Positions 1-52,612 of a stretch of DNA of 52,612 nucleotides are shown in pieces. Positions within the stretch are counted from its first letter, which is position 1; each line of letters opens with the position of its first letter. Position numbers and translations under genes: made by a program. Source of the DNA: Methylococcaceae bacterium (GTDB lineage: Bacteria; Pseudomonadota; Gammaproteobacteria; Methylococcales; Methylomonadaceae). A model generated the notes under the pieces. The model made no database searches and was not told the DNA's origin. It worked only from the letters and a program-made list of their open reading frames with translations. The stretch is taken from NCBI GenBank assembly GCA_013141375.1, contig JABFRC010000260.1, forward strand, positions 1 to 52,612, read 5' to 3'.

Positions 1-47
1 CCGGAGCGCGTCCCGCCGTCTATCACGGCACAGCTGGCCCCGGCTAT

Positions 48-476
48 TAACTGATGTTACGCGCAGCGTAACCAAAACTCCCGTATACCGCGCCGAGCAC
101 TGACGTTGGCATCGGGAATAGCCCGTAAGGGCACGGCATGGATGCCGTGCGTTGGCAATGGGGCAGGAGCCCCATTTGACAACCTCCGATGACAGCGGCA
201 GCGCGCAGGAAACAAGCGGTGTCCGGGCGGCCTGCTGACTCGCGCCTTCCGGGCGCTCGCACTTCGTGCGCCGTTGGCGTCCAAATCTGCTCCCGGCAGA
301 TTTGTCTTTGGATACTTTCTTTTCGACTGCAGGGATGCAGGAGGTAGAGCAACGCAGGAGCAGTTGCCGAGGCCGCGCAAAAGAAAGTATCTCGCCTTCG
401 GGTGCGAGAACCCGTTTCAAATTACGTCGCTTGCGACACAAGAATTTTTTAAATCTAAACTGCGTAACATCAGTTA
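48..476. mobile_element. Putative non-autonomous element bounded by 15-bp inverted repeats
   Basis: The ends are a perfect 15-bp inverted repeat: TAACTGATGTTACGC at 48-62 and its reverse complement GCGTAACATCAGTTA at 462-476. The roughly 400-bp interior encodes no convincing protein; short open frames exist on both strands but none has a good start or recognisable motif. It is GC-rich and contains an internal inverted repeat (GATACTTTCTTTT near 310 against AAAAGAAAGTATC near 376). I see no clear target-site duplication. A stretch at about 330-370 recurs, inverted, near 8373-8414. It could be a MITE-like element or a larger intergenic repeat. Bases 1-47 may hold the 3' end of an upstream gene, but the frame cannot be decided. 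Confidence 0.45.
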
Positions 477-614
477 TTAATTAAGGAAAAAACCTCAACC
501 TTAATGGTTTGTTCAGTTAGCAAGCGGTATCTTTCAAAATCCATGAACTTAAATAGCTTCATGGATTTCGATATGCATTACAGTAGCCCGATGAATAAAC
601 TCCAGGAAAATTCG

Positions 615-1718
615 ATGAAAAAATTTGTTGCAATTAGTCTCGCCTCTTTGCTGTTAGTGACAGCAGAGACCCATGCCGACCCACGCAGTATTCCGGTACA
701 AATCGATTACAGCTTTATCAAAAATGCGTTGATCAGCCAGGTTTACAAAGGCAATAATCACAGTGCTGAACTATGGAAAGACCGCCACGGTTGCGGCCAT
801 TTGACATTGTCCAACCCTAACCTAAGCGGCCAGCAAGGTCAGGTGCGCATGCTCAATGAGGTTGATGCGCTGGTCGGTACACATTTGGGTGGTCAATGTT
901 TAATCTTGCTGCAATGGAATGGAGTATTGGAAACACTGCAGCAACCCACACTCGATGCCAGTGGCGCCGTGCTTAAATTCCCGGTAACGCATGCCCAGGC
1001 TTTCGACCAGCAAGGCAACAGGCTGAACATCGAGAAGCTTCAAGACCTCATCAAACGCTTTGCCGAACCCCGGCTGGCCGAAGTTAAAATCGATCTAAAC
1101 GACTCGCGAAGGAATGTCGATCAAACACTGAATAAATTTTTGCCTCAAAACAATGTGGCAGAAGTTCACGCTTTGCTTGATTCACTTAAATTCAACCAAG
1201 TACAGGCGGGAGAAAAAGGCATCAAAGTAAAACTGCAATATGATGCCGCCAATAAGCGCGTCGAAAAAACACCCGCTCCGGTGTTAAATTCCGCCGAACA
1301 GCAACAATGGCAAACCTCCTGGCAGCAGTGGGATGCATTTTTTAGTAACGCCATCAAACAAGCTTCTGACAAAAGCAAATCGCCAGAGATTCGCGAAACA
1401 CTGACGGAGATCCTGCTGGATTCCCGCACTGCGGTACAGGCCGGCATAAAAGGTCAGACTAATGACGGTTCAGATCCGGTCAGGGTGTTTTTTACCGATA
1501 CCTGGGTCAGATTGGCGCCCATACTCAAAACCCTCGGCGATGATTTGCCAGGCCTGCAAGCGCTTAGATACTTAACCTTTCTCGATGCTACCGACGTGAT
1601 CCACGAACTCGAAAACATCGGTGCGCCGGTGGGCCTGGAAATTTCTTCAGAAGGCTTGCGGCGTTTGGCTCGGATGGTGATAGCCAAGCAAGCAACACAA
1701 GCTAAGACAAGTCCTTAG
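615..1718 (+). CDS. Secreted protein of unknown function (367 aa)
   Basis: I do not recognise the family. The chosen ATG at 615 follows AGGAAA by about eight bases and begins a clear Sec signal peptide (lysines, then a leucine-rich core, cut near residue 22). The same frame stays open back to 504, but that extension would put about 37 residues before the signal peptide, so it is rejected. The mature protein is mixed alpha/beta in character, has two cysteines in the first third, and has a glutamine- and alanine-rich middle consistent with helices. There is no lipobox and no internal membrane segment. It stands alone between the inverted-repeat element and an AT-rich gap, on the same strand as the secreted redox genes downstream, and is probably periplasmic. 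Confidence 0.7.
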   Translation: MKKFVAISLASLLLVTAETHADPRSIPVQIDYSFIKNALISQVYKGNNHSAELWKDRHGCGHLTLSNPNLSGQQGQVRMLNEVDALVGTHLGGQCLILLQWNGVLETLQQPTLDASGAVLKFPVTHAQAFDQQGNRLNIEKLQDLIKRFAEPRLAEVKIDLNDSRRNVDQTLNKFLPQNNVAEVHALLDSLKFNQVQAGEKGIKVKLQYDAANKRVEKTPAPVLNSAEQQQWQTSWQQWDAFFSNAIKQASDKSKSPEIRETLTEILLDSRTAVQAGIKGQTNDGSDPVRVFFTDTWVRLAPILKTLGDDLPGLQALRYLTFLDATDVIHELENIGAPVGLEISSEGLRRLARMVIAKQATQAKTSP

Positions 1719-2268
1719 AGATGCGCTGAACAAATCGATTTCGTTCATGACGCTCTCGGCTATTGCTTGCCGAGAGCGTGTCGAAGGCTTTAATCAGCGA
1801 TTCATTAGGTTTGTAAATGCAGATGCATTTAAGTTCAGTCAGCTGTAAATCAGTGAAAACCAAGTCAATTGACATGAATTAATGAGCTATATAACACAGT
1901 TTAATTAAAAGAATCGGTGTTGCGGCGACTTAATGTGGTGTGGCTGCAATAATAATCGTAAAGAATACGAATTATTTTTTAAAATTTTTCTTGTTGGAAA
2001 GCATGCTTATTTTTGTTTTGAAAACAGTTTGTTAAAGCCTTTTATCTAAAAAATATCGATATTATTCTCCTATTCGATACACCCTATTTGCGCCAAATTG
2101 CAGGCATCTTCCATTTCCAGGTATAAATATTGCTTATTTATTGCTGGTCTTATTGCACGAAAAGAATTAGCAATTGCTGATATTTAAGCGGCGCTGCTGA
2201 TTCTATCTTCGGTAAGTACGAGTTTTTTCGTGCATCAAGGCAATTATAATAATCAGAGGAATTTTTCT
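1719..2268. other. AT-rich intergenic region with a hairpin repeat
   Basis: No gene is seen in these 550 bases. Just after the upstream gene, an 11-bp stem ACGCTCTCGGC / GCCGAGAGCGT around an 8-base loop (about 1751-1780) could end transcription or be a dispersed repeat. The preceding TGAACAAATCGATTTCG is nearly the same as the reverse complement of sequence near 11325-11343. A TTGACA at 1869 with TATAA-like sequence near 1890 is a possible but poorly spaced sigma-70 promoter. Beyond that the region is AT-rich with no motif I can name. Confidence 0.4.
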
Positions 2269-5200
2269 ATGACTGCATTTAAATCATTGCCAAACGCGCT
2301 GAAATTATCGGCGTTGATGGCAATCTATTTTGCAACCGGGCAGGTTGCATTTGCCGCGCCCAAGCCCGCGATCAGCAAGCTTGCTTATAATATTGCTACG
2401 CATACGCTTGACGTGTCGGGCAAAGCAACGACTGCTGTGAACTTATATGATGCCGGAGCGGATCAATGGTTGGCATCGGCAACGCCGGTCAACGGCAAAT
2501 TCAGTTTCTCGCTAGCCGACTTGCCGGTTAAGCCGTGTTCAGTCAGATTGGAAGCTGGTGGTGCTTCGGTAGTGGGCAAGCTTGCGAAAACGCCCGGCTG
2601 CCTCAAAGGTGACTTGCCGCCAATTTGTAAGATCGACACTCCCAGCGCCGATCAGGTCATCAAGTTTGGGGAAACGCTTAACTTTAGTGGTTCTGCAACA
2701 GATCCTGACGGCACCTTGTTAAATTATGAATGGGACTTCGGCGGCGGAGCATCCGCGCGTCCAACCACATCTTCTGCCGGCAATATCAAATTTGATGCGC
2801 GTGATAATACCGCTTACATCGTTAGCTTTATTGCCACTGATTTAAGCGGGCGTCGTTGCGCTGATCATGTCAATGTCACGGTAGGAACACCACCGACAGC
2901 ACCAGCCAAAGTGCCGGAACAAGCCAAGGCGGCAAATGGTGCAGACAGCTCAGAACATGTGGTATTACCGTTTACACCTTTTAGTATGGAATTTCATGAC
3001 CTGACTTATAAAGGCATGTCGCAGATGTACCCGGTAAGTTGGTTAAATGCGGTGGTACTTAAAAAAGGTTCTGTAGGTGCGAAAGATAAGCCAGCATTTT
3101 TGAAAAAAAATGATGTTCAATTAAGCTTTACAGCAGCATCCAACCCCCGAGACCCTGTCGGTTTCGGATCAATCAACTCAACCAGTCAAAATTACCCGGT
3201 CAACAAAGCGTATAGCGCGGCAAGCATCAAAAAGACCGATTACTTTGATCCTTGCGAATATACCGGTGAGACTTACAAAGACAGTAAAGTTACCATTAGA
3301 GGTGAGGAACTGGGAGTAGCTGCAGGGTCTAATCATCCGATTACTAAAGCGTCATGCAGTTTTGGCGTGTTTGGTAAATTTGATGTTGCGAAAACGGAAA
3401 AAACTTTTGGTGCGGTCGAAATATTGCCGGATGAAGGTCAACAATTCTACGATCCTGCGCCTTGGTCAAGATGGGACGAGGTACCGCCAGGATCAGATAA
3501 CTGGGTGCAAACTTTTTTTGGCTACAATGAGCCCAATGGGGTGGCGATGCCTGGCGTTACCGACCCATATAAGGTTAATGAGCCCCAGGCTTTTAATGCT
3601 TTCGATGCCGACAAGAATATATTCGCTGCAAATGGTATTGCTTTATTCCCAACCGATGATCAGGGTCGCCATAACGCTTATCCTGTTATGAGAGTGCAGG
3701 CGGAAGCAGACGGTAAAGTCTTGGCAACCGGTGATGCAGTGATGGGAGTAAGTACCGAGTTTAACTGTGCGGAATGTCATACTTACGGCAAAATTGGTGC
3801 CGATCAAGCGGTTTACAACAAACTTAAGACTGATGTCGAAGCCAGCACAGCGGGAAGTCCTTTAGAAAAATACAAGCCATTCGTTGACCATATTCCCCAA
3901 TTTGTTAAACCCGAAGATATCGATCCAGTACGTAAAGCTGAGCGTGATGTCATTGAACAAGCGGCCATGTTGAATGTGGCTGAGCTCCATGATTTTATCT
4001 ATGGCTTTGCTAGAATCCTTAATACTGTCAATAAGCCATGGCCAGCTGATGGCATTACACTGATGAGTTATACCAACGGCACCCCCAATTCCTGTGGGGC
4101 CTATTGTCATCGTTCCGATCCTAAGGTTAATGAAACTTGGGGGCCAATGACAGTTGGACTTACCAATGATAAAGGAGAAGTAAAAATCGGTCTTGCTGGA
4201 GCGTGCCCGGAATATTCCAACTCCATGCATAACACGCATGGAAGAATGTTAGGCAAACTTAATGCAGATTTCACGGGCAGTATTGAGCGTGATTCTGTAG
4301 ATCAGTCCTTTAAAATGGCAGACTTAACAAAGAAAGCGGATCCTTTGCATCCCTTCTTGTTGGAAGTTAAAGATTCCGGTACTCCGGAATCCAGCTGTCT
4401 TTTTTGTCATCAGGGTAAACAGGATAAATACCAACGTGACGTAATGACGTCTGCAGGCGTCAACTGTATAGATTGTCATGGAGACATGGCTGTCCTTGCT
4501 GGCGGATCGGCGATGGCAACTCGTTCTACCGGTCCGAATGACTCCATCAATCCACCCGATAATAATGGCACGACCAGTTTTGAACATTTGCCGCGTCATT
4601 CCTATCGGGATGGTTTGCCAAGTTGCGCCTCTTGTCATAGCGGTATAGGCGAAGAACCGGTGTTGCGTCGGAGTTACGATATGACCACGGGCAAATTCAA
4701 TATTTTAGCTGCAAAAAACGAACGATTTGCAGAAAATCTGACGCCTAGAATAACGGATGAAGTGCTGCCGAATTCGAATAACACGTTTAAACCAGTTGAA
4801 GTCGAAAAAGATGGTAAATCCTGTCCGCCAGGCACCTTCTCGGACACATTGGCATCAGGAAAAAATGTCTGCGAAAGAGGTATATTCAGAAACAGTCTGG
4901 ATCATCATGCCAAACTGCCTTGTTCAAGTTGCCACGGGCCTACGCATGCGATTTGGCCAAATCCGGACCCTTATGCCAATGACAACGTGACGGCGATGCA
5001 ATTGCAAGGTCACACCGGCACTATTTTGGAATGTACTGCTTGCCATACCAAAGATGCCTTTAATAAAGTGGATAGCATTGGTAGCACGGTGAATTATCCG
5101 GATAAAGCAGGCAATCCAACAATTTTGGCCGGTCCCCATAATACCCATCCGATTAATGATCCGAATTGGGTCAACAAAGACGGTGGTTTCCATAACCAAT

Positions 5201-5406
5201 GGGCCAAAAAACCAGGTTTGGATGGCGAAGACCAATGCGCTGCTTGCCATGGCAAAGACCATAAAGGTACGCGCTTGTCGAAAACACCGGTGGATCGTGT
5301 GTTGACGGCCGGCAAGACCATGAAGTTTAAACAAATCACGGTTAAAGCCGGTACGCCGATTGGCTGTGATTTGTGTCATGACGTGGCGCAAAGCTTTAAA
5401 AAATAA
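2269..5406 (+). CDS. Exported nine-heme cytochrome c with PKD domain
   Basis: A large exported electron-transfer protein (1045 aa). ATG 2269 follows AGAGGA and begins a Sec signal peptide. After an Ig-like N-terminal part, a PKD-type domain spans about residues 115-205 (it contains YEWDFGGG). A further non-heme region reaches about residue 495. The C-terminal half has nine heme-binding sites starting at C500, C609, C710, C733, C786, C885, C922, C990 and C1033. Eight are CXXCH; the one at C609 is CXXXCH (CGAYCH), an uncommon variant. No lipobox or C-terminal anchor is visible, so it may be periplasmic or surface-exposed. It heads a run of secreted genes and is followed by a beta-propeller gene 125 bp later. 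A role in extracellular or periplasmic electron transfer is inferred; the electron donor and acceptor are unknown. Confidence 0.88.
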   Translation: MTAFKSLPNALKLSALMAIYFATGQVAFAAPKPAISKLAYNIATHTLDVSGKATTAVNLYDAGADQWLASATPVNGKFSFSLADLPVKPCSVRLEAGGASVVGKLAKTPGCLKGDLPPICKIDTPSADQVIKFGETLNFSGSATDPDGTLLNYEWDFGGGASARPTTSSAGNIKFDARDNTAYIVSFIATDLSGRRCADHVNVTVGTPPTAPAKVPEQAKAANGADSSEHVVLPFTPFSMEFHDLTYKGMSQMYPVSWLNAVVLKKGSVGAKDKPAFLKKNDVQLSFTAASNPRDPVGFGSINSTSQNYPVNKAYSAASIKKTDYFDPCEYTGETYKDSKVTIRGEELGVAAGSNHPITKASCSFGVFGKFDVAKTEKTFGAVEILPDEGQQFYDPAPWSRWDEVPPGSDNWVQTFFGYNEPNGVAMPGVTDPYKVNEPQAFNAFDADKNIFAANGIALFPTDDQGRHNAYPVMRVQAEADGKVLATGDAVMGVSTEFNCAECHTYGKIGADQAVYNKLKTDVEASTAGSPLEKYKPFVDHIPQFVKPEDIDPVRKAERDVIEQAAMLNVAELHDFIYGFARILNTVNKPWPADGITLMSYTNGTPNSCGAYCHRSDPKVNETWGPMTVGLTNDKGEVKIGLAGACPEYSNSMHNTHGRMLGKLNADFTGSIERDSVDQSFKMADLTKKADPLHPFLLEVKDSGTPESSCLFCHQGKQDKYQRDVMTSAGVNCIDCHGDMAVLAGGSAMATRSTGPNDSINPPDNNGTTSFEHLPRHSYRDGLPSCASCHSGIGEEPVLRRSYDMTTGKFNILAAKNERFAENLTPRITDEVLPNSNNTFKPVEVEKDGKSCPPGTFSDTLASGKNVCERGIFRNSLDHHAKLPCSSCHGPTHAIWPNPDPYANDNVTAMQLQGHTGTILECTACHTKDAFNKVDSIGSTVNYPDKAGNPTILAGPHNTHPINDPNWVNKDGGFHNQWAKKPGLDGEDQCAACHGKDHKGTRLSKTPVDRVLTAGKTMKFKQITVKAGTPIGCDLCHDVAQSFKK

Positions 5407-5415
5407 GTTCGTAGG

Positions 5416-5439
5416 GTGGGCACCTTTTTGGGTGCCCAC
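5416..5439. repeat. GTGGGCACC palindrome (copy 1)
   Basis: A 9-bp perfect stem, GTGGGCACC / GGTGCCCAC, with a short T-rich loop lies just after the nine-heme cytochrome gene. A second copy of the same design lies at 43670-43694 after the cytochrome c gene of the oxidase operon. There is no strong U-tract after the stem, so this is more likely a dispersed intergenic palindrome than a classical terminator, though it may reduce read-through. Confidence 0.6.
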
Positions 5440-5531
5440 ATGGAATCAGGCAATGAGTGGTGGGCAGAACAACGATGTCCACCCTCCTGCTTGAACTACC
5501 TATCTTCAGACCTAAACAACAGGTGAATTAC

Positions 5532-6632
5532 ATGATAAAAATACCAACCAAGCTGATAACACTGTCGGCTTTGATTGCAGCACAATGCGCATTGTCGATA
5601 GTCTGGGCGGCGACTCCCGGTCGCGTCGTAGTGGCTAACCGCACCTCCGGTACGCTGTCCATCATTGATGAAAATACCGATACCTTGATTCGTAACGTTT
5701 CTGTTGCCGGTAAGTTTGCGCGTCCGCCTGAACCGATGTACGTCAACTATTCGGCCAAATACAATCGTTTATTGGTCAATGACCGGGCCAACAAACAGAT
5801 CATTGCACTGGATGCCGATACCTACCATATCATCAACGCCGTGCCGGCGGGTAAAGGCGCGTTTCACATGTGGACAGATGGCGTCGGCAAGCAGACGTGG
5901 TCAGTCAATGACGTTGATAAAACCTTCACCGTCATTAATCCCGGCACTTTACAAGTCTTGAAAACCATCCCCATCCCGGCCGATCTAAAAGAGAAGGGCG
6001 GCAAACCTCACGATATTCTTTTGGACAAAGCTGGTAAATGGGCGATTACCACGATTGTAGGCGTTGGTGCAGCCACTGACCCTGACTATGTCGTGCAGTA
6101 CAGCACCAAAACCTTCAAGGAAATCGCTCGTAAGGAGGTAGGTAAAGATCCGCATGTCGGCGTATTAAACGATGGCAAGCTGCTGTTTGTGCCTACTCAA
6201 AATGCCAGTAAAGTCTATGTGATGGATCCCAATAAAAAATTGGCGCTTCTTAAAACTCTGGATATTCCCGGTGCGCATGGTGCGGCCTGGACACCCAATG
6301 GTCACTTCTTTTACACCAGCAACCTGCCGAAAGCGGCAGCAGCAGATGGTAATAAAGACATGCTCTGGGCGATCAACACCCAAACCCAAGAGATTGCCGG
6401 ATCTACAGCATTTCCGAGTCTGGAAGGATTGCAGCCGGCGCATAACCTCACCATCAATGCGGATGGCAGCAAACTGTACCTGACCCATTCCGGACATGAG
6501 CCGGGATCGGTTGAAGGTGATGTGACGGTTTACACTATTTCTGACAGCAGCCCGATTCCAGTGTTTACAGGCAAAGCCATAGGCGTGGGCCTCAACCCCT
6601 TCGGCATCGGTTATATTCCGCCACATAAGTAA
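5532..6632 (+). CDS. Secreted YVTN-type beta-propeller protein
   Basis: A 366-residue exported protein. ATG 5532 follows AGGTGA and opens a Sec signal peptide of about 26 residues; the frame extends upstream to 5457 but without signal-peptide character. The mature protein is built of repeated beta-blades of the YVTN/YncE type, for example VVANRTSGTLSIIDENTDTL near the start, ending in a PFGIGYIPPHK tail. Such propellers bind partners, cofactors or metals; no heme motif is present. It lies between the nine-heme cytochrome and the PKD/Ig-like gene (15-bp gap to the latter) and is probably co-transcribed with them. The large multicopper oxidase at 45795 is likewise followed by a propeller gene, which suggests a recurring partnership. 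The specific function is not known. Confidence 0.85.
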   Translation: MIKIPTKLITLSALIAAQCALSIVWAATPGRVVVANRTSGTLSIIDENTDTLIRNVSVAGKFARPPEPMYVNYSAKYNRLLVNDRANKQIIALDADTYHIINAVPAGKGAFHMWTDGVGKQTWSVNDVDKTFTVINPGTLQVLKTIPIPADLKEKGGKPHDILLDKAGKWAITTIVGVGAATDPDYVVQYSTKTFKEIARKEVGKDPHVGVLNDGKLLFVPTQNASKVYVMDPNKKLALLKTLDIPGAHGAAWTPNGHFFYTSNLPKAAAADGNKDMLWAINTQTQEIAGSTAFPSLEGLQPAHNLTINADGSKLYLTHSGHEPGSVEGDVTVYTISDSSPIPVFTGKAIGVGLNPFGIGYIPPHK

Positions 6633-6647
6633 AACTATTCGAAGAAC

Positions 6648-7772
6648 ATGAAAACGCTTTCCGGCAGATTTTTACAATCCTCTTTGAACGACATGGCTTC
6701 TGCAACGTTGTTTGAAAAGGTGTGTGGCATCAGGCGCTTATTGCTTGTCTGCTTAGTGACAATGCTGCCGGTGGCTAATGTTGATGCCCTGGATTTAGGC
6801 AAACAACTTTCGGCCCAGTTGGATGAAAAACCTGTCTATGACCCGGCCAGCAAAGAGTTTGTCTGGGCTGGGATGTTACGAAATATTACCCATCAGGCTG
6901 TCAATGCACCGGTTGCCTTGGTCGTGGACAGCCTGTTACCAGCGGATACAACGATTACTCTGCAACAAAGTGATGGCTTAGTGCCGGAAGGCTCTGCCTA
7001 TACGGTGATCTTAAAACAAGGCGCCATTGAAGCGGATTCGGAAGTGCGCTTTTTTGTCCATTTTGCCTTTGCCAATCCGGTCAGTGCCCTGGCGGGTGAG
7101 GCATTGGAAAAGGTAGTCGTCAAGACTTTAAAGTCGCCACAGCTTGCCCAACCAAATTTTCAATTTAACTACCATCTGGCAAAAATACCTGCTGGTAATC
7201 AGCGTCCCATAGCCAATGCGTCTATCAGCCAGAGTGGCCCGGTAGGCTCAGAATTTAGTTTTGATGGTTCAACATCCAGTGATGCTGATCAGCACGGCTT
7301 GAGTTATGTCTGGAAAATTACCGGCAGACCCAATGGCAGCATTGCCCAATTGCAAAACTTCACAACAGCCAAACCCTCAATTTTTCCGGATATTCCAGGT
7401 GAATACAGGGTGAGTTTAGTTGTTAACGATGGATATTTTGATAGTGCTCCTGATGAAGTAAGCATTTATGTGGAAACTGATGGTACGGTCAATCGCAGTC
7501 CGATTATTAGTTCCTCAGCCGCTGGCTCAGGAACGGCGACTCGGGAGTATTCCTATCCGGTGATTGCCGGAGATGCGGATGGTGATCAATTAACCTATAC
7601 ATTATCCAAAGCACCGGTGGGCATGTCGATTACAGCTGGCGGCGTTATTCAATGGAAAGTTGCCAACTCACCTCATGAACATATTCCCGTCGAGGTTGAG
7701 GTCAGTGATGGCCGGGGTGGTATAGCGGTCCAAAAATTCAGCATTCATATCATGCCTTGCACCTGTATTTAG
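6648..7772 (+). CDS. Exported PKD/Ig-like domain protein
   Basis: A 374-residue protein with a hydrophobic export segment at about residues 29-48, preceded by an unusually long N-terminal tail; an internal ATG at 6693 would give a more typical signal peptide. After an unassigned beta-rich domain comes a PKD domain (about residues 185-275, with SSDADQHGLSYVWKI and GEYRVSLVVNDG), then a cadherin/He-PIG-like Ig domain (about 280-370, with DADGDQLTYTLSKAPVGM). These folds mediate adhesion or protein-protein contact at the cell surface. It follows the beta-propeller gene by 15 bp and ends 2 bp before the next start, so translation is probably coupled. It is likely a structural partner of the secreted redox proteins (inference). 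Confidence 0.8.
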   Translation: MKTLSGRFLQSSLNDMASATLFEKVCGIRRLLLVCLVTMLPVANVDALDLGKQLSAQLDEKPVYDPASKEFVWAGMLRNITHQAVNAPVALVVDSLLPADTTITLQQSDGLVPEGSAYTVILKQGAIEADSEVRFFVHFAFANPVSALAGEALEKVVVKTLKSPQLAQPNFQFNYHLAKIPAGNQRPIANASISQSGPVGSEFSFDGSTSSDADQHGLSYVWKITGRPNGSIAQLQNFTTAKPSIFPDIPGEYRVSLVVNDGYFDSAPDEVSIYVETDGTVNRSPIISSSAAGSGTATREYSYPVIAGDADGDQLTYTLSKAPVGMSITAGGVIQWKVANSPHEHIPVEVEVSDGRGGIAVQKFSIHIMPCTCI

Positions 7773-7774
7773 TT

Positions 7775-8302
7775 ATGCATTCATTTAACTATTCTAATTT
7801 TCGTCCGAGATCGTTTTTGCTGGCACTGTTGCTCAGTAGTTTTTCATTTACCACTTGCGCTGATATTACCGGGCAATGGAATTTAGCCGGAACATTGCGG
7901 GTCGATAGTAAGCTGGCCGGAAAGGCAGTGACACTCAAAAAGCCCAACCAAATCTTGCTCGCTGATTTTACCAACAATGAGATGCTGCCTCGGGTTGTGT
8001 TCAGCAGTAATGCGCTGGAATTATCCGGGCAGTGGCTTGAAGCAAAGTCGACTTACCAAATTAATTCAGATGCTGTGTCAGTGCGTGGGCTTTTACGCGT
8101 GATCGAAAAAGATCTTCGGGTTCGATCAGGGATTGAGGTGAGTCTGGAGGAGGATAAGGTCAACTTTACCGGCAAAAAACGCAAAGACGGAAAATTAGAC
8201 GGAAAATTATCAATCAAAGCCAAAGTTTTTTTACTGGGAGCCGCTGATAAAAAAGGGGCTTTAACCATAACGTATACATTTGTCGGCATTCGTAAAATAT
8301 AA
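7775..8302 (+). CDS. Small secreted protein, unknown function
   Basis: About 175 residues. The ATG at 7775, 2 bp after the preceding stop, is preferred; an in-frame TTG at 7757 also exists. A signal peptide of about 28 residues ends near FTTCADITG. The cysteine there does not sit in a good lipobox, so lipoprotein status is doubtful. The mature part starts ITGQWNLAGTLRVDSKL and looks like a small beta-barrel or beta-sandwich with alternating hydrophobic residues and many lysines toward the C terminus. I do not recognise a family. Its tight coupling to the PKD/Ig-like gene suggests a shared assembly role. Confidence 0.7.
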   Translation: MHSFNYSNFRPRSFLLALLLSSFSFTTCADITGQWNLAGTLRVDSKLAGKAVTLKKPNQILLADFTNNEMLPRVVFSSNALELSGQWLEAKSTYQINSDAVSVRGLLRVIEKDLRVRSGIEVSLEEDKVNFTGKKRKDGKLDGKLSIKAKVFLLGAADKKGALTITYTFVGIRKI

Positions 8303-8548
8303 AAATGCAGGATGGTTCGAACGCAGCGAAACCCATCGCATTTGGTGATATTTATGATGGGTTTCACTGAGCTCTCGGCAACTGCTCCATGCGTTGCTCT
8401 ATCCCCAGCATCCATGCCGTCGTACCCATCCTGCGAGACTGTTCGACTTATACCTCTTGCATGCCCGGTACAGCGGTGCAGGCTCTCCAAACAGTCGTAC
8501 CCGTTCTCTAGACCATACAACAATAACGAAAATCAGGAAATTAAGCGC
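8303..8548. repeat. Intergenic palindromic repeat region before the haloperoxidase gene
   Basis: These 246 bases hold nested inverted repeats. An outer pair pairs a GCAGGATGG-type arm (from about 8307) with CCATCCTGC near 8425. An inner pair is AAACCCATC (8329-8337) with GATGGGTTT (8355-8363). Within it, 8373-8414 matches, in reverse orientation, a stretch at about 330-370 inside the element near the left edge. The open frame of the following gene extends through this repeat, but it is treated as untranslated because a good start with signal peptide lies at 8549. Confidence 0.55.
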
Positions 8549-11200
8549 ATGACTTTCTATAAAACAGGGGCCTCAATTGTTATTTTGCTGCTCGCTTCAT
8601 TGCAGATTACCGCGGCCGGTCAGCCTAGCAAAGCCCAAAAACAGTGTGTCCTATCTTTACAAGCGGCTGGTGCCAGTGTCGCCTTGACTGCAAGTAAAGC
8701 GACAATCGCTTGCGTCAGCAAAAAAAATCACGATAAAACCACGGCATTTGACCTGGCAAACTGTCTTGGAGCGATTGAAAGCCAGGTGCTTCAGCGTGCA
8801 AAAGATAAAACTGTCGCTGTCGCAGAAAAAAACTGCAAGGAAATTCCCAGTTTCGGGCCTGCAAATGCTCAGGATGTGAATGCTGCCTTTGCCAAATCAG
8901 TAGATTTAAGCAAAATTTTCGGTGATGACATAAACGCAAAAGTGCAGTCCAGCAAAGTCGATGCTAAGACGGCGAATTGCCAATTAGTCTTGGCCGAGCA
9001 ACTGGCAAGTCTGGTGCGTACTGAAATTGCCGAATACGGAAGTTGTAGCAAAAAATTATTTTCAAAAGGGACGGCTACAACAGTCTCCGACATTCAAGCA
9101 TGCGCAGAGCAGCAATCTAAAACGTTGTTGAAAGCTAAAGTGGCGGCATACAAACGTATAGAAGCAAAATGCGCACTGGATTCTTCAAGCATGGTCGCAT
9201 CCGGTCAATGTGCCGATTCCGCTTCCACAAGCGAACTGGCAACATGTCTGGCAGCTCAGGCGCATTGCGATGCGTCAATAGCGCTAAATAAAAGTAACCG
9301 TATTGATGCTTCCGGTCATCAATTCAAAGATGGGGTTGCGACTTTTTATTGCGGGTCAAAACCAGCACAGAGTCAATCTGTCGCCAGGCAATGGAATGAA
9401 GTGAATCTTTCTGCAATTCGTATCGACAACCCGCGCCCACCGGTACATGCCCGCAATTTGTTTCATTTGTCAGCGGCCATGTACGATGCCTGGGCGGTTT
9501 ATGACATGAAGGCTAAACCGTATTCGACAGCGGAGCCCATCAATTCTAGTGATAAGCAACATGACAGGGAAATAGCCATTAGTTTTGCAGCCTACCGCAT
9601 TCTAGCTGAGCGGTATTCCAAGCAGCATTCGCTGGGATCAGTTGTTTCTGAAGCCAGCTTTAATAAGCAAATGAATATTCTGGGTTTGGATAAGAACTAT
9701 GCAGATATAACAGGCGACGCGCCTGCGGCGGTTGGCAATCGAATTGCACACAGCATACTTACTGAAGCGATGTCTGATGGGTCAAATGAGGCCAGTGATT
9801 ATGCGGATCCAAGCTATCAGCCGGTCAATAGCCCGTTAATTGTCAAGGAGCCGGGGTTTGAAATTACCGATTCGTTTGATCCCAATCGATGGCAACCTCT
9901 GGCACTGGACAAAACAGTCACTCAAAACGGCATCACTTTGCCTGACAAGGTTCAGACTTCTATCGGTTCTCAATGGGGAAGTGTCAAACCCTTTGCAATT
10001 ACCAAATCAGCGTCGACAGAGTTGTATCTTGATCCAGGTCCACAGCCCTTACTTGGCGGTTTAGGCGATGCCCAATTTAAGGCGGAAGTAGTTCAACTGA
10101 TTGAATTGGCGAGTCAGTTGACACCAGATGATCAAACAGTGGTAGATATTTCACCGGCTTCTTTTGGGCATAATCAGTTGGCTTCAAATGCAGGTACAGG
10201 TTACGAAAAAAACCCAATCACTGGTCAACCTTATGTGCCGCAATTGGTAAAACGTGGGGATTTTGGCCGGGTATTAGCTGAATGGTGGGCGGATGGTCCT
10301 ACCTCTGAAACCCCTCCGGGGCATTGGAATGCGATCGCCAATCATGTGGCCGACACTCCCGGTTTTGAACGCCGATTTAAAGGCAGCGGGTCGACACTCG
10401 ATCCGTTGGAATGGGATGTAAAAACCTATTTTGCATTGAATGGTGCGACCCATGATGCGGCCATTGCCGCCTGGGGCGCAAAGCGTAAATATGATGGTGT
10501 ACGTCCCATCACGATGGTTCGCTATATGGCCAAACAAGGTCAGTCATCCGATCCTGCTAAACCTCATTATCATGCTCACGGCTTACCCCTTAAACCAGGC
10601 TTGGTTGAGTTGATTACTGCCGAAAGTTCGGCAGCCGGACAACGTCATGCTGCCTTGGTTGCTGCAGGTGCAAAAATAAATGACATCGCCTTATATTCCT
10701 GGCCAGGCGCACCGGCTAATCAAAAAGATGATTACAGCGGTGTTAAATGGATTTTAGGCACCGAATGGGTGCCTTATCAGCGCCCTACATTCGTTACTCC
10801 GGCATTTCCCGGCTATATTTCCGGACATAGTACTTTTAGCCGTGCGGCTGCAGAAGTGCTGGCGGCTATTACGGGCAGCGAATATTTTCCCGGCGGGCTT
10901 TATGAATACGCCATCCCCAAAGATACTTATTTGATCCACGAACATGGCCCATCCCAGGATGTTAAGCTGCAGTGGGCCAGTTATTTTGATGCCTCTGATC
11001 AGTCAGGTCGATCCAGGCTTTGGGGCGGAATTCATCCCGAAGCCGATGACTTTGCCGGTCGAAAGGTGGGGCATCAAGCAGGAATGGCAGCCTTTACCAA
11101 GGCGGTTTCTTATTTTAACAACAGTGTTGCATCCCCTGCTGAGACCACATTTATTGGTGTCTTACCTGAAATTGATCAACGTCCCCTTCAACCCTTTTAG
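8549..11200 (+). CDS. Exported vanadium-dependent haloperoxidase family protein
   Basis: An 883-residue protein. ATG 8549 follows AGGAAA and starts a signal peptide. Residues of about 25-260 form a cysteine-containing helical N-terminal domain of unknown role. The rest is a PAP2/vanadium haloperoxidase domain with a full set of vanadate-binding residues by motif: K645 and R652 (KRKYDGVRP), S758-G759-H760 (ISGHS) and R823/H829 (RLWGGIH). The K-to-R and R-to-H spacings (7 and 6) match vanadium chloroperoxidase. Family members use hydrogen peroxide to oxidise halides; related proteins act as phosphatases, so the activity here is inferred. It is preceded by the secreted redox genes and followed by an OFA transporter. 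Haloperoxidases need peroxide, which could come from nearby redox chemistry, but that link is speculative. Confidence 0.85.
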   Translation: MTFYKTGASIVILLLASLQITAAGQPSKAQKQCVLSLQAAGASVALTASKATIACVSKKNHDKTTAFDLANCLGAIESQVLQRAKDKTVAVAEKNCKEIPSFGPANAQDVNAAFAKSVDLSKIFGDDINAKVQSSKVDAKTANCQLVLAEQLASLVRTEIAEYGSCSKKLFSKGTATTVSDIQACAEQQSKTLLKAKVAAYKRIEAKCALDSSSMVASGQCADSASTSELATCLAAQAHCDASIALNKSNRIDASGHQFKDGVATFYCGSKPAQSQSVARQWNEVNLSAIRIDNPRPPVHARNLFHLSAAMYDAWAVYDMKAKPYSTAEPINSSDKQHDREIAISFAAYRILAERYSKQHSLGSVVSEASFNKQMNILGLDKNYADITGDAPAAVGNRIAHSILTEAMSDGSNEASDYADPSYQPVNSPLIVKEPGFEITDSFDPNRWQPLALDKTVTQNGITLPDKVQTSIGSQWGSVKPFAITKSASTELYLDPGPQPLLGGLGDAQFKAEVVQLIELASQLTPDDQTVVDISPASFGHNQLASNAGTGYEKNPITGQPYVPQLVKRGDFGRVLAEWWADGPTSETPPGHWNAIANHVADTPGFERRFKGSGSTLDPLEWDVKTYFALNGATHDAAIAAWGAKRKYDGVRPITMVRYMAKQGQSSDPAKPHYHAHGLPLKPGLVELITAESSAAGQRHAALVAAGAKINDIALYSWPGAPANQKDDYSGVKWILGTEWVPYQRPTFVTPAFPGYISGHSTFSRAAAEVLAAITGSEYFPGGLYEYAIPKDTYLIHEHGPSQDVKLQWASYFDASDQSGRSRLWGGIHPEADDFAGRKVGHQAGMAAFTKAVSYFNNSVASPAETTFIGVLPEIDQRPLQPF

Positions 11201-11548
11201 GCTAATTCGCCTGCGGTTCCTATGCATAAATTCTTCGACAGGCTCAGTACGCGGTAACTTATTGATTTCGTTCGTAGTGAGCTTGTTGAGCGCTCTCCTG
11301 AGCGCAGTCGAAGGGTATGAGCGAAATCAATTTGTTCAGTTCTTTCCTAAATAAGCTGTATGCAATGCCCTGCAATTTTATGCAGGCATGGAGTAACCAA
11401 CCTCTATTGATGTTTGCTCGCCAATCGAGCAAACATGTCTCTTCTATCTGCTCGAGTTCTGGCAATAATTGAGCGCTCCAGTTAATATCATGAATTTTCA
11501 GCTTTCGTTGATTTTCATTCGATTTATTAGTTACTCAAGATATTTATC
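11201..11548. repeat. Intergenic region with imperfect palindromic repeat
   Basis: No gene is seen. From about 11234 to 11345 there is an imperfect palindrome of the CTTCGACAGGCTCAGTACG type. ATTGATTTCG near 11257 pairs with CGAAATCAAT near 11323, with GC-rich inner arms (GAGCGCTC, CTGAGCGCAG). The outer arm resembles sequence near 1728-1752. The remainder up to the MFS gene is AT-rich and probably holds its promoter, which I cannot place. Confidence 0.45.
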
Positions 11549-13192
11549 ATGACCTTAAACGCTAAACCTTCATTTTTATCCAAAGAACGCACAATTGCCG
11601 GTCCAGGTTTCAATCGTTGGTTGGTGCCACCAGCTGCTCTAGCAATTCATTTATGTATAGGCATGGCTTATGGCTTTTCGGTGTTTTGGCTGCCCTTGTC
11701 CAAGGCGATTGGCATAAAAGAAAGCGTCAAATGCGGGCTCGAGATCGGATTTTTTCAAGAGTTATTTGTCACCGATTGCGACTGGAATATCGCCACGCTG
11801 GGCTGGATGTATACCCTGTTTTTTGTGCTGCTTGGCTCATCTGCTGCCTTGTGGGGCGGCTGGCTGGAGCGTGTTGGTCCGCGCAAAGCCGGTGTTGTCA
11901 GTACATTTTGCTGGTGTGGCGGTATGCTGCTGTCTGCGCTGGGTATTTATTTACACCAGTTTTGGTTGATGTTGCTGGGTTCCGGGGTGATTGGTGGAAT
12001 TGGCTTGGGCTTGGGTTATATCTCACCGGTATCGACGCTGATTAAATGGTTTCCTGACCGTCGCGGCATGGCGACAGGCATGGCAATCATGGGTTTTGGC
12101 GGCGGAGCGATGATCGGTTCGCCATTGGCAACCTTGTTGATGAAGCATTTTACGACCGAAACCGATGTCGGCGTGATGCAAACCTTTGTGGCAATGGCCT
12201 TGATTTACTTCGTATTCATGATCTCCGGCGCTTTGAGTTATCGCATTCCCGCACATAACTGGAAACCGGTGGGATGGACGCCGCCGCAAGCAGGACAAGG
12301 CAAAGCGATGGTGACTCACGGTCATGTTCATGTCAAAAACGTATTCAAGATTAAGCAATTCTGGCTGGTGTGGGCGGTGTTGTGCATGAATGTCAGCGCC
12401 GGTATCGGCGTAATAGGTATGTCATCGCCGATGCTGCAGGAAGTGTTCGGCGGCCAGTTAATTGGCGTCGATAAACCATTTAGTGAATTGGATAAAACCC
12501 AACTTGCCGCTATTGCCAGTGTGGCGGCCGGGTTTACTGCCTTGTTAAGTCTATTTAATATCGGCGGGCGATTTGTCTGGGGCAGTTTGTCCGATTGGTT
12601 GGGTCGTAAACTAACATTTATTGTCTTTTTCATAGTGGGCGGTTTGTTGTATGTCAGCATTCCCAGCCTGGCGATGTCGGGAAATAAAGCCTTATTTGTG
12701 GCCGCGTTTTCTCTGATCCTGAGTATGTATGGTGGCGGTTTTGCTACGGTTCCGGCTTATCTCGCCGACTTGTTTGGTACGCAAATGGTCGGTGCCATCC
12801 ATGGTCGATTACTGACGGCGTGGGCAACTGCCGGTATTTTGGGGCCGGTAGTGGTCAATTACATGCGCGAATACCAGCTGGGTCTAGGCTTGCCGCGGGA
12901 ACAAGTCTATAACCAGACCATGCTGATTTTGGCCGGATTATTGATGATCGGTTTGATTTGTAATTTGCTGATCAGGCCTGTTGCCGACAAGTGGTTTATG
13001 ACCGAAGAAGAGCTGGAAGCAGAAAAACGCCTGATGTATACAAAGTTGCACGAGCACGATGCTGATGAGGTGTTTTACTCTGGTTCACCGAGCTTGCCGT
13101 TAACCGTGTGGCTAGCTTGGTTAGCTGTTGCGATTCCTCTGGGTTGGGGTATCGTTAATACATTGATCAACGCCAGTAAGTTCTTTTCTTGA
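11549..13192 (+). CDS. MFS transporter, OFA (oxalate/formate antiporter) family
   Basis: A 547-residue inner-membrane protein with about 12 membrane helices. The N terminus (FNRWLVPPAALAIHLCIGMA, then YGFSVFWLPLS) and the Major Facilitator loop PDRRGMATGMAIMGFGGGA are typical of OFA-family carriers. A second cytoplasmic loop (GSLSDWLGRK) starts the second six-helix half. It is longer than many family members because of a loop after the first helix that includes two cysteines, and a C-terminal extension with one more helix. OFA proteins exchange small carboxylates, but substrates vary; the substrate is not predictable here. It lies 348 bp after the haloperoxidase gene and ends at a strong terminator. 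A link to the secreted cluster is possible but unproven. Confidence 0.85.
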   Translation: MTLNAKPSFLSKERTIAGPGFNRWLVPPAALAIHLCIGMAYGFSVFWLPLSKAIGIKESVKCGLEIGFFQELFVTDCDWNIATLGWMYTLFFVLLGSSAALWGGWLERVGPRKAGVVSTFCWCGGMLLSALGIYLHQFWLMLLGSGVIGGIGLGLGYISPVSTLIKWFPDRRGMATGMAIMGFGGGAMIGSPLATLLMKHFTTETDVGVMQTFVAMALIYFVFMISGALSYRIPAHNWKPVGWTPPQAGQGKAMVTHGHVHVKNVFKIKQFWLVWAVLCMNVSAGIGVIGMSSPMLQEVFGGQLIGVDKPFSELDKTQLAAIASVAAGFTALLSLFNIGGRFVWGSLSDWLGRKLTFIVFFIVGGLLYVSIPSLAMSGNKALFVAAFSLILSMYGGGFATVPAYLADLFGTQMVGAIHGRLLTAWATAGILGPVVVNYMREYQLGLGLPREQVYNQTMLILAGLLMIGLICNLLIRPVADKWFMTEEELEAEKRLMYTKLHEHDADEVFYSGSPSLPLTVWLAWLAVAIPLGWGIVNTLINASKFFS

Positions 13193-13202
13193 TAGATTGA
13201 GC

Positions 13203-13232
13203 GCCCGGATGCAATCGGCATCCGGGCTTTTT
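13203..13232. terminator. Bidirectional rho-independent terminator
   Basis: A perfect 10-bp stem GCCCGGATGC / GCATCCGGGC with a 5-base loop is followed by TTTTT on the plus strand. It lies between the MFS gene and the convergent folP gene and most clearly serves the former. Confidence 0.85.
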
Positions 13233-13236
13233 GACT

Positions 13237-14064
13237 TTAAATCCAGGAATAAAAGCTTTGTTTGATTGCCCACGCGACTTCAAGTGCCTGACGGTTTTCT
13301 TTGACATCGTGGACTCTAAATATTTTTACACCGGACATTACCCCGAGCGCGGTGGTGACAGCGGTGGCGGTTATCAGGTCGGCAGGCTCGCTGACATTAC
13401 AAATGTTCCCCATAAAGCGCTTGCGACTGGTGCCCAGTAATACCGGAAATCCCAGTGCCACAAAGGCATGCAGATGTGCCAGTAAATCCAGATTATCCTG
13501 TTTGCGTTTACCAAAGCCTATGCCCGGATCGATAGCAATCAGTTCTTCGGGAATGCCGGCGGATAGCGCCGCATCAATGCGATGTTTGAGCTCGGCAAGC
13601 ACTTCGGCAACCACATTTTCATAGTGCGGATTATCCTGCATGGTTTTTGGTGTACCGCGGCTGTGCATCAGGATGATAGGCGTATTGTTTTGGGCGGCCA
13701 GGGTCAAAATTGCCGGATCATTGAGACCGCCGGAAATATCATTAATCATCGTGGCGCCGGCGTTTATTGCCGCGACGGCAACAGCGCTGCAAGTGGTGTC
13801 GATGCTGATGGGGATGTCATGTTGCTGCCGGATGGCGGAAATCACCGGTAACACTCTGCGAATTTGTTCGGCGCTGTCGACGGGATCAGAACCCGGTTTT
13901 GTTGATTCACCGCCAATATCAATAATGCCGACGCCTTCATCCAGCATGCGCCCGGCTTGTTCCAATGCTGCATCTACGGCGGTGTATCTGCCGCCATCGG
14001 AAAAACTATCCGGCGTGACATTTAATATCCCCATGATTAGCGGCTTGGTGATGGTACTGAACAT
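13237..14064 (-). CDS. folP: Dihydropteroate synthase
   Basis: A cytoplasmic enzyme that joins p-aminobenzoate to the pterin pyrophosphate in folate synthesis. The 275-residue length is normal. Family motifs are all present: ILNVTPDSFSDGG near the N terminus, GGESTKPG, INDISGG, a GIGFGK loop, GTSRKRF and the C-terminal RVHDV. AAGGAGA lies about 10 bases before the ATG. It is a single minus-strand gene between the MFS transporter (convergent) and mutL (divergent). The organism also uses tetrahydromethanopterin (fhc genes), but this protein keeps the standard folate-type motifs. Confidence 0.96.
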   Translation of the reverse strand: MFSTITKPLIMGILNVTPDSFSDGGRYTAVDAALEQAGRMLDEGVGIIDIGGESTKPGSDPVDSAEQIRRVLPVISAIRQQHDIPISIDTTCSAVAVAAINAGATMINDISGGLNDPAILTLAAQNNTPIILMHSRGTPKTMQDNPHYENVVAEVLAELKHRIDAALSAGIPEELIAIDPGIGFGKRKQDNLDLLAHLHAFVALGFPVLLGTSRKRFMGNICNVSEPADLITATAVTTALGVMSGVKIFRVHDVKENRQALEVAWAIKQSFYSWI

Positions 14065-14278
14065 TATAGAGTTGTCTCCTTAACTGTTATGAATTTAGGT
14101 GCTCGTATAGAATAGCAGCTTTAAATATTCCGGCCGGCTGATGCAAGAAATCAGCTGAACCATTCCAAACCGTTCGCCCTGAGCTTGTGGAAGGGGGCGA
14201 CTGGGGCAAGGCATAAAGTCCATTCATGCTTCGACATGCACGAACGGACTTTATGCCCTTAACTGATTTTTTAGACTG
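14065..14278. repeat. Divergent folP/mutL intergenic region with long hairpin
   Basis: The 214-bp gap carries a large hairpin at 14210-14257: two 20-bp arms (GGCATAAAGTCCATTCATGC and GCACGAACGGACTTTATGCC) that pair with only two mismatches around an 8-base loop. It ends 21 bp before the mutL ATG. Upstream, GTTCGCCCTGAGCTTGTGGAAG (about 14172) is part of the same class of dispersed palindromes as those near 11234 and 44389. No convincing ribosome binding site precedes mutL. Confidence 0.6.
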
Positions 14279-16075
14279 ATGCGCATTCATTCTCTCCCCA
14301 CTCAACTTGTCAACCAAATTGCCGCGGGCGAAGTCGTTGAAAGGCCGGCTTCGGTGGTTAAAGAACTGGTGGAAAACTGTTTTGATGCGGGTGCCACCCA
14401 AATTGTTATCGACATCGAACAGGGCGGCGCGCGCTTGATAAAAATTCGCGATGACGGTTGCGGCATTGATAAAGAAGATTTGGCTTTGGCGTTGTCACGT
14501 CATGCAACCAGCAAAATCGCGACGTTGAAAGATTTGGAACAAGTCGCCAGCATGGGGTTTCGCGGCGAAGCCTTGGCTAGTACCAGTTCGGTGGCACGAC
14601 TGACGCTGATTTCGCGGGTGGCGGATAGCGACTGTGCCTGGAGAGTAAACGCCGATGGCAGCGAACAGGATTTTGATCCGCAGCCTGATCCGCATCCGCA
14701 AGGCACCACGGTTGAAGTGCGCGATCTTTTTTACAATACGCCCGCCCGGCGTAAGTTTTTAAAGGCTGAGAAAACCGAGTTTTCCCACATTGAAACCCTG
14801 ATCAAGCGCATGGCACTCAGTCGTTTTGACATCGGGTTTACCTTAACGCACAACCAAAAAGAAGTGCTCAAGCTTAAGCCTGCGCTTACATCTAATGAAC
14901 AGGCGCAGCGAGTAGCCGGGATTTGCGGCTCGGCATTTATTGAGTCGTCGGTTAGCATTGACTTTGCTGCCTCGGGCTTGCAGCTTGGCGGTTGGGTGGG
15001 TTTGCCGACTTTTTCCCGCAGCCAGCAGGATATGCAGTTTTTTTATGTGAACGGCCGACTGATTCGCGACAAGCTAGTCGCCCATGCCGTCAAACAGGCG
15101 TTTCAAGATGTGTTGTTCCATGGTCGCCATCCGGTATTCGTGTTGTATCTGACGCTTGATCCGACACTGGTGGATGTCAACGCCCATCCGGCCAAGCTGG
15201 AAGTTCGTTTCAGGGAAGGGCGACTGGTGCATGACTTTCTATTTTCTGCTTTGCATCGGTCTTTGGCAGAAGTCAGGCCCGGTCAAGTGCAGCACTTGGA
15301 TAGTCTGCAACCACTAACCGCGCCGGAGTCTTCTTTAGCCGCGCAGCGTCCGACTCAGGCATATCAATCAAGGCCCGTGCAGCAAACAGTTCTGCCGTTG
15401 CGAGTTGAAGAAGATATTCAAGCTTATGCTTCGTTGTATCTCAAAATAGCGTCCCCCTCTTATGCAACGCCGGTTCAGCAGCCAAATGAAGACAGGCCTT
15501 TAGGTAATGCTATTGCTCATTTGCACAGTATTTTTATACTCGCAGAAACCAAGACCGGCATTATTCTGGTTGATGCTCATGCCGCGCATGAACGGGTGAC
15601 TTACGAGCGTTTAAAACAGCAGCATCAACAAGGCGCGGTGCCCAGTCAGCCATTGCTATTGCCGATTAAACTCCGGGTGAGTATTCAGGAAGCTGATTTG
15701 GCCGAACAGGAGCATGCTTTTTTTGCCGAATTGGGTTTTGAACTGAATCGATCAGGCCCGGAAACCTTAGTGTTGCGGTCTATTCCAGTATTGCTGGCTG
15801 ATCATGATACGGAGACACTGATTCGAGATGTGCTGGCGGATATTCTTGAGCATGGCAGCAGTCAACGTATTCAAGATCAAGCCAATGAAATATTGGCTAC
15901 CGTTGCCTGCCATGGTGCCGTGCGCGCCAATCGCCGTTTGACCATCGACGAAATGAACGCCTTGCTCAGAGACATGGAACAAACCGACAGAGCAGGGCAG
16001 TGCAATCACGGCAGACCGACCTGGGTGGCTTTGTCTACCCAGGAATTGGACAAGTTTTTTCTTCGCGGTCAGTAG
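14279..16075 (+). CDS. mutL: DNA mismatch repair protein MutL
   Basis: A 598-residue mismatch-repair protein that links mismatch recognition by MutS to strand removal. The N-terminal GHKL ATPase carries ENCFDAGA, RDDGCGI and GFRGEALAS. The C-terminal dimerisation domain contains D432-A-H-A-x-x-E438-x4-E443 together with ACHGAVRA and CNHGRP, which fit the metal-binding endonuclease motifs of MutL proteins that nick DNA themselves rather than relying on MutH. The middle (about residues 335-400) is a variable linker. It is followed 15 bp later by miaA, a common gammaproteobacterial pairing; hfq, which often follows, is absent. Confidence 0.97.
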   Translation: MRIHSLPTQLVNQIAAGEVVERPASVVKELVENCFDAGATQIVIDIEQGGARLIKIRDDGCGIDKEDLALALSRHATSKIATLKDLEQVASMGFRGEALASTSSVARLTLISRVADSDCAWRVNADGSEQDFDPQPDPHPQGTTVEVRDLFYNTPARRKFLKAEKTEFSHIETLIKRMALSRFDIGFTLTHNQKEVLKLKPALTSNEQAQRVAGICGSAFIESSVSIDFAASGLQLGGWVGLPTFSRSQQDMQFFYVNGRLIRDKLVAHAVKQAFQDVLFHGRHPVFVLYLTLDPTLVDVNAHPAKLEVRFREGRLVHDFLFSALHRSLAEVRPGQVQHLDSLQPLTAPESSLAAQRPTQAYQSRPVQQTVLPLRVEEDIQAYASLYLKIASPSYATPVQQPNEDRPLGNAIAHLHSIFILAETKTGIILVDAHAAHERVTYERLKQQHQQGAVPSQPLLLPIKLRVSIQEADLAEQEHAFFAELGFELNRSGPETLVLRSIPVLLADHDTETLIRDVLADILEHGSSQRIQDQANEILATVACHGAVRANRRLTIDEMNALLRDMEQTDRAGQCNHGRPTWVALSTQELDKFFLRGQ

Positions 16076-16090
16076 ATTAGTTCGCTTCTT

Positions 16091-17044
16091 ATGCAAAACT
16101 CAAACAATCCACCAGTCATTTTTTTAATGGGCCCGACCGCGTCCGGCAAAACTGCATTGGCAGTCCAACTAGCACAACAACTCAACGGTGAGATCATCAG
16201 TGTCGATTCGGCTTTGGTATTCAAAGGCATGGACATAGGCACGGCCAAGCCGAGCTTAGAGGAAAGAGGCGGTATCCCACATCATTTAATCGACATTCTT
16301 GATCCTGCGGACTCTTTTTCTACCGGTCACTTTAGAAAGCTGGCGCTGGAGCTGATGGCCGACATAACTGAGCGTGGCAAATTACCGATTCTGGTCGGTG
16401 GCACCATGTTGTATTTCAATGCTTTAAATAGTGGTCTGGCGGTATTGCCGGAAGCCGATGCAGGCATTCGCGCCAAATTGGATGAAGAACTGGCGCAGTT
16501 GGGTAAAGAAGCGTTACATCAACGCTTAGCCAAAGTCGATCCGCAAGCTGCAGCCAGAATACACCCCAATGACCCGCAACGGGTTCAGCGCGCTTTGGAA
16601 GTGTATGAAATCAGCGGCCAACCATTGACGTCGTTTTTTAACGAGGCGCAAAGCCAGGAAATTCCTTACCACAGAATCAAACTAATCATCGCACCGGAAG
16701 ACAGGAAAATTCTTCATGAAGTGATTGCCCAGCGTTTTCAACAGATGCTGCAGCAGGGTTTAATTGAAGAAGTCGAGAAGCTGTTTGCCCGCGGCGATTT
16801 GTCTGAAGCATTGCCGGCCATCAGAGCCGTCGGTTATCGGCAAGTGTGGTCTTACCTGCAAGGCGAATACGATCTTGAAACCATGACCGAAAAAGCCATC
16901 GCTGCCACCCGGCAACTGGCCAAACGCCAATTCACCTGGCTTCGTAAAGAGACTGATGCTATTCATTTTCAGACGGGGCAGGAAGGTTTGCTTGAGGCAG
17001 TGTTGAGTGGTTGTGGTAAGGTTTGTATCGATTCAAAATTTTGA
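16091..17044 (+). CDS. miaA: tRNA dimethylallyltransferase
   Basis: Transfers a dimethylallyl group to A37 of tRNAs that read UNN codons. The 317-residue protein has the P-loop GPTASGKT, the substrate-binding [26 protein letters not shown], and the tRNA-binding [12 protein letters not shown] near the C terminus. It begins 15 bp after mutL and is probably in the same transcript. No terminator is evident after it; the next 500 bp are a regulatory region for a different gene. Confidence 0.97.
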
Positions 17045-17137
17045 TAGTCATTGGCGTTTATGGATTTTTCTGAAGGAATTGTTGCGAGCAATTATTTCTT
17101 CTGCGATAGGTTTGGTCGTATCTATTTTCTTGTAATG

Positions 17138-17155
17138 TGTCAGGTTTTTTTACAC
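17138..17155 (+). promoter_or_regulatory. 18-bp box 1, TGTCAG-N8-ACAC (PEP-CTERM gene)
   Basis: Sequence TGTCAGGTTTTTTTACAC. It is identical in layout to boxes at 17349, 45243 and 45452: TGTC at the left, a T-rich 8-base centre, ACAC at the right. With the preceding G it forms a GTGT...ACAC dyad, as expected for a dimeric activator. It lies 322 bp upstream of the -24/-12 element. Confidence 0.7.
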
Positions 17156-17254
17156 TTAAATTTTTGGGAAAAAACATTAAATACATTTAAAAAACATAGG
17201 GTTATTTTAATTGTATTCGGGCTAATTCGATTAATACGCCGCTGTAATTAATAG

Positions 17255-17272
17255 TGTCAGGATTCTTTGCAA
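17255..17272 (+). promoter_or_regulatory. 18-bp box 2, degenerate (PEP-CTERM gene)
   Basis: Sequence TGTCAGGATTCTTTGCAA: the left half is perfect and the right half is diverged. It is kept as a box mainly because the degenerate box before the multicopper oxidase sits at exactly the same distance (117 bp) from its box 1. Confidence 0.5.
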
Positions 17273-17348
17273 TTGGATATGTAATTAAATTTTATTTATA
17301 TTTATCAATTACTTGAGATTTTTTTGTATTGTCGTGCATAAAATTAAA

Positions 17349-17366
17349 TGTCAGAATTTTTTACAC
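17349..17366 (+). promoter_or_regulatory. 18-bp box 3, TGTCAG-N8-ACAC (PEP-CTERM gene)
   Basis: Sequence TGTCAGAATTTTTTACAC. It is 94 bp after box 2 and 111 bp before the sigma-54-type promoter, a usual distance for an enhancer-binding protein site. Confidence 0.7.
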
Positions 17367-17459
17367 TCTTTCTTTTTTGGTTAATAAAAAAGTCAATTAT
17401 GAGGAGGTATTAAATTTAAAATATATTAAATTCAATTGCTTATGATAATATATTATTTA

Positions 17460-17475
17460 TGGCTCGAATAGTGCT
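17460..17475 (+). promoter_or_regulatory. Sigma-54-type -24/-12 promoter (PEP-CTERM gene)
   Basis: TGGCTCGAATAGTGCT matches the TGGCACG-N4-TTGCW consensus at all but two fixed positions and has the required GG-N10-GC spacing. Transcription would begin near 17486, giving a leader of about 90 bases. Sigma-54 promoters need an activator bound upstream, consistent with the boxes described above. Confidence 0.75.
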
Positions 17476-17574
17476 AGTAGATTATTGAAGGCTAATTGCT
17501 TTTGTGATGAAAAGTGAAGAGTCTGATTTTGGATTAGTGATATGGGTACAACTTACATCTATTGGAGAAATTTA

Positions 17575-18435
17575 ATGAAACGTCTTTTTTATGCTTTACC
17601 AGTATTGGTAATGCCGCTGTTTTCCCAAAGCGCTGATGCTTTGGTGATTTCTACTAGCACAAATGCAACTTCACTAGCTAATACATTAGCAGGAAGCGGA
17701 ATTACAGTAACAAGTGCATCATTGATTGGGGCGCCTACTCAGCAAGGCACTTTTACAGATGGATTAAGCAGTGGCTTGGGTATTGATACGGGTGTGATTT
17801 TAACAAGCGGTAATGCAACATTAGCGCCTGGCCCTAATAATTCAGCGGGTATATCTGCGTCTACCGGGACAGGAACAAATGCTCAGTTGAATGGTTTACT
17901 TCCTTCAGGTTCTACAACTAATGACCAGAATCAACTGTCATTTTCATTTACAAGCAACACGGGCGATCTTTTCTTTCAATATCAATTTGCATCTGAAGAA
18001 TATAACGAGTTCGTTAATTCAAAATACAATGATGTGTTCGGATTTTTTGTGGATGGCGTTAATATAGCTCTTGTTCCAGGCACTACGACTCCGGTTTCAA
18101 TCAATACTATTAATGGTGGAAATCCGTTTACCGGTGTTGGCCCTAATAGTGGATATTATGTAAATAACAGCCAGACTACTCCCCTTTATAACATTCAATA
18201 CGACGGCTTTACAAAAGTGTTAGTGGCCAGTATTTTAGGATTGGCAGCAGGCGAACACACTATAAATTTAGCTATCGCTGATACTGAGGATACAGCTCTT
18301 GACTCTGCGGTGTTTCTAAAAGCTGGTAGTTTTACAGACACAAAGCCAAATGTACCAGAGCCTGCAACTTTGGCTATGTTGGGCTTGGGATTCGCTGGGT
18401 TTGGCGCTATGCGGCGTAAAAATAAAAAGGGTTAA
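17575..18435 (+). CDS. PEP-CTERM, choice-of-anchor L domain protein
   Basis: A 286-residue exported protein. ATG 17575 follows TTGGAGAAA and begins a Sec signal peptide of about 23 residues. The body matches choice-of-anchor L proteins (for example FQFASEEYNEFVNSKYNDVF-like sequence in the middle, here YQFASEEYNEF, and LAIADTEDTALDSAVFL near the end). The C terminus is a full PEP-CTERM sorting signal: VPEPATL, a hydrophobic helix, then RRKNKKG. Such proteins are thought to be processed by exosortase and delivered to the cell surface or extracellular matrix. No exosortase gene is in the window. The gene stands alone, with a sigma-54-type promoter upstream and a hairpin downstream. Confidence 0.92.
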   Translation: MKRLFYALPVLVMPLFSQSADALVISTSTNATSLANTLAGSGITVTSASLIGAPTQQGTFTDGLSSGLGIDTGVILTSGNATLAPGPNNSAGISASTGTGTNAQLNGLLPSGSTTNDQNQLSFSFTSNTGDLFFQYQFASEEYNEFVNSKYNDVFGFFVDGVNIALVPGTTTPVSINTINGGNPFTGVGPNSGYYVNNSQTTPLYNIQYDGFTKVLVASILGLAAGEHTINLAIADTEDTALDSAVFLKAGSFTDTKPNVPEPATLAMLGLGFAGFGAMRRKNKKG

Positions 18436-18448
18436 TTAGAGGGTCTAA

Positions 18449-18474
18449 GGTGGGTTACCGTTTGGTAACCCACC
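18449..18474. terminator. Hairpin after the PEP-CTERM gene
   Basis: A perfect 11-bp stem GGTGGGTTACC / GGTAACCCACC with a 4-base loop begins 13 bp after the stop codon. No U-tract follows, so it is either a weak terminator, an mRNA 3' stabiliser, or a copy of a dispersed palindromic repeat. Confidence 0.55.
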
Positions 18475-18538
18475 ACAGCTGACATAAGTTAATTGAACTG
18501 GTTAGTTCGCCAACTCTTAAAACCAAATACCCATTTTT

Positions 18539-19102
18539 TTACAATATCTTTAATATTTCCGGCAAAAAAAACTCACTCACCAGCATTTCTCGTTGGGCGA
18601 TTGAGTAAACTGTACTTCTTCCCCAAATTGCTTCCTTGATATTGCCTTTCTCCCGCGCTGGCTCAGTCCACATATTGGGCTGGATTAAGCTGATGTTTGA
18701 ATTCAGCCGTTGCAGCTTAGGATAAGAAAAAATCACCTCACCCAGTGGTCGGCTACCCAGATGGGATAAATTGCTTTTGGCGATTTTTATGGTGTGCCTG
18801 GGAATGATGGTTCTGGCTAGAATCAATGGTTTGTTATCGGCATGCAGCATGACTTCACGAACCAGGCAGTAATGATGTTCCGGGCTTTTCAGCAGTCGTC
18901 TTTCATCTAAAAAAGGTGATTGCCAGCCTTGAAATAACACCGTTACTTTAACGCGGTTACCGTAGAAATTTCGCAAACGCTGCGTAAGAGAGCCGAGTTC
19001 ATAAGTCCAGGATTGCACTGCAATAGGCAAAGTGTGGCGAATTCCTTGACGATTCTTTTGCCATGTTGGTGCTTCAATAAATAAATAGCTTCGGGTGCTC
19101 AA
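18539..19102 (-). CDS. ubiC: Chorismate lyase
   Basis: Splits chorismate to 4-hydroxybenzoate and pyruvate, the first step of ubiquinone synthesis. The 187-residue length fits. UbiC-type motifs are seen in order: SWTYELGSLTQRL, LVREVML, ARTIIP, LGSRPLGEVIF, and the C-terminal WGRSTVY...SEFFLP. It lies 6 bp downstream of recG on the same strand and probably ends that transcript. The usual partner ubiA is not adjacent. Confidence 0.9.
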   Translation of the reverse strand: MSTRSYLFIEAPTWQKNRQGIRHTLPIAVQSWTYELGSLTQRLRNFYGNRVKVTVLFQGWQSPFLDERRLLKSPEHHYCLVREVMLHADNKPLILARTIIPRHTIKIAKSNLSHLGSRPLGEVIFSYPKLQRLNSNISLIQPNMWTEPAREKGNIKEAIWGRSTVYSIAQREMLVSEFFLPEILKIL

Positions 19103-19108
19103 GCGCGA

Positions 19109-21190
19109 TCAAACCTCGGAATATTCGGTAGCATGGCCCAACCAGCGATCGATGAGCGGCTGGATTGCGTGGGGTGAATTGATAAAAAACTGTTCGCCAA
19201 TTTGCGTGATGCTATCCAGTAAATCTGCATCGCGACTCAGGTCGGCAATTTTAAACTGCATTTGTCCTGTTTGTCGGGTGCCCATGACTTCGCCGGGACC
19301 GCGCAGTTCCAGATCTTTTTCGGCGATTACAAAGCCGTCGTTGCTGTCTCGCAATACGCCCAATCGGTGACGGGCGGTATCGGACAATGGTGATTGGTAC
19401 ATCAGCAGGCAAAAGCTGGCATCGCTGCCTCGACCAACGCGGCCGCGTAACTGATGGAGTTGCGAAAGCCCTAGGCGTTCCGGGTTTTCGATAATCATCA
19501 AGCCGGCATTGGGCACGTCAACGCCGACTTCTATCACTGTGGTTGCGACCAGTAAATCAACATTGTGTTGTTTGAAGGCCTGCATGATCGCGTCTTTTTC
19601 GGCGGATTTCATCCGGCCATGAATCAAACCAATTCGCACATTCGGCAATGCCTGCATCAGGTATTCGGCTGTTTTTTCGGCGGCCTGGCACTGTAAAACT
19701 TCGGATTCTTCGATGAGTGTGCAGACCCAATAGACTTGCTTTTTTTTAGTCACCCAGTTGTTGATGCGCTCGACCACTTCGTCGCGGCGCTCATTCGGAA
19801 TCACGCTGGTGACTACTGGCTGCCTGCCTGGCGGTAGTTCGTCAATAATGGAAATATCCAGATCTGAATATTGCAGCATCGCCAAGGTGCGAGGAATCGG
19901 GGTGGCTGTCATCACCAGTTGATGAGGCCTGATACCGCCTTGTTGGCCTTTTTCCCTCAGTGCCATGCGTTGATGCACGCCAAAACGGTGCTGCTCATCA
20001 ATGATGATCAGTCCCAAACGATTAAAGGTTACTGCTTCTTGAAACAAGGCATGCGTACCGATAATTATACCGGCACTGCCATCAGCCAATGCTTGCAAGG
20101 CGATTTTACGGGCATTACCTTTGATGTTGCCGGTTAGAAATAGCACTTGGGTGTCAAAGCTATCAAACCAGCCAGTGAAATTTCGAAAATGTTGTTCGGC
20201 TAATAACTCGGTGGGTGCCATTACAGCCACTTGATATCCGGCCGATAATGCCAGCATGGCCGCGTAGGCGGCGACGACGGTTTTACCTGAGCCAACATCC
20301 CCCTGAACCAAACGCATCATCGGATGAGCGTGTTTGAAATCCGCTTCAATATCGGCAATGACTCTTTGTTGTGCGCCGGTTAAGTGAAAGGGCAGTGAGT
20401 TCAAAAAGTGGGTGCTGCTAATCGGATCGCGGATAAAAACCGGCGCTTGCCAGGCTTTGGTCTTATACCGCGTTTGCTGTAGGGTCAGGTGATGCGTTAA
20501 TAATTCTTCAAAAGCCAGCCGTTTTAATGCGGGAACGCGGCCATTTTGCAACGCTTCAACAGACACCGATTCATCAGGCGCATGTAGGGTCTGTATGGCC
20601 TCGCTTAAGGAGGGATAGCTGAATTGTTTTAACACTGACTCAGGAATCCAATCGGCCAAGTCAGCATTGCAAAGCGCCAACGCTTGCTTGATGGCCTTGC
20701 GTAACTGGTGCTGATTTAAGCCTTCAGTTAACGGATAGACAGGAGTAAGTCTGGAATCGGTGACATCTTGCTCGGGATCACTGAGAATTTTGTATTCAGG
20801 ATGCACCATTTCCAGACCCGCATAACCGAAACGGGCTTCAGCAAAACAGCTGATGACCGTGCCGGGCTTGAATAAATTATGCTGGCTGGCGGTGTAATGA
20901 AAAAATTTCAGCGTGATAAATCCGGAGCCGTCGCTGATGCGGCAAATCAAGCTGCTGCGACCTTTTGGCAGCATATCGGTAAATTCGATTGTGCCTTTTA
21001 TCAACGCACTCATGCCGGCAGTCAGAGAACCGATGGGGGTTACTCGGGTACGATCTTCGTAGCGATGTGGCAGATGGAAAAGCAAGTCCTGAACAACTCT
21101 GATGCCCAATTTTTCAAGGCGATGAGCAGTTTGGGCGCCAATGCCCGTCAATGTTGCAACCGATTTGCTCAAATTGTTAGTTGCGGACAT
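19109..21190 (-). CDS. recG: ATP-dependent DNA helicase RecG
   Basis: A branch-migration helicase that processes stalled forks and recombination intermediates. The 693-residue length is normal. An N-terminal wedge/OB region (about residues 60-150) is followed by the helicase core: Walker A GDVGSGKT at 297-304, DEQHRFG (motif II), TATPIPRTL (motif III), and QLRGRVGRGSDASFCLL near the C terminus. It follows ridA by 24 bp in the rpoZ-spoT-ridA-recG-ubiC series. Confidence 0.97.
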   Translation of the reverse strand: MSATNNLSKSVATLTGIGAQTAHRLEKLGIRVVQDLLFHLPHRYEDRTRVTPIGSLTAGMSALIKGTIEFTDMLPKGRSSLICRISDGSGFITLKFFHYTASQHNLFKPGTVISCFAEARFGYAGLEMVHPEYKILSDPEQDVTDSRLTPVYPLTEGLNQHQLRKAIKQALALCNADLADWIPESVLKQFSYPSLSEAIQTLHAPDESVSVEALQNGRVPALKRLAFEELLTHHLTLQQTRYKTKAWQAPVFIRDPISSTHFLNSLPFHLTGAQQRVIADIEADFKHAHPMMRLVQGDVGSGKTVVAAYAAMLALSAGYQVAVMAPTELLAEQHFRNFTGWFDSFDTQVLFLTGNIKGNARKIALQALADGSAGIIIGTHALFQEAVTFNRLGLIIIDEQHRFGVHQRMALREKGQQGGIRPHQLVMTATPIPRTLAMLQYSDLDISIIDELPPGRQPVVTSVIPNERRDEVVERINNWVTKKKQVYWVCTLIEESEVLQCQAAEKTAEYLMQALPNVRIGLIHGRMKSAEKDAIMQAFKQHNVDLLVATTVIEVGVDVPNAGLMIIENPERLGLSQLHQLRGRVGRGSDASFCLLMYQSPLSDTARHRLGVLRDSNDGFVIAEKDLELRGPGEVMGTRQTGQMQFKIADLSRDADLLDSITQIGEQFFINSPHAIQPLIDRWLGHATEYSEV

Positions 21191-21214
21191 TGACGAGCGA
21201 ATAGAATTAGCGAT

Positions 21215-21616
21215 TTACAGCGGATATTCCTGGGGTTCCAAATGCATCACAGCATCCATTTCTACCGCAGCACCTTTAGGTAAGGCAGCCACGCCAAGTG
21301 CGGCTCTGGCTGGATAAGGCTGTTGAAAATAGCGTCCCATGATTTCATTAACGACCGGAAAGTCGCCAAGGTCGGTTAAATACACGTTCAACTTAACGAT
21401 GTCGGAAAAACTACCGCCTGCAGCCACCGCAACGGCTTGTAAATTATCGAAGACCTGAGCAATTTGCGCGGCGATATCGCCGTCGACTAAAACCATCGTC
21501 GACGGAACTAAGGGGATTTGCCCGGATAAATAAACAGTGCGGCCAACTTTTACAGCTTGAGAATAAGTGCCGATAGCTTGAGGTGCGAGCGGAGTTTGGA
21601 TGATTTCTTTAGTCAT
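21215..21616 (-). CDS. ridA: RidA family reactive imine/enamine deaminase
   Basis: A 133-residue protein of the RidA/YjgF/UK114 family, which hydrolyses reactive 2-aminoacrylate and related enamines from PLP enzymes. The family pattern is clear: [12 protein letters not shown] near the start, [19 protein letters not shown], and [15 protein letters not shown], whose arginine is the substrate-binding residue. Acidic E near the end (VEMDAVM) is also in place. It lies between spoT and recG on the same strand; its presence here, where some genera have trmH, is common. Confidence 0.93.
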
Positions 21617-21720
21617 GGTTATGGGCTTAAGGTTGTTATGGAGTTAGATGTCGATATTTTATACTTAACATCCTGGAAGCGCAGCTAACAGTAGGTTCCA
21701 GTTGTTGAACGGGTAGACGC

Positions 21721-23886
21721 TTAAGCTTTAACCCGGGTGATTTTTAAGGCGATGGGCAGTTCTTTCAAACGACGGATGATTTTGGCTAAGTGGACGCGAT
21801 CTTGGACGGTGAGGGTAATCAGGTCGACGCAGATGCGATCATCCTGATCAATCACCGTCACATTTTCGATGTTGGAATCCAGATTCGAAATGGTTGAGGC
21901 AATGGTCGCCAATGCGCCGCGTTCATTGAGCACGCTGATGCGCAGTTCGACAGAAAAATCGCCGACAACATCCGGCGACCATTCCACATCCAGCCAGTTG
22001 TTTTGTTTTTTTCGATCAACATTACGGTTGTGACAGGCGTGATGGTGAACCACGATGCCTTTGCCGGGATTAAAAAAACCGATAATCGAATCACCCGGAA
22101 TAGGGCGGCAGCATTTCGCCAGTGTGATGACCATGCCCTCAGTGCCCTTGATGATCAACGGTGTTTTGTGAGACGTTTCATGATCATCAAGTTTGACTGC
22201 CGCGCTGACATCATCTTGAGTCAGGCGTTTGGCAATCAGTAAAGGCATTTTATTACCCAAACCGATGTCTTCCAACAGATTGTCGATAGAGGCTAGGTCC
22301 AGCGATTTCAGCAATATCTGGATTTTCGATTCGTCGATATTATCCAAATGCGCGTTTAGCGCCTGTAATTCTTTTTCCAGCAAACGACGACCTAAAGAGA
22401 TGGCCTCTTGCTGTTTGAAATGCTTTAGGTAGTTACGAATACCTGAACGGGCTTTGGCGGTGATGACATAGTTAAGCCATAGCGGGTTGGGTCTTGCCCA
22501 GGGGGCGGTGACGATTTCCACGGTCACGCCATTTTCCAATTTGCTTTGTAGCGGCACCAGTTGCTTGTCAATTCGGGCGGATACACAGGCATTGCCCAAA
22601 TCGGTATGCACGGCGTAAGCAAAATCGACAATAGTTGCTCCGCGGGGCAGTTTAATGATCGCGCCATTCGGGGTGAACACGAACACTTCCTGTGGAAATA
22701 AATCGACCTTGAGGTTTTCGATAAACTCGAGCGAATCGCCGGCAGATTTTTGAATCTCCAGCAGATCTTTCAGCCATTCATTGGCGCGATCCTGAAATTT
22801 GGGTGCTTTGTCATCTTCGGACTTATACAGCCAATGCGCCGCAATGCCGGATTCCGACATGCGATGCATGTCATGGGTGCGAATTTGAATTTCTATCGGT
22901 ACGCCAAACGGCCCCATCACGATGGAGTGCAATGATTGATAGCCATTGGCTTTGGGCAACGCAATGTAGTCTTTAAAGCGGCCTGGAATGGGCTTGTAGA
23001 GGTTATGCATGACGCCCAAAACCCGGTAACAATTATCCACGTTCTCGCACAGAATTCTGAAGGCATAGACATCAAATACATCAGCCAGGGAATTTTTGCT
23101 GAGCATTTTTTTGTAAATGCTGTAAATGTTTTTTTCTCTGCCGACGACCTCGCAGGGCAAACCCGATTCTTTCAGTCGGTTCTTTATCGAGTTTTCAATG
23201 GTTTGCACCAGTTCTCGTCGGTTACCGCGGGCTTTTTTGATGGCTTTGTTAATGACCGCATAACGCATCGGATACATGGCGGCCAAGCTTAACGATTCGA
23301 GCTTTTGCTGAATACTGCGCATGCCTAAACGGTTGGCAATCGGCGCGTAGATGTCCAATGTTTCTCGTGCGATGCGGCGTCGTTTGGCAGGTGCCATTAC
23401 GACCAGCGTTTGCATGTTATGCAGGCGGTCTGCCAATTTGACAATGATGACGCGCAAATCTTTGGCCATCGCCATAAACATTTTACGGACGTTTTCCGCT
23501 TGTGCTTCGGCGTGGGATTTATGGTCAATCTGGGTGAGTTTGGTAACACCATCGACCAAGTCGGCAACTTCTGAGTTAAACAGATCAGCCAGTTCGGATT
23601 TGCTGACTAGGGTATCTTCAACCACATCGTGCAATAGCGCTGCCATGATGCCGCTGGCGTCCATGTGCATGTCGGCCAGGATAATGGCCACGGATACCGG
23701 ATGGCAGATATAGGCTTCGCCGGTTTTACGAAATTGTCCGGAATGTGCGTTGGCGCCGAACTCGTAAGCGCGAACACAATCTTGAATTTGTGCTGAATCC
23801 AGATAACCGGACAGAGAGTCACACAAACGTCGTACCAATTTATCTTGGGGACGTTCGGTATCAATTGTCTCGGCTACCAGGGACAT
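21721..23886 (-). CDS. spoT: Bifunctional (p)ppGpp synthase/hydrolase SpoT
   Basis: Makes and degrades the stringent-response alarmone (p)ppGpp. The 721-residue protein has an N-terminal HD hydrolase domain with intact H86-D87 and E90-D91 (HDVVEDT), a synthetase domain (DVFDVYAFRIL, GRFKDYIALPKANGYQSLH), a TGS domain (LFPQEVFVFTPNGA), and a C-terminal ACT domain. The intact HD motif separates it from RelA, in which this motif is degenerate. It follows rpoZ by 13 bp, the standard gammaproteobacterial order, although gmk is not upstream. Confidence 0.97.
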   Translation of the reverse strand: MSLVAETIDTERPQDKLVRRLCDSLSGYLDSAQIQDCVRAYEFGANAHSGQFRKTGEAYICHPVSVAIILADMHMDASGIMAALLHDVVEDTLVSKSELADLFNSEVADLVDGVTKLTQIDHKSHAEAQAENVRKMFMAMAKDLRVIIVKLADRLHNMQTLVVMAPAKRRRIARETLDIYAPIANRLGMRSIQQKLESLSLAAMYPMRYAVINKAIKKARGNRRELVQTIENSIKNRLKESGLPCEVVGREKNIYSIYKKMLSKNSLADVFDVYAFRILCENVDNCYRVLGVMHNLYKPIPGRFKDYIALPKANGYQSLHSIVMGPFGVPIEIQIRTHDMHRMSESGIAAHWLYKSEDDKAPKFQDRANEWLKDLLEIQKSAGDSLEFIENLKVDLFPQEVFVFTPNGAIIKLPRGATIVDFAYAVHTDLGNACVSARIDKQLVPLQSKLENGVTVEIVTAPWARPNPLWLNYVITAKARSGIRNYLKHFKQQEAISLGRRLLEKELQALNAHLDNIDESKIQILLKSLDLASIDNLLEDIGLGNKMPLLIAKRLTQDDVSAAVKLDDHETSHKTPLIIKGTEGMVITLAKCCRPIPGDSIIGFFNPGKGIVVHHHACHNRNVDRKKQNNWLDVEWSPDVVGDFSVELRISVLNERGALATIASTISNLDSNIENVTVIDQDDRICVDLITLTVQDRVHLAKIIRRLKELPIALKITRVKA

Positions 23887-23899
23887 AGCAGTAAGCGGT

Positions 23900-24169
23900 T
23901 TAGAATGTAGTTAATTGCAGGTGCAATTGCTCTTGTTCGCGATCACGTTGATGGCTATCGGGAATGCGGTGCAATGATGCAATGTTATCTGGTGTGACAT
24001 GACCGGCGGCAATTTCGCGTAATGCCAAAACGGTATCTTTGTCTTTAAGGCGCGGTAAAAACTCGGTCGCACCATGCTGAAGTTGACGAGCGCGTTCGCT
24101 GGCAAGCAATACCAGTTTGAAACGGTTTTCAACATTTCCTAAGCAATCTTCAATTGTAACTCTGGCCAT
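23900..24169 (-). CDS. rpoZ: RNA polymerase omega subunit
   Basis: An 89-residue small subunit of RNA polymerase that helps fold beta' and forms part of a ppGpp site. The N-terminal [10 protein letters not shown]...[16 protein letters not shown] pattern is diagnostic, followed by [18 protein letters not shown] lies upstream of the ATG. It directly precedes spoT. It lies 63 bp downstream of pgk rather than downstream of gmk, its more usual neighbour. Confidence 0.97.
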
Positions 24170-24232
24170 TTTATTTCCTAAATGAAGGGGTTTGTATCGA
24201 AGGCCAGGTCAAAAAAACCTGGCAAGATGAAG

Positions 24233-25405
24233 CTAACTCTGTGATTTTAACACAGAAACTGCTGGTAATTCCTTGCCTTCCAGAAATTCCAAAAAGGCGC
24301 CGCCACCGGTAGAGGTATATGACACTTTATCCTGAATGCCGTATTTGTCTATGGCAGCTAAGGTGTCGCCACCACCGGCAATTGAAAAAGCCGGGCTCTC
24401 GGCTATTGCCGTTGCTAAAGCCATCGTACCGTTGCCGAATTGGTCAAATTCAAAGACGCCGACCGGGCCGTTCCCGACGATAGTACCGGCGGTTTTTAAA
24501 ATGGCGGCGTATTGCTTGGCGGTTTCGGGCCCGATGTCCATGATCATGTCATCAGCTTCGACATCGGCAACATTTTTGACGGTTGCCACGGCGGTTTCTG
24601 AAAATTCTTTGGCGCAGACCACATCGACAGGGATGGGGATGTCCGAGCCGTTGCTCTTTGCCTCGGCAATTAACTGCCGTGCGTTTTCCAACAGATCGGG
24701 TTCGTACAATGATTTTCCGACCGGAAAGCCTGCCGCCGCAATAAAAGTATTGGCAATGCCGCCGCCGACAATTAATTGATCGACTTTTTCCGATAGTGAT
24801 TTCAATACAGTTAACTTGGTAGAAACTTTGGAACCACCAACGATAGCGACCAGCGGCCGGGCAGGGGTTTCCAGCGCTTTGCCCAGCGCATCCAGTTCAC
24901 TGGCTAACAACGGACCGGCGCAAGCAATCGGGGCGAACTTGGCGACGCTATGGGTTGAAGCCTGTGCTCTGTGCGCGGTGCCAAAGGCATCCATCACAAA
25001 CACGTCGCAGAGTGCGGCCATTTTTTTGCCCAGCTCATCATTGTTTTTGCCTTCACCAGCGTTAAAACGCACGTTTTCGCACAGAACGACTTCACCAGGT
25101 TGAATGGTAATACCGTTGATCCAGTCTTTTTCCAGTCTGACCGGTTTCCCCAGCAAACTCGCCAAGCGTTCAGCGACTGGTTTTAATGAAGATTCTTCAT
25201 CATATTGGCCTTCAACCGGGCGGCCCAGATGCGATAGCAATATGACTGCGGCGCCTTTTGCCAAGGCGGTTTCAATAGTGGGAAGGCTGGCTTGAATGCG
25301 AATATCGCTAGTCACCTGACCGTTTTTTACCGGTACATTCAAATCCTGGCGTATTAACACGCGTTTGCCTGATAAATCCAGATCGACCATACGTTTAATT
25401 GACAT
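24233..25405 (-). CDS. pgk: Phosphoglycerate kinase
   Basis: Transfers phosphate from 1,3-bisphosphoglycerate to ADP in glycolysis, reversibly. The 390-residue length is standard. Motifs include [11 protein letters not shown] near the N terminus, [36 protein letters not shown], and the C-terminal nucleotide loop GGGDTLAAI plus [19 protein letters not shown] lies about nine bases before the ATG. It sits between ubiB and rpoZ; no gap or epd gene is adjacent. Confidence 0.98.
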
Positions 25406-25441
25406 AGTGCTTACTCCTGATTTTTCTTGTTGTAGAGAGGG

Positions 25442-26992
25442 TTATTGAAACCAGATTGCCGCGCTGATAATGGCTGCACTGAGCAGCATGACCCAGCGAG
25501 TAATGCGGTTGTTGGAATTTAATTGTTCATGCAGCATAACGATTTCGCGATGCTGAGCTTCCGACTGCCGCCTTGCCGTGCTGGCATTTTCGAGTGCTTT
25601 AAAGAGTAAGCCCGGAATTTCCGGTATGTGATCGCTCAGTTCCGGGAATTGTTTGATCAGTTTATCAAGCTTGGCTTTCGGGCCCATGCGTTCATGGAAC
25701 CATTTTTCCAGAAACGGTTTGGCGGTCTGCCATAAGTCCAGGTCTGGATAAAGCTGGCGGCCCAAACCTTCAATATTGAGCAGGGTTTTTTGCAGCAACA
25801 CCAATTGCGGCTGCACATGCATATCAAAACGTCTTGCGGTCTGGAATAAGCGCAAAAGCAATTGCCCAAAGGAAATATCTTTTAGCGGCTTTTCAAAAAT
25901 TGGTTCGCAAACGCTGCGAATGGCCGACTCAAATTCTTCAATGCGCGTAGATTCTGCCACCCAGCCTGATTCCACATGCATTTGCGCGACTTTGCGATAA
26001 TCCCGGTTGAAAAATGCCAGGAAGTTTTCGGCTAAATAATGCTGGTCGGACAATGACAGCGAGCCAACGATGCCGAAATCAACGGCAATGTATTTGGCCG
26101 GGAGATCGACAAAAATGTTGCCGGGATGCATGTCGGCATGGAAAAAATTATCGCGGAAAACTTGGGTGAAAAAGATTTCCACGCCGCGTTCGGCCAGTAA
26201 TTTGAAATCTGCACCACCGGCTTTAAGTTGTTCAATGTCGCCGACCGGCACGCCGTGGATGCGTTCCATTACCATGACTTTTTCACGGGTTAATGGCCAG
26301 TGAATTTCGGGGATATAAATAATGTCGGATTTTTCAAAATTGCGGCGTAATTTAGCCGCATTGCCTGCTTCTCTGACCAGATCGAGTTCATCCAACGTGG
26401 TTTTTTCAAATTCTGCAACCACTTCCATCGGGCGCAAGCGTCGGGCGTCGCTCCAGAATTTTTCGGCAAAACGGGCTAGTTCGTAAAGCAGACCAATGTC
26501 TGAGCGGATGCGCTCTTCGATGTCTGGCCGAACGACTTTAACGATGACACTTTCGCCACTATGCAAGGTTGCGGTATGCACTTGGGCGACGGATGCAGAC
26601 GCAAGTGGGTCGCTGCTGAATTCGGCGAAGGCTTCGCTAATTGACATGCCAAGTTGGCTTTCAATGATGCGGCGAGCGACTTCATTAGGGAAGGGCGGTA
26701 CGCGGTCTTGCAGCTTAACCAGTTCGTCAGCAATATCATCCGGGAGCAAATCTTTACGGGTGGATAAGGCCTGGCCAAACTTGACATAAATGGGGCCCAA
26801 GTCTTCCAGCACATGCCTGATTCTGACGGCACGCGGCTCTGCTTCGCGCTTTAGCCAATAGTAAGGTGAAAAAATAGCCAAATAGCGGATTGGACGGAAT
26901 AAATGCGTTTTTAAGACGATTTCGTCCAGGCCATGAAATACTAAAACCCATTGGATATGGATCAGGCGTAATAAAATTTTAGGTCGGATCAC
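25442..26992 (-). CDS. ubiB: Ubiquinone biosynthesis protein UbiB (ABC1/ADCK atypical kinase)
   Basis: A membrane-associated ATPase of the ABC1/ADCK family needed for ubiquinone synthesis. The 516-residue protein has the family's KxGQ motif ([11 protein letters not shown]), the A-rich nucleotide loop SASVAQVH, the catalytic-loop equivalent ADMHPGNIF, and AVDFGIVG in place of DFG. A C-terminal hydrophobic segment (last 25 residues) anchors it in the inner membrane. It is not next to ubiE or ubiJ, its common operon partners, and lies 36 bp upstream of pgk on the same strand. Confidence 0.94.
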
Positions 26993-27045
26993 AGTGGGCG
27001 AAAAGGGTAGTGGTTGACGTTGACTGCTTGATTTATGCAGGGCTT

Positions 27046-27080
27046 AAGGTCTGGGAGAATTTGAAACGCTCTCAGACCTT
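27046..27080 (-). terminator. Terminator-like hairpin downstream of dapD
   Basis: A 12-bp near-perfect stem (AAGGTCTGGGAG / CTCTCAGACCTT, with one G-T type mismatch) around an 11-base loop starts nine bases after the dapD stop. Little U-tract follows on the minus strand, so termination strength is uncertain. Confidence 0.5.
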
Positions 27081-27088
27081 AATAAAAT

Positions 27089-27907
27089 TTAATCCCGTAA
27101 CAACTCGTTGATGCCGGTTTTGCTGCGGGTTCTTTCATCTACTTGTTTGATGATGACCGCGCAATACAGGCTATAGCTGCCGTCGGCTGAAGGCAGGTTG
27201 CCTGATACGACGACCGAGCCAGCAGGAATGCGGCCAAAACTGACTTCGCCCGTCATGCGGTTGAAGATTTTAGTGCTTTGACCGATGTAAACGCCCATGG
27301 AGATTACACAGCCGTCTTCAACAATAACGCCTTCAACGATTTCTGAGCGAGCACCGATAAAGCAGTTGTCACCGATGATGGTTGGGCCCGCTTGCAATGG
27401 CTCCAATACGCCGCCAATGCCCACACCACCGGAAAGATGTACGTTTTTACCGATTTGTGCGCAAGAGCCGACGGTGACCCAAGTGTCTACCATGGTGCCG
27501 CTGTCCACATAAGCGCCGATGTTGACGTAAGACGGCATCAAGATCGCGCCGGGCGCAATGTAAGAGCCGCGACGCGCGACGGCATTAGGTACTACGCGCA
27601 CGCCGGCTTTGGAGAAATCTTCTTCTGAATAGTTAGAATATTTACATTCCACTTTGTCGTAGTAACGGGTATTGCCGCCATCCATTAAGCGATTTTCGTT
27701 AATTCTAAATGACAATAACACGGCCTTTTTTAGCCATTGATTGGTCACCCAGTCGCCGTTGATTTTTTCTGCGACGCGGGCTTGCCCACTATCGAGTAGG
27801 TTAATAGCTTCGTTTACGGCGTTGCGGATTTCAGCAGAAACAGTGCTTGGAGTAATGTCAGCGCGCTGTTCAAAGGCTTCGTTAATGATGTTTTCAAGTT
27901 GTGACAT
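27089..27907 (-). CDS. dapD: Tetrahydrodipicolinate N-succinyltransferase
   Basis: Succinylates tetrahydrodipicolinate in the lysine and diaminopimelate pathway. The 272-residue length fits. The protein has a helical N-terminal part and a left-handed beta-helix made of hexapeptide repeats, with typical stretches such as [35 protein letters not shown] and [10 protein letters not shown]. It starts 8 bp after dapC, the enzyme for the next step in the same pathway, so the two are almost certainly co-translated. Confidence 0.97.
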
Positions 27908-27915
27908 AGGTTTTT

Positions 27916-29163
27916 TTACAGAGAGTTAAGAAATTGTTTTATGCGTTGGGCGGCTTCGATGCAATCTTCCAGCGGCGCAACCAACGCAATTCTGACGTGG
28001 TCTTGACCAGGATTTTGCCCGTCAAAATCACGGGATAAGTAACTGCCGGGCAATACGGTAATGTTGAATTGCGCAAACAGTTGTCGGGCGAATTCGCTCG
28101 CGGCTGTTGCGCCAGGCAGCTTGTCGTGTTTCCGGCGGCCATGGAGTTTGTCTAATGTTGGTGATTTCATCCAGACGTAGAAACTCGCAGGTGGTTTGGT
28201 AATGGTGCAAACATCACCAAGGATGTCGATGAATGCAGCAAATTTTTCCCGATAGAGTCGGCGATTTTCCTGAACGTGTTTTTCATCTTGCCAGGCACGG
28301 ATGCTGGCATGTTGCGTGGGTAACGGCATCGCGCAGCCATGATAAGTGCGGTATTGAAAGTATGCTTGCAGAATATCGGCATCACCCGCCACAAAGCCCG
28401 AGCGCAGTCCAGGCGCGTTGGAACGTTTGGATAAGCTGTGGAACACGACGCAACGTTTGAATGCCGTATTGCCTAGTAAGTAAGCACTTTGCAGCAAGCC
28501 GGCCGGTGGATTGGCTTCGTCGTCATAAAGCTCGCTGTAGCATTCATCCGAGGCGATGATGAAATCGTATTTTTCAGCCAGCTGAATCAGCTTTTGATAA
28601 TCCGCCTCATTCATGACTGCGCCGGTCGGATTGCCGGGTGAGCAGACATAAATCAGTTGGCAGCGCTGCCATATCTCTTCCGGAACCGTATCAAAATCCG
28701 GCAAGTAGCCGGATTTTTCCAATGTATTTAAGTAGTAAGGTTCGGCCCCGGCGAGCAAGGCGGCACCTTCATAAATCTGATAGAAGGGATTAGGCATGAC
28801 GACGACGGGACGTCGTGTCGAGTCAATCACGCATTGCGCAAACGAGAACAAGGCTTCTCGCGTGCCGTTGACTGGTAATACTTGTGTTTCAGGATTAATG
28901 ACCGTCTCGGGAATTTGAAAGCGCGCGCTCAGCCAGTTGGCGATTGCAGTTCTTAATTCAGGAATGCCTTTGGTGGTCGGGTAGTTAGACAGCCCGTGCA
29001 AATGTGCCAGTAACGCCTCTTGAATGAAATGAGGCGTGGAGTGGGTCGGTTCACCCATTGATAGGGCAATATGCCGCAGATCGGTCGGCGGCACGATGCC
29101 TTGTTTGAGTTGCGCCAGCTTTTCAAACGGGTAGGGGTGCAAATATTTCAGGTTTGGCGTCAT
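27916..29163 (-). CDS. dapC: Succinyldiaminopimelate transaminase
   Basis: A PLP-dependent class I/II aminotransferase for the step after DapD. The start is set at 29163, where ATG overlaps the preceding stop as TAATG; the frame extends 56 codons upstream but that part overlaps the protease gene and is unlike the family. The resulting 415 residues fit. Seen motifs are the SMGEPT start, [20 protein letters not shown], and the PLP lysine K246 in SLSKRSN followed by [10 protein letters not shown]. Order on the transcript is M48 protease, dapC, dapD. Confidence 0.94.
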
Positions 29164-29948
29164 TATTTTATGCAGTGCGGTTGTCTTCCGGCAGCTTGTG
29201 CTTGTTGGTAATAGCCCATGGCTTGCGGTATACGTTGTTCGAGTTGTTGAATGCGCGTGGCATGCGATGGATGCGTCGACATAAATTCCAGTGGTTGCTG
29301 GCCTTGTGAAGCTTGCTCCATTTTTTGCCATAAGTTGATGCTTTGTCTGGGGTCAAATCCAGCTTTGGCCATCAAGTCGACCCCAATAGTATCTGCCTCG
29401 CTTTCATGTGTGCGGCTGTAGGGCATTAGGATTCCATATTGCGCGCCGACGCCAAGCAGACCGATGGCAGTTTGGCCGATAGCCGTCTGCGGTTGGCTGA
29501 CTGCTTGCACCATATTAATGCCTTGGCTGACGGCCATTTCTTGCGAGGCTCTTTCATTGCTGTGTTTGGCGAGGACATGGCCGATTTCATGGCCTATTAC
29601 AGCGGCCAATTGATCTTGGGTGTCGACCAGTGTCAGCATGCCGGTGTGAATGCCGATTTTATTGCCTGGTAAGGCGAAGGCGTTGGGTGTTTTGTCTTCA
29701 AAGACGACCACTTCCCAGTTGCCGCCCAATGGTTGTGTAATTGCCTGAGCAATGCAGCCGGCAACCTGGTTATAGCGAGCATTGTTGCTAATGGGTTTTT
29801 CTTTTTTTAAATCAGAGAAGGCTTGCAGACCCATTTGGTCTATCTGTGCCTCGGGTAAAAAAATGAGTTGGCTTCTGCCGGTTGGACTGGTGGCGCAAGC
29901 AGTAAGAAAACCGGCGGCGATAAGTGGCGACAAGATTTTTTTTAGCAT
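29163..29948 (-). CDS. M48 family metalloprotease lipoprotein (LoiP/YggG-like)
   Basis: A zinc protease expected in the outer membrane facing the periplasm, acting in envelope quality control. ATG 29948 begins a lipoprotein signal with lipobox LTAC (C18); a longer open frame upstream lacks this character. The catalytic motif is H120-E-x-x-H124 (GHEIGH), with E172 or E174 (THESEAD) as third zinc ligand. The 261-residue length suits the small LoiP-like group rather than BepA. It overlaps dapC by one base (TAATG), but the functional link to lysine synthesis is probably only positional. Confidence 0.9.
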   Translation of the reverse strand: MLKKILSPLIAAGFLTACATSPTGRSQLIFLPEAQIDQMGLQAFSDLKKEKPISNNARYNQVAGCIAQAITQPLGGNWEVVVFEDKTPNAFALPGNKIGIHTGMLTLVDTQDQLAAVIGHEIGHVLAKHSNERASQEMAVSQGINMVQAVSQPQTAIGQTAIGLLGVGAQYGILMPYSRTHESEADTIGVDLMAKAGFDPRQSINLWQKMEQASQGQQPLEFMSTHPSHATRIQQLEQRIPQAMGYYQQAQAAGRQPHCIK

Positions 29949-30028
29949 AAAAACAAACCCGGCAGATTGAAAAGCGAAGGGCATTTTAACGTAAGTTTTT
30001 AGGGCAGGGTCAAAAATCGCAGTGATCC

Positions 30029-30520
30029 TTACTTAAGAATGCTGGCCAGTTGCGCTTCGTAATCTTGTTTTGATATTACGCCACTGATGCCGGTTCGCTG
30101 ATGAGAAGCATCGAAAAAATAAGTTCTGGGCAATTCACCATACCACTTTGGATCAATCTCATATTGTAATTTCTGGGTGTTTTCATCTGCGTAAACCCAA
30201 TTTTCCAGGGATGCTAAGTCGCTTTTTGACAGTATATTCGAGACTTGTTCGCCTGCTGATAAGTCATCCGTGGTTAGTAAGATAATTTTGAGCTTGGGAT
30301 GGGCCTTGTGAAGTTCATTTATTAACGCCATGTCTTTCAGGCAAGACGGGCAAGTAATTGACCAGAGTGTCAGTACGAAAGGTTGGTTAGCGTTTTGCGA
30401 CAGTATTTGTTTATAACTGCCGGCTACGAAAGGTCGTAAGCTGATTTGCTCAGCGTTGGAGCAACCAGTGGTAAAGAGAAACAGCAGCAATATCGCCGTG
30501 ATGTGGTGCTTTAAAGTCAT
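30029..30520 (-). CDS. Thioredoxin-fold lipoprotein (TlpA-like)
   Basis: A 163-residue predicted lipoprotein: hydrophobic signal with TTGC at residues 17-20. The mature part has a thioredoxin fold with a redox-active C57-P-S-C60 preceded by FVLTLWSI, and a cis-proline region (ELPRTYFF). Proteins of this kind reduce or shuffle disulfides, for example in cytochrome c maturation or copper-site assembly. That role would suit an organism with many c-type cytochromes and copper proteins, but the target here is unknown. It lies upstream of the M48 gene on the same strand with an 80-bp gap. Confidence 0.85.
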   Translation of the reverse strand: MTLKHHITAILLLFLFTTGCSNAEQISLRPFVAGSYKQILSQNANQPFVLTLWSITCPSCLKDMALINELHKAHPKLKIILLTTDDLSAGEQVSNILSKSDLASLENWVYADENTQKLQYEIDPKWYGELPRTYFFDASHQRTGISGVISKQDYEAQLASILK

Positions 30521-30747
30521 GGGTAATGCTCTTTATTCAAGTGTTGATTGAGTGGTTTATAAATAATTGAGTCTGCGCTTTGATGCTGCATTGTAGTGGT
30601 GAAAACCGTGTTAACGCCAATAATTCAGGTTAGAATGTTCGCCAAAAAACGGGTTGTGGCCCGGTGTGTCGTTGGATTGGGTTTCTGCGGACATGTTGTC
30701 CAAGTGGCAGGGCCTTGAGTGTAAAGCATTAAACCAGGGGATAGCGT
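30521..30747. promoter_or_regulatory. Divergent region upstream of the fhc operon
   Basis: The 227-bp gap separates the thioredoxin-like gene from the fhc operon and must hold promoters for both. I cannot place either with confidence. AGGGGATA, eight bases before the GTG of fhcB, is a good ribosome binding site and supports that start. Confidence 0.4.
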
Positions 30748-32025
30748 GTGACTGAATTTACAGAAGTACCGAGTCCTTTTTGCGGTATCGGCACGGATGA
30801 TTTAACCATCCGTGTTGACGGTGTATCGCTGAAAGTAATTGAAAATGGCTGCGCAGTGAATACACCTGCATTTGAACAAGCCATTACTGACACCAGTGCC
30901 CGAGTGGATGGTAAAGAAGTCAGTTTGGAAGTCGCTGTAGCCAAGGCTGCAGAGTTGCTAAAAAATACCAATTTGCCTGTCATCGGCGGCTGCGCGACTG
31001 ACGTGAATGGCATGCGTGCTTTATTGGCGTTGGCTGATCGAAGTGGTGCCGTGGTGGATAACATCAATTTTGCCGGTGCCAGAAATAACTTCCTGGCGTT
31101 GCAGGATTCTGGCTGGATGAATACCACGCTGGCTGAAGTTAAAAATCGCTGCGATGTGTTACTAGTCGTAGGTACAGATCTTGAAGACTTTGCGCCGCGC
31201 TTTTTCGAGCGCTATCTCTGGAATAAAGAAGCCATGTTTGTGCAGGATACTAGCGCGCGCGACGTGATTTATCTGGGCAAAGCGCCGTCTGGCAATGCCT
31301 CAACTTCCCCCAATGGCAAGAAACCATTAGTTTTAGAGGCGGCAACGCAAGATTTGCCGGAAGTAATTGCAGTGTTGAGAGCTTTGGTTAAAGGCCAGCC
31401 AATACGTGCATCAGTAGTTGCAGGCATTTCTGTTGCCGATTTAGAAATCGTGGCCGAGAAGCTTAAGTCAGCGGCTTATGGCGTGGTGACTTGGGCGGCA
31501 GGCGCATTGGCTTATCGCCAAGCTGAGCTGACCGTACAAACCTTGTCAGAATTAATCAAAGATATCAATGATAGAGGCGCTCGCTGTTCGGGCTTGCCGT
31601 TGGCCGGAAAAGAAGGTGACCAAACCGCCAACCAAGTTTGTGGCTGGACGACCGGTTATCCTACGCGTACCCGTTTTAGCCGCGGTTATCCTGAATATGA
31701 TCCGTTTTTAAATGACACCAACTTGCTGATTAATAGTGGTGAAGCGGATGTTCTGGTTTGGGTGCATGCATTCAATACCAATGCGGTGCCGCCAGCGACC
31801 AGTTTACCATTGATAGTGCTGGGTCGTTCCGGTATGACTTTCTCTAAAGAGCCGGATGTGTTTATTCCTGTCGGTACGCCGGGCATCGATCATGCCGGTC
31901 ATGCTTATCGTATGGATAACGTGGTCGCCATACGCTTGAAAAAATTACGCGATTCCGGTTTACCCAGTACGGCGGACGTACTGAATGCGATTGAACACGC
32001 TTTACGCGAGGAAACAGTATGTTAA
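30748..32025 (+). CDS. fhcB: Formyltransferase/hydrolase complex subunit B
   Basis: A homologue of archaeal formylmethanofuran dehydrogenase subunit B, found in methylotrophs as part of the Fhc complex that releases formate from formyl-tetrahydromethanopterin. The 425-residue protein starts at a GTG with a strong ribosome binding site. It keeps the family fold markers (PVIGGCATDVNGMRAL, NFAGARNNFLAL) but in the bacterial complex this subunit does not act as a molybdenum or tungsten dehydrogenase. It overlaps fhcA by 7 bp, first gene of a four-gene coupled operon. Confidence 0.93.
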   Translation: MTEFTEVPSPFCGIGTDDLTIRVDGVSLKVIENGCAVNTPAFEQAITDTSARVDGKEVSLEVAVAKAAELLKNTNLPVIGGCATDVNGMRALLALADRSGAVVDNINFAGARNNFLALQDSGWMNTTLAEVKNRCDVLLVVGTDLEDFAPRFFERYLWNKEAMFVQDTSARDVIYLGKAPSGNASTSPNGKKPLVLEAATQDLPEVIAVLRALVKGQPIRASVVAGISVADLEIVAEKLKSAAYGVVTWAAGALAYRQAELTVQTLSELIKDINDRGARCSGLPLAGKEGDQTANQVCGWTTGYPTRTRFSRGYPEYDPFLNDTNLLINSGEADVLVWVHAFNTNAVPPATSLPLIVLGRSGMTFSKEPDVFIPVGTPGIDHAGHAYRMDNVVAIRLKKLRDSGLPSTADVLNAIEHALREETVC

Positions 32026-33686
32026 TTAGATTAACAGGTGGCGTTGTTTACGATCCTGCCAGCGGGATTGATGGGCAACAGCAAGACATTTACATTCAGG
32101 ATGGACGCATCGTCAACAAGCCGACTGGCGATTTTCTGATCGATAAAGAATACGATCTGAAAGGTAAAGTCGTTATGTCCGGTGCGATTGATATGCACAC
32201 CCATATCGGCGGCGGCAAAGGCAATATTGCCAGAACCTTATTGCCTGAAGATCATCGTCAAGATCCTGTGGCCAGCACGCATATCTGCCGTTCCGGTTGT
32301 GGTCATGCCATGCCGAGTACTTTCGTTACCGGCTATCGTTATGCCGAAATGGGTTATACCGCCGGTTTTGAACCTGCCGTATTGCCAATTAATGCCCGCC
32401 AAGCCCATATGGAAATGGGCGATATTCCGATTCTGGATAAAGGCGGCTACGTGATGTTGGGCAGCGACGACTATTTGCTGCGCATGCTGACAGCCAAAAA
32501 AGATCAAAAAGCCATTAACGATTATGTTGCCTGGACCATGCATTCCGCCAAAGCAATTGGCGTTAAGGTAGTTAATCCCGGTGGTATCAATGCCTTCAAA
32601 TTTAACCAGCGCAAACTGGATCTTGACGAGCAAAACAGCCATTACGGTGTGACGCCACGAGAGATTTTGAAAGTATTGGCTACCGCTGTAAAAGAGCTGG
32701 GCGTGTCTCATCCATTGCATGTACACGGCTGTAACCTTGGTGTTCCGGGTAATGTTCAAACTACCTTGGATACTATTCAGGGTATTGGCGGCTTGCCGAT
32801 GCACTTAACGCATATTCAGTTTCATAGCTACGGTACCGAAGGTGATTTCAAGTTTTCCTCCGGCGCGGCGCAAATTGCCGAAGCGGTAAACAACAACAAA
32901 AATATCACAATTGATGTTGGACAGATTCTGTTTGGTCAAACGGTCACGGCTTCCGGCGACAACATGCGTCAACATGCCAATCACAAACTTGCCAGCCCCA
33001 ATAAATGGGTGACTATGGATATTGAATGTGACGCCGGCTGTGGAGTGATACCGTTCAAGTACAAAGATCAAAGTTTCGTCAATGCCCTGCAATGGGCGAT
33101 TGGTCTGGAAACCTTTTTGTTGGTCAATGATCCGTGGCGCATTTTCTTAACTACCGATCATCCCAATGGCGCGCCGTTCACCAGTTATCCGCATTTGATC
33201 CGCTTACTGATGGACAGAACGTTCCGCAACGACGTGCTTGCTACGCTTCACCCCGAAGCACAAAAAATGACCACGTTGGCCTCAATAGAACGTGAGTACA
33301 CGCTGCAAGAAATCGCCATCATGACTCGCGCCGGCGCGGCCAAGCTGATTGGTCTGAAAGATCGCGGCGGTTTAAGTGCAGGCAATTGGGCGGATATTAC
33401 TGTGTATACCGATAACGCAGATCGTCAAAAAATGTTCGAAAAACCCGATTACGTGTTTAAAGACGGTCAATTAGTTGTAGTTGACGGCAAAGTAGTTTCT
33501 ACGAAATGGGGAACAACTCACGTTGTGAAACCTGACTTCGATCCGTCGGTCGAAAAGGGATTGAAAGATTATTTCGATCGCTATCTGACCATGAAGCTGG
33601 GTAATTTTAAGATCAGTGATGATGAAATCACCGAAGATGGACGCGGCAGTATTACGGTGCATCCGCTGAATGGAGATGTAGCATGA
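32019..33686 (+). CDS. fhcA: Formyltransferase/hydrolase complex subunit A
   Basis: The amidohydrolase-type subunit (555 aa) that hydrolyses formylmethanofuran-like intermediate to formate in the Fhc complex. An N-terminal metal-binding H60-x-H62 lies in DMHTHIGGG. Further candidate ligands occur in HVHGCNLG, LTHIQFHSYG and TTDHPNG, as in cyclic amidohydrolases. It overlaps fhcB upstream and fhcD downstream (ATGA). Together with FhcB, C and D it completes oxidation of formaldehyde-derived C1 units to formate in methylotrophs. Confidence 0.96.
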   Translation: MLIRLTGGVVYDPASGIDGQQQDIYIQDGRIVNKPTGDFLIDKEYDLKGKVVMSGAIDMHTHIGGGKGNIARTLLPEDHRQDPVASTHICRSGCGHAMPSTFVTGYRYAEMGYTAGFEPAVLPINARQAHMEMGDIPILDKGGYVMLGSDDYLLRMLTAKKDQKAINDYVAWTMHSAKAIGVKVVNPGGINAFKFNQRKLDLDEQNSHYGVTPREILKVLATAVKELGVSHPLHVHGCNLGVPGNVQTTLDTIQGIGGLPMHLTHIQFHSYGTEGDFKFSSGAAQIAEAVNNNKNITIDVGQILFGQTVTASGDNMRQHANHKLASPNKWVTMDIECDAGCGVIPFKYKDQSFVNALQWAIGLETFLLVNDPWRIFLTTDHPNGAPFTSYPHLIRLLMDRTFRNDVLATLHPEAQKMTTLASIEREYTLQEIAIMTRAGAAKLIGLKDRGGLSAGNWADITVYTDNADRQKMFEKPDYVFKDGQLVVVDGKVVSTKWGTTHVVKPDFDPSVEKGLKDYFDRYLTMKLGNFKISDDEITEDGRGSITVHPLNGDVA

Positions 33687-34579
33687 TTATTAACGGTGTA
33701 ACTATAGACGCAACTTTTGCCGAAGCGTTCCCGATGAAGGCGACACGCGCCATCATCACTGCGCAAAATGAAAAATGGGCGATGATTTCTGCCCAAGCAA
33801 TGACCGGCTTTGCTACGTCGGTCATTGCTTGCGGTTGCGAGGCAGGCATTGAACGTGTGCTTGATCCGTCAGAAACCCCCGACGGTCGTCCTGGCGTATC
33901 CATCATGATTTTTGCGATGGGCGGTAAAGGCTTGGCTAAACAGCTGGAAACACGGGCAGGGCAGTGCGTATTGACATCGCCGACATCGGCCTTGTTTGCT
34001 GGCATCGACGGGGGGACTCGCATCGCTTTGGGCAAGAACCTGCGTTATTTTGGCGACGGCTTCCAGGCATCTAAATTGATCGACGGCAAGCGTTATTGGC
34101 GAATTCCGGTAATGGATGGTGAGTTTTTAGCAGAAGCCACTACCGGTCAAGTTGAAGCAGTCGGGGGTGGCAACTTCTTGGTGTTGGCTGAATCACAACC
34201 GCAAGCCCTAGCGGCTTGCGAAGCGGCAATCGAAGAAATGCGCAAAATTCCCAATGTCATCATGCCGTTTCCAGGTGGCGTGGTGCGTTCGGGCTCAAAA
34301 GTCGGATCAAAATACAAATCATTGGGTGCATCAACCAATGACGCATTTTGCCCGACCTTAAAAGGCGCGACCAAAACTGATCTATCGCCCGAAATTGAAT
34401 CAGTGATGGAAATCGTAATCGATGGTTTAACGAAAGAAGATATAGACAAAGCAATGCGCGTGGGCATTCAAGCTGTGTGTGATTTAGGTGCTGCCAACGG
34501 CATTAAGCGTATCAGCGCCGGTAATTATGGCGGAAAACTAGGCCCATTCCATTTTCACTTACAGGAGATTATGGCATGA
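33683..34579 (+). CDS. fhcD: Formylmethanofuran-tetrahydromethanopterin formyltransferase
   Basis: Transfers the formyl group from formyl-tetrahydromethanopterin to the methanofuran-like carrier of the Fhc complex. The 298-residue length equals the archaeal Ftr family. Typical stretches are INGVTIDATFAEAFPMKATR at the start, GKGLAKQLETRAGQCVLTSP, PVMDGEFLAEATTG and VMPFPGGVVRSGSKVGSKY. Start and stop codons overlap those of its neighbours by four bases, so expression is tightly coupled. Confidence 0.97.
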   Translation: MIINGVTIDATFAEAFPMKATRAIITAQNEKWAMISAQAMTGFATSVIACGCEAGIERVLDPSETPDGRPGVSIMIFAMGGKGLAKQLETRAGQCVLTSPTSALFAGIDGGTRIALGKNLRYFGDGFQASKLIDGKRYWRIPVMDGEFLAEATTGQVEAVGGGNFLVLAESQPQALAACEAAIEEMRKIPNVIMPFPGGVVRSGSKVGSKYKSLGASTNDAFCPTLKGATKTDLSPEIESVMEIVIDGLTKEDIDKAMRVGIQAVCDLGAANGIKRISAGNYGGKLGPFHFHLQEIMA

Positions 34580-35391
34580 GTGCCTTAACCTTTACGCTAA
34601 AGCACAGACCCGATCAGGGTGTGGATATGTCACCATTGGTACCGCATTTGCTTGAAGGCTTGGAGCCAAAAGAGATAGCCGCATTGGAATTGCAAACCGG
34701 CAAACGTAAGGTGCGGGTTGATGAATTATTTACGATATCCGGCTCCGATACTCAAGCCATTGTTATTAAAAATAGCGTGGCTAAATTGGATTTTATCGGC
34801 AAGGAGCTACAAGATGGTTCAATCAAAGTCGAAGGCGATGCCGGTGCTTATTTGGGCTTTGGTATTAAGTCCGGTGAAATCATCGTGGATGGCAATGTCG
34901 GTCTTTACGCCGGTTGTGAGATGAAAAAGGGCTTCATCAAAATTAGCGGCAACGCCGGTGATTTTCTGGGTGGTGCGTTGCCCGGCAACAAAATGGGCAT
35001 GAAAGGCGGCACTATTTTGGTCAAGGGTAACGTTGGCGAACGGGCTGGAGATCACATGCGCCGCGGCAATATCCTGATTGAAGGCAATGCCGGTGATTAT
35101 TGCGGTTCGCGAATGACGGCCGGAACCATTGCTGTTATGGGACAAACTGGTCGGTTTTTAGGGTATGCAATGCGCAGAGGTACTTTGCTGCTTTGGAATC
35201 AGCCGCAATTGTCAGCCAGCTTTAACGATTGCGGTGCTCATACATTGGCATTCTTGCCCATTTTGTTCGCTTCATTCAAAAAGCTGAATTCCAAATTTGC
35301 CGATGCTTCAATTGCCTTTAATCGCGTGCAAAGGTATGCCGGCGATATGTCGGAAATTGGGCGCGGTGAAGTGTTGGTTAAATTGAAGTAG
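34576..35391 (+). CDS. fhcC: Formyltransferase/hydrolase complex subunit C
   Basis: The 271-residue structural subunit related to archaeal FmdC/FwdC and the GltS C-terminal domain. It shows the repeated G-x-x-G-x-x-x-G beta-helix pattern (VEGDAGAYLGFGIKSGEIIV, SGNAGDFLGGALPG, KGNVGERAGDHMRRGNILIE). It ends the fhcB-A-D-C series, overlapping fhcD by four bases. Other genes of the pathway (mch, mtdB, fae) are not in the window. Confidence 0.96.
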   Translation: MSALTFTLKHRPDQGVDMSPLVPHLLEGLEPKEIAALELQTGKRKVRVDELFTISGSDTQAIVIKNSVAKLDFIGKELQDGSIKVEGDAGAYLGFGIKSGEIIVDGNVGLYAGCEMKKGFIKISGNAGDFLGGALPGNKMGMKGGTILVKGNVGERAGDHMRRGNILIEGNAGDYCGSRMTAGTIAVMGQTGRFLGYAMRRGTLLLWNQPQLSASFNDCGAHTLAFLPILFASFKKLNSKFADASIAFNRVQRYAGDMSEIGRGEVLVKLK

Positions 35392-35444
35392 TGAATTGTT
35401 AGGCGAGACTGTTGAGATTGATCTCAAATTAATTGGATTTGCTT

Positions 35445-36326
35445 ATGACAATAATTGAGCAATCTCAGCGTTTAAATACTGGTGTGCTTACGACAACCAA
35501 TCATTGTCGTGCTGTCGCAGGTTTAAAGTATGTCTACCCCGTGTTGTCCAGACGATCAGATGGCTTGTCGATCGGGGTTAATTTCAATACCAATAATGCC
35601 TGCAATTGGCGGTGTATTTATTGTCAAGTACCCAATCTAACTGTGGGTGCGGCGCCGGAGATGGATTTTGAGCTTTTAGAGAAGGAGCTCAGGTTTTTTC
35701 TTGATTATGTGCTTAAAGGCAATTTCTATGATGATTTTCAGGTTGATCAAGACAATCGCGTTATTAAAGATATCGCCATCTCCGGCAACGGTGAGCCAAC
35801 TAGTCTCAATGAGTTTTGTAAGGCGGTAACGCTGATTGGGGATGTGGCTAAGGAGCTGGGAGTCTTTCCTGATAGTCGCTTTGTATTGATTACTAATGGA
35901 AGCTTGGTGCACAAACAAGCTGTGCAAAAAGGATTGAAAAAACTTAACGAATACTCTGGTGAGGTTTGGTTTAAGTTTGATAGCGCTACCGACAGGGGTA
36001 GGCAATTGATTAATCATGCAGGACAAAGCTGTGAATTGAGTTTGGCGAATTTGGCTATATCTGCAGAGCTATGTTTAACAAAGCTACAGATCTGTTTAGT
36101 TGATTATGATGGGGCGGGTTTTCCTGACTCCGAAAGAGCTGCATTGCTTGAAGCGCTTAAAAAGATTAACGCTGGTGTTAGTTTGCGGGATGTTTTTCTC
36201 TATACCCTCGCTAGGCCTTCGCTTCAGCCAGAGGCTGGCAATCTGGAATGTTTGTCAGCAGATTTAATTAATCACTTTGCTGAAGAGGTTAGGCAGCTCG
36301 GTTTTATTGTCACTGTTAGTATTTAG
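35445..36326 (+). CDS. Radical SAM protein, unknown specific function
   Basis: About 293 residues from ATG 35445 (an in-frame TTG at 35433 is the alternative). The [4Fe-4S] site is C-x3-C-x2-C in CNWRCIYC, followed by the SAM-binding region (SGNGEPTSLNEF) and VLITNGS. The N-terminal GLKYVYPVLSRRSDGLSIGV and the short C-terminal part suggest a stand-alone radical SAM enzyme without an added SPASM domain. It begins 53 bp after fhcC and may share its transcript. A role in making a C1 carrier cofactor (tetrahydromethanopterin or methanofuran) is possible from position only. Confidence 0.8.
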   Translation: MTIIEQSQRLNTGVLTTTNHCRAVAGLKYVYPVLSRRSDGLSIGVNFNTNNACNWRCIYCQVPNLTVGAAPEMDFELLEKELRFFLDYVLKGNFYDDFQVDQDNRVIKDIAISGNGEPTSLNEFCKAVTLIGDVAKELGVFPDSRFVLITNGSLVHKQAVQKGLKKLNEYSGEVWFKFDSATDRGRQLINHAGQSCELSLANLAISAELCLTKLQICLVDYDGAGFPDSERAALLEALKKINAGVSLRDVFLYTLARPSLQPEAGNLECLSADLINHFAEEVRQLGFIVTVSI

Positions 36327-36578
36327 TTATGCGCGTATATCTAATAATGAGCCGGTCGCTGCTTTATCAGTCTCAAGCATTTTAGCGGCAATTTTAGCTT
36401 CCAGTTCAGCACCTTTTAGGCTTAAAACTGGTTTTATCAAATCAGTTGCGTTGTATTCTGCGCTACCTACTTCATCTTTTTGTATCGGTAATGCCGCAAT
36501 TGTCTGTGCTGCATCGGCTGATTTACGTTGTGCGTGATTGATTAATGTATTGGCGCTAGTGGATAGTGAGATGTTCAT
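36327..36578 (-). CDS. Small protein of unknown function (83 aa)
   Basis: ATG 36578 is chosen because AGGAG precedes it and the longer frame (to 36623) adds a basic tail unlike the rest. The protein begins MNISLSTSANTLI, is rich in alanine, threonine and serine, has no cysteine or membrane segment, and ends LETDKAATGSLLDIRA. I think similar short proteins are common in gammaproteobacteria, with an ending that resembles flagellar rod-protein tails, but I cannot name the family. It stands alone, convergent with the radical SAM gene (stops 1 bp apart). Confidence 0.6.
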   Translation of the reverse strand: MNISLSTSANTLINHAQRKSADAAQTIAALPIQKDEVGSAEYNATDLIKPVLSLKGAELEAKIAAKMLETDKAATGSLLDIRA

Positions 36579-36717
36579 TGAAATACTCCTTTTGATAACT
36601 TGAAAGTTGTTCTTCTTTCGCAAGTTTAAGGATAGTTCGAATTCAATAATATTTAAATCGCTAGCGATAGATTTTGCAGTTTGACTGACAATTTTTGGCA
36701 GAAGTCTTAGTTATAGC

Positions 36718-36747
36718 TTGTTGCATTAGTATCAATGCGGCTATAAT
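36718..36747 (+). promoter_or_regulatory. Sigma-70 promoter of tRNA-Leu
   Basis: TTGTTG at 36718 and a perfect TATAAT at 36742, spaced by 18 bp, place the start a few bases before the tRNA 5' end at 36761. Confidence 0.6.
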
Positions 36748-36760
36748 CCCCATTCAATGT

Positions 36761-36845
36761 GCGAATGTGGCGGAACTGGTAGACGCGCTGGATTTAGGTT
36801 CCAGTAGGTTATCCTGTGAGAGTTCGAGTCTCTCCATTCGTACCA
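36761..36845 (+). tRNA. tRNA-Leu (anticodon UAG)
   Basis: An 85-base type II tRNA. The acceptor stem pairs GCGAATG with CATTCGT and the CCA end is encoded. The anticodon arm CTGGATTTAGGTTCCAG presents TAG. A long variable arm (about TAGGTTATCCTG) identifies the leucine class, and GTTCGAGTC gives the T arm. It lies between the small minus-strand gene and tig. Confidence 0.96.
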
Positions 36846-36856
36846 CTAATTAAAAT

Positions 36857-36880
36857 GAGATGACAATTCTTTGTCATCTC
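36857..36880 (+). terminator. Hairpin between tRNA-Leu and tig
   Basis: A perfect 10-bp stem GAGATGACAA / TTGTCATCTC with loop TTCT starts 12 bp after the tRNA. There is no strong U-tract, so it may be a processing or weak termination signal. A TATAAA at about 36908 may be part of the tig promoter. Confidence 0.5.
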
Positions 36881-36942
36881 AACTCTTCATGCTGCTAAGC
36901 ATCTCCATATAAAATCCATACTAAATTATTTGAGGTAAAGAA

Positions 36943-38241
36943 ATGCAAGTTTCTGTCGAAAAGACTTCTGAATTAAGCAGAAAAATGACTGTAAGTCTGC
37001 CTGATGATGTTGTTCAGGAAAAAATTACTGAGCGCCTGAAATCTCTGGCCCGTGGTGTTAAGGTTGATGGCTTTCGTCCAGGCAAAGCGCCGCAGCAGGT
37101 AATTAAAAAACTTTATGGTGAAAGAATTCGTCAGGAAGTTGCAGGGGACTTGATTCAGACAACCCTTTCAAAAGCATTGCAAGAACAAGATTTAAAACCA
37201 GCAGGCTATCCTCAAATTGAGCTGGCAGAAGAAGTTAATGGTTTTAAATATATTGCTGAATTCGAGGTATATCCCGAGATTTCGCTAGAAAATGTTGATC
37301 AGTTAAAAATTGTACGTCCAACTTCGTCTGTGCAAGATGCTGATGTTGACGGCATGATTCTTAAACTGAAGGAACAGCGCAAGACTTGGCAAGTGGCTGA
37401 GCGTGCGTCACAAGAACATGACCTTGTAACGATTACTTTTTCCGGTGTCTCTGAAGGTGAAAACTTTACCGATGGTAAAGTAGAGAATTATCAGATTGAG
37501 TTGGGTTCAAAACGCATGATACCTGGTTTTGAGGATCAGTTGATTGGCTTGAATCCTGGTGAAAATAAAACCTTTGAAATCTCATTTCCAGAGCAATACG
37601 GCAATGAAAAGTTGGCGGGAAAATTAGCTCAATTCGAAGTTGAGTTGGTTAGCATAGAAGAGCCGGTATTGCCTGAAATTGATGATGAATTCATCAAAGC
37701 CTATGGGATAGAAGACGGCTCAGTCGACTCATTTCGTCAAGACGTCAAAGAAAATATGCAAAGAGAACTTGAGCGCGCATTGCGTGGCAAACTCAAGAAT
37801 TCCTTAATGGATGCTCTCTATGAAAACACTAAGATTCAAATTCCTAGAGTGTTGGTAGATCAGGAAGTTGATAGCTTAGTTAAACCATACATTGAAAATG
37901 CTAAAAAGCGTAAATTAAAAGTCGAAGACTTAAATTTGCCTTTGGATTCCTTTGAGGAACAAGCAAAGCGAAGAGTGGCCTTGGGTCTTATTCTTGGCGA
38001 AATTATCCGTAAGAATGATATTAAGCTTGACGCTGACAAAGTTCGTTCAACTATAGAAGACTTGGCAAAGAGTTATGAGCGTCCTGATGATGTGGTCAAT
38101 TGGTACTATTCTGACGAAAATCGTTTAGCTGATGTGCAACAGTTAGTGCTTGAAGAGCAAACCGTTGATTGGCTGTTATCGAAACTAAGTTTAACTGAAG
38201 AAGAGTTTGCTTTTAATGATGTATTAGGCAAAGACGCTTAA
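36943..38241 (+). CDS. tig: Trigger factor
   Basis: A ribosome-bound chaperone and peptidyl-prolyl isomerase for nascent chains. The 432-residue length is normal. The N-terminal ribosome-binding domain contains the GFRPGKAP signature, the middle FKBP-type domain spans about residues 160-245 (VTITFSGVSEGENF...), and the helical C-terminal domain makes up the rest. It begins the conserved tig-clpP-clpX order, with clpP 9 bp downstream. A usual lon gene after clpX is absent. Confidence 0.98.
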   Translation: MQVSVEKTSELSRKMTVSLPDDVVQEKITERLKSLARGVKVDGFRPGKAPQQVIKKLYGERIRQEVAGDLIQTTLSKALQEQDLKPAGYPQIELAEEVNGFKYIAEFEVYPEISLENVDQLKIVRPTSSVQDADVDGMILKLKEQRKTWQVAERASQEHDLVTITFSGVSEGENFTDGKVENYQIELGSKRMIPGFEDQLIGLNPGENKTFEISFPEQYGNEKLAGKLAQFEVELVSIEEPVLPEIDDEFIKAYGIEDGSVDSFRQDVKENMQRELERALRGKLKNSLMDALYENTKIQIPRVLVDQEVDSLVKPYIENAKKRKLKVEDLNLPLDSFEEQAKRRVALGLILGEIIRKNDIKLDADKVRSTIEDLAKSYERPDDVVNWYYSDENRLADVQQLVLEEQTVDWLLSKLSLTEEEFAFNDVLGKDA

Positions 38242-38250
38242 GGGAATGTT

Positions 38251-38901
38251 ATGAACAAGCACAATAATTTTGATCAACAAATTATAGCCCCTCATGCAGC
38301 GGGTGGATTAGTTCCTATCGTTATTGAGCAAACTGCTCGTGGCGAGCGCTCATTCGATATTTATTCAAGATTATTGAAAGAAAGAGTGATTTTTTTAGTT
38401 GGCCAGGTTGAAGATTATATGGCTAATTTGGTGGTCGCCCAATTGCTGTTTTTGGAATCAGAAAATCCTGATAAAGACATTCACTTATATATCAATTCTC
38501 CCGGTGGCTCTGTAACTGCTGGTATGTCAATTTATGACACCATGCAGTTTATTAAACCTGATGTCAGCACAATGTGTATTGGTCAGGCTGCTAGTATGGG
38601 AGCCTTGTTATTGACTGGTGGCGCAAAGGGCAAACGCTATTGCTTGCCGCATTCACGAATGATGATTCATCAGCCTTTAGGCGGGTTTCAAGGGCAGGCA
38701 TCTGATTTTGACATCCATGCCAGAGAAATTTTGAATATCAGAGAGAAATTAAATTTGATTTTGTCTCATCATACTGGTCAGCCGATAGAAAAAGTCCAGC
38801 AGGATACTGATAGAGATAATTTTTTAAGCGCTAATGACGCTGTGAGCTACGGATTGATTGATCAGGTGCTCACAAGTCGAATTTCTTCGTCAGATAAATA
38901 A
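38251..38901 (+). CDS. clpP: ATP-dependent Clp protease proteolytic subunit
   Basis: The serine protease subunit of ClpXP and ClpAP. The 216-residue protein has catalytic S115 ([11 protein letters not shown]), H140 (SRMMIHQP) and D189 (DRDNF), with INSPGGSV before them. The short N-terminal extension is likely a propeptide. It lies 9 bp after tig and 85 bp before clpX. Confidence 0.98.
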
Positions 38902-38986
38902 TGTTTGGTATTCCTTTTTTAATTAGATATATTCAATCTTCTTATAAATCAAAAGCATCGGCATCGATGTTTTCAGGGGTGATGTG

Positions 38987-40261
38987 ATGAGTATTGACAA
39001 GAATGGCAAAGATGAAGAGAAACTGCTGTATTGCTCTTTTTGTGGAAAAAGTCAGAACGAAGTCAGAAAGCTGATTGCCGGTCCTGCTGTCTATGTTTGT
39101 GATGAGTGCGTTGAGCTTTGCAATGACATCATTAAGGACGAATTACAAGAAGATCAATCTAGCTTTGGTGGCGCGGATTTACCTAAGCCAAAAGAGATAA
39201 AGAAAGAACTAGATGCTTATGTTATTGGACAGGAAAATGCAAAGAAAATTCTGGCAGTTGCTGTTTACAATCACTACAAACGATTACGCAGTAGAAATCA
39301 AAAAAATGGCATCGAATTAGCCAAAAGTAACATTTTGCTGATTGGTCCGACAGGATCAGGAAAAACGTTGTTGGCTGAAACCTTAGCCAGATTATTGGAT
39401 GTGCCATTTACTATTGCCGATGCAACCACATTAACCGAAGCGGGTTATGTCGGAGAAGACGTTGAAAATATCATTCTGAAGATTCTTCAGAAATGTGACT
39501 ATGACGTTGAGAAAGCAGAAACGGGCATTGTATATATCGATGAAATAGATAAGATTTCCAGAAAATCTGATAACCCGTCAATTACTCGTGATGTTTCCGG
39601 TGAAGGTGTTCAACAAGCATTATTAAAGCTTATTGAAGGTACCATTGCTTCAGTGCCGCCGCAGGGTGGACGAAAACATCCGCAGCAAGACTTTTTACAA
39701 GTTAACACGGCCAATATGTTGTTTATTGTCGGTGGTGCATTTGCCGGCTTGGATAGGGTCATTAAAGCGCGCTCTGAAAAAGGCGGCATTGGCTTTTCAG
39801 CGGATGTTAAAAGCAAAGACGACACTAAAAATGTAGGTCAATTATTTGCTGAAGTTGAGTCTGATGATTTGATTAAATACGGCCTTATTCCCGAGTTTGT
39901 TGGTCGATTGCCAGTGGTGGCGACCTTGTCAGAACTTGATGAGGAAGCGTTAGTTCAGATATTAACTGAGCCCAAAAATGCGTTGATTAAACAATATAAA
40001 CACCTTTTTGAAATGGAAGGCGCAGAGTTGGAGTTCCGTAGTGATTCTCTTAGTGCGATTGCTCAAAAGGCGATGGAGAGAAAAACCGGAGCGAGAGGGC
40101 TTAGAACAATCGTTGAAAATGTCTTGTTGAACACGATGTATGAGCTGCCTTCATCGGACAATATTACCAAGGTAGTTATCGATAGCAGTGTTATTTCTGG
40201 CGAATCGGAACCTATTCTGGTATACGAGACGGATATCAAAAAAGCCTCAGCCGAAGCTTAA
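38987..40261 (+). CDS. clpX: ATP-dependent Clp protease ATP-binding subunit ClpX
   Basis: The AAA+ unfoldase that feeds ClpP. ATG 38987 is preferred over the overlapping GTG at 38984 because AGGGG sits about seven bases upstream. The 424-residue protein has the N-terminal zinc-binding domain ([11 protein letters not shown] and CDECVELC), Walker A GPTGSGKT, Walker [11 protein letters not shown], the pore-loop GYVGEDVEN, and sensor 2 region GARGLR. A strong terminator follows. Confidence 0.98.
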
Positions 40262-40307
40262 AATCACTAAGATTATCGTTCGCTATTCTTACAATTGATT
40301 CTCTTTA

Positions 40308-40342
40308 AACCCACCTTCAGTTAACTGAAGGTGGGTTTTTTG
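40308..40342 (+). terminator. Rho-independent terminator after clpX
   Basis: A perfect 13-bp stem AACCCACCTTCAG / CTGAAGGTGGGTT with loop TTAA, followed by a run of T, starts 46 bp after the clpX stop. Confidence 0.95.
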
Positions 40343-40630
40343 CTTTTTGTCAATGCAAAATTGCAGGTCTTTGTTTTTAGTCAGCATAAGCAGCCAACTT
40401 AATTATTGAAAACACACCAATTTATTATTGTTGTAATTAATAGATTACATAATGTGATGGGTGCATAATGACAATGCCACAAATTGCGTATGTGATTTAT
40501 TACGCGGATAAAATGGCGATGTTTTAACCACAAAGTTGAACAACACTTGGGCGTCATTTTGACTGATTTGTCGTTGTGGGGTGATTGTTATGGCTTTGGG
40601 AGTAATTATATAAATAATAAGAGGTTGGAT
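40343..40630. promoter_or_regulatory. AT-rich promoter region of the oxidase operon
   Basis: No gene. A candidate sigma-70 promoter is TTGCGT (40484-40489) with GATAAA (40507-40512) at 17-bp spacing. A GAGG ribosome binding site near 40621 precedes the small subunit gene. No clear FNR or ArcA box is seen. Confidence 0.4.
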
Positions 40631-40774
40631 ATGGAACAGATGTCAGAAGAAGAACGTCAAAGCATTCTCGAAAGTTCCCCCATTGGAACCTTTGCGCTGA
40701 TGGCTGCAGTGGTGGGAGGCATGGTTTTCGCCTGGCTGTTTTTGTATTACGGCGTATTTTTGCCGCGCGGCTAA
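40631..40774 (+). CDS. Small single-helix subunit of B-type oxidase
   Basis: A 47-residue protein. ATG 40631 follows AGAGGT; the open frame extends upstream without support. It has a short acidic N terminus and a single transmembrane helix (about residues 19-41). By position and size it matches the subunit IIa-like small protein of ba3-type oxidases. It lies 9 bp before the subunit II gene. Confidence 0.75.
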   Translation: MEQMSEEERQSILESSPIGTFALMAAVVGGMVFAWLFLYYGVFLPRG

Positions 40775-40783
40775 GGGGGAAGT

Positions 40784-41395
40784 ATGCAAAATGACACTAT
40801 AAAAGCTAGAGGCCTGCAGATATATCGAGAGGTACTGGTTCAACTTAATGCAATTCATATCGATCATCTGGAACGGAAATGGATAGGCATTTCCATCTTA
40901 ATTATTTCCTTATTGGTCGGCATTATTACCCTTGATGCATTTTTTCATGGCGTTAATCCACCCAGTAAAGTCGAAACCATCGATTCTGCCAGCCTGCATT
41001 TAAGCAAAGAATTTGCTGAAGAAAACCTTGGCGTGCAAATTGATGACAAAGGCAATGTTGTGGTTCGTATGGTTGCCGGACGTTATTCATTTTTCCCAAA
41101 ACACATTGATGTGCCTGCTGAAACGCCAATTACTTTTCGTTGGGTGAGCATGGATGTTGTCCATGGTGTGCATATCCCCATGACTAATATGAGTACGATG
41201 ATCGTGCCGGGTTATGTGGCTGAAATTACAACCAGCTTTCCTAAACCGGGCGAATATCCACTGTTGTGTAATGAATATTGCGGTTTAGGCCATAACCACA
41301 TGTGGAGCAATATCTCGGTTATCGAAAAAGAACAATGGACGTCCAAACAAAATGCGCCAGCGTCTGCACCAAAGGGAGGATCAGCTAATGAATAA
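40784..41395 (+). CDS. Cytochrome c oxidase subunit II (B-type)
   Basis: A 203-residue subunit that takes electrons from cytochrome c through a dinuclear CuA site. A single N-terminal membrane helix (about residues 32-52) is followed by a periplasmic cupredoxin domain. CuA ligands are visible in VVHGVHIP and LLCNEYCGLGHNHMW (C-x3-C-x3-H-x2-M). It overlaps the subunit I start by 8 bp. The single anchor helix and short length fit B-type (ba3-like) enzymes rather than aa3. Confidence 0.92.
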   Translation: MQNDTIKARGLQIYREVLVQLNAIHIDHLERKWIGISILIISLLVGIITLDAFFHGVNPPSKVETIDSASLHLSKEFAEENLGVQIDDKGNVVVRMVAGRYSFFPKHIDVPAETPITFRWVSMDVVHGVHIPMTNMSTMIVPGYVAEITTSFPKPGEYPLLCNEYCGLGHNHMWSNISVIEKEQWTSKQNAPASAPKGGSANE

Positions 41396-43013
41396 CGCAG
41401 CAGAAAAAAAACTGGCCTTAAGTCATCTATGGGTGGCGTTTGCAGCTTTTATTGTGGCCTGTTTTATGGGCGAATATCAGGTCTTGGAACGTAGCGGCTT
41501 ATTTCCCTCATTGGAATCGCCTACTGTTTATTTTGCTTCCGTCAGTACCCATGGCGTGTTGATGGCATTTGTGTTGACAACCTTCTTTATCATGGGTTTT
41601 GGCTACTACATTGCCAGTACCAGCCTTAAACAACCAGTCTGGAATAAACCGCTGGCATGGGGCGGCTTCTGGCTAGCTTTAATCGGCGTTGTGCTGGCCG
41701 CTTTACCATTGCTGAGCGGTAAAGCGTCAGTGTTGTATACCTTTTATCCGCCGATAGTCGCGCATGCGGCGTTTTATATTGGCGCAACTTTGCTGGTGGT
41801 GGGTTCATGGGTTTGGTGCGCAATCATGCTGGTGATGTTCACCCAGTGGAAAAAAGCCAATCCCGGTCAAAACGTGCCCTTAGCGATGTTTGCCACAGCC
41901 GCCAATGCCTTGTTGTGGCTCTGGGCCAGTGCCGGTGTAGCCTTGGAAGTGCTCTTTCAATTGATTCCTTTTTCTTTGGGATGGATTGATACCATCGATC
42001 CGGGCTTAGCTAAAACCTTGTTCGCCTGGACCTTACATCCGATTGTGTATTTCTGGCTGATTCCGACTTACACCGCGTTTTATGTATTTGTACCCAAACA
42101 AGCCGGTGGCTTTTTATTCAGCGATGAAATGGCCAGACTGGCATTTGTCGTGTTGGTGGTATTTGCGTTGCCGATTGGTTTCCATCATTTATACATGGAT
42201 CCGGAACAAGCTAAAGGCTGGAAGTTACTGCACGGTATCGGTACTTTTGTGGTGGCCTTACCTACCTTAGTGACAGGCTTTACCGTAATTGCGTCGCTGG
42301 AAATTGCCGGCAGACTGCGCGGCGGTAAAGGTTTGTTCGGCTGGATAGGTACCTTGCCATGGACCAATCCGATGGTGTTGGCAGTTATTTTGGCGTTGTT
42401 GATGCTAATCTTCGGCGGCTTCGGCGGCATTGTGAATGCCAGTTATGCAATGAATGCGATGATTCACAACACCGCCTGGGTCCCAGGCCATTTCCATCTG
42501 ATTTTTGCCGGGACTACCGTCATTATGTATTTGGCGATCGCCTATTATTTGTGGCCAATTTTGGTCGGCAAGCCGCTGTTTTCAAACTCGATGGCTTTGG
42601 TGCAGTTATGGACGTGGTTTATCGGCATGAGCGTGTTGACGACACCCTGGCATGTGTTGGGGTTGTTAGGTCAGCCGAGGCGAATTTCCACTGTGGTGTA
42701 TAACAATCTACTGACCTTGTCGTGGAAGCCTTATGAACTGATGATGATCTTAGGCGGTCTGATTTTGTTGGGTTCAGCATGTTTGTTCATTTACAACTTA
42801 GTTAAAACCCAGCTGACACCACTTGCCGGCGAATTCACCGCCGAGATCGAATACGCCGAGCCGATTCATGCCGTCGGTGTACTGCCTGAGTACCTCAATG
42901 GTTTGATGCTTTGGAATAAAGTTATCGCCGTGTTGATGGCAATCAGTTTTGGTTATCCAATTCTGCAATTCTTTTTTATGAAAACTTTTGGCTCAAGCGT
43001 GTGGGGATATTAA
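41388..43013 (+). CDS. Cytochrome c oxidase subunit I (B-type, ba3-like)
   Basis: The catalytic heme-copper subunit (541 aa, about 13 membrane helices). ATG 41388 follows GGGAGGA. The CuB histidine region reads HPIVYFWLIPTY, the B-type form without the glutamate of A-type HPEVY; GFHHLY gives the HH pair; and NTAWVPGHFHLIFAG carries the heme-ligand histidines. It reduces oxygen to water and probably pumps protons. High-affinity B-type oxidases suit low-oxygen conditions. The cytochrome c gene starts 3 bp after its stop. Confidence 0.94.
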   Translation: MNNAAEKKLALSHLWVAFAAFIVACFMGEYQVLERSGLFPSLESPTVYFASVSTHGVLMAFVLTTFFIMGFGYYIASTSLKQPVWNKPLAWGGFWLALIGVVLAALPLLSGKASVLYTFYPPIVAHAAFYIGATLLVVGSWVWCAIMLVMFTQWKKANPGQNVPLAMFATAANALLWLWASAGVALEVLFQLIPFSLGWIDTIDPGLAKTLFAWTLHPIVYFWLIPTYTAFYVFVPKQAGGFLFSDEMARLAFVVLVVFALPIGFHHLYMDPEQAKGWKLLHGIGTFVVALPTLVTGFTVIASLEIAGRLRGGKGLFGWIGTLPWTNPMVLAVILALLMLIFGGFGGIVNASYAMNAMIHNTAWVPGHFHLIFAGTTVIMYLAIAYYLWPILVGKPLFSNSMALVQLWTWFIGMSVLTTPWHVLGLLGQPRRISTVVYNNLLTLSWKPYELMMILGGLILLGSACLFIYNLVKTQLTPLAGEFTAEIEYAEPIHAVGVLPEYLNGLMLWNKVIAVLMAISFGYPILQFFFMKTFGSSVWGY

Positions 43014-43015
43014 AC

Positions 43016-43657
43016 ATGAAAACTTTCATATTGTTCCTAGCATTTATTGCCCCAACGGTTGTGTTTGCAGCTTCATCATCCAGCATTGCTTGGACGCCTG
43101 AAACACTCAATTTTGTTAAACACGGGAATGCCGAAAAGGGTAAAGAGCTGGCCCAAACATGTGCTGCTTGTCATGGTGAGGAAGGTGTCAGTGCCATGCC
43201 GGAAACTCCGTCTTTGGCTGGGCAGCTGGCGACTTACACTTACAAAGAACTGCGCGATTATGCCAGTGATCAGCGTAGCCATCCGGTAATGACTTCTATC
43301 GCCAAGGGATTATCTGACCAGGATGCCGCTGATTTGGCAGTGTGGTTTGCCAGCTTAAAGCCGGCTGTCGGAGAAGCGGGTAAGCAGTTAGCTAAAGCCG
43401 AAAAGATGGTCGAAGAAGGCGATGGCAAACGAATTCTACCGCCTTGTTTTGTGTGTCATGGCGCTAACGGCCAGGGTGAAAAACTGGATATTCCCGCGTT
43501 ATCAGGGCAACGCGCCGATTATCTGGCTAAAACCTTGCTTGAATATAAAACCGGTCAACGTCATAACGACATCTACAGTCGCATGCGCTTGATTGCTCAG
43601 CAACTGAGTGAAACTGAAATTAAGGATCTTGCTCAGTATTATCAACAGTCAAAATAG
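43016..43657 (+). CDS. Diheme cytochrome c (c4 type)
   Basis: A 213-residue periplasmic electron carrier. A signal peptide of about 19 residues is followed by two homologous cytochrome c domains with CAACH and CFVCH heme sites, the second preceded by ILPP. Each domain has a later methionine that can be the axial ligand (for example HPVMTSIA and IYSRMRLIA). It follows oxidase subunit I by 2 bp and is the likely electron donor to CuA. Confidence 0.92.
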   Translation: MKTFILFLAFIAPTVVFAASSSSIAWTPETLNFVKHGNAEKGKELAQTCAACHGEEGVSAMPETPSLAGQLATYTYKELRDYASDQRSHPVMTSIAKGLSDQDAADLAVWFASLKPAVGEAGKQLAKAEKMVEEGDGKRILPPCFVCHGANGQGEKLDIPALSGQRADYLAKTLLEYKTGQRHNDIYSRMRLIAQQLSETEIKDLAQYYQQSK

Positions 43658-43669
43658 ATATAGCCGTTG

Positions 43670-43694
43670 GGTGGGCACCGCGTTTGTGCCCACC
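43670..43694. repeat. GTGGGCAC palindrome (copy 2)
   Basis: A 9-bp stem GGTGGGCAC / GTGCCCACC around a 7-base loop, followed by ATTTTC. It is the same repeat type as at 5416-5439 and lies between the cytochrome c gene and the convergent hemoglobin-like gene, where it may also act as a terminator. Confidence 0.6.
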
Positions 43695-43712
43695 ATTTTC
43701 AATATTCGCCTA

Positions 43713-44231
43713 TCATTCCGATTGCCTGCCGAGTACAGGGTTCCTAGCACTCTCCGCCAGCTCCATAAGATCATGTTGCAAGCCTTCTTCAATGCTCAGT
43801 TCTGTCAGGGTGTCGCTTAAATGCTTCATCAAGACATCGTAATGAAAATCATCCGGCTTGAATTTTAAAAAGTGGGTATGAGCATCGCATAAGTAGGTCA
43901 ACACGCGAGTGTCTTTACCGCCGGCAATTTCCATCAAAAAATCAAAGTCGCTCGCCATCGGAGTGCTTTTTACACTGGATCTGGCAAATGCCGCCATAAA
44001 ATACTCGTCGAGTAGCTCTGCTTCACGGTTGGAGTTGTTTAGTCCCGCAAATTTTGCTTTTAAATATACTTTTAGTGGTGCGGTTTGTTCTGCTATCGAT
44101 TTGCCGCTAAAGAGCCGGTAGACGGCGTAGTCATCAAGTAGTTTTTCGTAAAAAACATCAACAATCTGATCGGATAAATTGTCTTCGATACGAGGGTATA
44201 ATGGGCTTGGCGCCAGGCTGAACGCGTTCAT
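43713..44231 (-). CDS. Truncated-hemoglobin-like protein
   Basis: A 172-residue protein from ATG 44231, which has GGGAGA upstream; the longer frame to 44294 is not preferred. It shows the group I truncated hemoglobin pattern: an N-terminal F-Y-x-x-L-L-x-D helix, an F-x-G region, and a histidine-rich helix (DAHTHFLKFKP) that would supply the heme-proximal histidine. It is longer than typical trHbN because of a C-terminal extension. Such proteins bind oxygen or nitric oxide. It stands alone, convergent with the oxidase operon. Confidence 0.7.
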   Translation of the reverse strand: MNAFSLAPSPLYPRIEDNLSDQIVDVFYEKLLDDYAVYRLFSGKSIAEQTAPLKVYLKAKFAGLNNSNREAELLDEYFMAAFARSSVKSTPMASDFDFLMEIAGGKDTRVLTYLCDAHTHFLKFKPDDFHYDVLMKHLSDTLTELSIEEGLQHDLMELAESARNPVLGRQSE

Positions 44232-44367
44232 ATTTTCTCCCGGATTATTATTCTTTATGATGATGAGACGTTGAATTGCCGGTTGTTTTGGCAACTTTAG
44301 GCATGAAAAATTAACTTATACTCAAAACCGTACTTGTCAAATGACCACTACGCACTGCGAAAATATA

Positions 44368-44433
44368 GGGAACCTCAAAATCCCAGCACTTCGATAAACT
44401 CAGTGCGGGCGGAATGAGTTTATCGAAGTTCCC
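44368..44433. repeat. Long inverted repeat before the DUF2721 gene
   Basis: A 14-bp perfect stem CTTCGATAAACTCA (44389-44402) / TGAGTTTATCGAAG (44415-44428) with a 12-base loop. An outer GGGAAC / GTTCCC pair extends it at 44368 and 44428. It belongs to the CTTCGA...CTCAGT class of palindromes also seen near 11234 and 14172. Confidence 0.65.
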
Positions 44434-44475
44434 TGTAGAGTAGTGGGTCCTCAGCTAAAAAATGAAGGCTTATAA

Positions 44476-44910
44476 ATGATCACTGAAATCCCTGTTGCCA
44501 CAATTGCACATGCCATTCAGCTTGCGGTAGCGCCTGTTTTTTTGTTGACGGGTGTCGCGAGTGTCTTATCTGTACTGACCACTCGACTAGGCAGGATTAT
44601 TGATAGATCACGATTTTTGCATGGCAAATCGTTGGAAACCCAGGATGACGATCAATGCATTCAGGGCGAGTTAATTTCCTTAACTCGAAGAGGCCGATTG
44701 ATACATTGGGCGATTGGTTTATGTACGCTGTGTTTATTACTGATTTGTGCTGTGGTAGGCGTGTTATTTCTGGGGGCATTTTTCAAAATCAACTTGCCGG
44801 TTGTAATCGCCACACTGTTTGTGGCGGCGATGTTGTCGTTATGTATTGCCCTGCTTAATTTTATTTGCGAGATATTCCTGGCAACCGCTCAAGTTCGTAG
44901 TGGCCACTAA
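44476..44910 (+). CDS. DUF2721 family membrane protein
   Basis: A 144-residue inner-membrane protein with about three transmembrane segments. The IAHAIQLAVAPVFLLTGVAS start and TTRLGRIIDRSRFL loop match the DUF2721 family. No biochemical function is known. It is a single gene on the plus strand between the hemoglobin-like gene and the multicopper oxidase region. Confidence 0.85.
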   Translation: MITEIPVATIAHAIQLAVAPVFLLTGVASVLSVLTTRLGRIIDRSRFLHGKSLETQDDDQCIQGELISLTRRGRLIHWAIGLCTLCLLLICAVVGVLFLGAFFKINLPVVIATLFVAAMLSLCIALLNFICEIFLATAQVRSGH

Positions 44911-44916
44911 AATTCT

Positions 44917-45122
44917 TTAGCGAAAGATATCACACTTAAATTGCGGCAAATCCAGATTGAACGCTTAGGTTTGTTGGCAGAACGCCTCAAAGATAATCCA
45001 CTCATACGCTTAAAAGTATTCCGCTGTTAACCGGCTAAGCTCGTGCAGAATTAATGCGATTTAAACAGTGCAAAGATTTAGTCACAGATCAGCTCGATAC
45101 CGATAAATTTCCTGAATATTAA
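44917..45122 (+). pseudogene. Possible degenerate gene remnant
   Basis: Two short protein-like segments lie in different frames. The first (44917-45030) reads LKLRQIQIERLGLLAERLKD and on to LKVFRC before a stop. The second (about 45038-45122) reads RFKQCKDLVTDQLDTDKFPE then stops. Their composition is protein-like while stops and frame shifts separate them, as expected for a decayed gene. I cannot name the family, and chance is not excluded. Confidence 0.3.
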
Positions 45123-45242
45123 ACCGCAAGTTGTTCCTCGTATTTTCCATTACATTTTGTAATTCAAATACCTGTGTGGCTTATATGCCCCGTCCTCCAA
45201 TGAGAGTTTTGCAATCAGTTTTTAGTGATTGTCGATTAAAAG

Positions 45243-45260
45243 TGTCAGTTATTTTTACAC
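45243..45260 (+). promoter_or_regulatory. 18-bp box 1, TGTCAG-N8-ACAC (multicopper oxidase)
   Basis: Sequence TGTCAGTTATTTTTACAC, of the same design as the boxes before the PEP-CTERM gene. It is 298 bp upstream of the -24/-12 element. Confidence 0.7.
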
Positions 45261-45359
45261 TTAAAAAAATCGCTATAAAAATATTTTTATAATAAAAATC
45301 AACGTCTTAAGAGCTATTTTTAGTTGAAATGGCTAGGCGCTTGTTATGGCATTAATAAG

Positions 45360-45377
45360 TGTCGTTAATATTTACAA
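45360..45377 (+). promoter_or_regulatory. 18-bp box 2, degenerate (multicopper oxidase)
   Basis: Sequence TGTCGTTAATATTTACAA. It keeps TGTC and ACA and lies 117 bp after box 1, exactly as in the PEP-CTERM promoter. Confidence 0.5.
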
Positions 45378-45451
45378 TCCTATTAATGAATATTTAATTG
45401 ATGTAAATCAATGTTTTGAATTATATCAATTGACAGTCGCCATCAAATTAA

Positions 45452-45469
45452 TGTCCGTTTTTTTTACAC
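45452..45469 (+). promoter_or_regulatory. 18-bp box 3, TGTCCG-N8-ACAC (multicopper oxidase)
   Basis: Sequence TGTCCGTTTTTTTTACAC. It is 92 bp after box 2 and 89 bp before the sigma-54-type element. Confidence 0.7.
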
Positions 45470-45540
45470 TTTTGTAAATAAATGCTTTGATTTTCGTGTG
45501 TGTCGTTTTTAATGCATTGAAAGTTAAGGGAAAATATTTT

Positions 45541-45556
45541 TGGCGCGGCTTGTGCT
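45541..45556 (+). promoter_or_regulatory. Sigma-54-type -24/-12 promoter (multicopper oxidase)
   Basis: TGGCGCGGCTTGTGCT has GG-N10-GC spacing and differs from TGGCACG-N4-TTGCW at two positions, one of them the same G found in the PEP-CTERM promoter. Transcription would begin near 45567, leaving a leader of about 230 bases. That leader holds a nine-codon frame (ATG 45752 to TAA 45781) just before the oxidase ribosome binding site; whether it is translated is unknown. Confidence 0.75.
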
Positions 45557-45794
45557 TTATACGAAACATGGTCCGTTAGCGTTGCTAAATATCAACCTGT
45601 TACAGAAATTATCACTTCAGTGGCATCTGGAATTGCTTGAGCGGGACTTCATGGGGTCGCCAGAAACAACTAAGTCTAGTTGTGAAATTCATAGAAATTG
45701 AGGCGCCCTTCGATGGTTGTTCTTCCTAATAGGAAAACAATAATCAGGACCATGTCTGATCGTTATTTCAGCCTGTTGTAAAGAGGGATAAGCC

Positions 45795-48700
45795 ATGTCA
45801 AAAATAATAACCACCCTGCCTAGCCATGCATGCCTTAAGGATAATCTTCGCGCAATGCGAGGATTGATGATGAAGGGCAGCTTACTTTTACTGATGTTAG
45901 GTGCAAATCAGCTGGCTCAAGCCTGTGTGAATGCCGATGTCGTTGCCTTAGACCAAGTTTTTTATTACAACCGATTGGGGGCAATGAACCCTTCGGGAAT
46001 GATTTTCGCGTTGAAACGTGATGTGGTGGCAATAACAGGTGCAAACCCCTCACCGGGTAATGCAATGTTACGTCCCGACAAGCGGCCCCGACCTTTGGTG
46101 CTGCGCGTTAACGAAGGCGATTGTTTGACTGTCCACTTCACTAATTTGCTAAGTCCCACCTTAACCGGATCATTACTGAATCCGGTAGTGCCCGATGTTT
46201 CAGGTCCTAATGCCGTCAGCACCAAAAATGACGATGCCCCATCTACTCGGTCTGCTTCATTTCATGTAATGGGCATGCAGGTCAAAGACATCATTTCGGA
46301 TGCATCCAATGTTGGCAATAATCCTAACGGTCTGGCAAATCCTGGTGAGAGTAAAATCTATACGTTTTACGCCCAAAAAGAAGGCACTTATTTTGCTTAT
46401 AGCACCGCTGCAACTACCGGTGGTGAAGGCGATGGCGGCTCACTCTCGCAAGGCTTGTTCGGTGCGGTCAATGTCGAAAACAAAGGTTCCCAATGGTATC
46501 GCAGCCAGGTCACCGAACAGGACCTGGCATTGGCGACCAGTGATGGAACGAAGTCGGATGGCAAATATTACCCCGTCATTGATTACGCCGCGGTTTATCC
46601 GGCCGTGGATACCCGCAAGCCTGCTGAGCAGCTCATTTTGATAACTAATCAGGATGGCAGTCCCACCGCAACCGCAACCTTATCGAAAATAAGCAGTAAT
46701 ATCGGCTTTGTCGCTGCGGATGTCGGTAAAACCTTGCTTGGAAAAATGGGTAAAGCGCTGATTAATCAAGTTAATCCGGATGGCTCGGCTAATGTCACAA
46801 TTCTTGAACCCTTCAACGCCGAAATTCCGCCATATAGCTGGAGAATTGAAGGTACCGCCGCACATCCATTTGCCGGAACGCCGATATTGAACATGCTTGA
46901 TGGCAGCGGCAATATCGTTCATTCCGATATTAACGCCATCATCACCGGCACTAACTTAGGCCCATTTGGCACCAATGAAGAGCCCCTGAATGCGGTTTAT
47001 CCCGGCCGTAGCGATCCCTTTCGCGAATTTACCGTCATCTTTCATGACGAAATCAAGGCAGTCCAGGCCTTTCCCGCCTGGTTTAACGATCCGGTGCTAA
47101 TTCACACCTTGCATGGCGTCAGAGACGGGTTTGCCATAAATTACGGCTCTGGCGGTATTGGTTCGGAAATTATTGCCAACCGCTTGAAACTCGGTCCAAT
47201 GAAAGACTGTATCGAGTGTAAATATGAGGAATTCTTTTTAACCTCGTGGGTGCTTGGTGATCCGGCGATGGTGGTTGATGTACCGGCGGGCATCAATGCT
47301 GATGGTATGGGCGTGGTGGCTAATCCGCAGTTTGCTACCAAGGCATACTTTCCCGATGATCCTTCCAATGTCCATCATAGTTATTTGAATGACCGCGTCA
47401 AATTTAGAAATTTACATGCGGGGCCTAAAGAACACCATATATTTCATTTACACGCCCACCAATGGTTACACAGTCCTGATAACGATAACTCCGCGTATTT
47501 AGATAGCCAAAGCATTGGGCCGGGTAGCGCTTACACATACGAAATTACTCATCACGGCAGTGGTAACCGTAATCGTACACCGGGAGACTCTATTTTTCAT
47601 TGCCATTTTTATCCTCATTTTGCCCAAGGTATGTGGGAATTCTGGCGAGTGCATGATGTTTTGGAAACCGGCACCGTACTGGATGGCGAAGGCAGACCGG
47701 CTTCTGGTTCCCGTGCCTTGCCCGATAATGAAATTAAGGTAGGCACCCCAATTCCAGCATTGGTGCCAATGCCATCGATGGCTTTGGCACCCTTACCGGG
47801 TGCCAAAGCAGAAATCGAATATATTGCCGGCGTTCCGACTGGACAAATTAAATTGCCGGATGTGGTGTCGGGTAACCCTGGTTACCCGTTTTTTATTGCC
47901 GGGGTAGCCGGTCATCGCCCACCGCATCCACCTCTGGATACCGTTGTTGACGGCGGCTTGCCGCGGCATGTGGTGACTGATGGCACAGCAACCAGTTTCC
48001 AGGATCGCAACAACTTCAACAGAATCATCAATACATTGGCCGCCAAAAAATTGCCTGAAACCGGTACGCCTTGGGAAAGACAGGCGATGATATTTCATGG
48101 TGGCGATGATACGACTATTGGCCCGAAAAGCTACAACACCCCCAAACCCGATGGTAGTGTCGGCTCATTCAAGGTCAATGGCTTGCCTGCCATCGCGGGT
48201 GCGCCATTTGCCGATCCCTGTATTAACGACAATCAGCAAGCTGTAACCGGCAAAGATCGTTTCTATCATGCAGCGGCCATTCAACTGGATGTCAAAATGA
48301 ATAAGGCAGGCTGGCATTTTCCGCAACAGCGCGTGATGACGCTTTGGGATGATGTGGCTGATACCATGAATGGGATAAGGCCGCCGGAGCCTATGTTTTT
48401 CAGGGCAAACACTGGCGATTGTATTACCTTTGAACATACCAACCTTGTACCTAATGTCTATCAACAGGATGATTTTCAGGTGACGACACCGACCGATATT
48501 ATCGGTCAGCACATTCATCTGGTTAAATTTGACGTGACATCTTCCGATGGCTCCGGTAATGGCTGGAACTATGAAGACGGCACTTTTAGTCCTGAAGAAA
48601 TTCATGAGCGTCTGGTCGCCATTAATGAACCTACCGGACAATGGCAAGATGCTGATTCCGGGAATACCAAACCGGCTGTTTGTGATTTAACAGGGTTTGA

Positions 48701-51056
48701 AAGAGGCAATGGCAGTTGTATACAAACTACCGTGCAACGCTGGTATGCCGATGATGTGATGAACAATCTGGGTGAAAACAGAACGCTACGCACCGTCTTC
48801 ACGCACGATCATTTTGGCCCGTCAACTCATCAACATCCGGGACTCTATGCCGGACTGGTGGTAGAACCGGAAGGTTCAATTTGGAAACATAATGAAACCG
48901 GCGCCTTGTTAGGTAATCGCCAGGATGGCGGGCCTACTACCTGGCAAGCCATTATTGTGCCGGGTAATGGTGAAAAGTCATACCGTGAGTTTATGCTGGA
49001 AATGGGCGATTTCTCACTTGCATTCCGGAATGATGGAAGCCCTGTGAATCCTCCAGCAATAAATGAAGACGGACCTCATAACTTACTTAAAGTAGCTCCC
49101 CAATGCCCGGGTGGAGTGCCTAGACCGTGTCCTGAGGCTATATCCGCTGAAGATCCAGGCACCATGACTGTCAACTATCGCAATGAGCCGATTGCGTTGC
49201 GTGTCAATAACGGCAGCAGTAAGCAAACACCGGGCGTGGCAGGCGACCTTGCCTTCGCCTTTGAGTCACGCACCGATCGGGCGATTACCGGATTAAATAG
49301 TCAGCCGACTTTTTATACGCCCTTAACTCAAAACGTGATGCCTGGCGATCCGTTTACGCCGTTATTAAAAACCTATACCGGTGATAAAGTGCAGATCAGG
49401 GTTTTACAAGGCGCTCATGAAGAAGGTCATAACTTCAGTGCACATAATCTGAAATGGTTATTTGAGCCCTCCCTGAAAAATTCCGGCTATAAAGCTTCTC
49501 AAATGGTAGGTATTTCTGAGCATTTCGAGTTCGAAGTGGCGGCGGTAGACAAGGTTAGAGGGGATACACCGTGGGCGGATATCGCTTATTTTCCCGGTGC
49601 AGCAACCGACGATATCTGGAATGGCCTGTGGGGCATTATGAGAACCTATAACGGTAAAGGCTCATTCAATGCGCAATATCCGGCACCGACGTTGGCCAAA
49701 TTGCCTAGCAATCCAACCGGCAAAGCATTGCCGCCGATGAACTGTGCCAAAAACGCCAAAGGCGTTCAGCTTGATCCCAAGTGTGTGTCAATGACGGGCA
49801 TTTGTCCCAGTAATGCGCCTAAACTCAATTTTAAAGTGCATGCCTTTTTGGCAAAAGATCTGCTGGGCGGACCATTGGTTTATAACGCCAGTGCCGGACT
49901 GAATGATCCAGGTGCGATCATGTATGTCCGTGATGGCGATTTCAGTCAGAAGACCAATCGCTTGAAACCCGGTGTGCCAATTGAACCATTGATACTTCGT
50001 GCCCATGCCGGCGACTGCATCTCTCTGGCCCTGGTCAATCATTTGCCAGCCGATTTAGGCACCACACAGGCTGATGGTTACAATACCTTACCGATGATAG
50101 TCGAAGGCTTCAATAACAATGACATAGTGCCTTCCAGCTATGTCGGACTGTCTCCTCAATTGCTTGAGTTTGATACCTTATCGGGTAGCGGATTGAATGT
50201 CGGCTTTAATAGCAAACTTTGGACTCAGGGCGCGCCGGCCACGGCCGCGCCTGGCGCAACAGTTAACTATAAATGGTATGCAGGCAGGGACATTATCGTC
50301 AACGATCCGGCTGCGAAAATTAACCCGCAACGGCGCTCTGCTGAACCCGTTGAATATGGTGCTATCAACCTGTTGCCGGCTGATAGAATTAAACAAACCA
50401 GCAAAGGGGCGATTGCGGCAATGATCATCGAACCCCTGGGTTCGACATGGGTGGAAGACACTAAATCACGCGCCTCGGCAACTATTACTTTAGTGAACGG
50501 CGTTAAACAATTTCGCGAGCATGTCTTGATTTTTCAGGATGACCTGAATTTGCAGCAGAATGGACAAGCCGTGAAAAATCTTGCCCAGGCAGAAGGTTAT
50601 ACTGATTCCGGACAAAAGGGATTTAATTACAAAACAGAACCCCTCTGGGCGCGGATGGGTTTTGCAGCCAATGAACCACTGGAGTTCACCAATAAGCGAG
50701 ACTTTAGTGATGTACTGCATGGCGCTTCAGAAACCCCCATTTTCACCTCAAAAGCCGGTGAAGAAGTCAGGATGCGAGTCTTGCAAACGGGTGGTCATGC
50801 ACGGAATCATGTATTTCATGTACACGGTCACGGTTGGCAGGAAGAACCTTTCCTGAATGGTTCGACAGTGATGGGAGTAAATAACTGGTCTGAATGGATG
50901 GGGTCAGAACCGGGCATTGGTCCGGGCAGTCATCTTAATCTGCTGCTGACCAACGGTGCTGGCGGTTATTTTAAAACGCCTGGTGACTACCTATATCGCG
51001 ACCAGACGTCATTCCAGTTTGATGGCGGCCTGTGGGGGATTTTTAGAGTCCAGTAG
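45795..51056 (+). CDS. Giant exported multicopper oxidase (MofA-like)
   Basis: A 1753-residue protein with a Sec signal peptide after a long N-region (cut near residue 43). GAGGGA precedes the ATG. Repeated cupredoxin units carry copper-site motifs: H547-H548 and HLHAHQW (551-557), HCHFYPH (602-608), HIH (906-908), HDH (1004-1006) with HQH (1012-1014), H1212 and H1217 (GHNFSAHN), and HVFHVHGHGW (1672 onward). The HCH cluster with HLHAH and HxH pairs is what a trinuclear centre plus type 1 site requires. Size and layout resemble MofA-type oxidases implicated in manganese oxidation in Leptothrix, but substrate is not established here. No PEP-CTERM tail. A sigma-54-type promoter with three boxes lies upstream, and a propeller gene follows. 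Confidence 0.88.
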   Translation: MSKIITTLPSHACLKDNLRAMRGLMMKGSLLLLMLGANQLAQACVNADVVALDQVFYYNRLGAMNPSGMIFALKRDVVAITGANPSPGNAMLRPDKRPRPLVLRVNEGDCLTVHFTNLLSPTLTGSLLNPVVPDVSGPNAVSTKNDDAPSTRSASFHVMGMQVKDIISDASNVGNNPNGLANPGESKIYTFYAQKEGTYFAYSTAATTGGEGDGGSLSQGLFGAVNVENKGSQWYRSQVTEQDLALATSDGTKSDGKYYPVIDYAAVYPAVDTRKPAEQLILITNQDGSPTATATLSKISSNIGFVAADVGKTLLGKMGKALINQVNPDGSANVTILEPFNAEIPPYSWRIEGTAAHPFAGTPILNMLDGSGNIVHSDINAIITGTNLGPFGTNEEPLNAVYPGRSDPFREFTVIFHDEIKAVQAFPAWFNDPVLIHTLHGVRDGFAINYGSGGIGSEIIANRLKLGPMKDCIECKYEEFFLTSWVLGDPAMVVDVPAGINADGMGVVANPQFATKAYFPDDPSNVHHSYLNDRVKFRNLHAGPKEHHIFHLHAHQWLHSPDNDNSAYLDSQSIGPGSAYTYEITHHGSGNRNRTPGDSIFHCHFYPHFAQGMWEFWRVHDVLETGTVLDGEGRPASGSRALPDNEIKVGTPIPALVPMPSMALAPLPGAKAEIEYIAGVPTGQIKLPDVVSGNPGYPFFIAGVAGHRPPHPPLDTVVDGGLPRHVVTDGTATSFQDRNNFNRIINTLAAKKLPETGTPWERQAMIFHGGDDTTIGPKSYNTPKPDGSVGSFKVNGLPAIAGAPFADPCINDNQQAVTGKDRFYHAAAIQLDVKMNKAGWHFPQQRVMTLWDDVADTMNGIRPPEPMFFRANTGDCITFEHTNLVPNVYQQDDFQVTTPTDIIGQHIHLVKFDVTSSDGSGNGWNYEDGTFSPEEIHERLVAINEPTGQWQDADSGNTKPAVCDLTGFERGNGSCIQTTVQRWYADDVMNNLGENRTLRTVFTHDHFGPSTHQHPGLYAGLVVEPEGSIWKHNETGALLGNRQDGGPTTWQAIIVPGNGEKSYREFMLEMGDFSLAFRNDGSPVNPPAINEDGPHNLLKVAPQCPGGVPRPCPEAISAEDPGTMTVNYRNEPIALRVNNGSSKQTPGVAGDLAFAFESRTDRAITGLNSQPTFYTPLTQNVMPGDPFTPLLKTYTGDKVQIRVLQGAHEEGHNFSAHNLKWLFEPSLKNSGYKASQMVGISEHFEFEVAAVDKVRGDTPWADIAYFPGAATDDIWNGLWGIMRTYNGKGSFNAQYPAPTLAKLPSNPTGKALPPMNCAKNAKGVQLDPKCVSMTGICPSNAPKLNFKVHAFLAKDLLGGPLVYNASAGLNDPGAIMYVRDGDFSQKTNRLKPGVPIEPLILRAHAGDCISLALVNHLPADLGTTQADGYNTLPMIVEGFNNNDIVPSSYVGLSPQLLEFDTLSGSGLNVGFNSKLWTQGAPATAAPGATVNYKWYAGRDIIVNDPAAKINPQRRSAEPVEYGAINLLPADRIKQTSKGAIAAMIIEPLGSTWVEDTKSRASATITLVNGVKQFREHVLIFQDDLNLQQNGQAVKNLAQAEGYTDSGQKGFNYKTEPLWARMGFAANEPLEFTNKRDFSDVLHGASETPIFTSKAGEEVRMRVLQTGGHARNHVFHVHGHGWQEEPFLNGSTVMGVNNWSEWMGSEPGIGPGSHLNLLLTNGAGGYFKTPGDYLYRDQTSFQFDGGLWGIFRVQ

Positions 51057-51078
51057 CAAATTGTTAAAAGCCAGATCC

Positions 51079-51104
51079 GAGTGCAGCCAAACTAGGCTGC
51101 ACTC
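51079..51104 (+). terminator. Intergenic hairpin after the multicopper oxidase
   Basis: A perfect 10-bp stem GAGTGCAGCC / GGCTGCACTC with a 6-base loop, 22 bp after the stop, without a U-tract. It may trim transcription so the long oxidase gene and the following propeller gene are made in different amounts. Confidence 0.5.
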
Positions 51105-51146
51105 ATTATCTGTATTGGAAGGGTTAATGCAAACAGGGAAATAATC

Positions 51147-52612
51147 ATGAAAGCGTTTTATCGAAATGCAGTTTTGGTCGTGTTAATCGTCATCAGCATC
51201 ATATTCATGTTCAGCGATTTGTCGCTAACGCAATTCGACCAGCCTGCAGAAAGCCAGGCCGTCAAAGAAGGCTTAAATATTGCCATGGCTATTGATCCGA
51301 CTGAGCAACATGCGAAAACGCCGCTTCGCGAAGGCGACAATGCCCGTGTGCAATTCACGATTCAAGATGCTTTAACTCAAGAGCCGATTAAAGGTCTGCA
51401 TCCGGCGGTCTGGATGGAGCGGCAGAATTCTCAAGAAAAGGCCGTGTCTTGCCAAGAGCGGATCAACTCATACCTGCAAAGTCAGCTGACCTTTAAACCC
51501 GAAATCAACTTCAATTCCTATTTTGTGCTGTCGTTGAATGACCACGCCAGTATTTCGGTGATTGATCCCATCAATGGTTATGGCGGCAGCAAGCTGATTG
51601 CCCGCGTCAATCTGAATAGTCCTGGTGTGGATTGGGCCTTGAGCAAAGATAATAAAAAACTGTACGTTGCCACGCCATTAACTCGCGAAGTGGCCGTGGT
51701 TGATACGCAAACCTGGAAAGCGATTAGTTTTTTGAAGTTTGCTGCAGTGCCCACTCGCCTGGCGTTGCAACCGGATGGCAACTATTTATGGGTGGGCCTG
51801 GAAGATGCTGAACAGGCATCGAAAAGTGGAATCAGTATCGTCGATACCGAAAAACTGGCGGTAGTGACAACGCTGGCAAGCGGTGCAGGTCATCATGAAG
51901 TGGCCTTCAGCGATGACAGCCGCACTGCATTTATCAGCAATGCTGACGAGCCATCACTGACTATTGTCGATATTGAAAAGCTGTCGATTAAACAGACCGT
52001 CAACACGCCATTCAAACCAGTGTCGCTGGCCTTTTCAGGCTTAAGCAAATCGCTGTTTGTCGCCACGCAAAACGGTAGTTTGCTAGTGCTGGATAGCGCC
52101 GAACAGCTGTCCACGCCGATTGAGACCGGGGCGGCCTTGAAAGCGCTGCGCTTTAGCCCCGATGGTCGCTGGGGATTTGCGGTCAGCCAAACCGCCAACA
52201 AGGTCTTCATCATCGATGCTTCGCTAAATCGTTTGGCCCAAACCATCGAAGTGGGTCCTGAGCCTGATCAAATAGCATTCACCGACAGTTTTGCCTATGT
52301 TCGCTCGACCGCCAATGAAATCGTCAGCATGTTGTCACTGGATGCCTTGAGTAAAAATTCGCAGGTGTCGGTCACGACCTTTCCGGGCGGTCAAACCGCA
52401 CCCAACCAATCCGAGTTGTTGCTGACCGATGCCATTGTGCCGACGCCCGAACGCAACGCCGTCGTAGTTGCCAATCCGACCGATAAAACCGTGTATTACT
52501 ATATGGAAGGCATGGCCGCGCCGATGGGCAATTTTGAGAATCAAGGTATGAAACCAATGGCGGCGATGATTGTTAACAGAAGTATGCAGGAAACTTCGCC
52601 GGGTGTTTATTC
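51147..52612 (+). CDS. Beta-propeller (YncE-like) protein, incomplete at window end
   Basis: An open frame from ATG 51147 that continues without a stop through the last base, giving at least 488 residues. The N terminus is a single membrane anchor or uncleaved signal (about residues 8-24). After an Ig-like region (about 40-130), repeated blades with DPINGYG-, VVDTQTW- and IVDTEKLAV-type strands form a YncE/cytochrome-d1-like propeller. Near the end, YYYMEGMAAPMGNF begins a conserved-looking tail. It lies 90 bp after the multicopper oxidase with a hairpin between them and is a likely partner of it, as with the propeller after the nine-heme cytochrome. Confidence 0.85.
   Translation, partial: MKAFYRNAVLVVLIVISIIFMFSDLSLTQFDQPAESQAVKEGLNIAMAIDPTEQHAKTPLREGDNARVQFTIQDALTQEPIKGLHPAVWMERQNSQEKAVSCQERINSYLQSQLTFKPEINFNSYFVLSLNDHASISVIDPINGYGGSKLIARVNLNSPGVDWALSKDNKKLYVATPLTREVAVVDTQTWKAISFLKFAAVPTRLALQPDGNYLWVGLEDAEQASKSGISIVDTEKLAVVTTLASGAGHHEVAFSDDSRTAFISNADEPSLTIVDIEKLSIKQTVNTPFKPVSLAFSGLSKSLFVATQNGSLLVLDSAEQLSTPIETGAALKALRFSPDGRWGFAVSQTANKVFIIDASLNRLAQTIEVGPEPDQIAFTDSFAYVRSTANEIVSMLSLDALSKNSQVSVTTFPGGQTAPNQSELLLTDAIVPTPERNAVVVANPTDKTVYYYMEGMAAPMGNFENQGMKPMAAMIVNRSMQETSPGVY

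Follow-up and report, generated by a model that had tools for sequence, protein, structure and literature searches.

Five neighboring genes in a Methylococcales genome, four of which keep together across five genera, suggest a redox system of the cell envelope that has yet to be described. Our preferred reading, to which we give a probability of about 0.45, is that they form a conserved exported redox cassette of the Methylococcales, in which a multiheme cytochrome (CYT) and a metal-binding beta-propeller (PROP) are accompanied by two helper proteins (PKD and SML) and by an acquired vanadium haloperoxidase (VHPO) that uses peroxide. The families themselves are known, and what is new here is their conserved combination.

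Layout of the cassette

The window is the whole stretch of DNA that we analyzed, 52,612 nucleotides long; it corresponds to contig C150 in an assembly of 3.9 Mb and 373 contigs (genome G000). The five genes are found at 2269-11200 on its plus strand, all in order and with the families given in an earlier note on this DNA. That note also held that all five products are exported, which is consistent with their signal-like N-termini as judged by eye. The features are as follows:

2269..5406, plus strand: CYT, predicted exported nonaheme cytochrome c, 1045 aa (from Pfam, heme motifs, and the orthologue alignment)
4093..4110, plus strand: CX3CH heme motif of CYT (C609-C613-H614), unusual, and invariant in seven orthologues
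5410..5439, plus strand: repeat-like palindrome in the CYT-PROP gap (found in the sequence by eye)
5532..6632, plus strand: PROP, predicted exported seven-bladed beta-propeller, 366 aa (from the alignment and a structure model)
6648..7772, plus strand: PKD, predicted exported protein with PKD and Big_9/He_PIG domains (Pfam PKD_4, Big_9, He_PIG)
7775..8302, plus strand: SML, small protein, predicted to be exported, 175 aa (from the orthologue alignment)
8549..11200, plus strand: VHPO family protein, 883 aa (from domains, pocket residues, and orthologue starts)
11410..11436, plus strand: weak terminator-like hairpin of 11 pairs, 3' of VHPO

PROP and PKD are 15 bases apart, PKD and SML are 2 bases apart, and these three genes are likely one transcript. 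The gaps between CYT and PROP (~125 bases) and between SML and VHPO (~246 bases) are longer, and one transcript for the whole cassette is possible. There is repeat-like DNA in the CYT-PROP gap, and the left arm of the palindrome found there has one near copy, at 43665. We call the hairpin downstream of VHPO weak because the region has 4 such sites, compared with a mean of 11.5 in shuffles. Among the five cassettes whose upstream DNA was inspected, the motif GTGATATG precedes CYT in three (G152, G149, and G012), and it was not found upstream of CYT in the window or in G202. At the loci L124, L126, and L077 it is repeated upstream of CYT (L126 has two copies, and L077 has a palindrome), and these repeats are possible regulator sites.

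Elsewhere on the plus strand of this contig there is a gene for a heme-copper oxidase subunit I (COX1, 41352-43013), a gene for a Choice-of-anchor L protein whose sorting signal is of the PEP-CTERM type (17542-18435), and an open frame of 1753 residues (45795-51056) with a weak multicopper oxidase match near its C-terminus (PF07731, 19.4 bits, slightly below the cut-off of 20.4).

Conservation of the core genes and of the haloperoxidase linkage

We searched 311 Methylococcales genomes, taking CYT at an E value of 1e-40 or better and the long form of VHPO at 1e-60 or better. Relatives of CYT occur in 40 of the 311, and a group of seven at 55-65% identity (56-65% for the window's CYT against the orthologues of the six other genomes in the alignment) is followed by a gap, with the next relative at 41%. 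In all seven of these orthologue genomes (G000 itself, G152, G149, G202, G012, G109, and G100), which span five genera and two families, PROP, PKD, and SML are found beside CYT, and in six of the seven the order and strand of CYT-PROP-PKD-SML are kept. The exception is G202, where CYT-PROP run in one direction and VHPO-PKD-SML in the opposite direction. The G012 cassette has an insert between PROP and PKD (L077 5258-6998), made up of an amidohydrolase gene and a 144-residue N-terminal cytochrome fragment. The earlier note had tied its proposal to conservation of gene order past the closest relatives, and for the four core genes this conservation is what we observe. Because this order, like the cytochrome-VHPO linkage described next, is kept in five genera, a functional link among the products is likely.

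The long VHPO is present in nine of the 311 genomes (G000, G149, G152, G202, G100, G039, G051, G054, and G083). In all nine, which come from five genera, 488-3146 bases separate VHPO from a gene of the CYT family that has 8 or 9 CX2CH motifs. The full cassette, including the long VHPO, is found in G000, G149, G152, G202, and G100. In the four that belong to the Methylococcus genus (g32: G039, G051, G054, and G083), VHPO converges on a paralogous cytochrome with nine CX2CH motifs, and no PROP, PKD, or SML orthologue adjoins VHPO in any of the four. More giant cytochromes and CcmF-like proteins, recognized by eye, are near VHPO in G039, G054, and G083, and in G051 they are on another contig. G012 and G109 have the four core genes without the long VHPO, and since the Methylococcus-genus VHPO occurs without PROP, PKD, and SML beside it, the core and VHPO halves come apart in both directions. 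The genus to which the window belongs has three further genomes, two of them only 75% and 83% complete, and in these we found no CYT at 1e-40 and no long VHPO.

As a control, we looked for frames with at least three CX2CH motifs near other VHPO genes. Such a frame is present at one of the 12 short-VHPO loci, which come from the ten Methylococcales genomes with clear short matches among 61 relatives; the weak-match genomes G060 and G027 were left out, and four of these stretches are shorter than 14 kb, including two shorter than 6 kb. Of the 76 VHPO loci from outside the order, 8 of which are shorter than 8 kb, two have such a frame. These counts were identical when repeated without ORF filtering. 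At the 76 loci from other taxa there is no match to CYT, PROP, PKD, or SML at 1e-5. The two non-Methylococcales loci with such a frame, L138 and L186, have a frame with ten heme motifs in the flank. By Fisher's test, the proximity of a CYT-family gene to VHPO in 9/9 genomes gives p 3.4e-5 against 1/12 and p 1.3e-10 against 2/76; with five genera instead of nine genomes, which is the fairer version because the nine genomes are related, the values are 1e-3 and 8e-7. Chance proximity of CYT and VHPO is ruled out by 9/9 against these two control counts.

The cluster had been presented as one that joins a cytochrome to a haloperoxidase. That linkage is indeed kept in five genera, but the most constant part of the cassette is CYT-PROP-PKD-SML rather than CYT-VHPO. 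In the titles and abstract openings that our literature search covered, we found no report of a linkage between a haloperoxidase and a multiheme cytochrome.

The haloperoxidase and its ancestry

By its domains and pocket residues, VHPO belongs to the vanadium haloperoxidase family. Its frame opens at 8312, and we chose the start at 8549, which gives a plausible signal peptide and agrees with the orthologues. The protein consists of a Cys-rich helical N-terminal domain (about residues 27-268), DUF6851 (PF21167, 54.9 bits), and the VCPO second helical domain (PF22778, 31.9 bits; the cut-off is 27 for each), with PF21167 found in all nine orthologues and PF22778 in eight of them. K645, R652, S758-G759-H760, R823, and H829, which we take to be the vanadate-pocket motif, are all present, as is a Phe seven positions ahead of the pocket His, presumably as in VCPO. 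The pocket residues are invariant wherever the alignment rows cover them, save in G149, which has a Phe instead of S758 and whose row stops before R823. Both domains and the seven pocket residues are common to VHPO and the vanadium chloroperoxidase type (DUF6851 plus VCPO_2nd), whereas the ~250-residue Cys-rich N-terminal domain sets VHPO apart. All 12 Cys of VHPO fall within residues 33-268, and ten of them are invariant across the nine orthologues. The AlphaFold model has a mean pLDDT of 43.8, and part of the N-terminal helices alone is fair. In the PDB haloperoxidases 9l8x_B and 9ptr_A, a Ser is aligned to the VHPO His of S-G-H.

Among the 76 outside loci, the N-terminal domain was matched from residue 27 or earlier in only six (L135-L138, L140, and L149), which are from Binatia and Deltaproteobacteria. 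We also placed VHPO in a tree made by a quick method and rooted at the midpoint, with 77 rows, including rows from 68 of the 76 outside loci; 80 of 436 VHPO relatives were taken in for the outside comparison. In this tree, the nine Methylococcales long VHPO form one clade (SH-aLRT 99), nested in a 15-row clade whose remaining rows are Binatia and Deltaproteobacteria loci. Because it is nested among these proteins, VHPO looks acquired, and the simplest reading is transfer from a Binatia-like source, a direction that we infer from the tree. The Binatota have been described as methylotrophs (PMC8262859).

A protein that came from elsewhere could also be a passenger, that is, VHPO may have been transferred into a cytochrome-rich region while its expression and function stayed independent. 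Its nesting in another group's clade fits this idea, as do the two core cassettes without it, its orientation (in G202 and in the four genomes from the Methylococcus genus, it does not run in the direction of the cytochrome), and the unusual ~246-base spacer ahead of it. We nevertheless consider a passenger very unlikely: proximity to the cytochrome has been kept in every genome with the long VHPO despite rearrangement, compared with the low counts in both controls.

The nonaheme cytochrome

CYT is built of a PKD domain (about residues 126-205) and a heme part (500-1037), with Cytochrome_C7, Cytochrom_c3_2, MtrC/MtrF domains II/IV, and PKD_4 all above their Pfam cut-offs. It has nine heme motifs, eight CX2CH and one CX3CH, and all nine are invariant in the alignment of the seven orthologues, in which two rows are cut N-terminally by contig ends but cover the heme part. 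In a PDB sequence search, CYT matched only PKD-type domains of collagenases and of an endoglucanase. Seven more contigs of G000 (C112, C363, C206, C292, C57, C245, and C218) have relatives of this giant cytochrome, or fragments of it.

The c553o family and copper-responding cluster 1 of M. capsulatus Bath (MCA0421-0447) likewise include large exported PKD multiheme cytochromes. CYT is ~34% identical to several relatives in M. capsulatus Texas (G051), a comparison that lies outside the named MCA proteins. Unlike the c553o type, the CYT orthologues have the CX3CH heme, followed downstream by PROP-PKD-SML. In sequence, CYT resembles the surface multiheme cytochromes of the c553o type of Methylococcus and would hence be of a known kind. 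The c553o proteins of M. capsulatus are described as being on the cell surface and copper-repressed, several of them with PKD domains (PMC517821, PMC4257694, PMC4831470).

With the decahemes of the MtrC/OmcA type, CYT shares the MtrC/MtrF domain II/IV (PF22113, 33 bits, cut-off 30), whereas these have ten hemes and CYT has nine motifs in all seven orthologues. A domain match above the cut-off agrees with extracellular electron transfer, an idea of the earlier note. On this reading, CYT would pass respiratory electrons to minerals or electrodes, and VHPO would clear the peroxide formed on the way. In the same direction, M. capsulatus Bath is described as making current, which is lower after deletion of MCA0421 (PMC6281684), and porin-cytochrome clusters are described in Methylobacter in a 2026 paper, although these differ from our cassette (PMC13322032). 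Compared with MtrCAB and other porin-cytochrome complexes, however, the cassette includes no porin and no MtrA-like decaheme, CYT has no lipobox by eye, and the histidine-bearing propeller is left unexplained. Among 11 genomes, the MtrB/PioB model PF11854 matched in G109 alone, where the match is a fragment, and had no match in the 373 contigs of G000, which leaves the electron-transfer module unsupported in the form first proposed. The absence of PF11854 is not decisive because the same model missed M. capsulatus Texas, and an MtrB-like barrel is reportedly present in M. capsulatus Bath. Nor did we find sequence evidence for the suggestion that the peroxide comes from respiratory side reactions. 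A part for the cassette in electron transfer is possible, and we consider it unlikely.

The propeller and its small neighbors

Seven His residues (112, 160, 208, 249, 304, 319, and 322) are invariant in the seven PROP orthologues, which are 44-77% identical to the window copy, and two of the orthologues have no His beyond these seven. The set is new here and is absent from six generic propellers of 24-26% identity to PROP, in which none of the seven is found at the aligned columns (0/7). This rules out that PROP is only an ordinary YVTN propeller. Six of the seven His are present in a PROP homologue in G270 and, by eye, in one in G687 (35% identical).

In the structure model (pLDDT 88.8), H112, H160, H249, and H304 lie early in strands that we read as the inner ones of four blades, and H208 has the equivalent place in a fifth blade. 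H319 closes a later strand and is followed shortly by H322. The seven His would probably cluster in space. In structure comparison, the top match was the YVTN surface-layer propeller 1l0q (Z 41.4), with nitrous oxide reductase at Z 36.4 (312 residues at 2.2 A), 6-phosphogluconolactonase at Z 35.6, and thiocyanate dehydrogenases at Z ~34. These matches are of shared fold, not function.

Like the CuZ propeller of nitrous oxide reductase, PROP is seven-bladed, and of its seven invariant His, three can be aligned with invariant His of NosZ. When the PROP profile was compared with one of five NosZ sequences, the match was weak (probability 70%, E 4e-5); H112 and H249 stand opposite invariant NosZ His, H304 does so only in a permissive realignment, and H160, H208, H319, and H322 do not align to any invariant NosZ His. 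All seven PROP match the curated clade III nitrous-oxide-reductase (L-NosZ) model, with 45.5 bits for the window copy where the cut-off is 700. PROP terminates at residue 366, where the propeller ends, and with no CuA domain and a score this far below the cut-off, PROP as a nitrous oxide reductase is ruled out. Another system of the same fold is thiocyanate dehydrogenase with CytC552, described as an exported copper propeller with a cytochrome acceptor (PMC9456337). CytC552 is monoheme, whereas CYT is nonaheme, and thiocyanate dehydrogenase is absent among the 13 PDB sequences matched by the PROP profile up to an E value of 1. The pattern of conserved residues suggests that the PROP His set is a candidate copper-type channel site.

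With its own profile (E 1e-25), PROP is found in 8 of the 311 genomes, namely the seven CYT-orthologue genomes and G270, where it is standalone. In an even sample of the phylum, it is found in 2 of 398 genomes, G000 and G687, the latter from another family of the class. No frame with at least three heme motifs is near PROP in G270 and G687, of which 10 and 20 kb were inspected. Because these homologues are standalone, PROP does not have to act together with CYT.

At the C-terminus of the PKD protein there is an invariant Cys-x-Cys (residues 371 and 373), with one residue at most beyond it in all seven orthologues (the final residue is cut off in two rows of the alignment), and this C-terminal motif is also new here. 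The SML orthologues are 25-41% identical to the window copy, and none of the seven matches a Pfam family.

Seven His and a terminal Cys-x-Cys are ligands of a copper type, which could point to copper handling: PROP and PKD would bind or reduce extracellular copper for uptake when it is limiting, CYT would give the electrons, and VHPO would handle copper-driven peroxide. Copper repression of the c553o surface cytochromes, as described for M. capsulatus (PMC4831470), is in keeping with this. The five genes, however, include no copper transporter and no TonB receptor, and a PROP homologue stands alone in another family of the class (G687), so we think copper handling improbable.

A proposed redox system at the cell envelope

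In the exported redox cassette that we prefer, the seven invariant His of PROP would bind a metal within or close to the channel of the propeller, copper being the most likely one. A small substrate may be oxidized or reduced there, with electrons traded with CYT, which would be a surface cytochrome of the c553o type. We model this pairing on thiocyanate dehydrogenase and its cytochrome, CytC552; another propeller-cytochrome pair described elsewhere is that of methanol dehydrogenase and cytochrome cL (PMC9456337). PKD, with its C-terminal Cys-x-Cys, and SML would be helpers, either in metal delivery or in holding the complex together. To this core, a haloperoxidase from a Binatia-like source would have been added in most lineages. 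VHPO would use hydrogen peroxide, probably formed where reduced hemes meet oxygen, to oxidize a halide or pseudohalide at the envelope, so that peroxide is removed and a short-range oxidant is formed.

It may further be that PROP represents a new enzyme class, a copper-propeller oxidoreductase in direct electron exchange with a nonaheme CYT at the surface, with PKD as its metal donor and VHPO using the peroxide that it produces. We regard this as doubtful; if true, it would mean that methanotrophs have an envelope system that joins copper, heme, and vanadium chemistry.

Methanotrophs invest heavily in surface multiheme cytochromes, the purpose of which is unsettled. The cassette ties one such cytochrome to a probable metal enzyme and a haloperoxidase, and so offers concrete proteins to study. 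If VHPO is active, it would also give methane-oxidizing bacteria a route to reactive halogen at the interfaces of lakes and soils, a matter relevant to natural organohalogens.
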